Positions 1 to 64,000 of a DNA stretch of 64,000 nucleotides are shown here, one piece after another. Both the position numbers and the translations under genes were made by a program. The DNA is from Gracilaria vermiculophylla. Lineage: Eukaryota > Rhodophyta > Florideophyceae > Gracilariales > Gracilariaceae. Below the pieces are notes generated by a model, which saw nothing but the letters and a program-made list of their open reading frames with translations, did no database searches and was not told the DNA's origin. How positions within the stretch are numbered: the stretch's first letter is position 1; each line of letters opens with the position of its first letter. The stretch covers positions 6,071-70,070 of the forward strand of contig JAHNZQ020003148.1 of NCBI GenBank assembly GCA_019155205.2, written 5' to 3'.

Positions 1-430
1 TGTACAGCGACTTTGGCGTTAATCTCTGAATGCGTTGCGCCACGTCGGTGGCGTTCGCTTCGGCTGGATGAGACGGGGGTGTGTTCACCATTGCGTCTGG
101 AACGGACGAAGGCGAAGAAGATGGAGATTAGCGATGATGACGGGTTCTCATGTAGAGTTTATTGGCAATAAGTGCTAAGAACGTACGATCAAGGGCTTTT
201 AAACTCCCCTGGGTGCCGTCTTCGAGACAAAGGTGAGTGACTACTATGCTCAGAACAGCAACGGAGCGTTCTCAAAGAGAATATACATTTGCGTATCTAC
301 GTTGTTCTGCGTCGGGCGTGCCCAAACAGCGCGCGCAGGTGAGCTATGGCAGCTGGGGTCTTACCGCGCTTACCAGGTGCGCGCGTGCGAGCCGACGCTG
401 CGCTCGATGCTGCGGCGGCGTGACGTGCGC
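1..430. repeat. Direct repeat copy 1 (window edge)
   Basis: This segment matches 2425-2860 almost base for base, with scattered substitutions and small indels. It includes the minus-strand start of the coiled-coil ORF seen whole at 2033-2575. In this copy that start is broken by an in-frame TAA about eight codons after the ATG at 152-154. The copy is cut by the window edge. The arrangement indicates a tandem duplication of about 2.4 kb enclosing the rRNA dimethyltransferase relic. Confidence 0.85.
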
Positions 431-926
431 TCAAACAAAGTTTGTCTTTGTCCAACTCATCGTTTGTGTTTTCATACTGGGAGCATCCTGGAATCACTGA
501 TACGCGATCTACATTTCTGCGAGATTTCGTCTTCAGCCCTTGCGCCTAGTGATACATTATGAAACCGTCGCGGAATGGACCAGGTCGAAATGAAAGGATA
601 AAGTCACGCTTTGAGGTAAAACCGAGACTTATTTTTCTTGACCATATTCAAAAGCTTTGGGTTCAGGATGCCAGTATATAGTCACTGAAAAAGAGTGCGG
701 CAGTTCCAACGGCAGGGACAAGTTGCAGACAGGAGCCATTTTAGGCCCTACATTTATATAGCCGGTTTACGTTGCTCACAGAGAATCCGCATGGCGAATA
801 GATTTGTCATTGACGAAACTGCTTAGCTCGCGACCATGCCTGTGTTTACAAGTCTGTGGTTTCCACATCTCCGCGCAAGATACTCTGCATTATACTCATG
901 GCAGGTGAAGAAATGCGGAAATTGAG
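431..926. other. Intergenic, no gene seen
   Basis: Only short overlapping ORFs occur here and none has a recognisable domain. It separates the first direct repeat from the 3' end of the minus-strand KsgA relic. Confidence 0.5.
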
Positions 927-1934
927 CTATCTCCAAACTGAATGCCAGGCGTTTTCCTTCCTACCTCGGTCTTTTTTCAGACCGTCTGAGTACAGGAAGT
1001 GGGCAATATGTAAGAACTGTATCGGTTTCAACTCCTCCGGCCTCTTCAAGTCCCATCCATTTGGCAGTTCTCTGCCGTTGCAAATGGTCTTCAAAGCATT
1101 TCGAAGACGTTTACGTCTCTGATTGAACGCAGGTTTTACGACAGTGCGAAGCACTCGATTCATTGGCACATTGGTGCTGTCAAATCGCGGATGAGGGGTG
1201 AATCGTAGTTGAACCATTGCGGACGTGACCTCAGATACTGGGAAAAATGCGGTGTTCGGAACAGAGAAACGAATTTAAGGCTGTGCGTACAGTTGGGATA
1301 TAACAGATAGAATGCCATACGAACGACAATTTGGCTTTGCGGTAACACGTTGAGCAACTTCTTTTTGCATCGTGACCAACGCGGTGAATATTGCGTTGTC
1401 CGGGGCTTCCAACAGAGAGAACAAAATCTGTGACACTATATCGTACAGGAGATTGCCTATGACAGCGAGAGAAGAACATAACTGCGTGGGAAATGCGTTC
1501 CAATCAAGCTGCAACACGTCGGCGTGATGAAGATTCAAATGCGCATGTCGGGAGTGAAGATGTTGAACAGCCCTTTTATCGATCTCAACAGCATGCATAT
1601 TGGGATAATGTTCTATCAATCTATCCGTGAGCGCGCCCAAACCAGGACCGACCTCAACGACAGTTGGCAATGGGTCCGTCTGTTGCACAGCATTTCGAAA
1701 CGACGTGATGATACGATCGATGATTTGCTTGTCACGCAAGACGTTTCGACTGAGTGACTACTTCGGGTGAATTGAACGTGGCGGCTGTGGCGGCGTGAAC
1801 GAGAATGGCGGCGGTGAGGATAGGGTACAGCGTGGTGGATTGAGGCGAGAAGTGGTTGGAAGAATGGGACGGTATGAGAAAAGACGCAGCGCTGAGGGCG
1901 GCGCGAAGGCGCTGGGCAAATGGCGCGCGGGCAT
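927..1934 (-). pseudogene. ksgA-like: Plastid-type rRNA adenine dimethyltransferase (KsgA/Dim1 family) with two in-frame stops
   Basis: The reading frame from the ATG at 1934 gives a 336-codon SAM-dependent rRNA adenine N6-dimethyltransferase, which would modify the 3' end of small-subunit rRNA. The first ~57 codons are rich in Pro, Ser and Arg with almost no acid, like a plastid or mitochondrial transit peptide. SAM motif I (EVGPGLGALT) lies near codon 94. The NLPY-type catalytic motif reads NLLY near codon 161. The C-terminal part keeps the family pattern VPNTAFFP and QRRKRLRNALK. Two nonsense codons interrupt an otherwise continuous frame: TAG at 1758-1760, where relatives have PKKSLGQ, and TAA at 1275-1277. 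No frameshift is needed. I infer a recently dead or organelle-rRNA paralogue gene; sequencing error at two sites is the alternative. Confidence 0.85.
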
Positions 1935-2032
1935 GACAGGAAATCTGTAAACCTAAAATATCTGCGTGCGCGAGCGGCGTGGACGAAATGGTGTAGCTGC
2001 TGAAGGGCGTGGCGGCAATTTACTTATCGGCG

Positions 2033-2575
2033 CTAACGCCTAAGGTGAACGCGACACGGCGTTCCACCAACACCGCAAAAGTAACAAGCGGTTTCGGCAG
2101 TTACGTCCATTTCCGACGAAAGATATGAAGCGTACGGAGTATCGCCGCGGCTGCGTTTACGGCGGTGGAACTGATGGGCGCCCAAGAACTGCTTCATATC
2201 CTGTTTACGACCTTCCTCAGAAGTGATCTTCTTCATAACCATTACCATCTCTTTCTTTAAAATCTTTAGTTTATTTTTCACTTCCTCCATCCCTTCCATG
2301 ATCTTCTTGATATTCATATTCATCTCCTCAAGCCTTGGAGGAACCGAGTCAACGCGTAGCGTGAGCTCTTCCAAATCAGCCATGTTCACCGGCTGTTCGA
2401 CCTTTTCCAGCAAAGAGCGAACCGTGTGCAGGGATTTCGGCGTCAACTTATGAATGCGTTGCGCCACATCGGTGGCGTTTGCTTCTGCGGGATGAGATGG
2501 GGGTGTGTTCACCATTGCGTCTGGAATGAACGAAGTCGAAGAAGGTGAAGAATAGCGATGATAACTGGTTCTCAT
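2033..2575 (-). CDS. Unknown 180-aa coiled-coil protein
   Basis: The ORF starts at ATG 2575 or at an internal ATG (MVNTPP) 20 codons later. It has a Ser/Pro-rich head and then a long charged heptad region with many Met, Lys and Glu residues (about residues 60-120), which predicts a coiled coil. It ends in a short Cys-containing tail (CYFCGVGG). I do not recognise a family. The start region is duplicated at the window edge, where it carries a stop. Its promoter side faces the broken gene at 2686-3489 on the same strand. It may be an expressed host gene or part of an unclassified repeat. Confidence 0.45.
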   Translation of the reverse strand: MRTSYHRYSSPSSTSFIPDAMVNTPPSHPAEANATDVAQRIHKLTPKSLHTVRSLLEKVEQPVNMADLEELTLRVDSVPPRLEEMNMNIKKIMEGMEEVKNKLKILKKEMVMVMKKITSEEGRKQDMKQFLGAHQFHRRKRSRGDTPYASYLSSEMDVTAETACYFCGVGGTPCRVHLRR

Positions 2576-2860
2576 GTGGGATTCATTCGCAATAAGTGCT
2601 AAGAACGTACGATCAAGGGGTTTTAAACTCCCCTGGGTCCCGTCGTCGAGACAAAGGTGAGTGACTACGTTTATGCTCAGAATAGCTACGGAGCGTTCTC
2701 AAAGAGAATATACTTTTGAGCATCTACTTTGTTCTGCGTCGGGCGTGCCCAAACAGCGGGCGCAGGTGACCTACGGCTGCTGATGGTGGTGGCGGCGCGG
2801 GCGGGGTTGCGCTCGCTGCAATCACTGCACTCGATGCTGCAGCGGCGTGACGCGCGCGCT
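2425..2860. repeat. Direct repeat copy 2
   Basis: This is the internal partner of the repeat at 1-430. It spans the 5' part of the coiled-coil ORF and the 3' end of the upstream minus-strand pseudogene, so the duplicated unit joins the two genes. Confidence 0.85.
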
Positions 2861-3489
2861 TGCGTTGCGATCTCAAGCACGAGCATGATATCGCGCATCG
2901 CCACGGCCGCGTGATGCAGCGGAGCGCAATCCAATGCAGTCATTCCTAAAGGAACGTGACGCGGTGAAATAAAATGTCCTGCTGGACCAGTAACTTTCCA
3001 CTGATGCACTTGCATACAACCATTCAGAGGACTGAACGTCATACAGGTTTCCTATTGTCGACCATGAGCAATAGTTGATTGGCAGGTTGTATGCAGATTT
3101 TGATCATCTGGCTGCTCCTGCAAAATTTGCATGTTAGGTGGTGTATTAATCGCTTCGTCTTCAGCAGGTTGGATGATACTCGCGTCAATGGACTGATTTT
3201 CTTCTTCTGCAGCGTCCAGGGTCTCGTCAACACCAGTACCGAGTTTGACACTTGATAAAGGTATAGTAACTTCTTTCTCACGATTGGGTAAACTGAAGTT
3301 TACCGTCAAAAACGTCAGATTTCGATTGTTGATACTGCGAACACCAACTTTTTGAACTATTCCTCTGACCGTTGTGGACTTCCACAAAGATCCATAGTAG
3401 CGTTTACACTCCGCGTCACTGGTAACCAGGCGAGCGCGGCTGTTGACAGTTGCTCCAGCACTTCTGCGAGGATCTGTGGACGATGCCAT
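2686..3489 (-). pseudogene. Unknown protein gene with one in-frame TAG
   Basis: The ATG at 3489 opens a 145-codon ORF that stops at TAG 3052-3054. The same frame then continues for another 122 codons to 2686, so this looks like one gene split by a nonsense codon. The first half has a basic N-terminus and a beta-rich stretch ending in an acidic, Glu-rich segment. The second half contains PLGMTALDCAPLHHAAV, which loosely resembles one ankyrin repeat (G-TALHxAA). No family can be named. Its 3' end is duplicated in the direct repeat at 1-430. Confidence 0.5.
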
Positions 3490-3657
3490 GGTTTACGAAT
3501 GTTGTTGACGGCTCTGATTGATGTAATAGTCACAATTCACCCTTTGTTGTTGTGGACACAGTTAAGCCCTGCCGGCGTCGACACCATGATAAGGATATCA
3601 GAACAAAAAAAAGGAAAATTTTTAATGTTTTCACCTAATTACAAAGTAATTTAACTT

Positions 3658-3693
3658 GACCTCATATGGGGTCCTTTGACCCCATATGAGGTC
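3658..3693. repeat. Perfect 16-bp inverted repeat with 4-bp loop
   Basis: The arm GACCTCATATGGGGTC is followed by CTTT and then its exact reverse complement. A related imperfect palindrome with the same GACCTCAT core lies at 40810-40858, and a half site occurs near 40415. It sits about 20 bp outside the dispersed repeat that starts at 3714. It could be the hairpin end of a mobile element or a binding site. Confidence 0.9.
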
Positions 3694-3713
3694 GCTGTTC
3701 AGATAGACAATAG

Positions 3714-4405
3714 CGTCCCATGTCCATGTTTGCATGATGACCCCACTCCATCATTTCCTGCCTCTGCTTATTTGTAGATCTTGCTGTTTTTCACCACCCT
3801 TACAGACAACGTTACACTTTTCCTACGCAGTCTCGTGTGTGCTATTATGCCCACTGCCTATGGGGTTCCTTCTTGATGGATTTTTCACAAACAAGTATTC
3901 CTTAGGTTCCCCAGTGTGCCAGTTATTGGATTTTTACCTTTAGTTACGGCAAATACCTTGCTGACGGATCATTTCCTTGGTTACCAAGCGCAAACTGACG
4001 TTTCCTGGTTAAAACCAAGCGCCACAGCACCCCACATGACCCACATCATGGCGGCAAATGCACAGACTTACGTAGCGCACACGCCATGCGCGTGCCACGC
4101 GCGTGCAGGACACGCACTTGTCAAAAACGAAGCAGAACCAAGCGCAAACGGGGGTTGCAAATCTAGATTTTTCATAATTGCGCTTGGTTTTTGGGCCGAA
4201 CTTGATTTGCATTAAATTTAGCCAGAAATTGACAATGTCGAAAATTACTCATATGCAACGCGCAGCGCTTCGTCGCCTATTTGCAGTACAAAAATCCTAC
4301 ATACAGTGATTGCACCACAAAATCAACGTTTCCTGTCGGAACCGAAAGCTAACTTACGCTCCACAAAACCAGGCGCAAACCCATACTCCGGATGAACACT
4401 ATTGT
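3714..4405 (+). repeat. Dispersed ~690-bp repeat, copy 1
   Basis: This is collinear with 27358-28050 at roughly 80% identity by eye, from the shared start AGCGTCCCAT to the shared end near CGAGTGAACAC. It contains GCGCTTGG motifs in inverted orientation and a GC-rich semi-palindrome of CGCGTGCC words. A diverged piece recurs near 5031-5130. Short ORFs inside it track the repeat and have no recognised domain. Confidence 0.8.
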
Positions 4406-4410
4406 AAGAG

Positions 4411-4853
4411 TCAGGTACAAGTCCTTCCAGAGCCAGTGACGCCGCACATTCTCAACTCCCATTTAGAAAACCGCTAAGCTTTCTTCGTGGAATAGTTGCC
4501 GTCGCCCACAAAGTACTGATTCCCTGTCATGCGATAGGTAGTGTCCTCCGCGCCTTGGTGGTACACTAATGTAAAGGGAAACGTTGCAGTCCATAAGCCC
4601 AGTCAATCTTGAGTATGTCTAGCTCAGTGGTTTAGACTGGCAATCTTTTGCTCATTGGTCGTGCGTTCAATTCCCATTGATGTAGGTTCAATTCCTACTC
4701 TGGCAGGACATTTGTCATTGGGAGTGGCTCCCCTTAATTGGTAGTTAGCTCGTTTAAAGAGAAGACTTTGTCTCTGGGGACTGACACCCCCTAGATTCAG
4801 GAACAAGTCCCTCCAGAGCAAGCGACGCCGCACATTCTCAACTCCCATTTAGA
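4411..4853 (+). mobile_element. tRNA-like SINE/TRIM-like unit between 57-bp direct repeats
   Basis: A 57-bp direct repeat with about four mismatches lies at 4411-4467 and 4797-4853. Between the copies, near 4617-4705, are a pol III A-box-like word TAGCTCAGTGG and a B box GGTTCAATTCC, with a second partial B-box-like word before it. The stretch cannot fold as a proper tRNA, so it is a tRNA-derived relic and not a working tRNA gene. The layout fits a SINE or a terminal-repeat miniature element. Confidence 0.55.
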
Positions 4854-4870
4854 ACACCTCTGAACTTCTA

Positions 4871-4913
4871 CCCCTAAATTTTAAACCCTAAGCACTAAAC
4901 CCTAAACCCCTAA
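4871..4913. repeat. Degenerate telomere-like CCCTAAA motifs
   Basis: Several imperfect copies of the Arabidopsis-type telomere unit CCCTAAA occur within 45 bp. Similar words recur near 20205-20220 and 20563. They are too few and too diverged to be a telomere. They may mark an old subtelomeric insertion or chance. Confidence 0.45.
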
Positions 4914-5743
4914 CCACTCCTTCCCAACATATCTTCATCTCATTCAAACTAAGCTTTTCATACAATCTCTTTTTGTGACACTCACCCCCTTAACCACACT
5001 TTTTCCCTTGATGATTCGCATCATTCAGTACTTATACCACCAAATCCACGTTTCCTGTTGGAGTCAAGCGCAAGCTTACGATCGACAACACCAAACACAA
5101 ACAAATGTTTTTCGTGTATACTTTTATAAGAGTTGACTTCCATACTCCGGGTCGACGATCCAGACTGCTTTTCATCTCCGACTCTTCATTATACGCCGAT
5201 GTTCACTCGAATAACTATCATTAAATTGAAGCGCAACTGCTAATTATTGATAAACTGTACTAAAGAAGTAAAAAAAAATTACTTCTTACGTTAGGTAAGC
5301 TTCTGATGAAACCATAACATTTTCGTTTTCTGGTGTTTCCACGATTTAAGGATTAAAAACAGAGTAGATGTATCATCAATAAGAACACATAGAAGGTCAT
5401 CTCTTTGTCATTTTTGTTAAATTCTAAACCCCTGATAGTTTATATGATGATTGTTTTATCATGCATTTTAAGCATTTGTTTATCTGTATGCAAAATGACT
5501 TTCAGGACAAATACTTCACGTTGAACCTCTGCGCTTTCTAAAAAGGCTTACAAAAAGCTTTTCGTGCATCTTAGTAAAACGAAATTGCCTTTCTTAATTA
5601 AAAGAATTCGATCAGTATTCTAAATGTTTTTGTAATTTTATGAAAGCAAGCATTTTGAATTTTTAATGATATTAAGATTATTCGCAAACAAAAAAGACGG
5701 CTTAGAGATTAATTGTATATTTAAATTGCAAAAATGCATCACC

Positions 5744-5784
<41 letters not shown>

Positions 5785-5943
5785 TTGAGAATGGGTTGGA
5801 TATAAAGTATTTTGAGAAGTCTTGGAAAGTTGAATAAGTTGTAATTTTCGCGTACAGAACATTACGTGAGGATTGCATGGTTTCTGTGCAAGATGTTTTT
5901 AATATTTTCAGCTTTCGTATCTGGAACCTGGAAAATGAATTTG
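4914..5943. other. AT-rich intergenic DNA
   Basis: No coding or RNA feature is supported here apart from the AT microsatellite and the diverged repeat fragment near 5031-5130. Confidence 0.6.
5744..5785. repeat. (AT)n microsatellite
   Basis: About 20 AT dinucleotides in a row with one interruption. Confidence 0.95.
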
Positions 5944-6049
5944 TCAAACACGACTTGAATGTCTTAGTATATATTCCCTAGTCCTTCCCGAGTTCCAAAA
6001 ATGGCCCATACTCCCAATGCGTTCACTCCGTCTCTCTTCTCCTCTCCGA

Positions 6050-6660
6050 TCACTCCCACGCCATGACAGCCGCTCCTGCAAACCGCGTGCCCCGCACAGC
6101 GCTGCCGCCTTCGGAATACGGGCGGAACGCGCAGAGAACCGGTTGTTCGACGTCACGCCACACGTACCATGCGAGGAGAGAAAGCACGCGGGCGGCCTCA
6201 ACGGGGGAAAGGGTGTAGGGCGGGTCGGAGCAAAGGGCGTCAGAGGCGGTGCGCGAGGCATTGGAAAGGGCGCGGTGCGTGGCGGCGAAGTCAGGGTCGG
6301 AGCAAGCGAGGTGGCGGACGGCGGGCAGGATAGCGTATACGTGGCACGGGATGTGAGGACGGCGTCGCGCGCAGCGCGAGGGTCGGTGCACAGTGCCAGA
6401 TCGGCGAGCAGCGCGGTCAACTGATGTGCTAGCGCAAATACAGCGGCGCACAGCAGGCGCACGACGCGCACGCCGTCGGGGTCGGCGAGGCGCAGCTCCT
6501 TCAGCGGCGGTCGCGCAGCGGCGCCACCAGCGCTGTGGCTGAGCACCAGCGCCGCCACCAGGCGCGCGCTCTGCGACGCGTCGATGGCTGCGCACATCTG
6601 TGCGAAACACTCGCGCGTTACCGCGAGCGCCGCCAGCTACATCGTGTCCGCGCGTCACCA
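6050..6660 (-). pseudogene. Decayed paralogue of the Ala-rich gene at 7062-9049
   Basis: The minus-strand translation contains segments that match the larger copy upstream. Examples are AAIDASQSARLVAALVLS against AGIDAALNVHMVAALVLS, LADPDGVRVVRLLCAAVFAL against a similar LVDLDG block, and CSDPDFAATHRALSNA against CSDPDFAAIPCALHNA. The pieces lie in different frames, so the copy is broken by indels. Alternating Ala/Leu helices suggest a helical-repeat protein, but I cannot name the family. Confidence 0.5.
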
Positions 6661-7061
6661 CGCCCCTGCCGCGCGCGGCGTGAGCGTGGCAAGCGGAGAG
6701 ACGAACGCACTCATTATTGGCACCAGAAGCACACGGACGGAGGCAAAAGAGCCGCGAGTGGCGGTAACGGTGGGGGTGGCGGTAACGGCAGGGGCGGGGG
6801 CCGCAGCGGGGGCAGCGATTGGGACGGCGACGGTGCCAACGGCGGCGGCGGCGAAGTCGGCAAGGGAGGAGGTGGATGTGAAAAAGTGCTGAAGTGCTTG
6901 GCATGTACGGCGGCGGCACGTATGAGCTCGTCGGGCAGTGAGTGACCTCATCGACGGTGGCGGGCAAGAAGAGGAGCGGCAGTAATGCACGGCCATGATA
7001 CCAGCAAATGACACATGAGAGCACACACTAGCTGTCGAGCTTTCGTCCAGCGCGAGCGCGC

Positions 7062-7404
7062 TCAGCACTGTTGGTGGTCGCCGGCGGGGAGCGCGTCGGC
7101 GGCGCAAAGCGCGGCCATTGGCTGGTGGCTGCACAGCGCGAGGGCGTCGAGGCAACACTCCGAGAGCGCGCCACGTATGTCTTCGAACCAGCGTTCGTGA
7201 ACTAACACACCCTCCAAGCGTCCAGCTGCAGCTGCGTGGCGCATTGCTCGTCCACAACCACGCGCCTCACGTGGTGCACAAAGATGCACGCCACGCAGCG
7301 CCCCAGGTGCTCTACGTCGCTGGTCAGGCAATACATGGCGCTTTGCTCGCCATTGTGGCTGGCGGTGGCTAACAGCTGCACCAGGTAGTTGATGTGTGAC
7401 GGCG

Positions 7405-7436
<32 letters not shown>

Positions 7437-9049
7437 GACGACGGCGACGGCGACAGCGCGGTGGCGGCGGAGAGCGACGGCGGCTGCGAGGTGCTGAGCG
7501 CGGTCAGCTGCTAAAATGCGGGCGTACAACAGCTCGTCGGCGCGCTGGCACAGGTGGCGCAACAACCTCGACAGCAGTGCATGGTGTGCGCCAAGGAGCC
7601 GTACGTCCATGTTATGCTCGGCGGGCCTGGCGTCGGACACGCGCCTGCACAAAAGCGTGACGCGAGCGAGCGCAAAGTAGTTAAGCGCCAACGCGAGGGC
7701 ACTTTCGGTCACGAATCGTGCCAGGCGCTGGAGCAGCGCTGCGGGAGTCCAAGAGAGCGCGAACCACTCGCCATTGCTGGAAAGCTGTGGGAGGGCAGCC
7801 ACGACGGCTGCGCTGTGCGTGGGCTTGGCGGTCAAACCGGCTGGCAGAGGAGCGTTGAGGGTGGCATCGTGCTCACGCTCGGCGGATTCACTGAAGGAGG
7901 TTGTGAGCGTTTGTGAGACGCTGTTCAGCACTTGGGTGAGTTGAGGGTACGGATGCGGTGGCCTACAAGAGTCCAACTGATCGAAGGGGGCAGTGGGGGC
8001 GAGGGCGTCGGAGCGGCTGTGCAGCACGTCGTTGGGGCTAATCTGGTGAGTGACAGGTGCCACAAAGGCGCTCTTGACCACATGGGCGGCCTAATGCAGG
8101 AAAGGCGCCCATTCGACGCCGTCGTCTACGTCGAAGAGCTCACGGAAGTGAGAGGCGACGGAGTGCAACTCGGGCACGTGCTTGGTGCTGGCACGCGCGA
8201 TGTACGCGGCAGCAAGGTCGCAAGCGGGACCACGCAGGGCGATGGATGGTGCTGAGTTTAGCGCGATGCTGGTAGCGGCGTCAGCAAAGAGGTGTTCACG
8301 GAGGACGTCGAAGCTGTCACCGAGCAGCAGGCGCACGCGGGCGGAGTCAAGGGAGGAGAGAGCCTCGGGCAAGTCGAAGCGGAGGGCGTCAGAGTCGGCG
8401 TGGGCGGCATTATGGAGGGCGCAAGGTATGGCGGCGAAGTCGGGGTCGGAGCAAACGCGGTGCTGCACAGCGAGCAGGACGGCGTCAACGTGGCGTGTTA
8501 TTTACGGACGGCGGCGCGTGTGGCGCGAGGGTCGATGCACAGCACCACATCGGTGCGCAGAGGCGGCATCTGGCACGTGAGCGCAAACGCAGCGACGCGC
8601 AGCAGGCGCACGGTGCACAAGCCGTCGAGGTCGACGAGTCGCATGCGCCACGGCTCCAGGCGCCTGGCGGCGGCGCCTGCAGCGCAGGGCTGTGGGCAGC
8701 AAGAAGCCGCGCAGCCGTGCAGCCACGCAGCCACGGAGCCACGCAGTCACGCAGCTGCGCAGCAGCGCAGGTGCACAGCTCCGGCAGCGGCGGTGGCACG
8801 GTAGTGGCGCGGTGGCGGCGCGAGCACTGTGCTCAGCACAAGCGCCGCCACCATGTGCACGTTCAGCGCCGCGTCGATGCCGGCACGCAGCTGCGTGTAG
8901 CACTGGCGCGTTGCCGCGTGTGCCGCAAGCTGCAGTGCGTCCACGCACGACCGTGGCTCAGGCGAGACCGGCAGCAGCTCATGCACGGCGAGTGAAAACA
9001 ACAGAGCGTCCCGGTGTTGCAAAGCCGCCTGCCGTACGTCTAGTTCCAT
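7062..9049 (-). pseudogene. Broken Ala-rich helical protein gene, larger copy
   Basis: A plausible start is the ATG at 9049 (MELDVRQAALQHRD). The coding pieces run down to 7062 in more than one frame. One boundary, TAG near 8091, is a pure in-frame nonsense codon: the upstream ORF of 125 codons and the downstream one of 339 codons share the frame. The product is rich in Ala and Leu, with a helical-repeat look. Simple GC-rich repeats inside it (7398-7458, and GCAGCCACG-like words near 8690-8770) have probably expanded and broken the frame. A second copy lies at 6050-6660. No family was recognised. Confidence 0.5.
7398..7458. repeat. GACGGC minisatellite
   Basis: About ten imperfect hexamers (GACGGC, GACAGC) in tandem inside the Ala-rich pseudogene, where the frame encodes an Ala-Val tract. 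Confidence 0.95.
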
Positions 9050-9456
9050 CGTCACCACCGCCGCCGCCACCGCTGCCGACGCCGCCGCCGCCGCTGCCGC
9101 CACCGCCGCCGCTGCAACCGTCGCTATCGGTGAATGCTCTGCTGCGCCGCTGCCGTCGCCGCGGTTGTCGCCGTCGCTGCGCGAGTAGAAAGCTGACAGC
9201 TGCGACGCCCGCCGCTCTGACGAGGCCGGCATTGTTCCAGCATCGACGCTGCCACGCGTAGTCGATTCCCCTCGCGGCTTCCCCTGTTAAGATCGCTTTT
9301 TTCGCATGCCAATAGCGCTCGCCGATTGCGTTTGGCGCTTGCACGTGGCGTCCGCGTGCTGCACTCGTGCATGGTGTTCTTTTCGATTGCGCTTCCCGCC
9401 ACCGCAACGTTACCCACTAGTCGCCCGCCGACCTTCCTAACCCCCGCCCTACCACC

Positions 9457-10196
9457 ATGGATCCCGTCGAGCACTACGCCAAGAAGACCAACACTGGCGA
9501 TCCCGTGCTCGGGCGCATTGCGCTTCCCGCCGGGCCATCCGCTACCACCCCCGTCTTCATCGGCAGGGTGGGCGCCGCCATTAAGAACCTCAACAAGTAC
9601 GGCGTTTTCTACGAGGCCATGGGCTACAATACCGTCTAGCTCGTCAACACCCCCTCTATCGTCTTCGCAATGCTTTCCGAAGCCAGCGCCAACTTCCTCC
9701 TCTCCGTCATGCGCATTCTCGCCCCGACGACCACCTCTCCGCCGGCGGCTTCGTCTTCCATACGTTTTTTGACGGCGGCGTCACCATCTCTCCGCATCTA
9801 TTCGACGTTTTCGCCCGTAACTGCCCGCATTTTGTCAAGGCCACTGCCCAAATCGTTGTTAAAGGGTGCAAGCACGCCATTGCCGCTATCGTCTTTGACT
9901 CAGCACGATGCTACATGCTCGTCGACGCCGGCGCCACAGCTCTGTCGCACGCCTTTGTGATTCAGCCTGGAATTGTCTTTAATCTTCTTGTCACCATCTT
10001 CACCCACTTGTCCTGAGTCCAGCACGTGTTTTTCTTCCACTTCCCCATCGTCTTCTATCGCGGTGTCACTCGCCCAATATATCCTTGCTGCGAGCAATAC
10101 ATTTTGTCATTTTCCGACCCAAAACTCGACTCTATTGCCTTCGACACTCTCTTGAAACATCGCAAAAGAGAGATAGAAAACATTCGCTTCTTCTAA
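9457..10196 (+). pseudogene. TMEM53/DUF829-like alpha/beta-hydrolase pseudogene
   Basis: The frame begins MDPVEHYAKK at ATG 9457. It shows the DUF829 pattern: an early beta strand with IGRVGAA, then the KYGVFYEAMGYNTV block, then GGFVFHTFFDGG where the nucleophile region (HxFSNGG) is expected, then VFDSARC (family IFDSAPG). The frame is cut by TAG at 9637-9639, a frameshift near 9720 and TGA at 10014-10016, and then runs to TAA 10194-10196. The Ser of the family's FSNGG box is Asp here. I infer a dead copy of a membrane-associated hydrolase-fold gene. Confidence 0.65.
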
Positions 10197-10963
10197 GTAC
10201 ACTATACACCCCATTTACTCATTCTCAAGAAGCATCCGGAAAAATACATACGAGCCATTCGCGATCTCGAGAACTGAAAGCGGAAGGCCATCGAGTTAGC
10301 ACCATTATAACTTACGCATGGGTAAGCATTTCGTACAGTCTTAATCCTATTCGTCACACACTCATGCAAATGCAGTTGATAAAGGCAAATGGATGGGCCC
10401 CCCGCACTCATGCAATGCGTGTCATGCATACACATACGTCCCCCACACACCCCCACGCACGCACGTCAAACACACCAGCGCATCAATGCGCACACAAGTC
10501 CTACCGGTACGAATTCGGTGCTCACACACTGAATTGTACGCAAGTTTGCTCCAAGAAACACTTTCATTACAAAGTTTTCTACATGCTTGTTACATGCCCG
10601 CAAACACGTTTGTCACAAAAGTGCAGAGAGGCACCATTTGCATACACACAATCGCCTTCTGCGCATGCACGCCCATGCCACTTGCGAATGAGAGAACGCC
10701 ATTATCATTCATCCTGTCAACGTTTCTCCAATGTGCACCATCAAATTTATCAACATCCACATACAGGTGGGTTTCATATCCACTTGTTCTTAGTGACGTC
10801 AGGTACGCAGCACGTACGCAGCACATAGGCAAGCAAATCATGCATACACAGACATGTGCCATACTCGAGCCCAAATGTCGTAGTTTTTTCTCCATTTCAG
10901 AACGAAAGAATTCCTCCTCCATATGGAAAGAAACAAGTTCTTCCTCAAGTTCAGCTCGGATTA
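10197..10963. other. Intergenic, no supported gene
   Basis: A long open frame crosses this interval but starts inside the DUF829 relic, is rich in Thr, His and Ser, and has no domain. CA-rich stretches near 10430-10500 are low complexity. Confidence 0.5.
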
Positions 10964-13017
10964 TTATTTTTCTTCTTTTCTGTCTTCTTCGATTACGTTT
11001 CTACGTCTCTTCTTCCCTCCTGACCGCACCGAGTGTATCTTAATGTGCTTCTCCGCCTGAACATCACACATTCTTCGACTGATTTCTGCACTCTGTTCAT
11101 CAACGCCGCTTTTCGATGTGGACATAAGTTGCCTTGTACTCCGTACTTTCGCTTCTTTTCTTTCCTTCCCAACTGCTACTCTCTGTCCCTGACGTTGACC
11201 CGTCATTTCATTTTTCGTTACTATGGAGTCCCCCATGCTTTTTCGACCTTCATCATTTGCATCGAGTTTGTGCACAAGTCGGTTCTGGCGATTTACTTCT
11301 GCATCCCGCAGATCGCAAAGGTTCAAAGAAAACTTAATGGGCCTTCCAATGAGTTCTTCATATCTATGGAAAGGGATGTCTTCTACTGTCCGCTGCGTTC
11401 CGTCGGGTAGACCCATCATTACCTGCCCTTCATTCCCAAGCTCTTTGTTTACGACGTCTTGCTCTCCTGCGTACTGGCAGTCTATTCGTAGAATGGAGTT
11501 GTCTTGATACAATTCAAATAGTGATGACTTTCCTGGTAACATGTCGTACATTCTCTCTACCAGACCCTTCCGAAACTCATTATTCAATTCAAGGTTAAGT
11601 AGAGACGGTATGCACCCCATAACATACCCATTACTTTTACAACGTCCCTTAGTGTCCAAAATATCAATCTCTTGCAGTTCTTCAGCTTCTAGGAATCCCA
11701 CGGTCTCACCCTACTCCCACAGCTCTCTGACATTCCCATATAGATCACGATGATAAAACGCATATGGTGTTCCGTTCAACGTCTCCGCAGTAATGATGCA
11801 CACAAATACTCAAATTGCAAGAGTGTTGTGTCCCCCAATCCGCAATGCAACCGTACTTAGTAGCAGGATGGAAGATCCCACGGTGAGAAACATTGTCCGG
11901 ATAGCGTTCTTATCCTTTGGATCCACTGCAGCAGCATATTTGTAATAGTAGCCTTCTTTCTCTCTCTGGTTTGTAAAGCACCCTACAATTTTCTCTGTCG
12001 CTGTCAATAAAACCCCCGCTTCGTCCATAGCCTCTTCTGATATCTCCCCTTCAAGGGAGGGAAGGATTGTAAATAAAACAAAGCTCCCTGATGTTTTAAG
12101 CCCTGTTGAAGTATATGCATTTGGTTCCCACGCCTCCCATGCTTTGCTACTGGTTAGAGGCACTCTCATATTCTTCGAACGAATCAGTCCGCGTTTCTTA
12201 TTAACACCAGCTACAATGGAGCTGTTGTTTACGATACGCAGGAAATCTCGCATTCCCCCATTCTTGGGTATCCGGATACCGAACAGACAACAGATATTGG
12301 TTACGAAAGCCATGTCATCTCCCATTGGGGAATCTATGTTGTTATTCACGCCCGTCTCTTTTGGCAGACCGTGTCGCAAAACAAGGCAAAGAATGTGTAA
12401 ATACGCGACGAACATAGATTCGAACAAGGGGTTGGACACTTTCTTATTTTGTATGATGTACAGTTCCGAATCAATTTCAAGACCGACGTAGTCCTCTTCC
12501 AGACCTATCATGCATTGACAGGAGGATAAGTATACCATAAATTGTCTCTCATCTTCACTCATCTGTGTGAATTGTGCGAAACTACATATCTCCCTGTACG
12601 ACAACTCGAGAGGTACCATCCAAAATCCAGATCCGCGTGTAATTCCTTCGTAATATGCCTTTCTGGAACCATATGTAGCGTTAAGAGAGTCCCATGTAAC
12701 CCTATCACGAAGTTCTCGGTCATCGCCCACAGTAAACACGCCGCATTTAGCCGTTCCAAATCGTGAAACCATGAGAACCACTTCCAAAGAAACGACCTGA
12801 AAACTATTTGACCTCGATAATGGAGTTCTTCAGAGTTCTGCTTTTTACATGGCCTCCAGATGCACTTCAAACGCTTCAAAGCCTTTGGTACAAGCATAAC
12901 GATCGTGATCCGATGGCTTAGTCTCTCACTTGTTCTTGCAATTTTGGATCCGCCCCGTGGGAAGGACCACCAGAGAATAAGAACAAGATACATAAAAAAG
13001 ATCTCCCTTTTGACCAA
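10964..13017 (-). pseudogene. Unknown membrane protein gene with in-frame TGA and TAG
   Basis: An N-terminal piece from ATG 13017 has a hydrophobic signal-anchor (FFMYLVLILWW). After a frame change near 12790 the frame continues from about 12787 to 11810, ending with a strong transmembrane helix (SSILLLSTVAL). Beyond the TGA at 11810-11812 the same frame stays open through clearly protein-like sequence (AFYHRDLYGNVRELWE), meets TAG at 11711-11713, and continues to 10964 with a charged, Lys/Arg-rich tail. I read it as one gene with a luminal or extracellular domain, a C-terminal TM helix and a cytoplasmic tail. No family was recognised. It could also be two genes. Confidence 0.5.
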
Positions 13018-13402
13018 TTTCCCGTCCGCTCACAGACCCAAAGTGCATTTCATTGGACGCACAAAAGCAGTAACTACAGTTTTTTTGTCTCCCTCTGCCC
13101 CTCCCCTCCCTCAGCGTGCTTCACCCTCCGAGACCCGCCGTGGGTTACCTGCTTCAAAAACCCCGGTTGGTCCTCCACGCAGGGTTGGAACTAGTTACCG
13201 AAGCTTTTAAGGAAATTTTTGCACTCGAACCTTGAGAATATCAGCGTCCCAGTTCAATCCCATGTTACAAAGTAAATTCGTCGGTGTTTTCGGAATGCTA
13301 GTTTGACAATCAAAAGAGAAAGAATTAAAATGGACGGATATCGACTCTTAAAACCCACTTTTGAATGAATCAATTTCCATTAAAATATTTTCACACATTC
13401 AA
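13018..13402. other. Intergenic, no gene seen
   Basis: A pyrimidine-rich stretch near 13085-13170 lies upstream of the membrane protein gene, and nothing else is supported. Confidence 0.5.
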
Positions 13403-13502
13403 NNNNNNNNNNNNNNNNNNNNNNNNNNNNNNNNNNNNNNNNNNNNNNNNNNNNNNNNNNNNNNNNNNNNNNNNNNNNNNNNNNNNNNNNNNNNNNNNNN
13501 NN
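13403..13502. other. Assembly gap (100 N)
   Basis: A run of exactly 100 N, a scaffold gap of conventional size. Confidence 1.
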
Positions 13503-13923
13503 AGAAGGATGGTAAGGATGGTAAGGGAGGTATGGTGTCCAAGAGTGTGGGTGAGGCTGTGAGAACAGTTGGGCTCCAAACTTTGACAATTTGAAGTTCG
13601 AAATCCACGAGATGGAAATATGTGCGTAATTTTGGGTTGCATGGGGGTGGGGCGGCTGGCCGCTGCGCCGCCAGCGCCATTTCGAGCCCTCTAACTAGCG
13701 TTTAGTGAGCAAAGAACTTGCTCTAAACTTGAAACTAGCGAATTGCGGTACTATGGACGGAGAGCAATAGAAAATTTGAAAGAGTGATTTCCAAAAAAAT
13801 TTTTTTTTTTGCTTGCCAACCACCGCGAACTAGCAGAATCTAGCGTTTTCGTAGTTTTTTTGAGTAATTCCCTAACAAACTTGCAATCTAGCACCCTTAT
13901 CTAGCATTCCGAGAACACCGACG
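13503..13923. other. Non-coding stretch with clustered CTAGC words
   Basis: CTAGC occurs about seven times between 13690 and 13910. No coding sequence is supported. The homology of the retroelement remnant to the complete copy stops at about 13924. Confidence 0.4.
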
Positions 13924-14988
13924 TTGTGCGGCCAAGTTGGTCGCCACGAGGAACCACACTTTTATCTGTAAGGAGCCCAACCGGAGGTACAAGGGGATTG
14001 CGCCGAGGATGGTCAGCGCTCGTCGCGACGCATCGCGTACCGTCGGGAGCTTGCCAGTCCTCAAGGAGCCGAGAGCAGACCGCGGGAGCACGTCGGCGTG
14101 CATCAGATTGGGGCCAGCTCCGGTATCGAAGATAGCGCGCACCGAGGTGGAGGCGAGCGAGGAACATCCTATAGGGGCGAATACCTTGTAATTCTGAGGG
14201 AGGAGCGTGCAAAAAGAATCCTCAAAGGTGTCGAATGGGTCCAACGGGATTAGGGGGCCCGCCGATTCGGCGTCGACACAGCAGACGGCCTCGCCCCCTT
14301 TCCTAAAGGCGACCTCCGTGGAGCCCAGGCTCGGTGTTTGGAGAGCCACGCGGAGCCTCTACGCGTGGCTCTGAGGGTTTTCCTGGTTGGAGAGGGGCTA
14401 ATTTCCAGGGGTGGACGGCTGCTGCGGTTGTGTATCGCGATGCGACGTGTTTCCTTGACGTGCAACCGACTGGGACACTGGCACCTTTATTGCGGGTTCC
14501 AGTGACAGTGAGACAGGCTGCACTCCCGGTGGAGGACGTTAACCGTAAGTTCCTTGCGGGGAACGGATGTCGCGATACGCGGTTCGATAATGTCCGCTCT
14601 CCGCTGGTGTGTCCTTCAGGTCCTGAAAGTTTTTCTCTCTTTCCTGTAGGATGGCGGCCCTCATTGCCGGGGTGAGAGTCGTACAGTGTACGGGCTCTCG
14701 TGACAAGCAAATCCTGCAAGGCGGTGGGTAGCCTCGAGAGTTCGCAAATCTGACGCTTCTGTACGATCCTGCGGAGGCGTACGAAGTGGGAGACGAGGGT
14801 GTCCTCGTCCTAGACGGTGCTGCCTGAGAGGAGGCGTATGAGAGGGCAAGGGCCTCTTGCTCTCCTACGAGCGTGAGCTCGTCGACTTCCTCCGAGGTGC
14901 TGGAGTCCAACGGCAGGGTGGATGCCCGACGGGGTCTTTGAGGCGGCCGGTTTGTCCGAAAGTGGAGCATGACTGCGGCGAGTGGCAC
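13924..14988 (-). pseudogene. pol fragment: linker and retropepsin of copy A
   Basis: The frame shifts relative to gag. It first encodes a Ser/Pro-rich linker with PPPCRICLSREPVHC, then an aspartic protease domain with FDTGAGPNLMHADVLP. The active-site triad DTGA is intact here, whereas copy B reads DTRA. The frame ends at the truncation point of the element. Confidence 0.75.
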
Positions 14989-16633
14989 GGTGGGTGTCCC
15001 CGTAGGATTCCGCGAAACCTGCTAACTCCGAATAGGTGGTCTTTGGGTGCGTGGTCAAGTGATCACGCACCCTTGCGCGTATCGAGGGAAGGAGTCCCTC
15101 GACAAACAGTGACTTCAACCGCCGTTCGGAGTACACATTCCCACATCGCGGAGCCTTCGTCCACAGCTTCTGTGAGAACTCCTTCTCGGTCATTCCGGGG
15201 TTCTGCCTGTAGGAGGGGACTTCAGCATCAGCATCGGCTATCATCTCGTCCGTGGCGTAACTGCTAAGGAGGAAATTGACTACCTCCGAGTACGTCTTCA
15301 AGATCTCCGTTCCAGGATCATCCACAATTGTGCTCTCCCCCCTGAGGCGCGGCTGCACCAGCGAACGCGCTTGGCCAGTGAGGTAGAACTGAAAGCACCA
15401 TACGGCGGCACCTTCATGGACACCATTGGTGTTACACGCCAAACGGAAGCGCGTAAGAAAATTCAACACCGAGATGGGGTCTTTGCCTGAGAAGGAGTAC
15501 TTCGTCATTTGAATATCCATACGGCGCTGCATCTTCGTGAGTCGTTTAGCGACCGACGCGTCGTACTGTGTGGAGCGATCATTCAACCTGTAGGTGTCAT
15601 AATCCACCACTTTGGCGAGGAGGTCGTTGAGCGGGACGACCTTCCTTACCCTTCTGCTTTTCTCCTTGGCAGGTGTACTGTCCTCTGAGCTAGAGCTGTT
15701 GACGGCTTCGGAGTGTGAGCTTCCCTCCGAATCGATGTCTCGCTTTCTTCTTTTCTCCCTCCTTTTCTTTCTCCTTCTTTCCTTAAGGTGGTCTGGGTTG
15801 CTGACGATACCCCCGATATCGCGATCCACCCGAGGAGTATCCTGTCCTTCTCTCCTTAGGTGGACTTCGTCGCGACCGGTATCCTGTCCTCCTCCGCGGG
15901 GCGTCAGATCCAGACGGTGCATAGCAAAATTCCTGAGGTGGTCCCGTTTCTCTACGACAGTATCCTTTTCTGCTCTGGCGTAGGGGGTGGCAGTATCCTT
16001 TCCTTCTCTGCCCGGGATCACCTTAGGTGTTGATAGAGGGAACCTCTCCTTTACGGATGAATAACTTTGAAACGCCACTGCGGGGAGCAGCTGCGCGGTT
16101 TGGGAGCGAACCTCCGCACGGATAACATCTGAGATCACATCAAGGAAGGTATCGGAATCCAGCAAAGCTTCCACAGCACGGTGAGCGCTCTCCGATGCAA
16201 TGTCCTCCACCAGGGCGTGGCGGCGCGCTTCGCAGTGGGCTTCAACACCTGCAGGTATTCTTTTGACCAGCTCTCGAGAGAGCCAATCCGTAAGGCGCGG
16301 AGCCAGGGACTCCAAGAGGGTGCTAGCCTCCGGGTGTTCCCGTCCCTGCAGCTCCTGAGGTGGCGGCTGCGATGCCGTGTGCGGTTCTTCAACCTCCACA
16401 TCGGCGTTCTCCAGAGGTGTCGCGGGGAAATCAGCTTGCCTCCGACCATGCATTCTCCTGAGGCGATTCCTGAAACGCTTTACAGAGGAGCCAGGATTCC
16501 GAAGGAGACTTTCAGGGTCCTCCATCGTGGCGGCCATCTCCTGGAAAGCGCTGCATGTGCTGCGCCCACCAACGGGGCTGGATGCTTGAGGATCCTGTAG
16601 GGGGGTTTCCATGGGATGTTCTGAGGGGTCCAT
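14810..16633 (-). CDS. gag: Retrotransposon Gag, intact ORF (607 aa)
   Basis: A single uninterrupted ORF from ATG 16633 to TAG 14810. It has an acidic N-terminus, a coiled region, a Lys/Arg/Ser-rich low-complexity middle (RRRKKRREKRRKRD) and a capsid-like retrotransposon gag domain (about residues 370-540) containing DPISVLNFLTRFRLACN and GAAVWCFQFYLTGQARSLV. Gag packages element RNA into virus-like particles. The copy B homologue has in-frame stops, so survival of this ORF in an element with no pol is notable. It may be young, or retained for some host use. Confidence 0.85.
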   Translation of the reverse strand: MDPSEHPMETPLQDPQASSPVGGRSTCSAFQEMAATMEDPESLLRNPGSSVKRFRNRLRRMHGRRQADFPATPLENADVEVEEPHTASQPPPQELQGREHPEASTLLESLAPRLTDWLSRELVKRIPAGVEAHCEARRHALVEDIASESAHRAVEALLDSDTFLDVISDVIRAEVRSQTAQLLPAVAFQSYSSVKERFPLSTPKVIPGREGKDTATPYARAEKDTVVEKRDHLRNFAMHRLDLTPRGGGQDTGRDEVHLRREGQDTPRVDRDIGGIVSNPDHLKERRRKKRREKRRKRDIDSEGSSHSEAVNSSSSEDSTPAKEKSRRVRKVVPLNDLLAKVVDYDTYRLNDRSTQYDASVAKRLTKMQRRMDIQMTKYSFSGKDPISVLNFLTRFRLACNTNGVHEGAAVWCFQFYLTGQARSLVQPRLRGESTIVDDPGTEILKTYSEVVNFLLSSYATDEMIADADAEVPSYRQNPGMTEKEFSQKLWTKAPRCGNVYSERRLKSLFVEGLLPSIRARVRDHLTTHPKTTYSELAGFAESYGDTHRATRRSHAPLSDKPAASKTPSGIHPAVGLQHLGGSRRAHARRRARGPCPLIRLLSGSTV

Positions 16634-16789
16634 AGAGGAGTAGGTCGGGGGTGATTTGCTTTCACATCCGGATCACCTTAAGGAATAATTCCACTGCTGG
16701 GGGTTGGTCGTTGCAAACTAGAAACACGGTTCTGCTGCGACTTGTGCGAATCCTTTAGGAACTGTGACTTCTTAAGTCGGGAGACCAGT

Positions 16790-17343
16790 TGTGGCACTGT
16801 CAGCCCTTCTGTCGAGGTAGTAAAGCACATCGTCCTTTAGGAGTTTTTGGTGACTCCAAAGGCGCTTATTCGTAAAGGTGGGCTCCGGTATCCGCTGTCG
16901 CGAGCCGGGGGAATTCTTAAAGGGGATCCGCAAACACCAAGCGGAGGGGGAGCTTCACTGGGCGGACAATGCTCCTACAGGCACTGCTATGATGCGACCT
17001 GAAGATCGGCGGCTTAGAAACCTGGGTGAATAGACAAGAGACTCCAACCGGAAAATGTAGAAGAATACTCAAGGATGCTTGTCTTTACCTCCCCAGAGGT
17101 GGAGCTCAACCGGCAGATTAAGTATCAAGCCGGGAGCCCGCCTCGGCAGGTCTCGCTACTGTGCTAATCACTTGCATAAAATATCTAAAATAAATAATTA
17201 TTCTACCGCACCTCAAGGATACTGTAGCGCACGCGGGCGAGATTATGCACCACGTGGCCCAGCTAATAAACTACGAACCATCCTCAGGAATATTATACCC
17301 TAAGGCCAAACCCCCATATTTCTGTAGGAGCCACTGTACTACA
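16790..17343 (-). repeat. LTR of copy A (554 bp)
   Basis: On the minus strand it starts TGTAGTACAGTGGCTCC and ends GTGCCACA. The length equals both copy B LTRs. Just inside it, after two bases, is the same TGGTCTCCCGACTTA primer-binding-like word as in copy B. Confidence 0.9.
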
Positions 17344-17498
17344 ACCGTGATCTCAGCCCTAGTACAAACAAGCCTTCCACCCCCTTGCTTTCTAGTTTTG
17401 ACAAGCACAAATGTCACCGTGTTTCTTATGGTGTGCTAAGGGTTCTTGGCTCATGGGATGCCTTCACCTGATTCCTTGGGTTTCACGACGCCCAATAT
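17344..17498. other. Short spacer upstream of the methyltransferase-SET gene
   Basis: No feature is seen. Any promoter of the methyltransferase-SET gene would lie here or in the neighbouring LTR. Confidence 0.4.
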
Positions 17499-19908
17499 AT
17501 GGTGCAATCGCACATTTTTTTCAATGTGGACAGCCTACAATTTGAGGTTTTGAAAACTCGGAACGATGTATTTTCACCCCTCTCCCAAAAGTCTGCCATT
17601 CATGCCTTTATCAAAGCCTCTACGGACCCCTCTCTTATTTCGTCGGTCGCTTTGGAACATACCCCGCAAGTTGATGATGCGCTTTGGGCCCTTGCTTCAG
17701 AGCTTTTCGGTGCCATTACGAGCATTGTCTCTCATCCACGACTCTTTGAAGTGAACTTGGGCCCATGGCAGTTGCTCCAAGAGTTGCTTCCAGACGACCA
17801 ACCGAGAGATGTTCTCCCGCCCTCCACTGGACGACGCTCGTTTCCGCAAAGATTAAAAACATTTTCCCCAACTATTTGGATTCCGGTACGCGATGCTCTC
17901 TCTCTTTTACGTCAAGATGTTCAAGAAGTCTCAGCTACTGGTGATGCTGTTGTTGCTTCTACATCAACCTCTTCGAAGGCGAAGAGAATTGAAATCATTG
18001 ATCTGCACAATGATAGTACAAGCGACGGGAGCAGTCACAGTGCTCAAATCGAGAGTTCTACCCATCTCGGCCGCGAGCAAAGCAGCTCTGGTCCCCAAAG
18101 TATCACAGGGGTCACGGACACAGCTTCTGCAACCTTTTTAAAATTCCCTTATCATAGGGAATGGGCAGAAATCATTCCACAGGGAACTGACATCCCCGCA
18201 AGTGTTTTAAACGCTATAGACTTGGTGCACAAGGACATGATGAAAAACTATGCCATGCACTGATGTGAATTTGTGGATCTCATTGACGCCTCCAACACCT
18301 TGCGTGATCAGGACTCCGTCTCGTTCTTTCAAGCACAATTAATTCTCACTGATCCGCCATATGCAATTCGTTCTACTCGGGTTCGTCCGAATTGTACGTA
18401 TGATGTCCTAACTGTTGCAGCAATGAAACAGGTCACAGAGACAATCAGTCATTTTTTGCGTGCTGGAGGTCACTTTATCATTTTCTACTCTTTGGAACAG
18501 TTTCCGCAGTGGGCGAAACTTTTCCGGACCATTGATCGGCGAGAAGCAGACGAAAGTCTTACACCTATGTTTCGCGTCAATGGGTGCCGGTTGCATACGA
18601 TTCGGGCGCCCGGTAACAACACCACTCCGCCAGGCACTCATTCCTATTGCCCAGTACGCCGTTCATGGAGTTCGAACAGGGGTCAAGCGGGCTCAGGAAC
18701 ACAAGATAGTCAACTATACTAATATAAGTTACATACCGTCTACCATCAGTGCCTACAAAAATGTGATTGATCTTGTTCCCCCTGTCAAAATAAATGAACA
18801 TCTCATGTGGTACCGATACACAAAGACACATGATGTAACTCGGGAACCTGTTTGTCCAGAGCAAAAGCCCATCAGTCTCAACATGGAACTTATTGCTCGC
18901 TTTTCACACCCCGGCGATACAGTTATAGAAATTTTTACTGGAACTTTCTCAACGGCTCTTTCGTGCATGTCCTTCAAGTGTGGGGAGACTTTCAAGTTTT
19001 TATGTAGCGAAATGGAAAATGCCTGCTTTGACCATGCAAAACACCAAGCTATCAAGCTATTTTCTCGCTTGATTGCCGATAATGTGGCGTTTGTTTCCGT
19101 AACACAGGGACTGGTTGATGCGGCAAATGTAATCACAACCTACTTCAAGAAATACATTCGCCCATCTAGGACATGGACTGCTGTTCCTGGCTTCCCCCGG
19201 TACCAGAAATTCCCTCAGCACATCATCTCTTTTTGCGCCTCTGAATGGAACGACATGCAATTCGTTTCCGCAGGCAATGAATTGGAACGGTCCAGATGGC
19301 CAGATAAGTATCAAGGCCCATTCAATCTCATGGAAGTTCCAGAACTCAGAGCCATGAAAGCATCCTCCCTACGCCTTGTCGTGGCGCAGTCTACTGTTGC
19401 GCATCCTTCCGCGGGGCTTGGTGTGTTTGCAAACAGCACTTTTGCCCAGCACGACACCGTCTGCTACTTTAACGGAACGCTGGTATATCATGATATGTCT
19501 CAGCAAACCGAAATCCACAAATCATATGGTTCTGGCATTATGGTCGTTACAACTCAAGAGTTTCGCGCTTATTGCATGCAAGTGGATGTCCAGGGTCTTG
19601 ACTAATACCCGCTTGTCGGTTTAAATCAGGGCAAAAAACGGAGAAGCCTCTGGATTTCCCCGGCCTGGTTGTGAGTCGGAGGGTTTATTAACGATCCGCG
19701 CTACCTTTTGGATGATCCAGATTTCCATGCAGTGCAGGACGGCTTCAAACCTCGAAGAAGAGCCAATGTTTACATTGATCGTTCTTACACACCCACTCTG
19801 AGAAATAGAAGACAACTTGAACCGTGCGCTTTACCTAAAGTGAGAGCTTCTCGTCTCATTGGACGCGGTGGTGATCTTTTCATCGAGTACGGAAATGCGT
19901 ATGACTGA
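17499..19908 (+). pseudogene. DNA amino-methyltransferase (DPPY type) fused to SET domain
   Basis: The ATG at 17499 opens an unassigned ~250-residue head. The catalytic DPPY (motif IV of N6-adenine/N4-cytosine methyltransferases) is at 18351-18362. Motif X/I lies downstream, ending in PGDTVIEIFTGTFSTAL (about 18910-18960). This IV-before-I order is that of the beta class, which is mostly prokaryotic and viral. A SET-like domain follows: GLGVFANSTFAQ, then FINDP at 19684-19698 in the place of the FINHS motif, then GDLFIEYGNAYD at the end. SET domains methylate lysine. The frame has TGA 18261-18263, TAA 19603-19605 and TGA 19672-19674, and one frame change near 18600-18640. I infer a dead, or interrupted, epigenetic-modifier gene of mobile origin. 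DNA versus RNA target cannot be told. Confidence 0.7.
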
Positions 19909-21217
19909 AATAAAAATTTGACTCCAACTTCTAAATCTTAAAAACATTGGGCCCCTTTCTTTTTCCTATGTTATAATCCTTTCTTGCCTCTTACTCATTC
20001 ATAAAGTGCTTTTATAACATATGTATTTCAGTATAACACCGACCATCTCTGTATCATACTTTTCTTCACATGTCCTGTACGTCGTTCGCGTTCACCCCGA
20101 CCTATTTTTTATTACACTAACTCTACAAACGTCAGTTACAATGTCTTTGTATGTGGTTAGGTACATAATTCATTTCCACATCCTTCTTTCAGTGCATATT
20201 CTTTCCCTAAACCCCTAATCTTTATACAACTCCATAGAATATGGCATATTTGTTCGTTTTCTATGCCAGATCCGAGTTTCCATTGCATTTTGTTCCGTCA
20301 AGCGTTTTTCATGGCTTTCCATTGTACTTTTTATTCCGTCCCACGCGTCTTCCATAGAGCAACATTCTTACAGCGCTCAGAGCTCACGTTCAGCAAAAAT
20401 ATATATGCCTCATATGTTCCATTGTATATATTATCATGTAGACATATCGGTCTCTTGTGCTATATCCATACTACACATTCTGTTTGTCCATCTTTTCTAT
20501 ACCTTCTCATTGCATTCATTCTAACCCTTTTAGGCCACCCATTCAAATTGAAGCACCGTTTTTCTAAACCCCTGACCCCAAGCGTATAACCGCTTGTACT
20601 GAGAGTATACTTTGCAAAATATCCGGTTCAATATCCCCAAAGCTACAGTACATCACCCACTGCCCCACAGCTCTTCCAACACATCTATTTAGCTTTGTGC
20701 ACACAGTAACACCCGCAAGGCGCAGTGAGGCTCAGAATTCCACAGCTGTATGCCAAGAGCTCTCATTCTCCGATCTTATTCGCCTCCCGCCATTCTTCCA
20801 ATTTCGCACAATGTAACATACATTCCCCCTTTCTCCATGATACACATGCACTATGTACTGGCCTATGATCCCGAATTCTCTACAGCGAGTGTACTTACAA
20901 GCGTTTGTAGTGACGTTTACTTCTCGTAGCCACCGGATTTCTGTTCCTGCACCCCCCTCTCTCTGCAGCCTTTTTATTGCGAAATCAACGATTTGTGCAT
21001 CCTGCTTTTTCTCGGAACTTTTGTGTTTGGCAAACTATCGTTTTTTATCAATTTTCTTCCGCTCTGCACCTCCATCTCTCCTCTTGTGGTTGTTTCTCAC
21101 TTTTCTGCGGCTCTTCTTTCTTCTTACCAGAGCTTTTGTCCTCTCCTTCTGTTTTTCATCTCCTACCTCCTCGGCCGCGTACTTTAAGGTCCTTCTGTAT
21201 CTCTCAGAACTTCAAGT
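19909..21217. other. T-rich spacer between methyltransferase-SET and helicase genes
   Basis: No coding feature is supported. It is pyrimidine-rich on the plus strand and has two short telomere-like CCCTAAACCCCTAA words at 20205-20220 and near 20563. Confidence 0.5.
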
Positions 21218-24200
21218 ATGGACAGCAACAACGGTTTCCAGACTTTGAATGCAGAATGTGACTTTAATACCGCCCAAGTAATGTCTACTTCAATCATCTC
21301 TTCTTCCACTACACCAAAGTTGCCTCCCGCTGCCGATACTGTTTCTCCCATTACGACAGCTGTTACTCACGGGCTCAAAATTGGCGTCCACTCTGTTGAT
21401 TTTTTCATTGTGTGTGTTCCTTGTGAGTGTGGTATACGGTCTCTTCGTTCCCTCCACTATCATCTCAAAACGAGGCATAATATTCCACCGGAACATGCTC
21501 ACAAAACCGCTGATAAGGTATGGACAAAACGAACCGCAATGCTGAACACCCAGCCTCCCCACCCGATTTGGAACGAATACAACCCGGACTCTCCCTCTAC
21601 TTCTGCTTCGCTTCTACGCCCTTTGACGAGCCTGCGTATGAAGACGGGTTATTGCTGCCCGAGTTGCATTACCTGTTATATTGATCTGCACCGTCTCTTG
21701 GACCATATAAGGTTTTCTCATTCCTAGATTGACCGTTCGGCAGAGTCTCTTCACCATCAAGCGACACACCAAGGCACAGTGCGTGTGCAGAGCATATTCA
21801 GTGGACCTCGCCGTCTCCTCTTTGGAGTCACCTCTCATCCCCCCCTTGGATCAGTTACTGATATATATCCGATTTCCCCGACGTCGCTTTCATGTGCACC
21901 AGCGCCAATCCCCCTTCAGAGTCCTCGCCAATCCATCCTCAATACCCTTCAGGAACCCACCCCTCACTCCCGACTTCGTGACTTACTCCCTTCCCCTTCT
22001 CATACCTACACCATATCCCCTGTTAACACAGCAGCGGAGAGATTATTGAAAACACTCTCTGCCACCCTTCAGGAATCTACGGATTTCCTAATGACAACGC
22101 ACAACGCCAAAAGTGGTCCCAAGATTTTCCTTTCGTGCACAAAACTCGACTCCATCCCCTCTTCTCTCTCAGTCGACCTTCCCCAAGCATTTTCTCTTGC
22201 GAATTCTTTCGATCCTGTGGAAGGTGAAACACTGCAGACAACTGCTTCGCATGTTGTAGCTTAGCTATCAAATTTGCCCCGTTTGATGTGTGACATACCA
22301 CCTTTCTTTACGCAAACTCTCAACCAACGATCATAAACCAGCTTTCGCACCGTCTCCGCCCAGACGCAAAAACGGTATGCCATGGACATTGCACGTCTAC
22401 TTCTCTTCACCATGAAAGGGCACACCCATGGTGCATCTGTCGTATCTGATGCAGAGGCCTGCGTGACCTATTTTGCTGAGGGTACCCCAAATCCCCCAAA
22501 GTTGCACATTGCTTTTTGTGCCCAGCTATTAAAGGTGCTCCATCTGTATGATTCAACACAAGCTCTCACCGTCCAAACGTTTATTGCCTCAGCTGCCGTT
22601 ATAAGTCACAACCTTGGGAAAAACGGGGAAGACGTCATTCCTAAATACCGCTTTGCAACAGCCGACGAAGTAACGCACCTACTAGCCGCCCTCCACTACG
22701 CCGTGGCTGCTTGTGCAATCCACCATGTACACGTTCTTGCCAATGGTCGAGACATGGACTCTGAAACTTTGTCGGTCGAGATGAAACGCGTTCAAAACTC
22801 CGTTGACGTTCAATCTAACAACGCCTTTTCGTATATACGAAACACTCTCAGCTTTGCAATGAGTGTCGCTTCAAAGGAGAGCTTGAACATTTCGTTTCTC
22901 GCTTGTGATTTGCATGCAAATTGCGGCATAGTGCGTGATATTCATTTGGCGCTGCCAGCTCTCGGAACAATCGTAACTGCATTGCCTACGGAAATTGAAG
23001 ATATCCTTTTTGATTATCTTCTTCCAGGTTGTCCGCTACTGCCTACGTTTAAAAGCGAAATCCTCTCTCTCCGCGACGAGCCGTCAAATACAACACCAGG
23101 ATTTCCTTTTCTACATCACCCGCAAAACCAACGTTTTCTACAACTATAGATACAATACGTACTACAGTGCTTAATATCACCTTCCGGGAGAACTGGAAAC
23201 CAGTCTTTGGAAGCCCCTTCTCAATCATCACGTCGAGGTGCCACCACGTTTGCAAGAGGTTTTCTTTTTTATACATCGGCACTCACGCGTTGGCTCACTC
23301 GTGCCAAAAAACGTCAAGAACGCTTGCTCGTCACTATGCATCTGGCATTCGGCTACCCAGCTTGTGGAATGGAAATCGAACCCTGTCGTCTTCACAACGA
23401 TAATTTCCACCAGCGCTGTCTATTGCTCATTGACTCCCAGCCGGTGCTGATCACGAGATACCTCCAAAACCAAAATACGAAGGGGAGCGCTCAACCTATT
23501 CAACGCTTCCCGGATTCGGAGACTTGTAAGATACTACTAACTTCCATTACATTCATCCGCCCTTTGGAAAAATGCTTCTTCTCCGCTCTTCACGGGCCTC
23601 AGAGGAAACAACGACATTGGAATATGTTGTTTTCATCACATGGAGTACCTTTTGACGCGAAAAACATCCGTCGAATCGTGGCTTCCACACTTTCCGACTC
23701 TAGCTTTAAGCTCAGTTTTGCGGACTATCATCATTTCACGGCGGGCATCAATGCCGTATTAGCCTCGAATGCCGCTTCAGGTTTTGAGAATACGATCTCC
23801 AATTCGATTTTGGATGACTTTGTATCTACCGCTCACAATCAGGCCGGCCATTCTGCTCATACCGCTGAGTTTTTGTACGCCCGTACGCACCACGACGTTC
23901 GAGGAATTCCCCAAACCGAACTGAGCGATTATAAGAAGTGGTCATCCACATGGCATTCTCTACTCCATTTGAAAATATCTACATCTACGTTGAAACGCTC
24001 CGCAGCTTATGCGTCTGATGTTGTGCTCCAGATGCCGCCAAACAAACTTGCTATATCAACAACCAGAGTAAAAGGCACAGCCCTACGCTCGGTCTCTCCT
24101 ACGTATCCCGAGCATGTTAGCTTGGGTCTCAACTCCCCCCTTCTACAAACCATTCCCTTGTCGCACAAACTCCCTCTTGGCGGTGCTGTCCTTCATCATC

Positions 24201-26551
24201 CCCCTCCCTTCACATACAAACATGTCCTGCAAATGTTTTTGACGGCCCTCCGACAAATACTCAACTGCCGCACTTCTGTTTTCAAATCGCATGTGCAATT
24301 TACCGTTACGGCAGCCGTCGTCGAAAAAAGAGAAAGTATGCAAATTTTGACACCAACAGCATCTGGAAAGACACTATCCGTTATGCTTCCGATGTATATG
24401 GAAAAAGGAATGTACTCCTCAATTATTATTGTTCCACTCAAGGCCCTCACTACCGAATACGAGCAACGTTCGTCTTCGTTCAACCTCACTAGCTCCACAT
24501 CTCCAAAAACATCAAACGGTGACGAGGATTTTGTCAATGTCTACATTTTGGCAGTGGAATGGACCGGCTCAACGGCGTTTACTTTGGTGGTTCAACGCTT
24601 GCTGCACCGCAACAGGCTGGAACGCATTGTGAGCAACGAAGTTCACTTGTTCCTCTTATGGGAACATTTCCGTCCAGCACTTGCAAACATTCACACAGCA
24701 CTGTCATGCGTACCACCCCATATTCCGCGCATTCTCCTAAATGCAACAGTGTCACCTCGTGATCGTCCCCTCCTGCTATCTCAACTGCATATATCTCACG
24801 CATTTCTACACAACAACTCTACGTCTCGTGTCCACATTCGTTTCTCTGTGTTCCACGCCTCCCCGACTGCAGCCACCCCTCGCCTTCGAACAGCTGACGG
24901 CACTTTTTAGAGTTGCTTCCAGCATCTGCTGCACACTGGGTTTCCATTTTTCCAGCAGCAGCTCAATGAATTGCTTTCCACCAACAATGAAACTACACTA
25001 CGTATTCTAATATTTGCCCTCACGAGATCTGATACGGAGCAGCTTCAAACGGTGGTCCAACATTATGCAGCTTCAACCCCGGCAAATGCATTCCCTTCTG
25101 CTTCGTTTATATGCCTCTTATATCATGCCGGATTGCCAGAAGCTTCGAAATCACAATCCCACTCTTCATGGCAATCCACTTACAACTCTTCTTCTACGCC
25201 ACGGGCTACGAGGTCAATCAAAATCATGGTGTGCACTTCCGCGTTTGGCACAGGACTTGATACACCCAGTATACGTCTGGTCATTCTCTTTGGAGGTTGC
25301 GCGAGTTTACCGGACTTGGCACAGCAAGCAGGTCGGGCCAGCCGTGACGGCCATTCAGCAGATTGCATTGCTATTTATTCAAAACCTTACTTCAAAGCTG
25401 TTCAGGACCTGCTCTGCTCGTCAACCCACCAAAACCCAAACGATAATGTGCGGGCTTGTAATGACTCTTTGGCAGCCCTGCGTTTGAATGAAGTCCAAAG
25501 CTGGATGGAACTAAATGGTTTGTGTCACCGTAACGATCTCTTCGTCATTCTTGATGGCAAGGGACCTGGCCTATGTCTATTCACTGCTTCTGCTCGGAAC
25601 TATGATATCTGCGAAACTCTTTCTGCCGCCTTAACTCCATTCTCTCCCAATGCCATTCAATCAGTGTCAACTAAAAAAACACCATCTCAACAGTCCGTTC
25701 CGCTAACCCCACCTCCACTCCAACAACCAGAACAACAAGCCTCCTCGCACCCGTCCAACGAGCTGTCTTCGTTGGATATGCATCTGTTGGAACAGATGCC
25801 TCAGCTTCCTTGATACAACCACAACATCTCGAGTACGCCTTTTCAATCGCAAGCCTTAACACTAGCTTTTCCAAAACCATTCACGAGTTCGGAGCTTCAA
25901 CCTCTTTCCCCACATCCCCAGTTCACTAATCAATTATATCCTCAAGAGAGTGGAGGGTTCTAGCCCAACTCAAACAAATCATCTTCAATGTACTTTTGAC
26001 AAAACGTGCTCCCAGCTTCTCACGTTTTGAAACATATTCAGGATTTGGCTCGCCGTCTGCGTAACGTGTGCGTTCCGTGCATCGTCCTCACACTAACACC
26101 AGCTACGAAGGTTAACCACACCTGTTTCTACGCCGCCAATCGCTGCTTCCGATGCTTTTCCCCGAAACACCGAGCTGCAACATGCCCTCATAAGTCCAAT
26201 GGCCGAAACACTTGTCACAAGTGCCACATGGGTTACTTTAAAAGTTTGGCAACCCATTCTCAACTGAACACATTTGGTACACGAGAATGTAAATTCATAC
26301 CGCTGTGTGAACTTGCATGGGTTCTATGGCACTCTTCTTCGGACATGCGTTCTTCTATTGCTGTGAACATTTTCTCCGAAACTCGAAACTCAACATTCAA
26401 TAACGCAATTAGCTCAAATGTCTCCGGCGCACGGTCTTCCCAAGTGCGTGACGCCCGTTTCCATTCATGGCTCACTGAATCGGATCCAAGAACAGTCCCC
26501 AACCACGACCCTTTCATGACTTGGTACAAATCCACCAAAGACTTTATTTAA
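21218..26551 (+). pseudogene. RecQ-family helicase with N-terminal C2H2 fingers and C-terminal CCHC knuckle; eight in-frame stops
   Basis: One frame runs 1778 codons from ATG 21218 to TAA 26549-26551. Two Cys/His fingers come first (CECGIRSLRSLHYHLKTRH, then CPSCITCY to HIRFSH), followed by a long linker. The helicase core has Walker A TPTASGKT (24350-24373), a diverged DEAH box SNEVH (24632-24646), motif III NATVSP, and motifs V-VI AFGTGLD and QQAGRASRDG (25322-25351), the RecQ signature. A classic C-x2-C-x4-H-x4-C knuckle is at 26144-26185. The order resembles fungal telomere-linked and zinc-finger RecQ-like helicases. Stops interrupt at 21725 TAG, 22262 TAG, 22334 TAA, 23147 TAG, 24908 TAG, 25811 TGA, 25961 TAG and 25997 TGA, yet the frame never changes. 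I infer a decayed element-borne helicase. Confidence 0.8.
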
Positions 26552-27357
26552 ATATTTGTTGTATCCACATTACATATAATAAATTTTTGACTGTTCCTGT
26601 TTTCCCCTATCTATTCGTTTTGAATCTTCCTGACCGCATACGCTGCACGATATTGATAGCTGATGCTTTCCAAATTATGCTTTTTTGAACGTTACAAGAT
26701 GTGAACAGATAGCTTGAGTTCCATTTCTTTCCGTAAATTGCATTCCATGCTAAACGCATAACTGCGTGAGATAAAACAAATTTCGAACAGCTTTATACCA
26801 GATTACTACCTTCTTGAATGATGAAGTTAACGTAATATACTTTCCTCCCCATCACCCAATTTCTTCATTTACTCTTTTTCATTGCCTTTTTCTCTAAGTT
26901 TAGTTTCTACAAATATTTGATACAAATGTTATTTGTCAAAGTACTACGTTCTTTCCATTCCTATTCATTTTTTCGATGTAGATCGTTGCATATTCCAATC
27001 TTCGAATATACAACCCTCCTCACTACGTTTCGTTTCTTTATTTTTTCAGTATCTGAATTCTATCTATGCGAGTTCCTTTACTTGCCTTTTAGTGTCATCA
27101 ACTATTCATTTTTTTCCTCGTTCCCCAATGTTTTTTTGTTATATACGTTCCTCAACTCTGGGTGATTATCGCACTCTATTTTTCAGCACCACAACCCTGA
27201 AGACAATCGCGCTTTCCCATTTTCTATGAACTCACTAAATGCAGAAATATCGCTATTCTTTATTACCGTTCGCCAAGTTTTGCTACACGTCTCCTTATTC
27301 TTGATTCATTTTTTGTATGTTACAAATTTGAAATCCCGGGCACTACGTGACTTTTTT
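26552..27357. other. AT-rich intergenic DNA
   Basis: Only short Phe/Ser-rich frames of the kind expected from T-rich DNA. No gene is supported. Confidence 0.5.
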
Positions 27358-28050
27358 ACTAGCGTCCCATATCCATGTTTGCATGATGACCGCACTCCAA
27401 TATTTCCTTCCTCTATTTATTTGTAGTTGTTGCTGCCTTTAACAACCTTACAGACGATGTTACACTTCTCCTACGCAGTCGCGCGTGTGCTATTGATGCC
27501 CACTGCCTATGGGCACCTTATTGATGGAATTTAAACAAACAATTATTCCTTATCTTCCCCCACATGGCAGTTACTGGATTCCTGTCTTTTGTAACGGGAA
27601 ACCCCTTGCTGGCGGAACATTTCCTTGGTTCCCAAGCGCAAATTGACGTTCCCCGGTTAAAACCAAGCGCGAACACACCGCACATGACCCAGGACATAGC
27701 GGTATATGCACAGAACTACGTAGCGCACACGCCGTGCGCGTGCCACGCGCGTGCAGGACACGCGTTTGTCAAACACGAAGCAAAACCGAACGCGAACGGT
27801 GGTTTCAAATCTAGATTTTTTTTAATAATTGCGCTTGGTTTTTGTGCCGTTCTTGACTTGCACTTAATTTAGCCAGAAATTGACAGTGTTGCATTTTAAG
27901 CATATGCAATGCGAAGCGCATGGTCGCCTCGTGGCGGTACCAAAATCGTACATACATTGTTTGCATCACCCAATCAACGTTTTCTGTCGGAACCAGGAGC
28001 TAACTTACGCTCCACAAAACGAAGCGCAAACCCATATTTCGAGTGAACAC
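27358..28050 (+). repeat. Dispersed ~690-bp repeat, copy 2
   Basis: Direct-orientation partner of 3714-4405. Its right end runs straight into a fragment of a second RecQ helicase copy, which suggests the repeat belongs to the same mobile family as that helicase. Confidence 0.8.
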
Positions 28051-28071
28051 CACATAAGGGATTTGCTCCCC

Positions 28072-28300
28072 AGCTTTTCCGTCATGTATTCAATAACTGT
28101 TGAACTGCAACAAACTGGTACGAATCGTCTATGACAAAGCTTACTTGTTTCTCTAATGGAACCAGTTTCTTCCAGAGCTTGCAAACATTCATACAGCCCT
28201 GTTGTACATAGCGCCTTATAGTTTTCGCCTCCGTTGCAGTGCTTCCATGTCTCCTCGCAAACTTTTTCATTAGCTATCTCAACCGCATGTTTTCCACGCA
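28072..28300 (+). pseudogene. Fragment of a second RecQ-like helicase copy
   Basis: The translation aligns with 24575-24805 of the large helicase: RIVYDKAYLFL-stop-WNQF against RIVSNEVHLFLLWEHF, then ELANIHTALLYIAP against ALANIHTALSCVPP, then SASMSPRKL against NATVSPRDR. It covers motifs II to III. Two in-frame stops are present. Its YDKAY keeps the Asp of a DEAH box that the large copy has lost. Confidence 0.75.
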
Positions 28301-30878
28301 CATATATTCACGACCTAAAACTGACGTGTCAACATTCTATTTTCCAACTTTTACGCATCCCAAAGATCTGAATCACCACGCATTCGAAGAGAAGCCATCA
28401 ACCATTTGATAAGCAAATCCCCGAATTATCGTTGAATGAATTTTAGCTTCTGGGTGTTTCCGACAAAAACAGGTTGACTTGAGTTAGTTTTTAATAATGT
28501 TGGATTTTTTCCGGATGTCGCAGTTCCATATTAGAGATGTAGTTGATACTCCCCACTTCAATTCTAATATTTTCTGTGGCAGATGCATATAAAACAATAA
28601 TTTGTTTTCATACCAAAAGTATTGCACACGTCATTATATCTCCGAAACTTCAATATGTTGATGTAGTCCCGCTCTAGTCAGAAATATAATTAGTTTCGAG
28701 AAGAAAAACAAAATGAACACTCTGTTGATGAAAGTGACTATGAAGCATTTCTTTGATACCTGTACAGCTTCACAAACTCCCAAAGATATTCAAACTCTTG
28801 CATCTTACTGCAAAGATATTCAAACGTTGTACTTTTGGTGAAGAAAGCTGATTTGTAAATTTTGAAACATTTTCTAGTAAAAAGGAAAGAAATTTTGATG
28901 GCATTTCCTTCGTGAATAAATTTAAATAATTTTGAGAAAAGACTAATAACTTTTATGCCACGAGTAAAAAATGAACTATACTTCGTACGTGTCCATTAGA
29001 TATTATAAAAACCCTGGTTTTGTATGATTTGAAAAACCCGTATTCAAAGCAGCTTAGACATAATCGACTTGTATTTGTTCTTCTTTTTAAAATATTTTGA
29101 ACTCATAGTTCGTCATCAGCAAAACTTCGTTTAGTGATGACATGCGCAAAGGTGAATCAAAAATATATATGTTAACAGTTTCATCAATCTTAATTAATAA
29201 TCTTTTTTTTCACCGTTTGGAACTGATCTTAACACTTTTAACCTGGTAATTATTAAATATTATCACGTTAAACGTCTTTAAGAATAATTGGAATATTCAA
29301 AAACATTCCACAAAACAATTAGAAATAAATAGTTAAGTGCAGACTCTAAATTGATTCTTCATCTTGAAAATTAACTTCAAAAATCTTTGGATATAAAAGC
29401 ATACCATGAAGTAAAAATAAAATTACTCATCATTTAATTTAGCAGCAAACCACAAATAGAAGTACTTTGTAATAAAAATGAAATGATTAGATTCAAATAT
29501 CATCATGAAAGAAAGCTGTGTAAAAATAATCGTTAAATATACTGCTTATTATTTATAACAGCCTCTAGATAATAAATATTACGAATGTAAAACTACACTA
29601 CTATTCTTTCATTTAATTAACTCACAGAATGCATAAATGAGATTTAGTATCAGCTTTAATAAAATGGTCTCCGTTTTTCAACAAACTGATCAGAAAAACA
29701 TTTAAGAATGATGTAGAGGTGAATAAGAACAACGTAAAAAATACAGAACAATCATAATTCTAAAACAACGTAGGTATGTATAAATGGGGGTATATAGCGC
29801 AATTATTGTCATGTATGTATTTATGAAATCTCTAATGCATCTCTGTATTGTTGATGATGGTTTTTCAAGAGATGAAGGTGTAAAAAAATATGTATATTTG
29901 TATTAGAAAAGCAAATCGATTTTGCTTTTGCTCCTGTGGGCACAGGTGTTCTGCATAAGAGACCACAGTCAAAAGATTACCGAAGTGCACGTGTATTTTT
30001 CAGTCAGCCATCGCATATTCTAAGATGTGTGGGGGACGGAGAAAGATCAAATTACTTTTTGAGAAAACTCATCTCAAACATAAACAAAGAATCTAAAATT
30101 AAAACCAGCACGATAGAAAGGTATGAACTGTATCACGGAAGAGAGAAGTGGGAAAAACAAACGCGGCAAACTTCTGTTTCCTGACAATGGTTTTAGAACT
30201 ACAATAAAGTTTCTCTCTCTTTTTATAGATAATGTTGGGTGCAAGACAGTCGGATTCCATGTCATTAAACTTAGGCTTTTAGGACTTGAGGGGTTGATTT
30301 CCCTGAAAGCAAAAATTGATAGACAACGACGATGAAAGAAGAAGCTCTCTGTATCATGTGTAGGAAAGAAACAGATGAATCAGCCCACTACTATAAGGTA
30401 GTTGATTTCTTGTTTTACAGACCGCAGGTATGTCAGGACTTCACTGATGGGACAGGACTTTACAATACATCCCAAAGGATTCGCTATCTGTTTTCCACAC
30501 TTCCATATCATCCTATACCACGTCTAACATTGATTTTGCACCACGTATAAATCGATGCAACAAGATTCAATGTGATGAACTAAAAGTGCCTTATGGGTTT
30601 GTCGGTGTGCTATAGAAGAGGGTAAAGCTTCTTAAAAAAAGCTATCATCATTAATCTGATGTGATTTGAGCAAGTGATTATTATTTGCTTAGATACATCT
30701 ATAATATATTGAGTTTCGTTTACATACGGGATCTATAGTTTCCGAAAAAAAATATTACAGTTGTTGACTTAAGGCTAAAGTGAGAATTATCTTGCGAAGT
30801 GACAAAATTGAAAGGTACCATCTGGAGGAAAATCAAAACTGTAAAGCAGTAAAGGATTAGAGTCTATACTGTTAGAAG
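28301..30878. other. AT-rich intergenic DNA
   Basis: Very AT-rich with few ORFs above 60 codons. The small frames at 29936-30550 have no recognised domain. Nothing is supported. Confidence 0.6.
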
Positions 30879-32597
30879 TTACTGAGTTGGTCTGGGTAAG
30901 AGTCTTCTTGGCGTCTGTCGTCTGAAAAGGGCTGCCCCCGACGGAGAATTGATACTCGAAAACGTCAACGCGTAGGGGTCGTTCAGCGTGATTAGAATGC
31001 TTTCTTTCTTCACCGCAGCATTCACGGGACCTGGCTCTCGAGTCACTGTAGCTGAAAGCGCTCCGGTTGGAAAAATAGAAGCATAGTTGACACAGAAGTT
31101 ACGCCATGAAGACTGTATAGTCGCTGCTGGAGTTTGCTCGATTTGCGGTTGTTGATGTTGTGATGGTTGCTGTTGCGATTGTTGGTGTTCAAGCAAGGAT
31201 ATGAATTGCGATGATGATTGAGCGGAAACGGAAGAGGTCTCCCGCACAGCACTCGCAGAGGGAGCACTCATGAACGATCCAGGAAGCGTCGGAGGCTGGG
31301 CGTAAACATTTGCATCTGCACTGACATCATGCTGATACGAGATTTCTACCCGAGAGTAATTCAAAGGCGGAAGAGCAAGAAACTCTGTTCGACGCGTAGA
31401 GTAAGCAACACAAAGCAAGGCCTTGGAAGAAGCATATCGCCGGAGCTCTACAATAGATCCGTGCTGCATGTCCAACACAAATCGGGCGTCAGTGCACGGC
31501 TCGGTAATGAGATGAGAAAGACCAAGTTCGGCCGGCACAAACAGCTTTCCAAGCACCTTGCCCAAAATAAAATGACTGGCAATGCGAAAGCATGGGGCCA
31601 GGACTTCTCTCGCAGAATAAGGACGGACGGTTCGCACAAGGGCGACATCAGCCTGTTTACGCGTGAGCGGGGGAGTTTGGAGTGAAATAGGTTGAACAAC
31701 GACAGCCGGATGTTGCTGGGATGCTGAAAATGGAGCAGGTGTTGCAGTTTGGGCGTTAGAGGAGTAAGCGATGGAAAGCCAGTCTAAAGCGAGATGTGAG
31801 TTGGATATAGCGGCAACCCCTTCATCATAAGTGGCCAAGTTTAGGGATCCGACGGGGTTCATGGCACGCGGGGCGTGCTCGTAACATTGCGGGCTGTGAG
31901 TGGGGGCGGGATTGTTGCAAGCAGGCACTGAAGTGAGCGAGGAGCTGTTCTGAAACTTAACGGGCCAAAGTGTCGCCAGCTTGAGCGGCGCGTCTCAAAG
32001 CAAGATATATTTGACGGGATTGTGCCACAAATCACGGAAGTCTTCTATCTTGAAGAATAGAGTGAAGGTGCGGAAAAGCGGCTACGAAGGTTCGAAGTGA
32101 TGGCGACGAAAAGACTCTCGTTGTTATTGATGAGAATATCGGCGATTTGGAAGGAAAAAAAAGTAGTCGTGCCGTAACGGTTCAGTTGGTAGGAGGGTAG
32201 GGGTGGGGGGAACGTGCGACCGACAGCTGGATAACGGAGCGGATTTTGAGAGCGGTGTAGAGAGTTTTGATGGAGAAAGGAGGGGGTGACTGGTGGAAGG
32301 CGACAAAGCGTTGGAAAAGCGAAGCGCAGTGATTGGATGGAAATCACGAAAGCGGACGTTGTGCCAGAGAGGATGCCAGAGGAAGTCGCTGTTAGACGTG
32401 GCGAGGACGCGGGTCTGAGACTCGGGAGACGATGCTGGGGCGGAGCGTGGAAACGGAGTGCGAGACGAAGATGGAATGGGGTTTACAAAGTCACGAAAGG
32501 GAGATGTTGGAAAAGGAGGTGGAGTCGGTGAGGGCGGGACGGCAGAGGGAGCGATTTTGTGGACTGGTGGGATTGGTAATGCAAGAACGCGAGACAT
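30879..32597 (-). pseudogene. Unknown Gln/Pro-rich protein gene, in-frame stops in its 5' half
   Basis: The 3' part, 30879 to about 31928, is a clean ~350-codon frame. It has a folded-looking core (SHFILGKVLGKLFVPAELG) and a Gln-rich tract (QQSQQQPSQHQQPQ), which is common in transcription regulators. The first in-frame ATG of this part is at 31862. The same frame stays coherent upstream through TGA 31995-31997, with DFRDLWHNPVKYILL just before it. It then passes a TAG near 32083 and a TAA at 32124-32126 into a Ser/Pro-rich ORF that starts at ATG 32597. Either the gene is broken in its 5' half or translation begins near 31862. No family was recognised. Confidence 0.5.
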
Positions 32598-35500
32598 GTG
32601 AGCTTGGGACGGGAAACGAAAAGGGAGACCGCCAAGGAGAGAGGTCGGAGACGATGCGAACGGGAATTAGTCATGGGTCGAGGTCTTAAGGGGGGGGGGC
32701 GGGAGTTATCGAGGTGAGCGGGGGTGTGAGAAAGTGTGGTGGCGGCGGAGCACGTCGGCCTGGGAGGAGCGCATGTCACGCCACGTTGTTGGGTGCGCCA
32801 TGCGCTTCCTTGGCTTTTTTAACTTTACAGACGGCACTCGCTGGGGGCACGCGCCGTTTGAATTAAGCGCCGCGGCAGCGCGTGTGCACTCACGGTGCCG
32901 CTGTAATGCTTCAATTCACGCGCTGCACAATCCGAATCACCGGCGTGCGCGGGCAATTTACAGCAGACAAAGTCGGCTGCCCAACTGCCGGCAGCTCGCC
33001 GCCATGGTGCGTTGCTGCGGCGGTGCTCACGAGCGCGACAGCGCGTCGTTTGCCGCCGATATGTGCCCATCGCCACCAGGGCACCCCTCCATGCTGCCGC
33101 ATGCACGTATCTCTGACCATGATTGCAGCCATGGTATTCAATCCTCGCCCCTTCCGTCGAACTACATTTTCGATTGTTGCTTTAATACCATAACTGATCC
33201 CCATATCCCATGCCGTCGCTCTGCGCGGGAGGTACGAGCACCCATGCGCATCTCACATCCCCACACCACTTCGCTCCATCATTTCCGAGCCCAGAACACG
33301 AAGACCTCGCGCCACATGTCATTGACCTCACAACACATATAGCAGAGGCCATTTCTGCATTTGCTTTCGTTTGAGCAATATTTACACCGCTCTTCATTTT
33401 TCGACAAAAAGAGCTAAGAACGCCTTCATCCATTGCTTCCGTGCCACGTGAGCAGCTTGCTCACAGAATGCCCCATGCCACAAATCTGTTCAACAACACT
33501 TGCCACCTTGGTCACATCCCATTTCAACTCTCAATTCAATCGCAGTCGAAAGCTTTCCTCGAATCAGAGTTAGAAGTATTAGCTTCTCAACTTTTTCATT
33601 CACACCCGTATTCCTGCTTTTCCCTGCCCTGTTTTCAATCATCACTCTAATATTTGCAGTGAAAAACATGTTCCTTTATTCTATGAAAAGCTAAAAATAA
33701 ATCAATGTCCACTATTTGCCTTCTTTCTCGGGCATTGCAATTCAAAACCAGTGTTTTGTCCACACTGACATGAAAACCTCCGAACCGGTGCAATTTCATG
33801 ATGCTGCTTATGTCTTTGCCCAGTTTCAGATTCTATCCCATCTTCTTCGCCTTACTGGAACAAAGTCTCTTTCCGCAGGACCATAATTGAAGCTGTGAAC
33901 AACTAAAACATCATGGGGATGAAACCCGATAACAGAAGCGTCTCATTTGCAGGACAGAGTTTTGATTGATAAATCATACGCACTTCCATTTTGGTCGAAC
34001 ACTTTTACCATATCTGCCCTTTTCCATTGGTAATGTCTGTCGGTCTTCCCATTTTGATATATAGCTCTAACTTCTTTTTTGTCTTCGAAGAAAAAAATTA
34101 ATGAGACGATACAGCAGCAACCATATCAAAGTACAATTCTCCATTAGTTTTGTGAACACATGTCTGCTGACTCCTCCTTTTCTGAGGATGGGTTTTTTGT
34201 TTCGAATCTATGTAAACCAAAAATTTCAAAATCCAAGCTGCTGGTTACTTCCACTTGGAACAGAGTAAAGTATCACCAAACGAAAAATGTTTGTCTGTCT
34301 ATTTTAGTCAACTCGGTAAACATACTAAGGTTGAATGCGACACGATTAGTAAAACTTGCGCGCGTTGCGCAATCCTGAGACTGCAGACGTCAGTTTAGGT
34401 TTCCTGTGATAAAACATTGTAGATGATTTGACGAAGCCATATTGGTATGTCTGTACAGCACAAAGGTGCGCTTTGTACTAAAAGAGTTTTGCTGTTTGTG
34501 TTTGGTACGATGAAAACATCAAAAACTTTAATGTTTTCCTAATTCTAATGTCAGTGGTTGACATCATGACACCAATTCATTGGACAAGTACAGTGCCGGA
34601 CTCATTTCTTGAGCCGACAAGATCTTAAGAGTATCCCGCGTGAGGGCACAATTTGGATCACTTTAGAACTTATTATCAACGTAAAACCTTCTGATATACA
34701 CCGAACCCTTCGAAACTCTTCAAGCGTTTACGGCAAGGCAATTTAATGAGCCTCTACATGTAAACATATAAAAGGGTGTTCGTGTAGTGCCGAAGAGATT
34801 TACAGAAAATTGTGACTCATATCGTACAATAGAGTAGGCCATCCATCGTCAACATTATATGGTCGTCAGTGGGAATTTTTGCCATGCATAAAAAAACCTT
34901 TGAAAGAGTGTACAAGGTTGCCAAATCCGTTTGACGCTTATCTCATAACGTGAAATTGAGTTTGGAGAGACTATGAGAATGCTTTGAATAATAAGCTACA
35001 AATACTAAATCACAAAGACCACTAATAGCGTCGCTTGGACCGCGGACCTCTTTAAAGGTCAAAACAATCGACAAATCAGTTCATTTTGGCTATTTTGATT
35101 GGATTCTTTCGCCTATTGCAGTCTGTATAAGTTATGCAACGTGCTTTGATCTAAATTTCTGTTAGGTACGCAAGGTGAGAAGCCGAAACGTAAAATATCC
35201 AGATGGTTTAACACAAATTTGCCTTTACATCCTGTGTAGTTAACTACAAAACTTCAGAAAACAGGCTTTCTTTCGTGACAAACGAGCTTTTGTTCATAAA
35301 ACACCGACTCAAAGGCATGTATTAAAGGTTGACAACCTTCAAAAACATTGATTAGTAAATCAAAAACCGGGCGAGTAAACAAGAATAATAATAATTGATA
35401 CTTAAAAGAATTCAAAAATCCATAAAACTCAAAGCTTTATCACCAAAACAGTCTTTCGTAATACTAATCTATAAAAAATCCATAATAACTAATATTCATA

Positions 35501-36401
35501 ATTAGAATGACAATAATCCACCATGAAAATATTAAGCATTATAGGTTAACAAGACAAACAGAAAAACAAGTGATCAAAAAGTATTATCAAAGAAAGGGCT
35601 TATTTACTTCTATCTTATACTTTTATGCGGTGAAACATAGGTTAAGCTCATAAAGATTTTTAGCATGTCTCTCGGACTACAGTTTCTTATCTACTGTAAA
35701 ACAAAACCTCCTCATGTTACGATGAGCAAATCTTGGTATATCTATAAGACAAATTAGCTCAACAAATATTATTAAAGTATACTCTGAACTATTTTGAAAG
35801 GTACCTGATTTAAATTTCCAAATAACAGTTTCGATATTGCTTTTTCTGAGGCACGTTACTCTTTTCTTTCTTAATAAATGATGTGTTTTCGGTATATTTA
35901 AATCAAAAATATATAACCACTGAAACATTGAAATGGTTTTCTAGTATAAAAGATATTCTAAAGTTAAAAGTTGCTTTTCTTCGTGAAGTAAAGATCAGAA
36001 ACCAGATAGAGTTTGGGTTTATCAAATTTTAAGTATTATAAATTTATGAACAGACCTCTGTTTTAAGAACAATGTTTTTAATGTCTTCTTTTTATAAAAC
36101 TCTAATGATGAGTTACGATCATCGCAGGGGAATTATATCTACACGGCTGTCATTCTATTAAAAAGCTTTTATTACGAAAACTTGCGAGAAAACGTTTCTG
36201 TTCGTAGCAATCGAGACTCCTCCAGAGGTTTTTATTTTAGTAGATCTTGCATAGAAATATCTTTTCAAGAAAGCTATACTATTAAGAATTAAACAGATTC
36301 CCCCAGCATTAATAAAAATTTGCGATTTATTTAAAACATTCAGTTTATTCATTTGTTAAAAAAAAAGTAACACATTTTTCTCCAAGCAAAATGTCTCATC
36401 A
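32598..36401. other. Intergenic: GC-rich 32.7-33.3 kb, then AT-rich, no gene supported
   Basis: The GC-rich part has only overlapping low-complexity ORFs. From 33.7 kb the DNA is AT-rich with no frame carrying a known domain. Confidence 0.5.
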
Positions 36402-36429
36402 ATATATATATATATATATATATATATAA
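36402..36429. repeat. (AT)n microsatellite
   Basis: An uninterrupted AT dinucleotide run. Confidence 0.95.
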
Positions 36430-36888
36430 CAAGTTTTTGGAATTCATGAATTAGTACATATTATAGGTACATAAAAATATCGTGAGCCCAAAGCCAGTCC
36501 TGCATACCATGTGTTGTCGAAATACTGCAAAAATTTTGAATTTCTACACGAATTTAAGAGGGCCACAAATTTTACAATTTAGAGATGCTCGAATAAACCG
36601 GTCGCTTTGTGTGGCACAATATAATTGGGGTAAGAAAAGTGTTGATTTAAATTGGTTAGACGTAGAAAAAGCGGTGGTAGCCCACAATCGAATCTAAAGT
36701 TCTCCATAAGAGTCCGGGGTCAGTCGCTTCCAAAGAAACTCCGTGCAGACCACTGCACTTCAAAAAAAAATTTCAAAGCAAAATCAACTCTATCTTTTTA
36801 TATATCTCCATTGGCTGGCTTGGCCTACCGCCCCTCTATCTTACTGTTGTCTCTCCGTTTGGATTGGCGTTTCCGTTTAGGATTTCAA

Positions 36889-36918
36889 ACCGTTGCCGTT
36901 GCCGTTGCCGTTGCCGTT
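36889..36918. repeat. GCCGTT hexamer tandem repeat
   Basis: About five tandem copies of GCCGTT in an otherwise unremarkable stretch. Confidence 0.9.
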
Positions 36919-37243
36919 CAGCCGCCCTTAGAGTCGGTATTGTCGTTGAAGTCTGACGTCTGGTCCTTCTGAGGCTCTGGTTGTAGAAGGCTGTGTATTA
37001 CGTCTGGTCCTTTAGGGTCCTTTAGGGGCTTCTCCGATAAAACCGTAGCTCTACGTAGTCTGAGATATAAAGTTTTCCTGCATTGCAGTCCCTCGCGTAG
37101 AGTTCCTTCGCACCTGTGGTTTCTAGCAGCTTTTCGTGATGCAGCATGAGCGTCTCTAGACCTATATCCGTTAGGCAGTCGTTCAAGAGAAAGTGATGTC
37201 CTTCACGATCTTTTCCGGTAGTGTGTGTGAGTACTGACTACAA

Positions 37244-37582
37244 GTGGTCTCTCGTAAACTGCGGGCGTCTGCGATTTCTCCGAGCGAGCTATCGACCGTA
37301 CGAGAGCCCGAGTCAGTGTCCAACCGGAGCGTACCTGTTGACGAAGTAAACTCGGAGCCGTTCTTCACTGTTGACACGCTAACCAAGCCACGATCGCCCC
37401 TTGTCTTCCGCTTAGCAACTCAGCGTGAGAAGCGACGCAAACGCTCATATACTCGAAGAGTTATCCAAAAGCACTGCCGCCTTTGTGACATCCACGTCCA
37501 GGGCCAGCGCCAGCTCGAGATTAACTTCGGGGGTCGCAAACATCGTCGTGCGGCGCGCCGCCCTAGATATCAAAAGTCATAA
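37244..37582 (+). CDS. Small ORF with U1-type zinc-finger-like motif
   Basis: The frame opens with GTG and has no clear ATG, so the 5' end is uncertain. Near its end it contains HCRLCDIHVQGQRQ followed by GGRKHRR. This resembles the U1/matrin-type C2H2 finger (CxxC, then GKKH), but the first His of that finger is replaced. A Ser/Arg-rich segment precedes it. It could be an exon or an element fragment. Confidence is low. Confidence 0.25.
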   Translation: MVSRKLRASAISPSELSTVREPESVSNRSVPVDEVNSEPFFTVDTLTKPRSPLVFRLATQREKRRKRSYTRRVIQKHCRLCDIHVQGQRQLEINFGGRKHRRAARRPRYQKS

Positions 37583-38127
37583 ATCTGGAGACCTGTGTGC
37601 TATCTGAAATTCCAAGAAGCCCAGGATCTACAGTTGCAAAAGAAAAGTCGACGTCATCGAGCAGTCTTATAAAGGAAAGCTGAACCTCTAAGTCAAAGTG
37701 TTCCTGAACTCATGCATGTGTGTTCATCAGGTTGCACACTATCAGTACAAAATATGCATTTATATCTTGGTTTTGTCGTTTGTCAAGTATACCATCGATT
37801 AGTTTCAACTCTTCTTTCCCGCTTCCATTTTACTTTCTGGCTCAGACGCCTTTTTTGTTGCATTGGTTCTCTGACTTTTGGGTGGTAACATTTCCTCATT
37901 GGGCTGGTATTCTACAAGTGCAAAGCTGGGTTTTTTACAGAAAGCTATAAGCTCTGACATTCTTCCAGAATGGTGTTTACATGTAGAGTAGATATTTTTT
38001 TTCTTTTCACTCATGCAGTGATTTACCTTATCCGCTTACAAAACGATTCATACGTCATGTACTTGTTACTTTGTTGATCCACACCAGTGTAGCTCGGATT
38101 CCCTGAGCGCCTGAGCTTGCCTACCTA

Positions 38128-39210
38128 CAGTGCGTTTCAAAAACACATTACCCCTCAAAAGTGGGCCAAAACTGTACTGTAGGCTAGATTTTGCACATAG
38201 TCTAAGTAGAATTGCTCAATAAAATATGTACACCGTCTTCTTTATAGTAAAAACGGCTCGAGATCCGCCACTTTCCAAGGAAAAACAGCTTCAAATCGAT
38301 ACGTTAAACGGCGAGAAACAGTCTACCAGTGCTATCGCTAGAAACGTGAAGCGTTCTAGGGTCACAATTGCTACTTTTCTCAACAATCCGACTCTTTATG
38401 GACTTAAATGATCTCCGGGACGCCCTGAGAAGCTCAGCCCAACAGGTAAACAGGAATTAAAAGAAATTTGTGCAAAGTAAAAGCAACGTGCAAAAAAAAT
38501 GGAATAAATCTCAATCTCAACGTTTCTAAATCAACTATATATGGCGGCAGATGGACAGCACAAATTTATTTAAATATAAAAAAATGAAAAACAATTTCTT
38601 TCTCCAAGACCACCACAAGCAAAAGAGAGTTGACCGGTGTGCTGGAAATGCCTAGTGGAAAAAGAAGGTAAATGCTATTTTTACTGAGGAACAAAAAGTT
38701 CAATTTGGACCGACCAGATTGCTACAAATTTTATTGGCACGATCTTTCGAATGAACGTCATGAGTTTCATACCAGGCATTTTGTTGGAGACTCTGTAATG
38801 GTCTTGGCAGGCATTTCAAAAATATGTCTCACGGAAATTTCATTTATTGAAGCAAACATGAATATGTAAAAATATCAAGAAGTTCTATACAATAATTTGC
38901 AACCATTTGGGTTTTGCTTCCATGAAGAAATTTTCATTTTTCAACAGGATAATGCGCCTATACACACTGTTGGAACTATCTATAACAGTTTCAAATGTGA
39001 AGAAGTACATCAATTCGAATCTGAAACGTTGCACTAGCGTTATACAGCAAAACGAATGCAAAATAATCTATTGAACGTCGCGTAGGAAAGAATTTTTATT
39101 GATGATAATATGTTTTTGAAACGGTTTTTTGACTTTACTTTTTTCTACAGTGTACATTTGGTAGTTTCTTTTAGATTTCACAGCATATTGTATGTTTTTG
39201 AAACAGTGTG
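38128..39210 (+). mobile_element. Tc1/mariner element, decayed
   Basis: The left terminus CAGTGCGTTTCAAAAAC follows a TA dinucleotide at 38126-38127. The right terminus GTTTTTGAAACAGTGTG precedes TA at 39211-39212, giving imperfect terminal inverted repeats and a TA target duplication. The interior encodes the dead transposase. Confidence 0.75.
38226..39004 (+). pseudogene. Tc1/mariner transposase remnant
   Basis: The N-terminal helix-turn-helix region is visible (LSKEKQLQIDTLNGEKQST, SAIARNVKRSR, NPTLYGLK then PGRPEKLSP). The DDE domain shows KFNLDRPDCYKFYW, GDSVMVLAGIS and FQQDNAPIHT, in which the second Asp is recognisable. Several in-frame stops and at least one frame change separate the pieces, so it is inactive. 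Confidence 0.8.
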
Positions 39211-39212
39211 TA

Positions 39213-40809
39213 TACCACAGTAAAAATATTGATTCTCTATGACTCAAGATGTGAGCAATGGTATAAAAATTTTACTTGTGTGAGAAACATAATGTGATTT
39301 GAGCTACACGTTATATTTGAAGAAACGGCTTTGACTATTGTATATATGGAGCGTTGAAAAAAGTATTATAGTAATTTTGGTGAGCATTTAAACACTTTCG
39401 CCAGGTACCAATGCTTTTGATTAAAACCCTCCCAGAATTAAATTTATTGTTCTAGGATTGAGGCCTTCATGCAGGTCTGGTTTTTCGAATAGTTTTATAT
39501 ATACGAAACACAAGCACTATAAACCGAGAACTATTCTACTGGCTCTCGAAGAATCTGCAGTGCATTGCAAATCATAAAGATTATGTTTTAACTTAATTCT
39601 TTATTGTCTATAGAAATATATAAATAAGCCGCAAACGAAAATGATGAAAACCTCTTCTTGATGTTTTCGCGATCTTGCATGTAACAATTCGGATTCATAA
39701 TTGATTTTAGTAGAGTCTGAGTTGTCTTTTGTTTTTGATTTGGTTTGTAAAATATGAAACACTATTTTTTGAACACTACAAAATTTTGGCAAATTCATGA
39801 AATATGTTTTTAATCTTCTTGTGGTGGGACTCATTCACAAAGCAGAAATTTTACGCTTTTGACCGTCGAAGATATTTGACAACATTGAGAGGGATTTTGT
39901 CCCAGTTTGATCGTTGTTTTTCGCTTTTCTTCGAATCTTAGCTCAACGTTTCGTTAATGTTGATTAATTGGAAGGCTTTCCAGCATGCATTGATTTAGAG
40001 TTTCGCAAAAGATGAGCATCAATTCTATATCTTTCAGAGGGTTACATCAGTCGTGCGCTCAGAATACCCAAAATTTTGATGGTATTCAACCTAGTTATGG
40101 TTAAGCATATCACGGCCGCCAACCCATTCGATAAGTTCTCTAAGGGGCAGAGTTAGGGAGCTCTTTTGGAGCTCAATCTAGAAATAGTATGCAATTCGCA
40201 CCCTTATTTTACTGGCTCAGCAATGTAATTGCTGGTGGTATAGGATGTCCAGAGGAAAGACGGTGGCCGAGTGAAAACGTCGCCTGCGTTCCCCAATTGG
40301 TTCTGTATTAAGATAAATGACTAAATAGCGCGCACGATGACTGTATGCATCTCCCTGAAATGAATGTAGCCAGAAAAAAATTAGGTCTGCTGTCTAGTGC
40401 GTCCTGGACCCGCGACGTCATATGAGGTCGGATTGTTTTAGTTTCAGGTTATACCAAAACATGTCAAAGTTTTGCAATTTCTTTTCAATATGATATCTTT
40501 ATCGTTTCTTCTTGACCAGCAGAGCCGAAGCAAATTTTCAACACACAACCAAAATTTGTAGCTGTTCATTCAGTCACGATTGTCAACAACATCCGTAAAT
40601 TGGTGCAATACAGGCAGACCTTGTTTGTGAACAGATAAGTTATATGCGCTGTACTCTTTTGTGACACAGAGCGAAGAATTCAAAATTTGAAATATTAAGA
40701 GATCTTTGCATATCTTGATTAGCTCCGTAGGCCATTTTGCAAGTTAAAAATTCGAAATTTAAAGGCCTACGAATAAGATCTTGATATGTTTTTTAAGTGT
40801 GTGTGATGG
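39213..40809. other. AT-rich intergenic DNA
   Basis: No supported gene. A half copy of the GACCTCATATGAGGTC motif lies near 40415. Confidence 0.5.
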
Positions 40810-40858
40810 TGCGCTGACCTTATATGAGATCAATTTGACCTCATAGGAGCTCAGCGCA
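40810..40858. repeat. Imperfect ~22-bp inverted repeat related to 3658-3693
   Basis: The arms start TGCGCTGA and contain the same TATGAG(A/G)TC core as the perfect palindrome at 3658, with about five mismatches between arms. Confidence 0.75.
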
Positions 40859-41797
40859 CAGGTCCGATAGACATTAGAGAGAAGTGGAGAACACGCAAGT
40901 TTGTGACAATGATGCGGAGCTTAGGCGTTCTCTTAGACCATTTACGCGGCTACAATGTTTATCTTGAAGGCTCTCCACACGACTGTTACTGTAGCATACA
41001 TATATTTCTAAATAACTACGCTCATTCCCAATAATACGTATTTTTAGCATCTGTAGACTCTCGATGCCTATAGCACTCGTCCAGATTGATGTCACCCTCA
41101 TTAGGTGCTCCATTAATAATACTGTATTTTTGGCTATTGAAACCGCCACATACAAAACGAAGAGCCAATATTTTGGTATTTCACATGCAACTGAAACTTG
41201 TGGCCGACTTGAATTTGAATATTTTCTCCACAAACAGTTTTTCGTCAAACGTTTATACTAATTCATTTCTTTGTAGGAGTTCCAGAAGCTTTTGAAACGC
41301 AATCAACTCCTAGATAATCAAAAGATATGATATGCAGCGTTTATCTATACGAGTACTTCAATCTTTGGCGTATACAAAACGTTTTAGAGCAAAAGGATGC
41401 TTTGCAGGTTTTTTTGGGTACAATCCGTTCTATTGAGAACCAATGTCAGTAACACAAGTGCCTCAGAAACTATAGAACAAGTAGCATACTTCTGGGCTCT
41501 CCAAAATATATTAGAAGTATATCTCTTGAGTGTTTAGGCGTACATCACAACAAAGACATTCCGGAAGCCCTTGACATTTCTTGCAGAAAATATTATTTTT
41601 TAGGCTGTGAGTATGACAAAAAAAACACAGTAGCGAACTTAGATAGTCTAAAAATATGTTTTAACAGCATTAATAAGCTCATCAGTTTCATCTACCGTAT
41701 AAAAAATACAACTTGGATTAGAGTAAAAAAAATTTTTTTTGTGGGGCAAAGAAGGCGTAATAGTGAGAATTGGGCCGTCATTAATATTCAGGTCTTT
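40859..41797. other. Intergenic, no gene supported
   Basis: A 124-codon minus-strand frame at 40874-41248 has no recognisable feature and is probably chance. Confidence 0.4.
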
Positions 41798-42349
41798 TGT
41801 AGTACAGTGGCTCCTACGAAATTAGGGTGGTTTGGCCTTAAGGTATAATATTTTTTAGGAGGGCTAGTATTTTATTGGCTGGGCGACGTGGTGCATAATC
41901 CCGCCAGCGTGCGCTACAGTACCCTTGAGGCACGGTAGAAGTATTATTTATTTTAGATACTTTATGCAGGTAATTAGTACAGTAGCGAGACCTGCCGAGG
42001 CGGGCTCCCGGCTTGATACTTAATCTGTCGGTTGAGCTCCATTTCTGGGGAAGTAAAGACAAGCACCCTTGAGTCTTCATCTTCTTTTCCGGTTGGAGTC
42101 TCTCGTCGATCAACTCAGGTTTCTAAGCCGCCGACCCCCAGGTCGCATCATAGCAGCGCTTGTAGGGGCATTGTCCGCCCAATGAACCTCTTCCTCCGCT
42201 TGGTGTTTGCGGATCCCCTTTCAGAATTCCCCGGCTCGCGACAGCGGATACCGGAGACCACCTTTAGGAACACGCGCCTTTGGAGTCAACAAAAACTCCT
42301 AACGGAAGTTGTGCTTTACTACCTCGAGAGGAGGGCTGACAGTACCACA
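41798..42349 (+). repeat. Solo LTR of the chromovirus family, plus orientation
   Basis: 552 bp from TGTAGTACAGTGGCTCC to AGTACCACA, flanked on both sides by the 5-bp target duplication TCTTT (41793-41797 and 42350-42354). It has no internal region, so it is the product of LTR-LTR recombination. Confidence 0.92.
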
Positions 42350-42723
42350 TCTTTGTTGTGTAAAGCAGACTTCTGCTTCTTTCCAAAATTCAAAAGGCCA
42401 GTTCTACGTAACGGTATCAAAAAAATGAGAAAATGTAAACTAGGAAGAAAGACAAAAAGATGTTGTTTGTTTTGATGGATTAGTGGGCGCCTCCGAAAAA
42501 CACAAAACCTGATTTTGTGTAGACACAATCCATTGTACATTTCGTCAAAATATAGGATTTGTGCCTACACAAACGGGTCTTTTGCTCGACTATCAGACAC
42601 ATGAGGAGTTGTTTGTGTATTGGACACAAAGACACAATTGACGATCATCACCACACTCCCGGAAAGACATCAAATCGTGCCGTTCCTTTCTGTCGTGTTT
42701 CTGTTTGGCATCCCTACTTCAAC

Positions 42724-43516
42724 ATGACCACATTCTCGCCTTCTGATACGGAGCAGCCCTATCACGACAACACCGCAATCCTGCCTGTGCCCTTCCAGCA
42801 AACCCAATAGCCTGTGGATGCCTCACCAGGTCCGAAATCAACAGCACCACGGCTACGGCTATGCTATCCCCAATGGCAATCCTACCCACACCGATCCCTC
42901 AAATCAAACTGTGGGTGTCAATACCCACAACCGCCAAAGAAACGGAAATCCTTCATCCATAGTTCCACGCACAGGAGCGACTCATCCTACGCCAAGAAAG
43001 AACAATACGAAGAAAAAGAAGGGCTATAAGCGTAAGCAGCAATCGGGGGGAGGGAGAGGGTCTTCGTTTGCTGAGCAGGAGCTCCAAAGATTTTTTGAGG
43101 TGTTGCAATAACACCTTCCCGTGGGCGGTGACGAATGGGACGCTGTTACGAGTATCCACAGGTCCCGGTATCCTGGGGAAAACCGTAGTACAGATTCATT
43201 GCGGCGCAATTTTGCGCTTCTTTACAGGAAAAAGATTCCAACAGGAGACCCTGGGATACCTCCTACTGTTCTATTAGCTAAGAACATTAGATCGGACATG
43301 ACGGCTAGGGTAGACGTAGGCGATGGGCGCGAAAGCGAAGCAGATCTAGTTTTGTCTGGAGACGAAGGGGTTGGTGACCGTGATCAGGAAGATGCAAATG
43401 AAAGTGGAGGTGAGGTAGCAGCCACGGCCGAAAGACGATCAACTACGCCGAGTTCAACTGTAACAGCTTTTCCTATCGTGCACAAAAGGCAACGCAGAAG
43501 TAATAACGATGAAGGT
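42724..43516 (+). pseudogene. Harbinger accessory DUF6818 (Myb-like) protein, 5' part
   Basis: From ATG 42724 (MTTFSPSDTEQ), with a frame change near 42805, the frame encodes a Lys-rich segment and then a DUF6818-type domain: ELQRFFEVLQ, stop, LPVGGDEWDAVTSIH, then SLRRNFALLYRKKIPTGDP and IPPTVLLAKNI. The TAA at 43109-43111 falls where relatives have Glu. Harbinger elements use a Myb-like partner to bind the ends and import the transposase. An acidic tail follows, and the chromovirus enters at 43517. The likely C-terminus resumes at 53247. Confidence 0.7.
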
Positions 43517-44070
43517 TGTGGTACTGTGAGCCCTCCTGTCGAGGTAGTAGAGCGCAACCTCCGTTAGGAGTTTTCGTTGACTTCAAAGGTGCGTGTTCCT
43601 AAAGCTGGCCTCTGGTATCCTCTGTCGCGAGCCGGGGGAATTCTTAAAGGGGATCCACAAACACCAAGCGAAGGGGGAGGTCCACTAGGCGGACAATGCT
43701 CCTACAACCGCTGCTATGATGCAACCTGGGGATCGGTGGCTTAGAAACCTGCGTAGATCGACAAGAGACTCCAACCGGAAAAGTAGATGAAGACTCAAGG
43801 GTGCTTGTCTTTACTTCCCTAGAGGTGGAGCTCAACCGACAGATTAAGTATCAAGCCGGGAGCCCGCCTCGGCAGGTCTCACTAATGTACTAATTACCTG
43901 CATTAATTAAGTAAAATAAATAATAATTCTACCGTCCCTTAAGGATACCGCAGCGCATGCGGGCGGAATTATGCACCACGTGACCCAGCTAATAAAGTAC
44001 GAGCCCTCTCTAGGAACACTATACCAGAAGGCCACACCACCTGTTTTCCTTTAGGAGCCACTGTACTACA
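43517..44070 (-). repeat. 3' LTR of copy B
   Basis: 554 bp, same boundaries as the other LTRs (TGTAGTACAGTGG to TACCACA on the minus strand). It lies inside the DUF6818 gene. Confidence 0.92.
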
Positions 44071-44581
44071 AACCCCCTTCCTGAATTGCACCACGTCCTC
44101 GAGGTTCATCTTCCTATTTCTTGATCCCCAGGGTGGCTCTAATTGGTGTTGAGGCCAGCGTGGCCTCAGGCGATTGGCACGTTCTCTCCTCCAGGCGTCC
44201 CTCCCTTTCTTCATACTCCTGCGCGCCATATTGCCGCGGGCTTGCGTTTCATCCCTTGCGGCGTTGGTGGGCACTGCTCCTTTTTACTTGGTTGCGTCTC
44301 CTCCTTCTTGGTGTCACCCGTTGGTGCTGCGGCGCCAGTCGGCGGCGCGAGAGTACGCGCCTTCTGGCGTGCCGTGCGCGGTGCAAGCGCGCAAAGTCCG
44401 TGGACGGAACGTTGGTCAGTGGCGAGGGGATACAGACCCCCTGGAGGCACTCGCCACTCCGATTCCTTCGAGGTTTCTTCTTTTGGGACACACCCATTTT
44501 ATCGCGTCCGCTCATTCAATCCCCGTGAAGGTTCAAGACTCATAGTTCTCTCGTTCGCATCTCCGTCGTTCTCCATTGGAT
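44071..44581. other. Chromovirus 3' untranslated region with polypurine tract
   Basis: The minus-strand purine run next to the LTR (44071-44080) is the expected plus-strand primer. The rest is GC-rich with overlapping short frames only. Confidence 0.6.
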
Positions 44582-46051
44582 ATGAACGCGCGCCTCGCTA
44601 TGGTGCTCCATACTACGCCTGATTCCGGCCGCCCGGCTTCTCCTCGATTTACACGATGGCGGCTGGACGCGGCTCCCTCCTGCGTGGCGACACCCACGAC
44701 CTTCGCGTATCACACCTCCGAGGTTTTGGTTCCCCATGACTCCCTAAGGCGGTTTTTCATGTTGATCTCCTCGACGGAGTTCGCAGTCGGCACCTTGATG
44801 GCGTATCTACAAGCAGCGGACGAAGGCGTAACCTCCTATAATCGATGCCGCGACGGCCGCCTCCACTGGCACTCGACCTATCAGCCGACAGCCGGGCGTT
44901 TGCTCCCCTTCTCGGCGTCCCTCATACGGGTCCTGCACTTTTTTGGCATCCAAAACCTGGTCAAGGGCACCGTATGGAGTGAGTCCGAGGCGGAGACGCT
45001 GTTGGATTACAACCTCCAGGTGGCGTGGAATGACACGCCGGGTTTCCTCTGGTGTACCTACGGCGAGGACAGGTTTCACCCCATTGTGCGTAGTCCTAAT
45101 GGAGACGATGACGGGCGAGCATACCCTGCCTTTCCCCGTCTGGCGCCTTCTCGGGTTCCCCAGTTGCCACGGCTCCGAGTACCCGAATACGACCCCTTGA
45201 TGGAGAGTCTGGCGTTTGATGGGCGCCGTCGGTTGCCGGCTCCGTACCAGGATATGAGCGAACCTCCGGAGGTGTTAAATCCGCGGCCCGCCGCAATGCC
45301 GAGTGCTCCCACAGTGGTAGCTGCCGTGTTTTCTATGGAAGAGGACGAGATTGCTCCCGTCCCGGTATCTTCGGCCCCAGTGGTACAACACCGGCTGCGG
45401 AGAGTCCCTGCGCCTGTGCTTCAGCCTCGCCGGAGGAACGTTCCAGTTCCCGCACCGCCGTCACCTCTGGTGTCACCGACTCCGTCCTTGGCATTGCCGG
45501 CCTCCACTGCGGAGCCTGTGGAGTCCCGTCAGGGAGCCCCTGTCACAGCTGCTCCGCCGTCTGCGGCTCCTTCCGTGGTGGGTGTTGCGCGGTCCACGAA
45601 GGTGTCCGCATCGGGTGCACTGTCGGGAGGAGTCTCCTCTCGGGCTCTGGGGGCTGCCTTCCAGGAGTTGGTGCAGGCGTGCCTTGTGACGGGCCGTCTT
45701 GCTCCGGGTTCTCCTGTAGAGGCTCTGTGAGAGGCGCGTGCTTGGGTTTTCGAACTCCACAAGGCCCGGACAGACCGAGCCTCGATGGCGACCATTAAGG
45801 AAAGCCAGTCGGAGTTCTTCGATAGCCGAGCGCTCACGGCAAAACTGCGCCTTGAAGCGGAGTCTCCCACGCGATTCGGTGATAGAGCCCTGGCAAATAA
45901 AAGATCCTTCGGAGGATGCAAAAGCTCCATGAACGGGAGTTCCAATATGAATAGGCCATGCCCGCGTGCTCAACGACACGAAATGACGTCGTGGGGGCAT
46001 GCAAAAAGCGAGCAACAGCATCCTGCAGGAGAAAAAGATAACTCCAGGTAG
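44582..46051 (+). CDS. Antisense ORF inside the chromovirus, unknown protein, one in-frame TGA
   Basis: From ATG 44582 the frame runs 382 codons to TGA 45728-45730 and then stays open for 107 more, including a helical segment (KARTDRASMATIKESQSEFF). The first ~150 residues look globular (FFMLISSTEFAVGTLMAYL, RVLHFFGIQNLVKG) and the middle is a Pro/Val-rich linker. It is opposite in strand to gag-pol and sits between the chromodomain and the 3' LTR, where some plant gypsy elements carry additional, often antisense, ORFs. I recognise no family. It may be a captured gene or an accessory element protein. Confidence 0.5.
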
Positions 46052-46120
46052 GGGATAGACGGCGGAGATGAAAAACAATTCCGCTTGGGGGCCCCCTCCC
46101 TCTTTCCTAAACGGAAGGGC

Positions 46121-47440
46121 CTATGTGAAAAGGCGTTTCCGCTCCAAATCGGCGTTGTATCGCCTGAAGAAGTTATCCGCGATATGCTCCGGAGGTTCTT
46201 CCGTGTCGTCCTTCGAGGTGTACCCATACCAGCGGACGCGGTTCACTATTCCTGCAGGGATTTGTCGATGGGAGACGATATGGTCCACCACGTAGAGGAT
46301 GTCACCTTCAGGGGTCAGGATGGCATCGGGAGCCTCCAATAATGGTTCACCGAGAGCGGTGATGCGGTTCCCAGTATCCCGTGGTGTCGTCGCGCCTGAG
46401 GTGGTCGGATGAAGAATATCCACGCGGTGTCCCTGAGGTGGGGTGGCGGGCATTCTTGAGAGGCTGGGCGTCGGGACTTTCGTCACCCTATCTCGGGAGA
46501 CGACGTCTTTGAGCCCGTTCACCTCAATGGCGACAGTATCCCTATTGGTGGCCAGGACTTTGTAAGGCCCTGAGGTGGTCGGCGCTAACTTGCGCGTGAC
46601 GTTCGGCGGTTCGTCGGATGTTTCCCCAGGTTTATCGAGGAAAACCACGTCGCCTTCCTTCAGGTGACGGCCTTCCATCACCTTCCGGTCGAAGTCCTGC
46701 TTTTATCTCCTCTGAGAGGCGTTGAGTCTCTCCTTTGCGAGGGAGAGTGCGTTCTCATACCCCCTTAGGATGGAGCGTTTGGCTTGCGCAGCTGTTGGTG
46801 CCTGTGGCCCATCCGCCGGGTGCGCCGCGGCGCGTGCCGCAATGGTGGCACTGGGCGGGATGCGCGATAGCACCAGATTGAAAGGAGCGGTCCCCGTGGA
46901 GCGGTGCACCTGCAGGTTGTATGCGTAGGTGAGGGGGCCCACATATGCGTCCCAATCCTTCTGGTGGTCCGCAATGTAGTGCTTTAGCCTCAAGGCGATG
47001 GTCTTGTTGAAACTCTCCGCCTATCCGTTTTTATGGGGGTGATAGGCAGTTGTAAACAACTGTTTCATCCCCAGCATTCGGGAAACGGAGCTGAAGAGTT
47101 TCGCCGCGAACTGGGGTCCATTTTCTGTAAGGAGGTACAACGGTATCCCGTAGGGATAAACCCATTGCTCCAGAAAGGCGTCGGCAATCACTGCTGCAGT
47201 AGTGCTCCGAAGGGGTATGGCACGCGTGATCTAGGAAAAACGATCCGTGATCACGAAAATAAATCGGTGCCCTCGCTCCGTCTTGGGGAGAGGACCCAAG
47301 ATGTCCATGGCCACAAACTCCAATGGTCCTGAAGGTGGGAACAGCGTGAGCGGCGTCCGGTGTCTCCGAATACTTTCCCTAGCGGCGGCACAGGAATTAG
47401 CAATCCGCCACCGTTTGGAAGGCGTCGTTAGCCATTTTCG
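46121..47440 (-). pseudogene. Integrase core, C-terminal domain and chromodomain of copy B
   Basis: The integrase catalytic region is readable on the minus strand: AMDILGPLPKTERGH, then LLTENGPQF where the second Asp (TDNGPQF) is Glu, then NG-stop-AESFNKTI, where relatives have NGQ before the catalytic Glu. A further in-frame TAG follows DRFS. The core ends near 46703. The segment 46681-46121 carries the integrase C-terminal SH3-like part (GDVVFLDKPG, SGPYKVL) and a chromodomain (YVVDHIVSHRQI, VRWYGYTSKDDTEEP). Chromodomains steer integration to marked chromatin. The copy is inactive. Confidence 0.85.
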
Positions 47441-49605
47441 GCCAATAGAACTCCTTCCGCATGGTTACATACATTCGAGATCCACCGGAGTGCACGGCGA
47501 GGCGAGGATAGTGCGAAGGATACAACACTCTCGCCCGTAACTTCGTCGGCACCACCTTTTGGAGAGCTCCATCCAGGGGGGCCCGGCGTACAAGTACGCC
47601 GTCTCGGTCGACGTCAAATGACGATGTCAAACTCCCCACAGTTACGAGGGACTCCTTGCAGTACACATCCGTACTCTGCTTCTTCAGGAATTCCGCTACG
47701 GTAATGGGGAGAACTTCTTTCTCCTCCTCAACAAGAGCCATCAACTCAGGGAGTCCACTGTACTTTCCTCCAGGTTCGCAGCATTCCAAACATTCTCTAT
47801 CGGATCCATCTTTTCCATCGGCGTCATGGATGACCAGACACGGGATCATGTCCTCCAAAGGTGTTTTTATCTTCCCCGTCGGTGGAGATTCGTGAGAGCG
47901 CGTCCGCTGCCTGGTGTTTGATGCCAGGGCGGTGGACGATGTCAAACTCGAATTCCAGGAGGCGAAACCTCCACCTTTCCAGGCGACCGGAAGCATCCGT
48001 CAAGGACAGTATCCACTTCAGTGGTGCACGGTCTGTCCTCAAGGGGAAGCGCGCGCCTTCCAGGTATGGGCGTAAAAGCAAAACCGCCCACACGATGGCG
48101 AGAAACTCGCGCTCCGAGGTTGAATAATTCCGTTCCGTAGGGGTGAGGCTGCGACTTCAATACCCGATGGGTTGAAGTCCACCTTCAGGTTGTTCCTGTA
48201 GGAGGGCACATCCAACCTGGTACTTACAGGCGTCAGTGTCCAGCACCATTCGGCCGTGCCGCTTCGGCAATACCAAGATTGGTGGTTCTGTCAGTCCCCT
48301 CTTCAGGGTGTCGAAGGCTTCAAACTCCTCGTCCGTCAGGAGAGCCAATTGCGCCAGTTTGTCCTTCTCCAGGAGGCGATTTAACGGCGCCGCTATACGG
48401 GAGAAATTAGGGGCTAACCTCCGGAAGACGTTACACAACCCGAGGAAGGAGCGGAGCTCCGTATGGTTGGTGGGAGGGCGAGCTTCCTTAATGGCGTCCT
48501 GAGTTTTCCTTGAAACCTGTAGGCGGCCCAGGAGCACAACGTGCCCCAGGTAGTCCACCGACTACTTGAAAAAGAAACATTTCTCCAGCTCCAAGGTGAG
48601 GCCAGCATCCTTTAGGAGTTGGAGCACGTGCTTCACATGAATGAAGTGCGCCTCCACGCTGCAGGAGTATATGATGACGTCATCGATATACACCAAGGCG
48701 TACTGCCACTTCACGTTTGACAGGATTATGTCCATCGCTCGTTGGAACGTAGCGGGTGCATTCTTCATTCCCAATGGCATCCTTAGGAATCTAAAGATCC
48801 CACAGTGTGAGGTGAACGTTGTCTTATCCTTATCGGAGTCGTCCATCTCAATCTGCCAGAAGCCGCTGTTGGCATCCAGCGTGGAGAAAACGGACGCATC
48901 ACCTAATGAGTCGATACATTCATCCATCCGGGGTATCGGGTACGACTCGCGTACCGTCACCTCGTTATGGCGCCTGTAGTTAATACAGAACAGTAGGGAG
49001 CCATCCTTCTTTTTGAAAAACACCACCGAGGAGGCCCATTCGGAATTGGAAGGCTCTATAACGCCCTTCTCCAGCATCCGGTGGACCTCATCGCGTTCGA
49101 AATCACGCGCGTGTGGTCCGGCCCTCCTTGGGAGTTGATGTACCGGTTCCGCAATAGGTCTGAGCTGGATTCTGTGTTTGGCCAGGCTGACCTGGCCCAG
49201 GCAGCCGGTCCACATATCCTCAACGGCGGATAACATCTCCACTACCCTATGGCGATACCCTTCGAAATCCTCGCCAGTTTGGAGCTTCTCCTACCACAGA
49301 GCAGGATTCTCTGCCTCTGGAGCCGTGAAAGTCGCTTCCGCCTCCGTGGTGACGATTGCATTGCGGTCCACGAGGTCATTTAAACGAGGAAAGTGAGCCA
49401 GTTCGGTAGGGGCGGGTAGTGCCAATCGGACGACAGTTCCTTTCTGGAGCCGTAACGGCGACTCCGTCAGGTTTCCGAGCACAACCCTGAAGGGATTGTT
49501 TGGTATTATTTCCATAACACCGTTCGAAATCATGGAGTGCTGCTTCATCGTCAGCTGTGGACCCCCGGTAGGAAAGAAAAGCCGGATGCAGAGGTCTGCA
49601 CCCAA
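47397..49605 (-). pseudogene. Reverse transcriptase, RNase H and integrase zinc domain of copy B
   Basis: The frame from 49605 leads into RT (49242-48562) with GVIEPSNSEWASSVV, MPLGMKNAPATFQ and the YIDDVIIY active site. A TAG at 48562-48564 splits CFFFK from SVDYLGHVV without changing frame. The RT connection and RNase H follow (LRSFLGLCNVFRR, DTDACKYQVGCALLQ, GIKHQAADALSR). Then comes the integrase zinc-binding module with HSGGSRMYVTMRKEFYWP. Together these copy element RNA into DNA. Stops and frame changes make it non-functional. Confidence 0.9.
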
Positions 49606-50147
49606 ACTTCGGCCTGACTCCTCGCGGGTATTTTGATGCTCTTCATCACTCGGAGCGTATTCGACTGCATCTTCATTGGAATATTACCCACGTGACGCGG
49701 GTTGGCGTACGGTCCTGGAGATGCGGACACGATACCAAAAGGGGCGGCGTCGTGAAACGTCACCATCCGCAGGCGTGGGTAGATTGCAAATACATACCGG
49801 TGGACATAGAAAGTGCCTAATATGCATTGTGCGGTCAAGTTGGTCGTCACAAGGAACCACACCTTCACCTGTAAAAAGCCCAACCGGAGGTACAAGGGGA
49901 TTGCGCCGAGGATGGTCAATGCTCGACGCGACGCATCGCGCACCGTAGGGAGCTTTTCAGTCCTCAAGGAGCCGAGGGCAGACCGCGGGAGCACGTCGGC
50001 GTGCACCAGATCGGGGCCAGCTCTGGTATCGAGCATAGCGCGCACCGTGGTGGAGGCGATCGGGGAATATCCTATTGAGGCGAATGCCTTGTAATTCGCA
50101 CAGCGGAGCGTGCAAACAGAATCCTCAAAGGTGACGAATGGGTCCAA
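49551..50147 (-). pseudogene. Retropepsin region of copy B
   Basis: Homologous to the copy A protease, but the active-site motif reads LDTRAGPDLVHADVLP, with Gly of DTGA changed to Arg. The region is shifted in frame relative to gag and RT. It would be catalytically dead. Confidence 0.8.
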
Positions 50148-50485
50148 CGGGAGTGGGGGGCCCGCCGATTCTGCGTTAACGGAGCAGACGGCTTCTCCCC
50201 CTCTCCTAAAGGAGACCTCCGTGAAGCTGAGGCTCGACGTTAAAGAGCCACGCCGAGCCTCTACGCGTGGCTCTGAGGGGTTTCCTGGTTGGAGAGGGGC
50301 TGAGTTCCAGTCAAGAACGGCATCTGCGGTTGTGCATCGCGAGGCGACATGTTCTCTTGAGCTGCAACCGGCTTGGGCACCGGCACCTGCTGTGTGGGTG
50401 CAAGTGACAGTGGGACAGGCTGCACTCCAGGTGGAGCACGGTAACCCTAGTTTCCTTGAGCGGAGCGGATGTCACGATACGCAGT

Positions 50486-50791
50486 TCAATAACTTCCGCT
50501 CTCCGTTGGTGTGTCCTTCAGGTCCTGGAAGTTTTTCTCCCGTTCCTGCAGGATGGCGGCCCTCATTGCTGGGGTGAGAGTCGTACAGTGTACTGGCTCT
50601 CGTGACAAGCAAATCCTGCAAGGCGGTGGGTAGCCTCGAGGGTTCGCAAATCGAACGCTTCTGTAAGATCCTGCCAAGGCGTACGAAGTGGGAGACGAGG
50701 GTGTCCTCGTCCTAGACGGTGCTCCCTGAGAGGAGGCGTATGTGAGGGCAAGGGTCTCTTGATCTCCTACGAGTGTGAGCTCGTCGGACAT
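50486..50791 (-). pseudogene. gag-pol linker with Cys cluster, copy B
   Basis: Matches the equivalent part of copy A, with RTPSSPTSYA and PPPCRICLSREPVHC. The Cys spacing is not a standard CCHC knuckle. Confidence 0.65.
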
Positions 50792-50984
50792 CCTCCGAGG
50801 TGCTGGAGCCTTACGTCAGGGCGGATGCCCGACGGTTCCTTGACGTCGCCGGTTTGTCCAAAAGTGGAGCATAGCTGCGACGAGCGGCACGGTGGGTATC
50901 CCCATAGGATTCAGCGAGACGTGCTAGCTCCGTATAGGTGGTATTTGGGTGCGTTGTGAGGTGCCTACGCACCCTCGCGCGTAT

Positions 50985-52535
50985 CTAAAGAAGGAGTCCT
51001 TCGACAAACAACGACTTCAACCGCCGTTTGGAGTACACGTTCCTACATCGTAGGGCCTTCGTCCACAGCTTCTGTGAGAACTCCGTCTCGGTCATTCCGG
51101 TGTTCTGCCTGTAGGAGGTGACTTCAGCATCAGCATCGGCTATCACCTCGTCAGTGGCGTACCTTTTCAGGAGGAAATTGACTACCTCCGGGTACGTCGT
51201 CAGGATCTCTGTTCCAGGATTATCTACAATGGTGCTCTCCCTCGTGAGGCGCGGCTGCACCAGCGAGTGCGCTTGCCCTGTGAGGTAGAACTGAAAGCAC
51301 CAGACGGCGGCACCTTCATGGACATCATTGGTGTTACACGCCGAACGGAAACGCGTAAGAAAATTCAACACCGAGATGGGCTATTCGCCTGAGAAGGAGT
51401 GCTTCTTCATTTGAATATCCATACGGCGCTGCATCTCCGTGAGTCGTTTAGCGACCGACGCGTCGTAAAGTGTGGAGCGATAATTCAACCTGTAGGTGTC
51501 ATAATCCACCACTTTGGCGAAGAGGTCTTTGAGTGGGACGACCTTCCTGACCCTTCTGCTCTTCTCCTTGGGAGGTATACTGTCCTCCGAGCTGGAGCTG
51601 TTCACGGATTCGGGGTCTGAGCTTCTCTCCGAATCGGTATCTCGCTTTTTTCTTTTCCCCCTCCGTTTCTTTTGGTGTCTTTTCTTGAGGTGGTCTGGGT
51701 TACTGGCGATACCCCCGGTATCGCGATCCACCTGAGAAATATCCTGTCCTTTTCTCCCTAGGTGAACTTCTTCGCGACCGGTATCCTGTCCTCCTCCACG
51801 GGGCGTCTGGTCCAGACGGTGCATAGCAAGATTCCTGAGGTGGTCCTATTTCCCTTCGGCAGTATCCTTTCCTCCCCTGGCGTAAGGGGTGGCAAGATCC
51901 CGTTCTTCTCTGTCCGTGGTCACCTTAGGTGTTGATAGAGGGAACCTCTCCTGTACGGAAGGATAACTTTGAAACGACGCTGCGGGGAGCAGCTGTGTGG
52001 TTGGAACGCGAATCTCCACACGGAGAACATCTAAGATCACCTCGAGGAAGCGATTGGAATCCAGCAAAGCATCCACAGCACGGTGAGCCCTCTCTATTGC
52101 AATTTCCTCCACAAGGAAATGGCGGCGCGCTCCGAAGTGGGCTTCAACACCTGCAGGTATTCTTTCGACCAGCTCTCGTGAGAGCCAATCCGTAAGGCGC
52201 GGGGCCAGGGACTCCAGGAGGGAGTTAGCCTCCGGGTGTTCCCGTCCCTGCAGCTCCTGAGGTGGCGGCTGCGATGCCGTGTGCGGTTCTTCAACCTCCA
52301 CATCGGCGTTCTCCAGAGGTGTCGCTGGGGATTCCGCTTGCCTCCGATCATGCATACGCTTAAGGCGATTCCTGAGACGCTCCACAGAGGAGCCAGGATT
52401 CCGAAGCAGACTTTCAGGGTCCTCCAGTGGAATGGCCATCTCCTGGGGAGCGCTGCGCGTGCTGCGCCCACGGACGGAGCCGGTTGCTTGAGGATCTTGT
52501 AGGGAGGTTTCCATTGATGGTTCTGAGGGGTCCAA
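50985..52535 (-). pseudogene. gag: gag of copy B, in-frame stops
   Basis: Homologue of the intact gag at 14810-16633, starting MDPSEPSMET at 52535. The frame is broken by stops at 51846, 51381 and 50985 without any frame change between them. One of these falls in the conserved SGKDPISV box, where Asp of copy A is replaced by TAG. Confidence 0.88.
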
Positions 52536-52672
52536 AGAGGAGTAGGTCGGGGGTGATTTTCTCCCACTTCTGAATCACCTTAAGGGAGAATTCCACTGTT
52601 GGGGGTTTGGAGGTTGCAAACTAGAAACACGGTTCTGCTACGACTTGTGCGAATCTTTTAGTAACTGTGACC

Positions 52673-52690
52673 TTCTAAGTCGGGAGACCA
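52673..52690 (-). promoter_or_regulatory. Putative primer-binding site of copy B
   Basis: On the minus strand TGGTCTCCCGACTTAG begins two bases after the LTR end and is conserved in copy A. It starts with TGG, complementary to a tRNA CCA end. The priming tRNA was not identified. Confidence 0.6.
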
Positions 52691-52692
52691 GT

Positions 52693-53246
52693 TGTGGTAC
52701 TGTCAGCCCTCCTGTCGAGGTAGTAAAGCACAACGTCCGTTAGGAGTTTTTGATGACTCCAAAGACGCGTATTCCTAAAGGTGGTCTACGGTATCCGCTG
52801 TCGCGAGCCGGGGGAATTCTTAAAGGGGATCCGCAAACAACCAGCGGAGAGGAAGGTTCATTGGGCGGACAATGCTTCTGCAGGCGCTGCTATGATGCGA
52901 CCTGGGGATCGGCGGCTTAGAAACCTGCGTTGATCGACAAGAGACTCCAACTGGAAAATGTAGAAGAAGACTCAAGGGTGCTTGTCTTTACTTCCCCAGA
53001 GGTGGAGCTCAACCGACAGATTAAGTATCAAGCCGGGAGCCCGCCTCGGCAGGTCTCGCTACTGTACTAATTACCTGCAAAAATTAACTAAAATAAATAA
53101 TGAGTCTACCGTCTCTCAAGGATACCGTAGCGCACGCTGGCGGGACTATGCACCACGTGGCCCAGCTAATAAAATACGAGCCCTCCTTAGGAATATTTTA
53201 CCATAAGGCGAAACCACCCCATTTCCTTAGGATCCACTGTACTACA
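52693..53246 (-). repeat. 5' LTR of copy B
   Basis: 554 bp with the same termini as the other family members. It should hold the element promoter, though no core promoter motif is distinctive. Confidence 0.92.
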
Positions 53247-53390
53247 AAACAAGCTACCAAACACAGGAAAAGTTTATTGCTCAAAGAGAAAAAGGGAGTT
53301 AGCCTAGATGATGAGATGAGGCATGTAGAAATTCAAAATCCGACTAACACCAACCATTCTAGACCTGAGGGTAAACAACGGAACAACTAA
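53247..53390 (+). pseudogene. Probable C-terminal end of the DUF6818 protein
   Basis: Directly after the chromovirus LTR a Lys-rich frame (KQATKHRKSLLLKEKKG, DDEMRHVEIQ) runs to TAA. Its character and position fit the continuation of the gene cut at 43517, which supports insertion of the retroelement into it. Confidence 0.5.
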
Positions 53391-53440
53391 ATGCAGAATT
53401 AGTTTTCTCTCACCTCGTTTTTCATACGTGAAGCGATCTT

Positions 53441-54031
53441 TCAGACGTGAAAGGAACCCTGAAAAACCCTCATACCCCACTCAGACGCTTGACGAGCTGA
53501 TGTGGCTTCTCTGGTTTTAATTATATCATTATGGTTGTACGAGTTAGGTACATCTTCAGATGATTTGATTAAGAAAGGGTAATGACCGCAGCAAAAAGCA
53601 AAGTCAACTACGCAAGTCCCGCCATTTCGATCAAAGTTATCCTCTAGCTTTTTGTAGATAGAACCCCATTCAGCAATAGTTGAGTCGTGCATATAGCCCG
53701 GTGCATGAATTGCACAGGCTATAACTATGCCAGGCGGTGCAAAAACGAAAACATTGCTAACATAATGGTCATGGGTCCAGCCGTTGTGAAAAATACTTTG
53801 AATGAAATCATTACTGCTGTGTTGTAGGTAAAGCTTTAGCCCATCTGCCACCACATAGACATCAGCTAGCATAGAATGTTTTCTTGAAAAAGCTTGTTGA
53901 AATTGGGGATTCACTTCGTCAGAAGGCATGCGAATTGCTGCTTGAGGATCTCTTACCAAAACACAAAGAGGAAGGCGACGGCCGAACCTTAAAGACATAG
54001 AGCACACTGATTCAGTTATTCTAAAGATCAT
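53441..54031 (-). pseudogene. PIF/Harbinger DDE transposase, C-terminal part
   Basis: The DDE_Tnp_4 pattern is clear: YVVADGLKLYL (first Asp), HYVSNVFVFAPPG, APGYMHDSTIAE (second Asp) and VVDFAFCCGHY (third Asp). Transposases of this family cut and paste the element with 3-bp target duplications. The ORF has 197 codons and lacks its N-terminal part, which was separated by the LTR inserted at 54038. The gene converges with the DUF6818 gene. Confidence 0.88.
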
Positions 54032-54037
54032 GCAGAG

Positions 54038-54839
54038 TGTAGTGCAACCGCCGCTTTTGTGGATTGCCGCCCCCGTGTCTCATAGGACTTGGGTAATTTT
54101 CCCGGCGGTGACACCTGTCGTATGAGCGACAGTGGCTCCCGGACCCATTGTTGGGATGTCCCTGTGAAGGGTAGTATTTGGGGCACACGTGTAGTGCATT
54201 TGGGCGGCGCCAGGATGCGCCGTTGCAAGCCGGTATTCACCACACACGTGGACGGGCACTCCCAGCACTTCTGGTCATGGCTAGATAATTTTATAATTTA
54301 TTTAGTAATTTCTACGAACTGTTTAAGTACAGTAGCGACCGCTACCGTGCGGACAATAACCCTCCATCAAGGAGGATCTCGGCTCTGACCTCACCGCTTT
54401 GCGGACGGCTCCAGACCCTCACCGGGTGCTTCCGACGCAGACATGGACGGTCAACCAACCTCTTTTGTCGAGGACACTTCTACCGTGGTTACGGACTGTT
54501 TTTCTTTGTTTTTTGTTTTTTGTTTTCTGTTGCTTTTATACCGTTGTACGGTCTATATTTTTTGCCCTGTTTGGCAGGTTATTCTAACCGTTCGTGGGAT
54601 ATTATCTACTCGACTCTCGAGTCTGCGCCCTGTATCGCGGCTCGGGTCGTTGCCCAATTTTTGGTACTACCGTTTACAAGGACACTCCCGCTCGTGGACA
54701 CGCAACTCACTCCGTCCGACGTCATCGGTCGACGGCCACACCCACCCTCGACTGCCAGTCAGGAAGGGGTCGTCCGGAGTTACGCCCGGTGCTTTTCGAC
54801 CCTATCGAGGGAGCTCTACCACCTTCGCTACCCATTCCA
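54038..54839 (+). repeat. LTR-like sequence of a second, diverged family
   Basis: It begins TGTAGTGCAACCG just upstream of the transposase fragment and shares the TTTAGTAATTTCT and AGTACAGTAGCGA block with the chromovirus LTRs in plus orientation. The right end is hidden by the assembly gap. It probably split the transposase gene. Confidence 0.5.
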
Positions 54840-54939
54840 NNNNNNNNNNNNNNNNNNNNNNNNNNNNNNNNNNNNNNNNNNNNNNNNNNNNNNNNNNNNN
54901 NNNNNNNNNNNNNNNNNNNNNNNNNNNNNNNNNNNNNNN
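54840..54939. other. Assembly gap (100 N)
   Basis: A run of exactly 100 N. It probably hides the end of the LTR-like unit and most of a MITE whose right end remains at 54940-54955. Confidence 1.
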
Positions 54940-54958
54940 TTTTTCGGAGCGACCCATT

Positions 54959-55261
54959 GGGTCGCTCCGAAAAACACAAATTTGTACCAGCACTCAAATA
55001 TCAAAATACGTATTGACAGATTTGATACGACTGAAATGGGCACGAAAAGTCCGTACCGATTCGGCAACTCTCGCACACAACTGTGTGCGAGAAGCGCGCT
55101 TTGTCCTATTGCGCGCTAAAATTTGATATTTGCTACATTTGAGGAATCTGTCTGACGAGTGAGTGGCATAACTACTTGGAGCGGTTTGCGCACACTCTTT
55201 TGGGGCAAATGCTATCAATTTGAGTACAGCATTTTGCGATTTGTGTTTTTAGGAGTGATCC
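54959..55261. mobile_element. Harbinger-type MITE (~303 bp)
   Basis: The termini GGGTCGCTCCGAAAAACAC and the reverse complement of GTGTTTTTAGGAGTGATCC are imperfect inverted repeats that share the core CTCC(G/T)AAAAACACAAA with the large Harbinger element. No coding capacity. A second MITE end abuts it at 54940-54955, forming a palindrome around ATT. Confidence 0.75.
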
Positions 55262-55309
55262 AATTTGATGAAATACGTCTACACATTTTGCGTTTTTCGG
55301 AGGCGCCCA

Positions 55310-56443
55310 GTATGAAGAGCCTTCATAAGTGACGCACTTTTTGAAATGAGTGTCTGTGTCGGTATGGAATTTCTCTGTCTCATCGAGAATTTGTACATTG
55401 TGCTAAGTTGTCACATAAAGCGATATTGGATGAGTTTTCTGGAAGATTGCATCTTCTCTTGCGTTTAAGAACACCAAGTGTTCTGGGAGATAATCGTAGT
55501 AAAAAACCCAGCATGCCACTAAATCCCACAACCTGAGGTTTCAGGGCACCTATCTCATGACAATTTTGCGCACCCTAGCATAGGAGCGATTTCGATACTG
55601 GATTTATTTGAATCTTGGAGACTGTAAGGGAGAGTATAATCCGGTATAAGTAGCTCTTTTAGTTGTTCAACATGATGGGCATCTCTCAGGGAGAAGACAA
55701 GGGGGTTTATAAGAAAATGGGGATATTGACACTGCAGGGGGAGGAGGAGAAGGGCCACATCCAGCACAGTCATGGCCGTCTAATGCGTGCCGGAAAAGTG
55801 TTGGCAAAGACGAACCACCACATATCTACGGCTAGAAAGCCCTTGGTTGAAAACCACGCTCCGTGCATGGGACATGTCGGGTGCGGTGTGCCGCGGGTCC
55901 GAGCACGCGGAGGCTAAGGTTCGTGGAGGAGAGTGAATGTGGCGTATCTGCGATGCAGGATGCCCAGTGTGAGGGGGAGCGCAACGAGTGGCGGCGGCTA
56001 GGACAGCACGGGGTGCGAGCTGCGGGCGCGCACGTACAGCCACACAACGTGCGCGGTGGCCCGGGCGTGCGGACGCACGCGCCGTTTGGCGGCGCATCGG
56101 CGCGATATTTTGGATTTGCATGGAAAAGGCGGCGGCACGCGCGCTGTGTGGCGCTGCGCATCGCTTCCCCCGGCCGCTGCTCTGGCGCGCTGTATCTCAC
56201 GCCGATCTGCAGACATGCGCCTGCAATCTGCTGCGGCGCTCAGCGCCTCTCGATTTGCGTGCTCAGCGCTCGTCACACTCCGCCAAATGCCTCCCCCCGT
56301 GCACGCAATTTCTTCGCTCTCACCCGCGGTGATAGGCCACCCCGAGAGCTTTAAGTCTCCCATCGCCATTCTCTCCGCTTTCCCACAGCTCTCCGTTTCC
56401 AATCTCCGCCCATCTCAATCCCCAAGCGTTTCCGTTGTCCACC
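55310..56443. other. Intergenic, 5' region of the MYB gene
   Basis: The first half is unremarkable. From 55850 the DNA becomes GC-rich and then pyrimidine-rich close to the MYB start, as is usual for a promoter/5' UTR. No TATA-like element stands out. Confidence 0.4.
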
Positions 56444-57922
56444 ATGACCACCACGCAGCTCAACACTCCACCGCCGCCCGCCCCCTCCGATGGCGGAAAC
56501 AGTGCGAAGCCCAACAAACCACGCAAGAAATACGTCCTGACCAAACGCCGCCAATACTGGACCGACGAAGAACACGCGCGCTTCGTCGACGCCCTTTGCA
56601 AGCACGGTCGCGAATGGAAGGCAATTGAACGTCTCGTCGGCAACAAGACCGCCGTCCAGATTCGCTCCCACGCCCAAAAGTACTTCCTTCGTCTCCAACG
56701 CCAGGGACAGCGACCGCCGCCACCTCCGCCACGCAAGTCCGCCACTGTCGCCACTCAGCTCGCCGTACAGTCAATGATCGCGCCACACTTAGCGAATACC
56801 TGTGCATCAGTCACCTCCGCCCACACCATGTCGCCTCCGCTCCCTCACTATGCCCACGCACACCATCAATTTCACCCTGCAGCACACATGGCACCGTACC
56901 AATCCGTCCCTTACGGTGCATATCCATATGGCTGTTATGCATCACACCTTGGTGCCAACGCTGTCCCGTTACCTCCTTTATCTCCTCTATCGGCTCCTAC
57001 AGCTATGCACTATTCGCCGCCGACTTCATGTGCATGTCCTCACTGTGTGCCACACGGTGCCATGTTTCGTTCCTGCTACGTCCCAGTACCGCATCCTGTT
57101 CGTCAGTCACACGAAGCACATCACAATACGCCGCCGCTTCCTCATCATGCAACATCGAGAGCTCCGATACCCATCGCGAGAGGCGTGACGCAACCCACTC
57201 CCGCTGGTATCCCACACACAGTTACTCCCATGCCGATTACCAGCGTCACTAACCCCGCGACTGCGCTTGACACGGGTTCGCCTGTTGCCGCCGAGACTGT
57301 CGCCCATCAGCCGTTACCTCCTGTCTCAGCTGTCGTGAAAGACTGTCTACCAGAACGCCAAGGTGATGTACAACCGCTCGCCACTCCGATCTATAATTCT
57401 ACTGCTCGCGAAGCCACCGCTTCTAGGACGAGCGCCCATTCGAGCCGCGAGGCAGACAACACTGAAAACAGGTTGCATGCTGAGCGCACAGCTACAGAAT
57501 GCAGGGGACAAACGAGTGATTGCGAGCCGCACAGCAGCGGAGGAACAGCCACTACGGTGACAACCTCTCAAAGCCCAGACTCCCGGGGTCAATCGCCCGT
57601 GAACGGCACAAATTACTCTTGGCGAGAGATGCAAAGCTCGCCATTGAGTCTGCTGGTCTCTGCCGGCGAGCATGTGGCCCAAACAGAAATCGATGAGAAC
57701 GGGTGTAGAAACCGGTTGAAGCGAAGTGCGCATGGGAATTCGTACCCGGACCAAATGGTTCCAGAAAGGATGGTGAAGCGGCGGCGCGCAGCCAGTGGCA
57801 ACGGAGCGTCGGGTGGAGGAAGAGACGCGGTGGGCAAGCGGAAAGCGTACCATGCCGGGTCTCTCGCTCACATTCTGGACGATGAGTGCGCTAATAGTCG
57901 CGTTCCGGTATTCCAGCGGTAG
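56444..57922 (+). CDS. SHAQKYF-class single-MYB transcription factor
   Basis: Intact 492-codon gene from ATG 56444 to TAG 57920-57922. Residues ~32-85 form a MYB/SANT repeat with [30 protein letters not shown] and the diagnostic SHAQKYF. In plants this class includes the REVEILLE/CCA1-like and I-box binding factors of light, clock and sugar regulation; the role in this organism is unknown. The rest is low-complexity Pro, His and Ser, with a basic patch (RMVKRRRAA) near the C-terminus that could act as a nuclear signal. Neither introns nor stops interrupt it, in contrast to the neighbouring element-rich region. Confidence 0.93.
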
Positions 57923-58142
57923 GCGTTGGGAAGCACACGGCTTTTGTCTGCCAACAGTTCTTCATTTGAGATATTTAACTTTCGTAAACTATTTGTTCTC
58001 GGGGGACGCCTCGTTCGCTGTGATGGGGAAAGTCTTAAGTGCTGCCGCGAAGGACTACGGAATTTGCATGTGATTTCTAAGATGAATAAAAATGTATATA
58101 AATAAAGTTTGTATGAACCACAAGTGTCACAGGTTAATACCT
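57923..58142. other. MYB 3' flank
   Basis: AATAAA-like words at 58083-58105 could serve as the MYB polyadenylation signal. Confidence 0.35.
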
Positions 58143-58214
58143 GCACCAGTGGTCTAGTGGTTAAGATCTCCGCCTCCCACGCGGAGGACCCGGATTCGAA
58201 TTCCGGCTGGTGTA
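58143..58214 (+). tRNA. tRNA-Gly(CCC)
   Basis: The 72-nt sequence folds as a cloverleaf. The acceptor GCACCAG pairs with CTGGTGT (one G-U), the D-arm carries the A box TGGTCTAGTGG, the anticodon stem TCCGC/GCGGA holds loop CTCCCAC with anticodon CCC at 58176-58178, and the T-arm is CCGG-ATTCGAAT-CCGG. No intron. CCA is not encoded, as expected for a nuclear tRNA. It decodes GGG. Confidence 0.95.
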
Positions 58215-59237
58215 CAGCGATATTTTGCACAACATCCCACGAAATCTTTGAATCAAAAAAATTTTGACATCAGAAGCAAGTCACCGTAATCCAGTGGCCT
58301 CTGTATGATCAATGCTTGACAGGACCGCGACAGAAGCACCTCCTGTTGTTGAAAAGCACCAGTGTAGCTTTGTACCTTACAAGGCTGACTGTCTGTGCAT
58401 CAGGAACGGCTGAGCTTTACTTGTCTTTTACATGTTCCGTTTCGGAGATGGAGCTTATGTTGGGCATGATTTATGAATGGAAACCTCGATTTAAGCCAAA
58501 AGAGCAGCAAAGTTGTTCTGCAGAACGCTGTAATCAATGATTAACAAGTCATAGCGGTACCTGTTTTTCTATATTGATGTTGCAGGGACGAGACTTTTAA
58601 ATGAAGATGAGATCTATTAACGAAGTTTGAACATTTTTTCACTTATTGGGTTGATAGTCCAATTTAAAATCAGGGAAATTCTTTGAGGAATAGGGAAAGT
58701 ATGAACTACAGCAGGGTCTAAAATGACTGAAGCCCGAGTAGAAAACTGAGTATTGCTCAACGCTTCCATGGATTCTTCACTTGAATATGTTGTACACAAC
58801 CGAAAGAACGACGACTATTATTTTTGTGGAGGTATCGAAGAACTCATTCTGGCGGAACGAGTAAGAGAAGAACTCCACGAACTACTCAATTTTTGGCAGC
58901 TGGGAGAAATGTGAAAAATGCACCAAGGAGGAGAAAGCCAACACTTTTCACGCTTGCCATACATGACATGGTGTGTTTCGCCATCCTCCACATTGAAATT
59001 TTCAACAATCCACCCTCCTAGAACTACGTTTGTCAACACCGCTACATCGCTGTACGGTCGTAACGCCAACAATCACAAAAGCAGAAGAAACAAAAACCAA
59101 CAAGCGAAATCCACTAATCTTTCATTTGGGCAGCTCCTCACCTATCCGCAACAGATGTGATGCTTTCCGATTTCTTGCATACGATTCTTGCAAGACAATG
59201 TTTACACCTTTCCTCAGGAAGGGGTGCGAATGCATGT
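58215..59237. other. Intergenic, no gene supported
   Basis: Only short ORFs without domains. Confidence 0.45.
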
Positions 59238-59957
59238 TTAGACCGCTTTGCGCATCCGCACTAGAATGTGCCACAGCACAAACACAACTGTGAGTGTTAT
59301 GCTGAGTCCCAGAACCACACCCCACGCGTAGAAAATTTTTCTCTTTCGGATACATCCAAACCTTTCCTGTAAATGTAAGGCACAGAGAGCGAACGGACCC
59401 GTCACTGCCCCCAATAACACACCAAGAAGGAAGTATCCGAAGGGGAAATCAGCCTTCGGCGTCTGGTCGTCGATGTTGTGGAAGTTTGCGCTGTTGACAG
59501 CACTGTCGAATTTCTGTTCTGGTTGAGTCATTGGACTGTAGGAAGCAGGGGGATAAGTAGGCGAAGCAATGAAGGGTCGATTATTCGGCATCATTTTGGA
59601 GCTGTTGGTTAAGTTCGATAAATGATCAGTTTCTTGAACCGAAGGCAATTTCTGATCAGAAAATGGCATAGAAGGAGGAGTTGATGATGAACTGGGGGGC
59701 GATTGGCTCGCATATGGTACATTGACATTGCTTGGCGCATTTTGCTGATGTGAAGAGGTTTGCATGTACGCCGGCGGAGCTGAAGGATGAGTGTGTGATG
59801 CGACGGTTGATGATGAAGCCATATTTGGATATAATTCATACATATGAGACCCATAGGTATGTGCGGGATTTTGAGGCGGGTGAGCTGTGCCGTGATTGAA
59901 CTGCCGTGCGTAGAGCTCATTGTTTCGCATTGAATGTGGTGAAGTATCAAAAGCCAT
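59238..59957 (-). CDS. Ser/Pro/Gln-rich protein with two C-terminal transmembrane helices
   Basis: From ATG 59957 the ORF has 239 codons. The frame is open further upstream to about 60145, with a basic segment (LLRKRAARLLVARIP) but no ATG, so a 5' exon is possible. A long disordered Pro/Ser/Gln/Asn-rich cytoplasmic-type region is followed by two hydrophobic helices (GYFLLGVLLGAVTGPFALC and a second within VVLGLSITLTVVFVLW) separated by a basic loop (RFGCIRKRK). The tail layout resembles plant proteins labelled L18a-like, but the match is weak. It is probably a membrane-anchored protein of unknown role. Confidence 0.6.
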   Translation of the reverse strand: MAFDTSPHSMRNNELYARQFNHGTAHPPQNPAHTYGSHMYELYPNMASSSTVASHTHPSAPPAYMQTSSHQQNAPSNVNVPYASQSPPSSSSTPPSMPFSDQKLPSVQETDHLSNLTNSSKMMPNNRPFIASPTYPPASYSPMTQPEQKFDSAVNSANFHNIDDQTPKADFPFGYFLLGVLLGAVTGPFALCALHLQERFGCIRKRKIFYAWGVVLGLSITLTVVFVLWHILVRMRKAV

Positions 59958-60179
59958 TGGGCGGAAAGCTTGAGAACGTACTTTGGTATTGTGGGGCGGA
60001 ATCGACGCTTGTGCACACTCGTGGGGCCGGCCGCTAAGGTGATTTGGGATTCGTGCCACTAGGAGTCTCGCAGCTCTCTTGCGTAACAACTTAATGTCTC
60101 TCAGGGGTGGTCGGCCTACCGTCGCGCGATTGGTGCAATCGTACGCTTTCTATTGCTGTACACGGGATTAAAATGCTAG

Positions 60180-61040
60180 ATGTGCACCGCCAAATATACC
60201 TTACTAAGGTACAAAAGACACGGAAGCGAAAACGGTCAAAGAGTTCCTACAGTAAAAGTGAGCTTATGTAGGTTCTGGATTTTCCCATCACCCTTCGTAC
60301 GTTACCGTACGTTTCATCACAGTGCGCTGGAGTTGTACGAAGGGTACTACGCTACCTGCACTTAAGGGCTTTGAGTGCCTTTGGTAGCTGGTTCAAAGAC
60401 TAAACTGTTGCTGAGGGTTTATGTCATTGTCTTTAACGAAAATCGTAAGGTGTGCAAAGCACCGGAGTTGCTCAGCTGTTTTTCCTAGTCACGTGGGACT
60501 TTTCCGTTTGATAATAATCTCGATGGTCAGAGTAAAATACGAAGGCTAATCCCGAGAAAGGGGATGTTGGGTCGTTTTCAGACCCACATTTGCATTCTGT
60601 ACATATGTAGAATGCAAAATTTCGTTTGGCATTCTCTTCCCGTCGATGACCCGTAAATACTTGGAACAAGGGTGAGAATCATTTCCTTTCGAAAGGCCCT
60701 GCTCTAAGAGTGTAGGAAAGTAGCCAAAAGTGTGCCTATCCACCAAAACCTTCCAAGTACATTAACTGGAAATACATTTTCAGCATCCTTTGTTGCGCCC
60801 ATCCCAAATTTCTCTTGTACAGTATCAATGCAGGATGGCAATGTATTACAGTAGCGGGCCTCTATGACCATATCACACTCACCCACTGTGATATCTGCTC
60901 TGACCGCGCTATTTATTCGCGAGGTGATCTTGGTAGTTGATGGTTTGGAAATTTCAGCAGAGTGAGGCTGTGGAGTTGAGCATCACGTGTACGCATGAGG
61001 GCACTCCATCGTCAACATCACTCCAAAGAATGTGGCTTAT
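60180..61040. other. Intergenic, no gene supported
   Basis: Short frames on both strands, none with a recognisable domain. Confidence 0.45.
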
Positions 61041-61487
61041 CTAAGTTAAAAGGGCAACATGCTCTTTAAAATAACGTTGCCTGTCAACGGTTGCAACGGA
61101 TTCTAAAAAGTAAGAGAGCGAGTACGGCCCGCCATTTCCAAAGAGTGGAGCCATAGAGCCCAACGAGACGTTCCTCGTGAACGCTGCGTTTGCGCTCTGA
61201 GCCTTTCTGAGCGGGCTTGCCATGCGATATGACTCTGATAAACACGGTAATGACAGTGGCTTCATAGAAAACTGATTTTGAGTCTTGTGTGAGATGAGGA
61301 TGCTGGAATTGATGCCAATCTGTAAGTCCAGGTTCAGTTGCGAATGTTCAAAAGCAGGGTTCTGATGGAAGAAATCCTGCGAATCTGCTGAAAATGGCAA
61401 GGTTGCAATAGCACACCTAGATATTGGGCATGAAAGAGCAAGGGGAGATATTTTGCGCAATGCGAGAACGAGTCTTCTGTGACACAT
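61041..61487 (-). CDS. Hypothetical 148-aa ORF
   Basis: ATG 61487 to stop at 61041. Ser/Leu-rich with no domain, signal or repeat that I recognise. It could be a gene or a chance frame; coding potential by eye is modest. Confidence 0.25.
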   Translation of the reverse strand: MCHRRLVLALRKISPLALSCPISRCAIATLPFSADSQDFFHQNPAFEHSQLNLDLQIGINSSILISHKTQNQFSMKPLSLPCLSESYRMASPLRKAQSANAAFTRNVSLGSMAPLFGNGGPYSLSYFLESVATVDRQRYFKEHVALLT

Positions 61488-62609
61488 GAATGTTTGGTTG
61501 ATGCGATTGTCCAGAGATACGACGTTCTAAGTTAATTATTCTGTGTACCACTACGTTTACAGGCAGCATTTCCGAAGATCGTTGACCCTTGTCGGGCAGC
61601 TTGGCGTCAAACCCTTGAACCCTGTGCTGGTTCCAGTCACTAGGCCGCTTTTCGCGTAGACAGCAAGTGATAACTCCGCATCATTTCATTACGCGCATCT
61701 CGAAGGGAAACTCATGCCATCTCGTTGTCTTGAAGCTTTGCAAGTAAATCGCGAAACATGCGATGCCTATGGCGACGGCGCAATTGCACGTCCGCGCATG
61801 CTCAGACTGACTCAAGCGCAGTCTAGCTTACGAGCAAATCGGGGGATTGGATGTTTCCTTTCCTCCGTTCTAAAAGACGCGCAGCCTACGGGAGGTACTT
61901 CAATTCGGGTTTGATACAAACAACTCAGTTCACCAAGGCTCATCCTTCGACCCACCTTTGTCTTCTTCCTTTTCAATTCTCTAGCGCACAAACGGCCTCA
62001 ACCCGTAAAACCCGAGGCTGTGTCAGTCATTTGGCGATAGTTCATGGTTAGCTAACCCCGTGAGAATAAGGTATCCAAAGAAAAAGGCCAAGTAAGGGCT
62101 ATGTAACGTTTATGGGTGTTATGAGTTCTTCTGCACACAGATGTCGAGAACAAAGTGTTCGCAACGACACACTTCCATACAGTTCTTTGAGATCATGACA
62201 TCATGAGAGACAACCTTCTTCCCATCGGATACATATAACTTCTTCTGCCTTGTTGTTAGTTCACAAGCATATCTTGCAGCGCTGGTGCGCAATACAGAAC
62301 GTTTACGTCATTCTTACTTCCCATGCAAGATCCCTGAGAAGTCATTTACTCTGACATTTCGCGTGGTCTAATTTGTGCTGCGACAACAAAGGATATGTCT
62401 CTCACTGCATCCGCCGCGGGGCCTTGATATGGAACTCTGTCAACCACCACATTGAGTGAATCATAGGATGGCAGCGAAAAAAGGATGCACATTCTTTTCC
62501 ATAGATTAGCTTAACTTCATGCTGTCGAGTACTATGGGTTAATTTCCCGCAATGCTTTTCAGCATGAAGATCATGTCCCAAGCAGTACTTCAGACTGTGC
62601 AACAATCGT
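61488..62609. other. Intergenic, 3' side of the DUF760 gene
   Basis: No supported feature. The DUF760 3' UTR must end here. Confidence 0.4.
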
Positions 62610-63860
62610 TCAGTTATCGCCGTCGCAGAAGGCAGATTCAGCGTACGCCTCAGTATTCTCAAAAATCTTGGTCATCTCCATTCGCTTCTCAATATTGCGC
62701 AAACAGTAACCAACAAGCAAGCTCCAAAAGGTAACCTGTGCCAGATAATCCCTGGTGGTTGAATATGTCATCTGAACCTTACCAACATTCAATTCGCCGA
62801 GAACACTCTTCACAATACTCTTGAAAGAGCTCACAACATCTTCGCTCAAATTATCCTGCATCGCTGTCAGTTTTTGCGGCGTGAGGGTTCTGACATATGC
62901 CATTAGCTTGTTGCGATTAGCTCCATTCCTGTTCGTAGCGCTGAGTCGTTCCCGCAGCAGCTCATTCTCCGCTTCGAGTTTTGATACGTATTCGGCGGCA
63001 TTCAATTCTTGTTTTGCTTCGAGTTCTACGTCCCACCATCGAACTACGCCCTTGATTCTAGTTGTGTCCGGTTTCCCTCGCCGCGGAACTTTACGAACGT
63101 GTGGAGGGTCTGCTGCAAATAAATCTCTCACAGCCGTGTTATCGTCTCGCGTACCATCTCGATGCGGATCGTAGAAATTATTCATGTTCTCGTTGAGCAA
63201 CATTCGAAATTCAGCATTTCGCATGGCGTAGCCCGTCGACAATGAGCTATGCATGAGGCGCGACATGCCGCTTCGATCTGTAGTTATGATGACCTCATAT
63301 GTGTCAGATGGCATGTTTCCCAATATGCCAACGACAACATCGCGAAAAGTTTCAGAAGCAGCTTCTGAGACCATTCGGCGTAAGCGATCAACGTCATCTG
63401 GTCCTTGTGTGTTCCTCCTAATGGCAACGAACAATGGGTTTTCACTGTCAACATTGGACGTGCTATGCGGCCCGTTAGCACCGCCCTCAGTTTCATCGTC
63501 ATCGTCTTCGTCAGATTGCACCCTTGCATACGGATGCGACGCAAATGAAGAAGAATTTTGGTCGGTGTGATCCAGAGAGCGTTTGGCGCGTTTCCAAGTG
63601 TCTTCAGAGATCTCAAAGAAATCATGCTCTGTGACGTCATCATCTTCGGCATCGTCAGCGTCGTCAGAGTGATCATCGGAATACTCGTTCGTCCATATAA
63701 ACACGGCATGCACCGGTACGCGACGAGGCCGTCTACGGGGCGTTGATGGAAAGTGCGGCCGACGAGGAGCCAGAGATCTGCGGTGCGCACACGGCGCACG
63801 CGTCTTCAGGAGAGAGGAGGGTGAGGTGAAGGCGGCGGTAGGCGGAGCAGCCGCGTTCAT
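62610..63860 (-). CDS. Plastid-targeted DUF760 protein
   Basis: Intact 416-codon gene from ATG 63860 to TGA 62610. The first ~50 residues are rich in Ala, Pro, Arg and Ser without acid, a plastid transit peptide. An acidic linker follows (SDDADDAEDDD). Two DUF760-type helical domains lie at about residues 140-230 (DVDRLRRMVSEAAS, GILGNMPSDTYEV, STGYAMRNAEFRM) and 315-405 (YVRTLTPQKL, LLVGYCLRNIEKRMEM). A short coiled coil (KLEAENELLRERLSA) lies between them. DUF760 proteins occur in plants and algae; some have been linked to plastid or stress functions, but the activity is not settled. This gene is the best sign that the organism is photosynthetic. Confidence 0.9.
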   Translation of the reverse strand: MNAAAPPTAAFTSPSSLLKTRAPCAHRRSLAPRRPHFPSTPRRRPRRVPVHAVFIWTNEYSDDHSDDADDAEDDDVTEHDFFEISEDTWKRAKRSLDHTDQNSSSFASHPYARVQSDEDDDDETEGGANGPHSTSNVDSENPLFVAIRRNTQGPDDVDRLRRMVSEAASETFRDVVVGILGNMPSDTYEVIITTDRSGMSRLMHSSLSTGYAMRNAEFRMLLNENMNNFYDPHRDGTRDDNTAVRDLFAADPPHVRKVPRRGKPDTTRIKGVVRWWDVELEAKQELNAAEYVSKLEAENELLRERLSATNRNGANRNKLMAYVRTLTPQKLTAMQDNLSEDVVSSFKSIVKSVLGELNVGKVQMTYSTTRDYLAQVTFWSLLVGYCLRNIEKRMEMTKIFENTEAYAESAFCDGDN

Positions 63861-64000
63861 TCTTTCAAGAAGGTGACAGCAAAAGCAATGGCAAGTAGCG
63901 TTGGAGGCAGTGGTTGGCCTCGGGATACACGCGAGCGTCGTGCGAGCGCGGGAAAAGCGGAACGGAGTGAGAGGTCAAGTTCAAGAGACGAAGACGGAGT

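Follow-up and report, generated by a model that had tools for sequence, protein, structure and literature searches.

A decayed repeated unit of the red alga Gracilaria vermiculophylla carries a RecQ-like helicase gene next to a predicted DNA methyltransferase-SET fusion

Introduction

DNA and histone marks normally come from separate host proteins, which need to find each other. Fungal telomere-linked RecQ helicases have a RecQ core and are subtelomeric and repeated. Compared by description only, they resemble the locus reported here in these three respects, but the present locus comes from a red alga and includes a methyltransferase (MTase)-SET gene.

Sola1-1_Ec32 of Ectocarpus is an algal DNA transposon with an N4/N6 methyltransferase as accessory gene, for which self-marking has been proposed (PMC12477816). 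It is like the present locus in being an algal mobile element whose methyltransferase is predicted for N4-methylcytosine or N6-methyladenine; however, its methyltransferase is joined to a ParB-like domain and a transposase is present, whereas here a SET fusion and a RecQ-like gene were found and no transposase was recognised (PMC12477816). The term 'SET domain' is absent from the main text of that paper. Retrotransposons of dinoflagellates and charophytes carry C5 cytosine methyltransferases and are likewise elements that could methylate their own DNA, but the enzyme here is an amino-methyltransferase and no reverse transcriptase was recognised (PMC5890265). N4CMT of bdelloid rotifers, a bacterial-type permuted beta-class N6_N4_MTase with a C-terminal chromatin domain, provides the same kind of combination in a eukaryote; it is described as a host gene with a chromodomain reader, alongside separate SETDB1-like proteins, whereas here the writer domain, SET, is part of the methyltransferase protein itself, encoded in a repeat (PMC8885841). 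Academ DNA transposons include a RecQ helicase, as does the present unit, but no Academ transposase was recognised here, the comparison being by description (PMC3627910).

It had been stated that no described element with this set of genes was known. The statement has to be qualified: N4/N6 methyltransferase genes of algal DNA transposons, with self-marking as a proposal, are already in print (PMC12477816). What differs here is the SET fusion and the RecQ-like partner. No open-access paper combining a SET domain, RecQ and adenine methylation was found, which does not prove absence from print.

The methyltransferase-SET fusion gene

The DNA analysed, called the window below, is a stretch of 64,000 nucleotides. 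The original prediction of two same-strand genes 1.3 kb apart was confirmed, with the SET region ending at 19908 and the RecQ ATG at 21218. All the motifs it had named (DPPY, the motif-I-like block, FINDP, GDLFIEYG, TPTASGKT, QQAGRASRDG and the CCHC knuckle) were found. The MTase-SET gene consists of the following parts, compared with copies elsewhere in the genome (C8, C12, C14 and C18) and with P0001, a separate unbroken relative of 982 aa carrying both MTase and SET.

17344..18260, + strand: N-terminal part, with the 5' part lost at an LTR-like repeat; similar to C8, C18 and C12, which extend further upstream; region also in P0001; stops in frame
18264..18640, + strand: MTase catalytic half with DPPY (18351-18362) and a frameshift near 18640; the same region of C18 matched PF01555 (35.2 bits, cut-off 26.7)
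18637..19100, + strand: AdoMet-binding half with motif I (18913-18966) after DPPY, the permuted beta-class order; the C14 copy matched DpnA, CcrM and RsrI in the PDB
19258..19908, + strand: SET-like domain with FINDP, GDLFIEYG and two in-frame stops; the window read-through aligned to PF00856 positions 1-105 of 105, below the cut-off

The motif-I-like block at 18913-18966 reads GDTVIEIFTGTFSTALSC, while FINDP and GDLFIEYG are located at 19684-19698 and 19870-19893, respectively. The proposed beta-class motif order was upheld, with DPPY (18351-18362) before motif I; in C14, too, DPPY precedes the AdoMet-binding motif, reading VIDLFAGTFSTALAC. The gene start had been wrongly placed at 17499: the gene is cut at 17344 by the LTR-like repeat, and the C18 copy extends further, with at least 130 additional N-terminal residues compared with the window MTase. 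Three stops, at 18261, 19603 (TAA) and 19672 (TGA), break the gene in addition to the frameshift near 18640.

PF01555 (N6_N4_Mtase) scored over its cut-off of 26.7 bits in C14 (35.7 bits), C18 (35.2 bits) and P0001 (49.7 bits), and the window copy, with 19.1 bits (E of 0.0013), remained under it. Similarly, PF00856 (SET) passed its cut-off of 22.4 bits in C14 (29.4 bits, positions 1-105) and P0001 (31.6 bits), and the window read-through, with 13.2 to 15.0 bits (E of 0.035-0.12), did not. The C-terminal fusion of a SET-like domain to the MTase was thus borne out, as both domains passed Pfam in C14 and P0001. The fusion is real, with the predicted SET assignment resting on Pfam; an AlphaFold2 model of P0001 (pLDDT of 32.5) was unusable for judging the SET fold. 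The MTase is a predicted enzyme of the beta-class N6_N4 type.

The RecQ-like helicase gene

21218..26550, + strand: RecQ-A gene of 1777 codons, a single frame (21218-26548) broken only by in-frame stops (frame reading, Pfam)
21400..21724, + strand: N-terminal Cys/His modules, C2H2-like (alignment of RecQ-A, B and C; weak in Pfam)
23336..23884, + strand: block with tyrosine-recombinase-like motifs (motif level; profile tests negative)
24317..25810, + strand: DEAD and Helicase_C core with TPTASGKT (24350-24373) and QQAGRASRDG (25322-25351) (Pfam)
26144..26185, + strand: zinc knuckle CX2CX4HX4C (CCHC), read directly; the RecQ-B version is CFQCFSSHHRVSVC

In the window, DEAD (8.9e-11) and Helicase_C (3.3e-10) were both above the Pfam cut-off, and zf-CCHC was not matched. 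The Pfam comparison suggested as a check therefore succeeded for these two helicase domains in the window and for N6_N4_Mtase and SET in C14 and P0001, but failed for zf-CCHC and for the window MTase and SET, which were below the cut-offs. Zinc modules had been proposed at both ends of the helicase: the Cys/His groups and the CCHC knuckle are readable, but they are weak or absent in Pfam, the N-terminal module appearing as Zn_SUZ12 or C2H2 with E of 0.0015 to 0.3. The second Cys/His group is invariant across RecQ-A, B and C; in the first group, only the cysteines are. Pfam, with E values of up to 1 admitted, gave no RecQ zinc-binding, RQC or HRDC domain, and the protein is therefore named RecQ-like.

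Ten homologues were found, and all the named ones were RecQ-type helicases; no protein named fungal was among the matches of the RecQ homologue searches. The N-terminal half gave no homologue with an E of 0.01 or lower out of 7,986 scored. Where RecQ-A has its five stops up to 24908, the residues of the relatives are Q, Y, E, S and Q; therefore no single C-to-T rule fits. Repeat-induced point mutation was rejected as the source of the stops, the comparison being by eye only.

Substitution patterns in the two genes

The point estimates of dN/dS were below 1 in all 33 comparisons, with the bootstrap interval wholly below 1 in 16 of them. They were lower than in both wrong frames in 24 of the 33 (median 0.68 vs 0.94), the wrong-frame values spanning 0.47 to 1.78, with 38 of 66 below 1. 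The strongest values were 0.38 (0.27-0.53) for the DPPY half against C18c, 0.47 (0.37-0.61) for motif I-SET against C12 right, and 0.49 (0.34-0.72) for the helicase against C18b. The other 17 comparisons were not significantly below 1; they include five of the six made with motif I-SET and five of the seven made with the C-terminal part of RecQ. For motif I-SET by itself the signal was weak, with 1 of 6 comparisons significant. These ratios point to past purifying selection on both the MTase-SET and RecQ-A genes.

Extent and copies of the unit

The MTase-SET and RecQ-like genes are parts of one decayed, large repeated unit, of which the window copy spans 17344 to about 28053.

16790..17344, strand not assigned: LTR-like repeat severing the 5' part of the unit; its further copies are separate from the element
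27360..28053, + strand: non-coding 3' tail, conserved, with the unit's right end, which reads ...GATGAACACTATAATAAGAG in less decayed copies
28067..28387, + strand: remnant of a different, diverged RecQ directly after the right end (nested copies); its aa sequence is 45% identical to the RecQ-A open piece 23150-24907 over residues 474-580 of that piece
3711..4404, + strand: a further copy of the unit, represented by its 3' end (sequence matches)

The right end is sharp. Excluding the self match and 6 others that hit the RecQ remnant past the end, 19 of 22 matches terminated at 28047-28062, and the seven copies that were read differ in sequence beyond this point. Many matches to the unit are short at the 5' side with the 3' end fixed. 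A left border was seen only for an upstream RecQ-B gene, in two copies; a further RecQ-type gene lies upstream of MTase-SET and RecQ in three other loci.

By merging 13 matches, eight MTase loci were obtained from the genome search, none of them an intact copy; seven were fetched and C22 was left out. Copies in which the two genes are never neighbours had been set beforehand as the refuting result. This was not what was seen: unit sequence follows the MTase on the same strand in 7/7 fetched copies, and RecQ-A coding sequence lies downstream in six; in the seventh, only the 3' end of the unit was seen past a run of N. The inter-gene stretch was crossed by blastn in C12 left (19100-22263, 88%), C12 right (19141-21699, 75%) and C18 (18107-21298, 82%), and was kept in C14 and C8 with an insertion and a deletion. 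Transposase, reverse transcriptase (RVT) and endonuclease domains were not recognised by Pfam in the scanned ORFs of the unit.

Position in the genome and host

The match places numbered 52, composed of 21 RecQ matches, 8 MTase loci and 23 right-end places (self counted, those same 6 remnant matches omitted); these lists overlap, and the genome searches give lower bounds on copy number. With contig ends used as a proxy for chromosome ends, 42 of the 52 lay within 120 kb of an end, zones that make up no more than 14.5% of the genome. The remaining 10 places, which are internal, were confined to C14, C17 and C21. Copies pointed solely 5'-outward at 11 of 14 contig ends (sign test, one-sided, 0.011 with the mixed end left out); C7R and C12L carry the reverse direction, and C18R both. 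No telomere repeat was seen in the terminal 1,500 bases of the right end of C18. The idea of a decayed large element agrees with these data: the unit is repeated, has a conserved right end and occurs near contig ends.

The fungal context of the original prediction was not supported. The assembly gave 11 matches to phycobilisome linkers, which are nuclear, as well as red-type LHC genes; a fungal host was rejected, as these proteins indicate a red alga.

Discussion

Our preferred reading, with a probability of roughly 0.55, is that the window locus is a decayed copy of a repeated, subtelomeric, mobile or semi-mobile red-algal unit, both genes of which were once constrained. Fungal telomere-linked helicases and yeast Y' are chromosome-end blocks, and it is possible, though we hold this only tentatively, that a block of this kind was duplicated among subtelomeres by ectopic recombination or break-induced replication, with MTase-SET as a passenger. 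The location of the copies near contig ends and their mostly uniform direction are what end-to-end exchange would give, the 5' truncation is compatible with terminal loss, and Pfam recognised no transposase; but random exchange would not make 19 of 22 copies stop at a near-identical base with differing sequence beyond it (seven read), and C7R and C12L are reversed, with C18R in both directions. The fixed 3' end and the many 5'-short matches could also be produced by RNA-mediated copying, in which a transcript of the unit is reverse-transcribed by the enzyme of another element, giving fixed 3' and variable 5' ends. C14 lacks a 1.6-kb piece that is bordered by GT...AG in C18c, as such copying might leave. 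Nevertheless, we regard this route as quite improbable: the right end has no poly(A), the piece missing from C14 is coding in P0001, the GT-AG match was seen once and could be coincidental, and the outward 5' ends also account for 5' loss.

The block before the helicase raises another reading, that it is a divergent tyrosine recombinase and that the RecQ protein is a recombinase-helicase integrating a circle. R..E, DYR, AGHS and Y.AR, which we take to be hallmarks of tyrosine recombinases, occur in RecQ-A, B and C in the order expected (some copies lack residues), reading SGSPARxTE, DYRxFTVG and QAGHSxxTAExLYAR in the less decayed copies, and a short AAGA overlap was observed at the C18 junction. 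However, a genome search with PF00589 (Phage_integrase) gave other loci and none of these, no recombinase was named for three members scanned with Pfam and PHROGs, and hhalign against lambda Int, Cre, XerC and XerD was no better than against 14 decoys; a structure prediction of the block (pLDDT of 34.4) was unusable. This reading is unlikely. Large algal viruses have both beta-class methyltransferases and SET proteins, and descent from a large DNA virus that had integrated was also considered. It is very unlikely: in a search of 2.9 million viral contigs, MTase-SET had 30 pattern matches and the N-terminal half of RecQ had 36, none of which was confirmed (two peptide patterns per query, reaching only moderately distant relatives), and Pfam found no virus structural protein in ten other ORFs of the window. 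The bacterial and archaeal genomes of GTDB gave 120 pattern matches and no confirmed relative.

If the locus is a decayed mobile or semi-mobile unit, the RecQ-type protein would bind element or chromosome-end DNA via its zinc modules and would drive the copying or recombination of the unit at chromosome ends. The DPPY enzyme may put N6-methyladenine (or N4-methylcytosine) on element DNA, and the SET domain may methylate a lysine, probably of a histone. With both marks, the element might stay tolerated or expressible in subtelomeric chromatin, or remain recognisable there to its own machinery. We infer these steps with a certainty that falls from the binding by RecQ to the joint marks. Judged by its gene content, the element may once have been able to mark its own DNA and the surrounding chromatin. 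A stronger version, in which one polypeptide would write on both DNA (6mA or 4mC) and a histone lysine, setting a matched state on its own chromosome-end copies while a recombinase-helicase copies them, is speculative and rather doubtful.

A fusion of both writers, once selected in a repeat and unbroken in at least one sequence (P0001), would test the cis coupling of the two marks. It bears on the entry of bacterial-type amino-methyltransferases into eukaryotes and on whether the chromatin state of selfish elements is of their own choosing, and the unit links these predicted DNA and histone writers to chromosome ends in a red alga.

Elsewhere in the window, outside the unit, an RVT_1 match was observed.

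Two decayed genes and a methyltransferase-SET fusion

The assembly analysed was eukaryotic and comprised 44.8 Mb in 27 contigs, the window being G000:C10:6071-70070. All motifs named in the original prediction were found in the window sequence. The features concerned were as follows (copies elsewhere are named after their contigs).

17344 to ~28053: window copy of the repeated unit, with the methyltransferase-SET gene and then the RecQ-like helicase gene RecQ-A on the same strand
21218 (ATG) to 26548: RecQ-A, in a single frame, disrupted by stops only
23336..23884 (+): block before the helicase, with tyrosine-recombinase-like motifs in less decayed copies

In the first gene, a SET-like domain comes after an amino-methyltransferase, and the coding sequence is disrupted by three stops and one frameshift. 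When both genes were compared with Pfam, the helicase core was clear on the window's own sequence (DEAD, 8.9e-11; Helicase_C, 3.3e-10), but neither the methyltransferase (19.1 bits against a cut-off of 26.7) nor the SET domain (at best 15.0 bits against 22.4) reached threshold. The sister copy on C14 was open for 394 codons from motif I through the SET end, and this stretch exceeded both cut-offs (N6_N4_Mtase 35.7, SET 29.4), with the SET match covering profile positions 1–105 of 105. The weak window scores are explained by decay and not by absence of the domains. Against the PDB, the C14 sequence matched DpnA and CcrM (E 0.0009 to 0.006), RsrI (E 0.05) and, weakly, KMT2C (E 0.13).

Of 7,992 candidates scored in a search of 5.8 billion proteins, two were relatives. 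P0001 (982 aa, E 6.3e-103) had methyltransferase and SET domains both above the Pfam cut-off and also shared the N-terminal region of the window gene; in P0002 (724 aa), Pfam recognised the methyltransferase only. Since C14 and P0001 carry both domains above cut-off and P0001 shares the N-terminal region, the fusion is a real protein family rather than a chance adjacency of two genes. Two further database proteins, P0011 (1,427 aa) and P0012 (1,426 aa), had a RecQ-like helicase core; a weak N-terminal methyltransferase match (PF13847, E 0.0048, below cut-off) was seen in P0011 and was absent from P0012.

One repeated unit and its borders

Alignment of window 16600-28200 to sequence tiles of other copies revealed a single repeated unit. 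The space between the genes was homologous throughout in C12 left (88%), C12 right (75%) and C18 (82%), and homology was kept in C14 and C8 with an insertion or deletion. In six of the seven copies compared, the methyltransferase was followed on its own strand by RecQ-A coding sequence; the seventh was interrupted by a run of N, beyond which only the 3' end of the unit was seen. The C8 methyltransferase gene was reduced to its N-terminal part, and an eighth locus, a relic on C22, lay outside this comparison. The converse did not hold: several RecQ-A copies showed no methyltransferase, in most cases because the 5' part was missing or lay beyond the sequence compared.

The right end was placed at 28050-28053. 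With a query extended ∼550 bases past this border, 19 of the 22 non-self matches covering the tail ended at 28047-28062. The sequence ...GATGAACACTATAATAAGAG, or a decayed form of it, was common to seven of the eight aligned end sequences and was followed by differing sequence; the eighth, a diverged C8 repeat, did not fit. The left edge at 17344 is not the true left end: here the unit meets a 555-base LTR-like repeat that occurs elsewhere alone, and the C8 and C18 copies extended upstream with further coding sequence. Upstream of the methyltransferase, a second, diverged RecQ gene (RecQ-B) was found in C14 and C18, and a third kind (RecQ-C) at another C18 locus; no RecQ-type gene was found in the ∼8 kb 5' of the methyltransferase in C12 right.

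The stretch separating RecQ-B from the methyltransferase gene contained two or three copies of a ∼235-bp repeat (C14 joined tiles 10850-11558; C18 joined tiles 53369-53600 and 54034-54271; C8). In C14 (tile L017, ∼1555) and C18 (tile L021, ∼3737), the N-terminal part of the methyltransferase was absent from the same base, window ∼18108. Where the undeleted C18 copy retains the 1.6 kb missing from C14, this piece is bordered by GT...AG, as though splicing had removed it, although P0001 codes through the corresponding region.

Past constraint

The window copy was compared by codon with 11 other copies, giving 33 gene-part comparisons. dN/dS was below 1 in all 33, with the entire bootstrap interval below 1 in 16. 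In 24 of the 33 it was lower than under either wrong frame (medians 0.68 vs 0.94), the wrong-frame control being noisy (0.47 to 1.78; 38 of 66 below 1).

The entire bootstrap interval was below 1 in 6 of 8 comparisons of the helicase and 4 of 5 of the DPPY half, in 3 of 7 of the RecQ N-terminal half and 2 of 7 of the RecQ C-terminal part, and in 1 of 6 of the stretch from motif I to SET.

These ratios firmly support past constraint on the methyltransferase and helicase. For the SET part they suggest it thinly, the sole significant comparison being with the most diverged copy, C12 right (0.47, 0.37-0.61). No intact copy was present among those located in the genome search. Such a pattern is the usual one for element copies, with constraint before insertion and decay afterwards.

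Genomic place and host

Of 52 match places, 42 lay no more than 120 kb from a contig end; the zones so defined make up at most 14.5% of the assembly. The remaining 10 were all interior to C14, C17 and C21, the three largest among 11 contigs compared in size, which may by inference be joined chromosomes. At 14 contig ends with copies, all 5' ends pointed outward at 11, the reverse was seen at two, and one was mixed. Place and direction fit either insertion with a directional preference or exchange of blocks between chromosome ends. The window copy directly precedes the remnant of another RecQ (28067-28387), and copies are therefore nested.

The window also contained an RVT_1 reverse transcriptase, gag-like ORFs (recognised by reading, without a Pfam match) and several copies of the 555-base LTR-like repeat (48562-49290, 14810-16672, 51846-52574, 41797-42353, 43512-44071 and 52690-53247), probably an LTR retrotransposon family of the subtelomere. 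Pfam identified a DDE_Tnp_4 transposase fragment at 53441-54079. SHAQKYF-type MYB and DUF760 protein genes (56336-57922 and 62610-63974) are likely host genes, and gave the earliest hint of an algal or plant host.

Nuclear phycobilisome linker genes mark red algae. The assembly had 11 phycobilisome-linker matches without stops and 10 LHC matches, one with 9kc5 and 7y5e (the latter from Porphyridium) as its top two PDB matches; the host is therefore a red alga.

Proposed working and relation to known elements

Gene content, past constraint, right end and place were established here, and a mode of working can be proposed with the help of what is known of the protein families. SET domains methylate lysines, often those of histones. 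Permuted-class DPPY enzymes mostly make N6-methyladenine. In a rotifer study, however, the domain is described as having repeatedly evolved 6mA or 4mC specificity (PMC8885841). The fused protein would mark the element's DNA and local histones, and the RecQ-type protein with its zinc modules would support copying at chromosome ends.

A RecQ in a DNA transposon is already known in Academ (PMC3627910). A methyltransferase-SET fusion was not found in the literature searched, which covered open papers only.

The block upstream of the helicase showed tyrosine-recombinase-like motifs in three RecQ subfamilies, with the first arginine kept in one RecQ-A copy (C7). It was not matched by the Pfam integrase model in the genome search, and hhalign scores against four recombinases were no better than against 14 decoys; a tyrosine recombinase is a lead only. 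Phage_integrase matches over cut-off occurred elsewhere in the genome, at G000:C19:196057-196593, C17:2518574 and C21:1069412.
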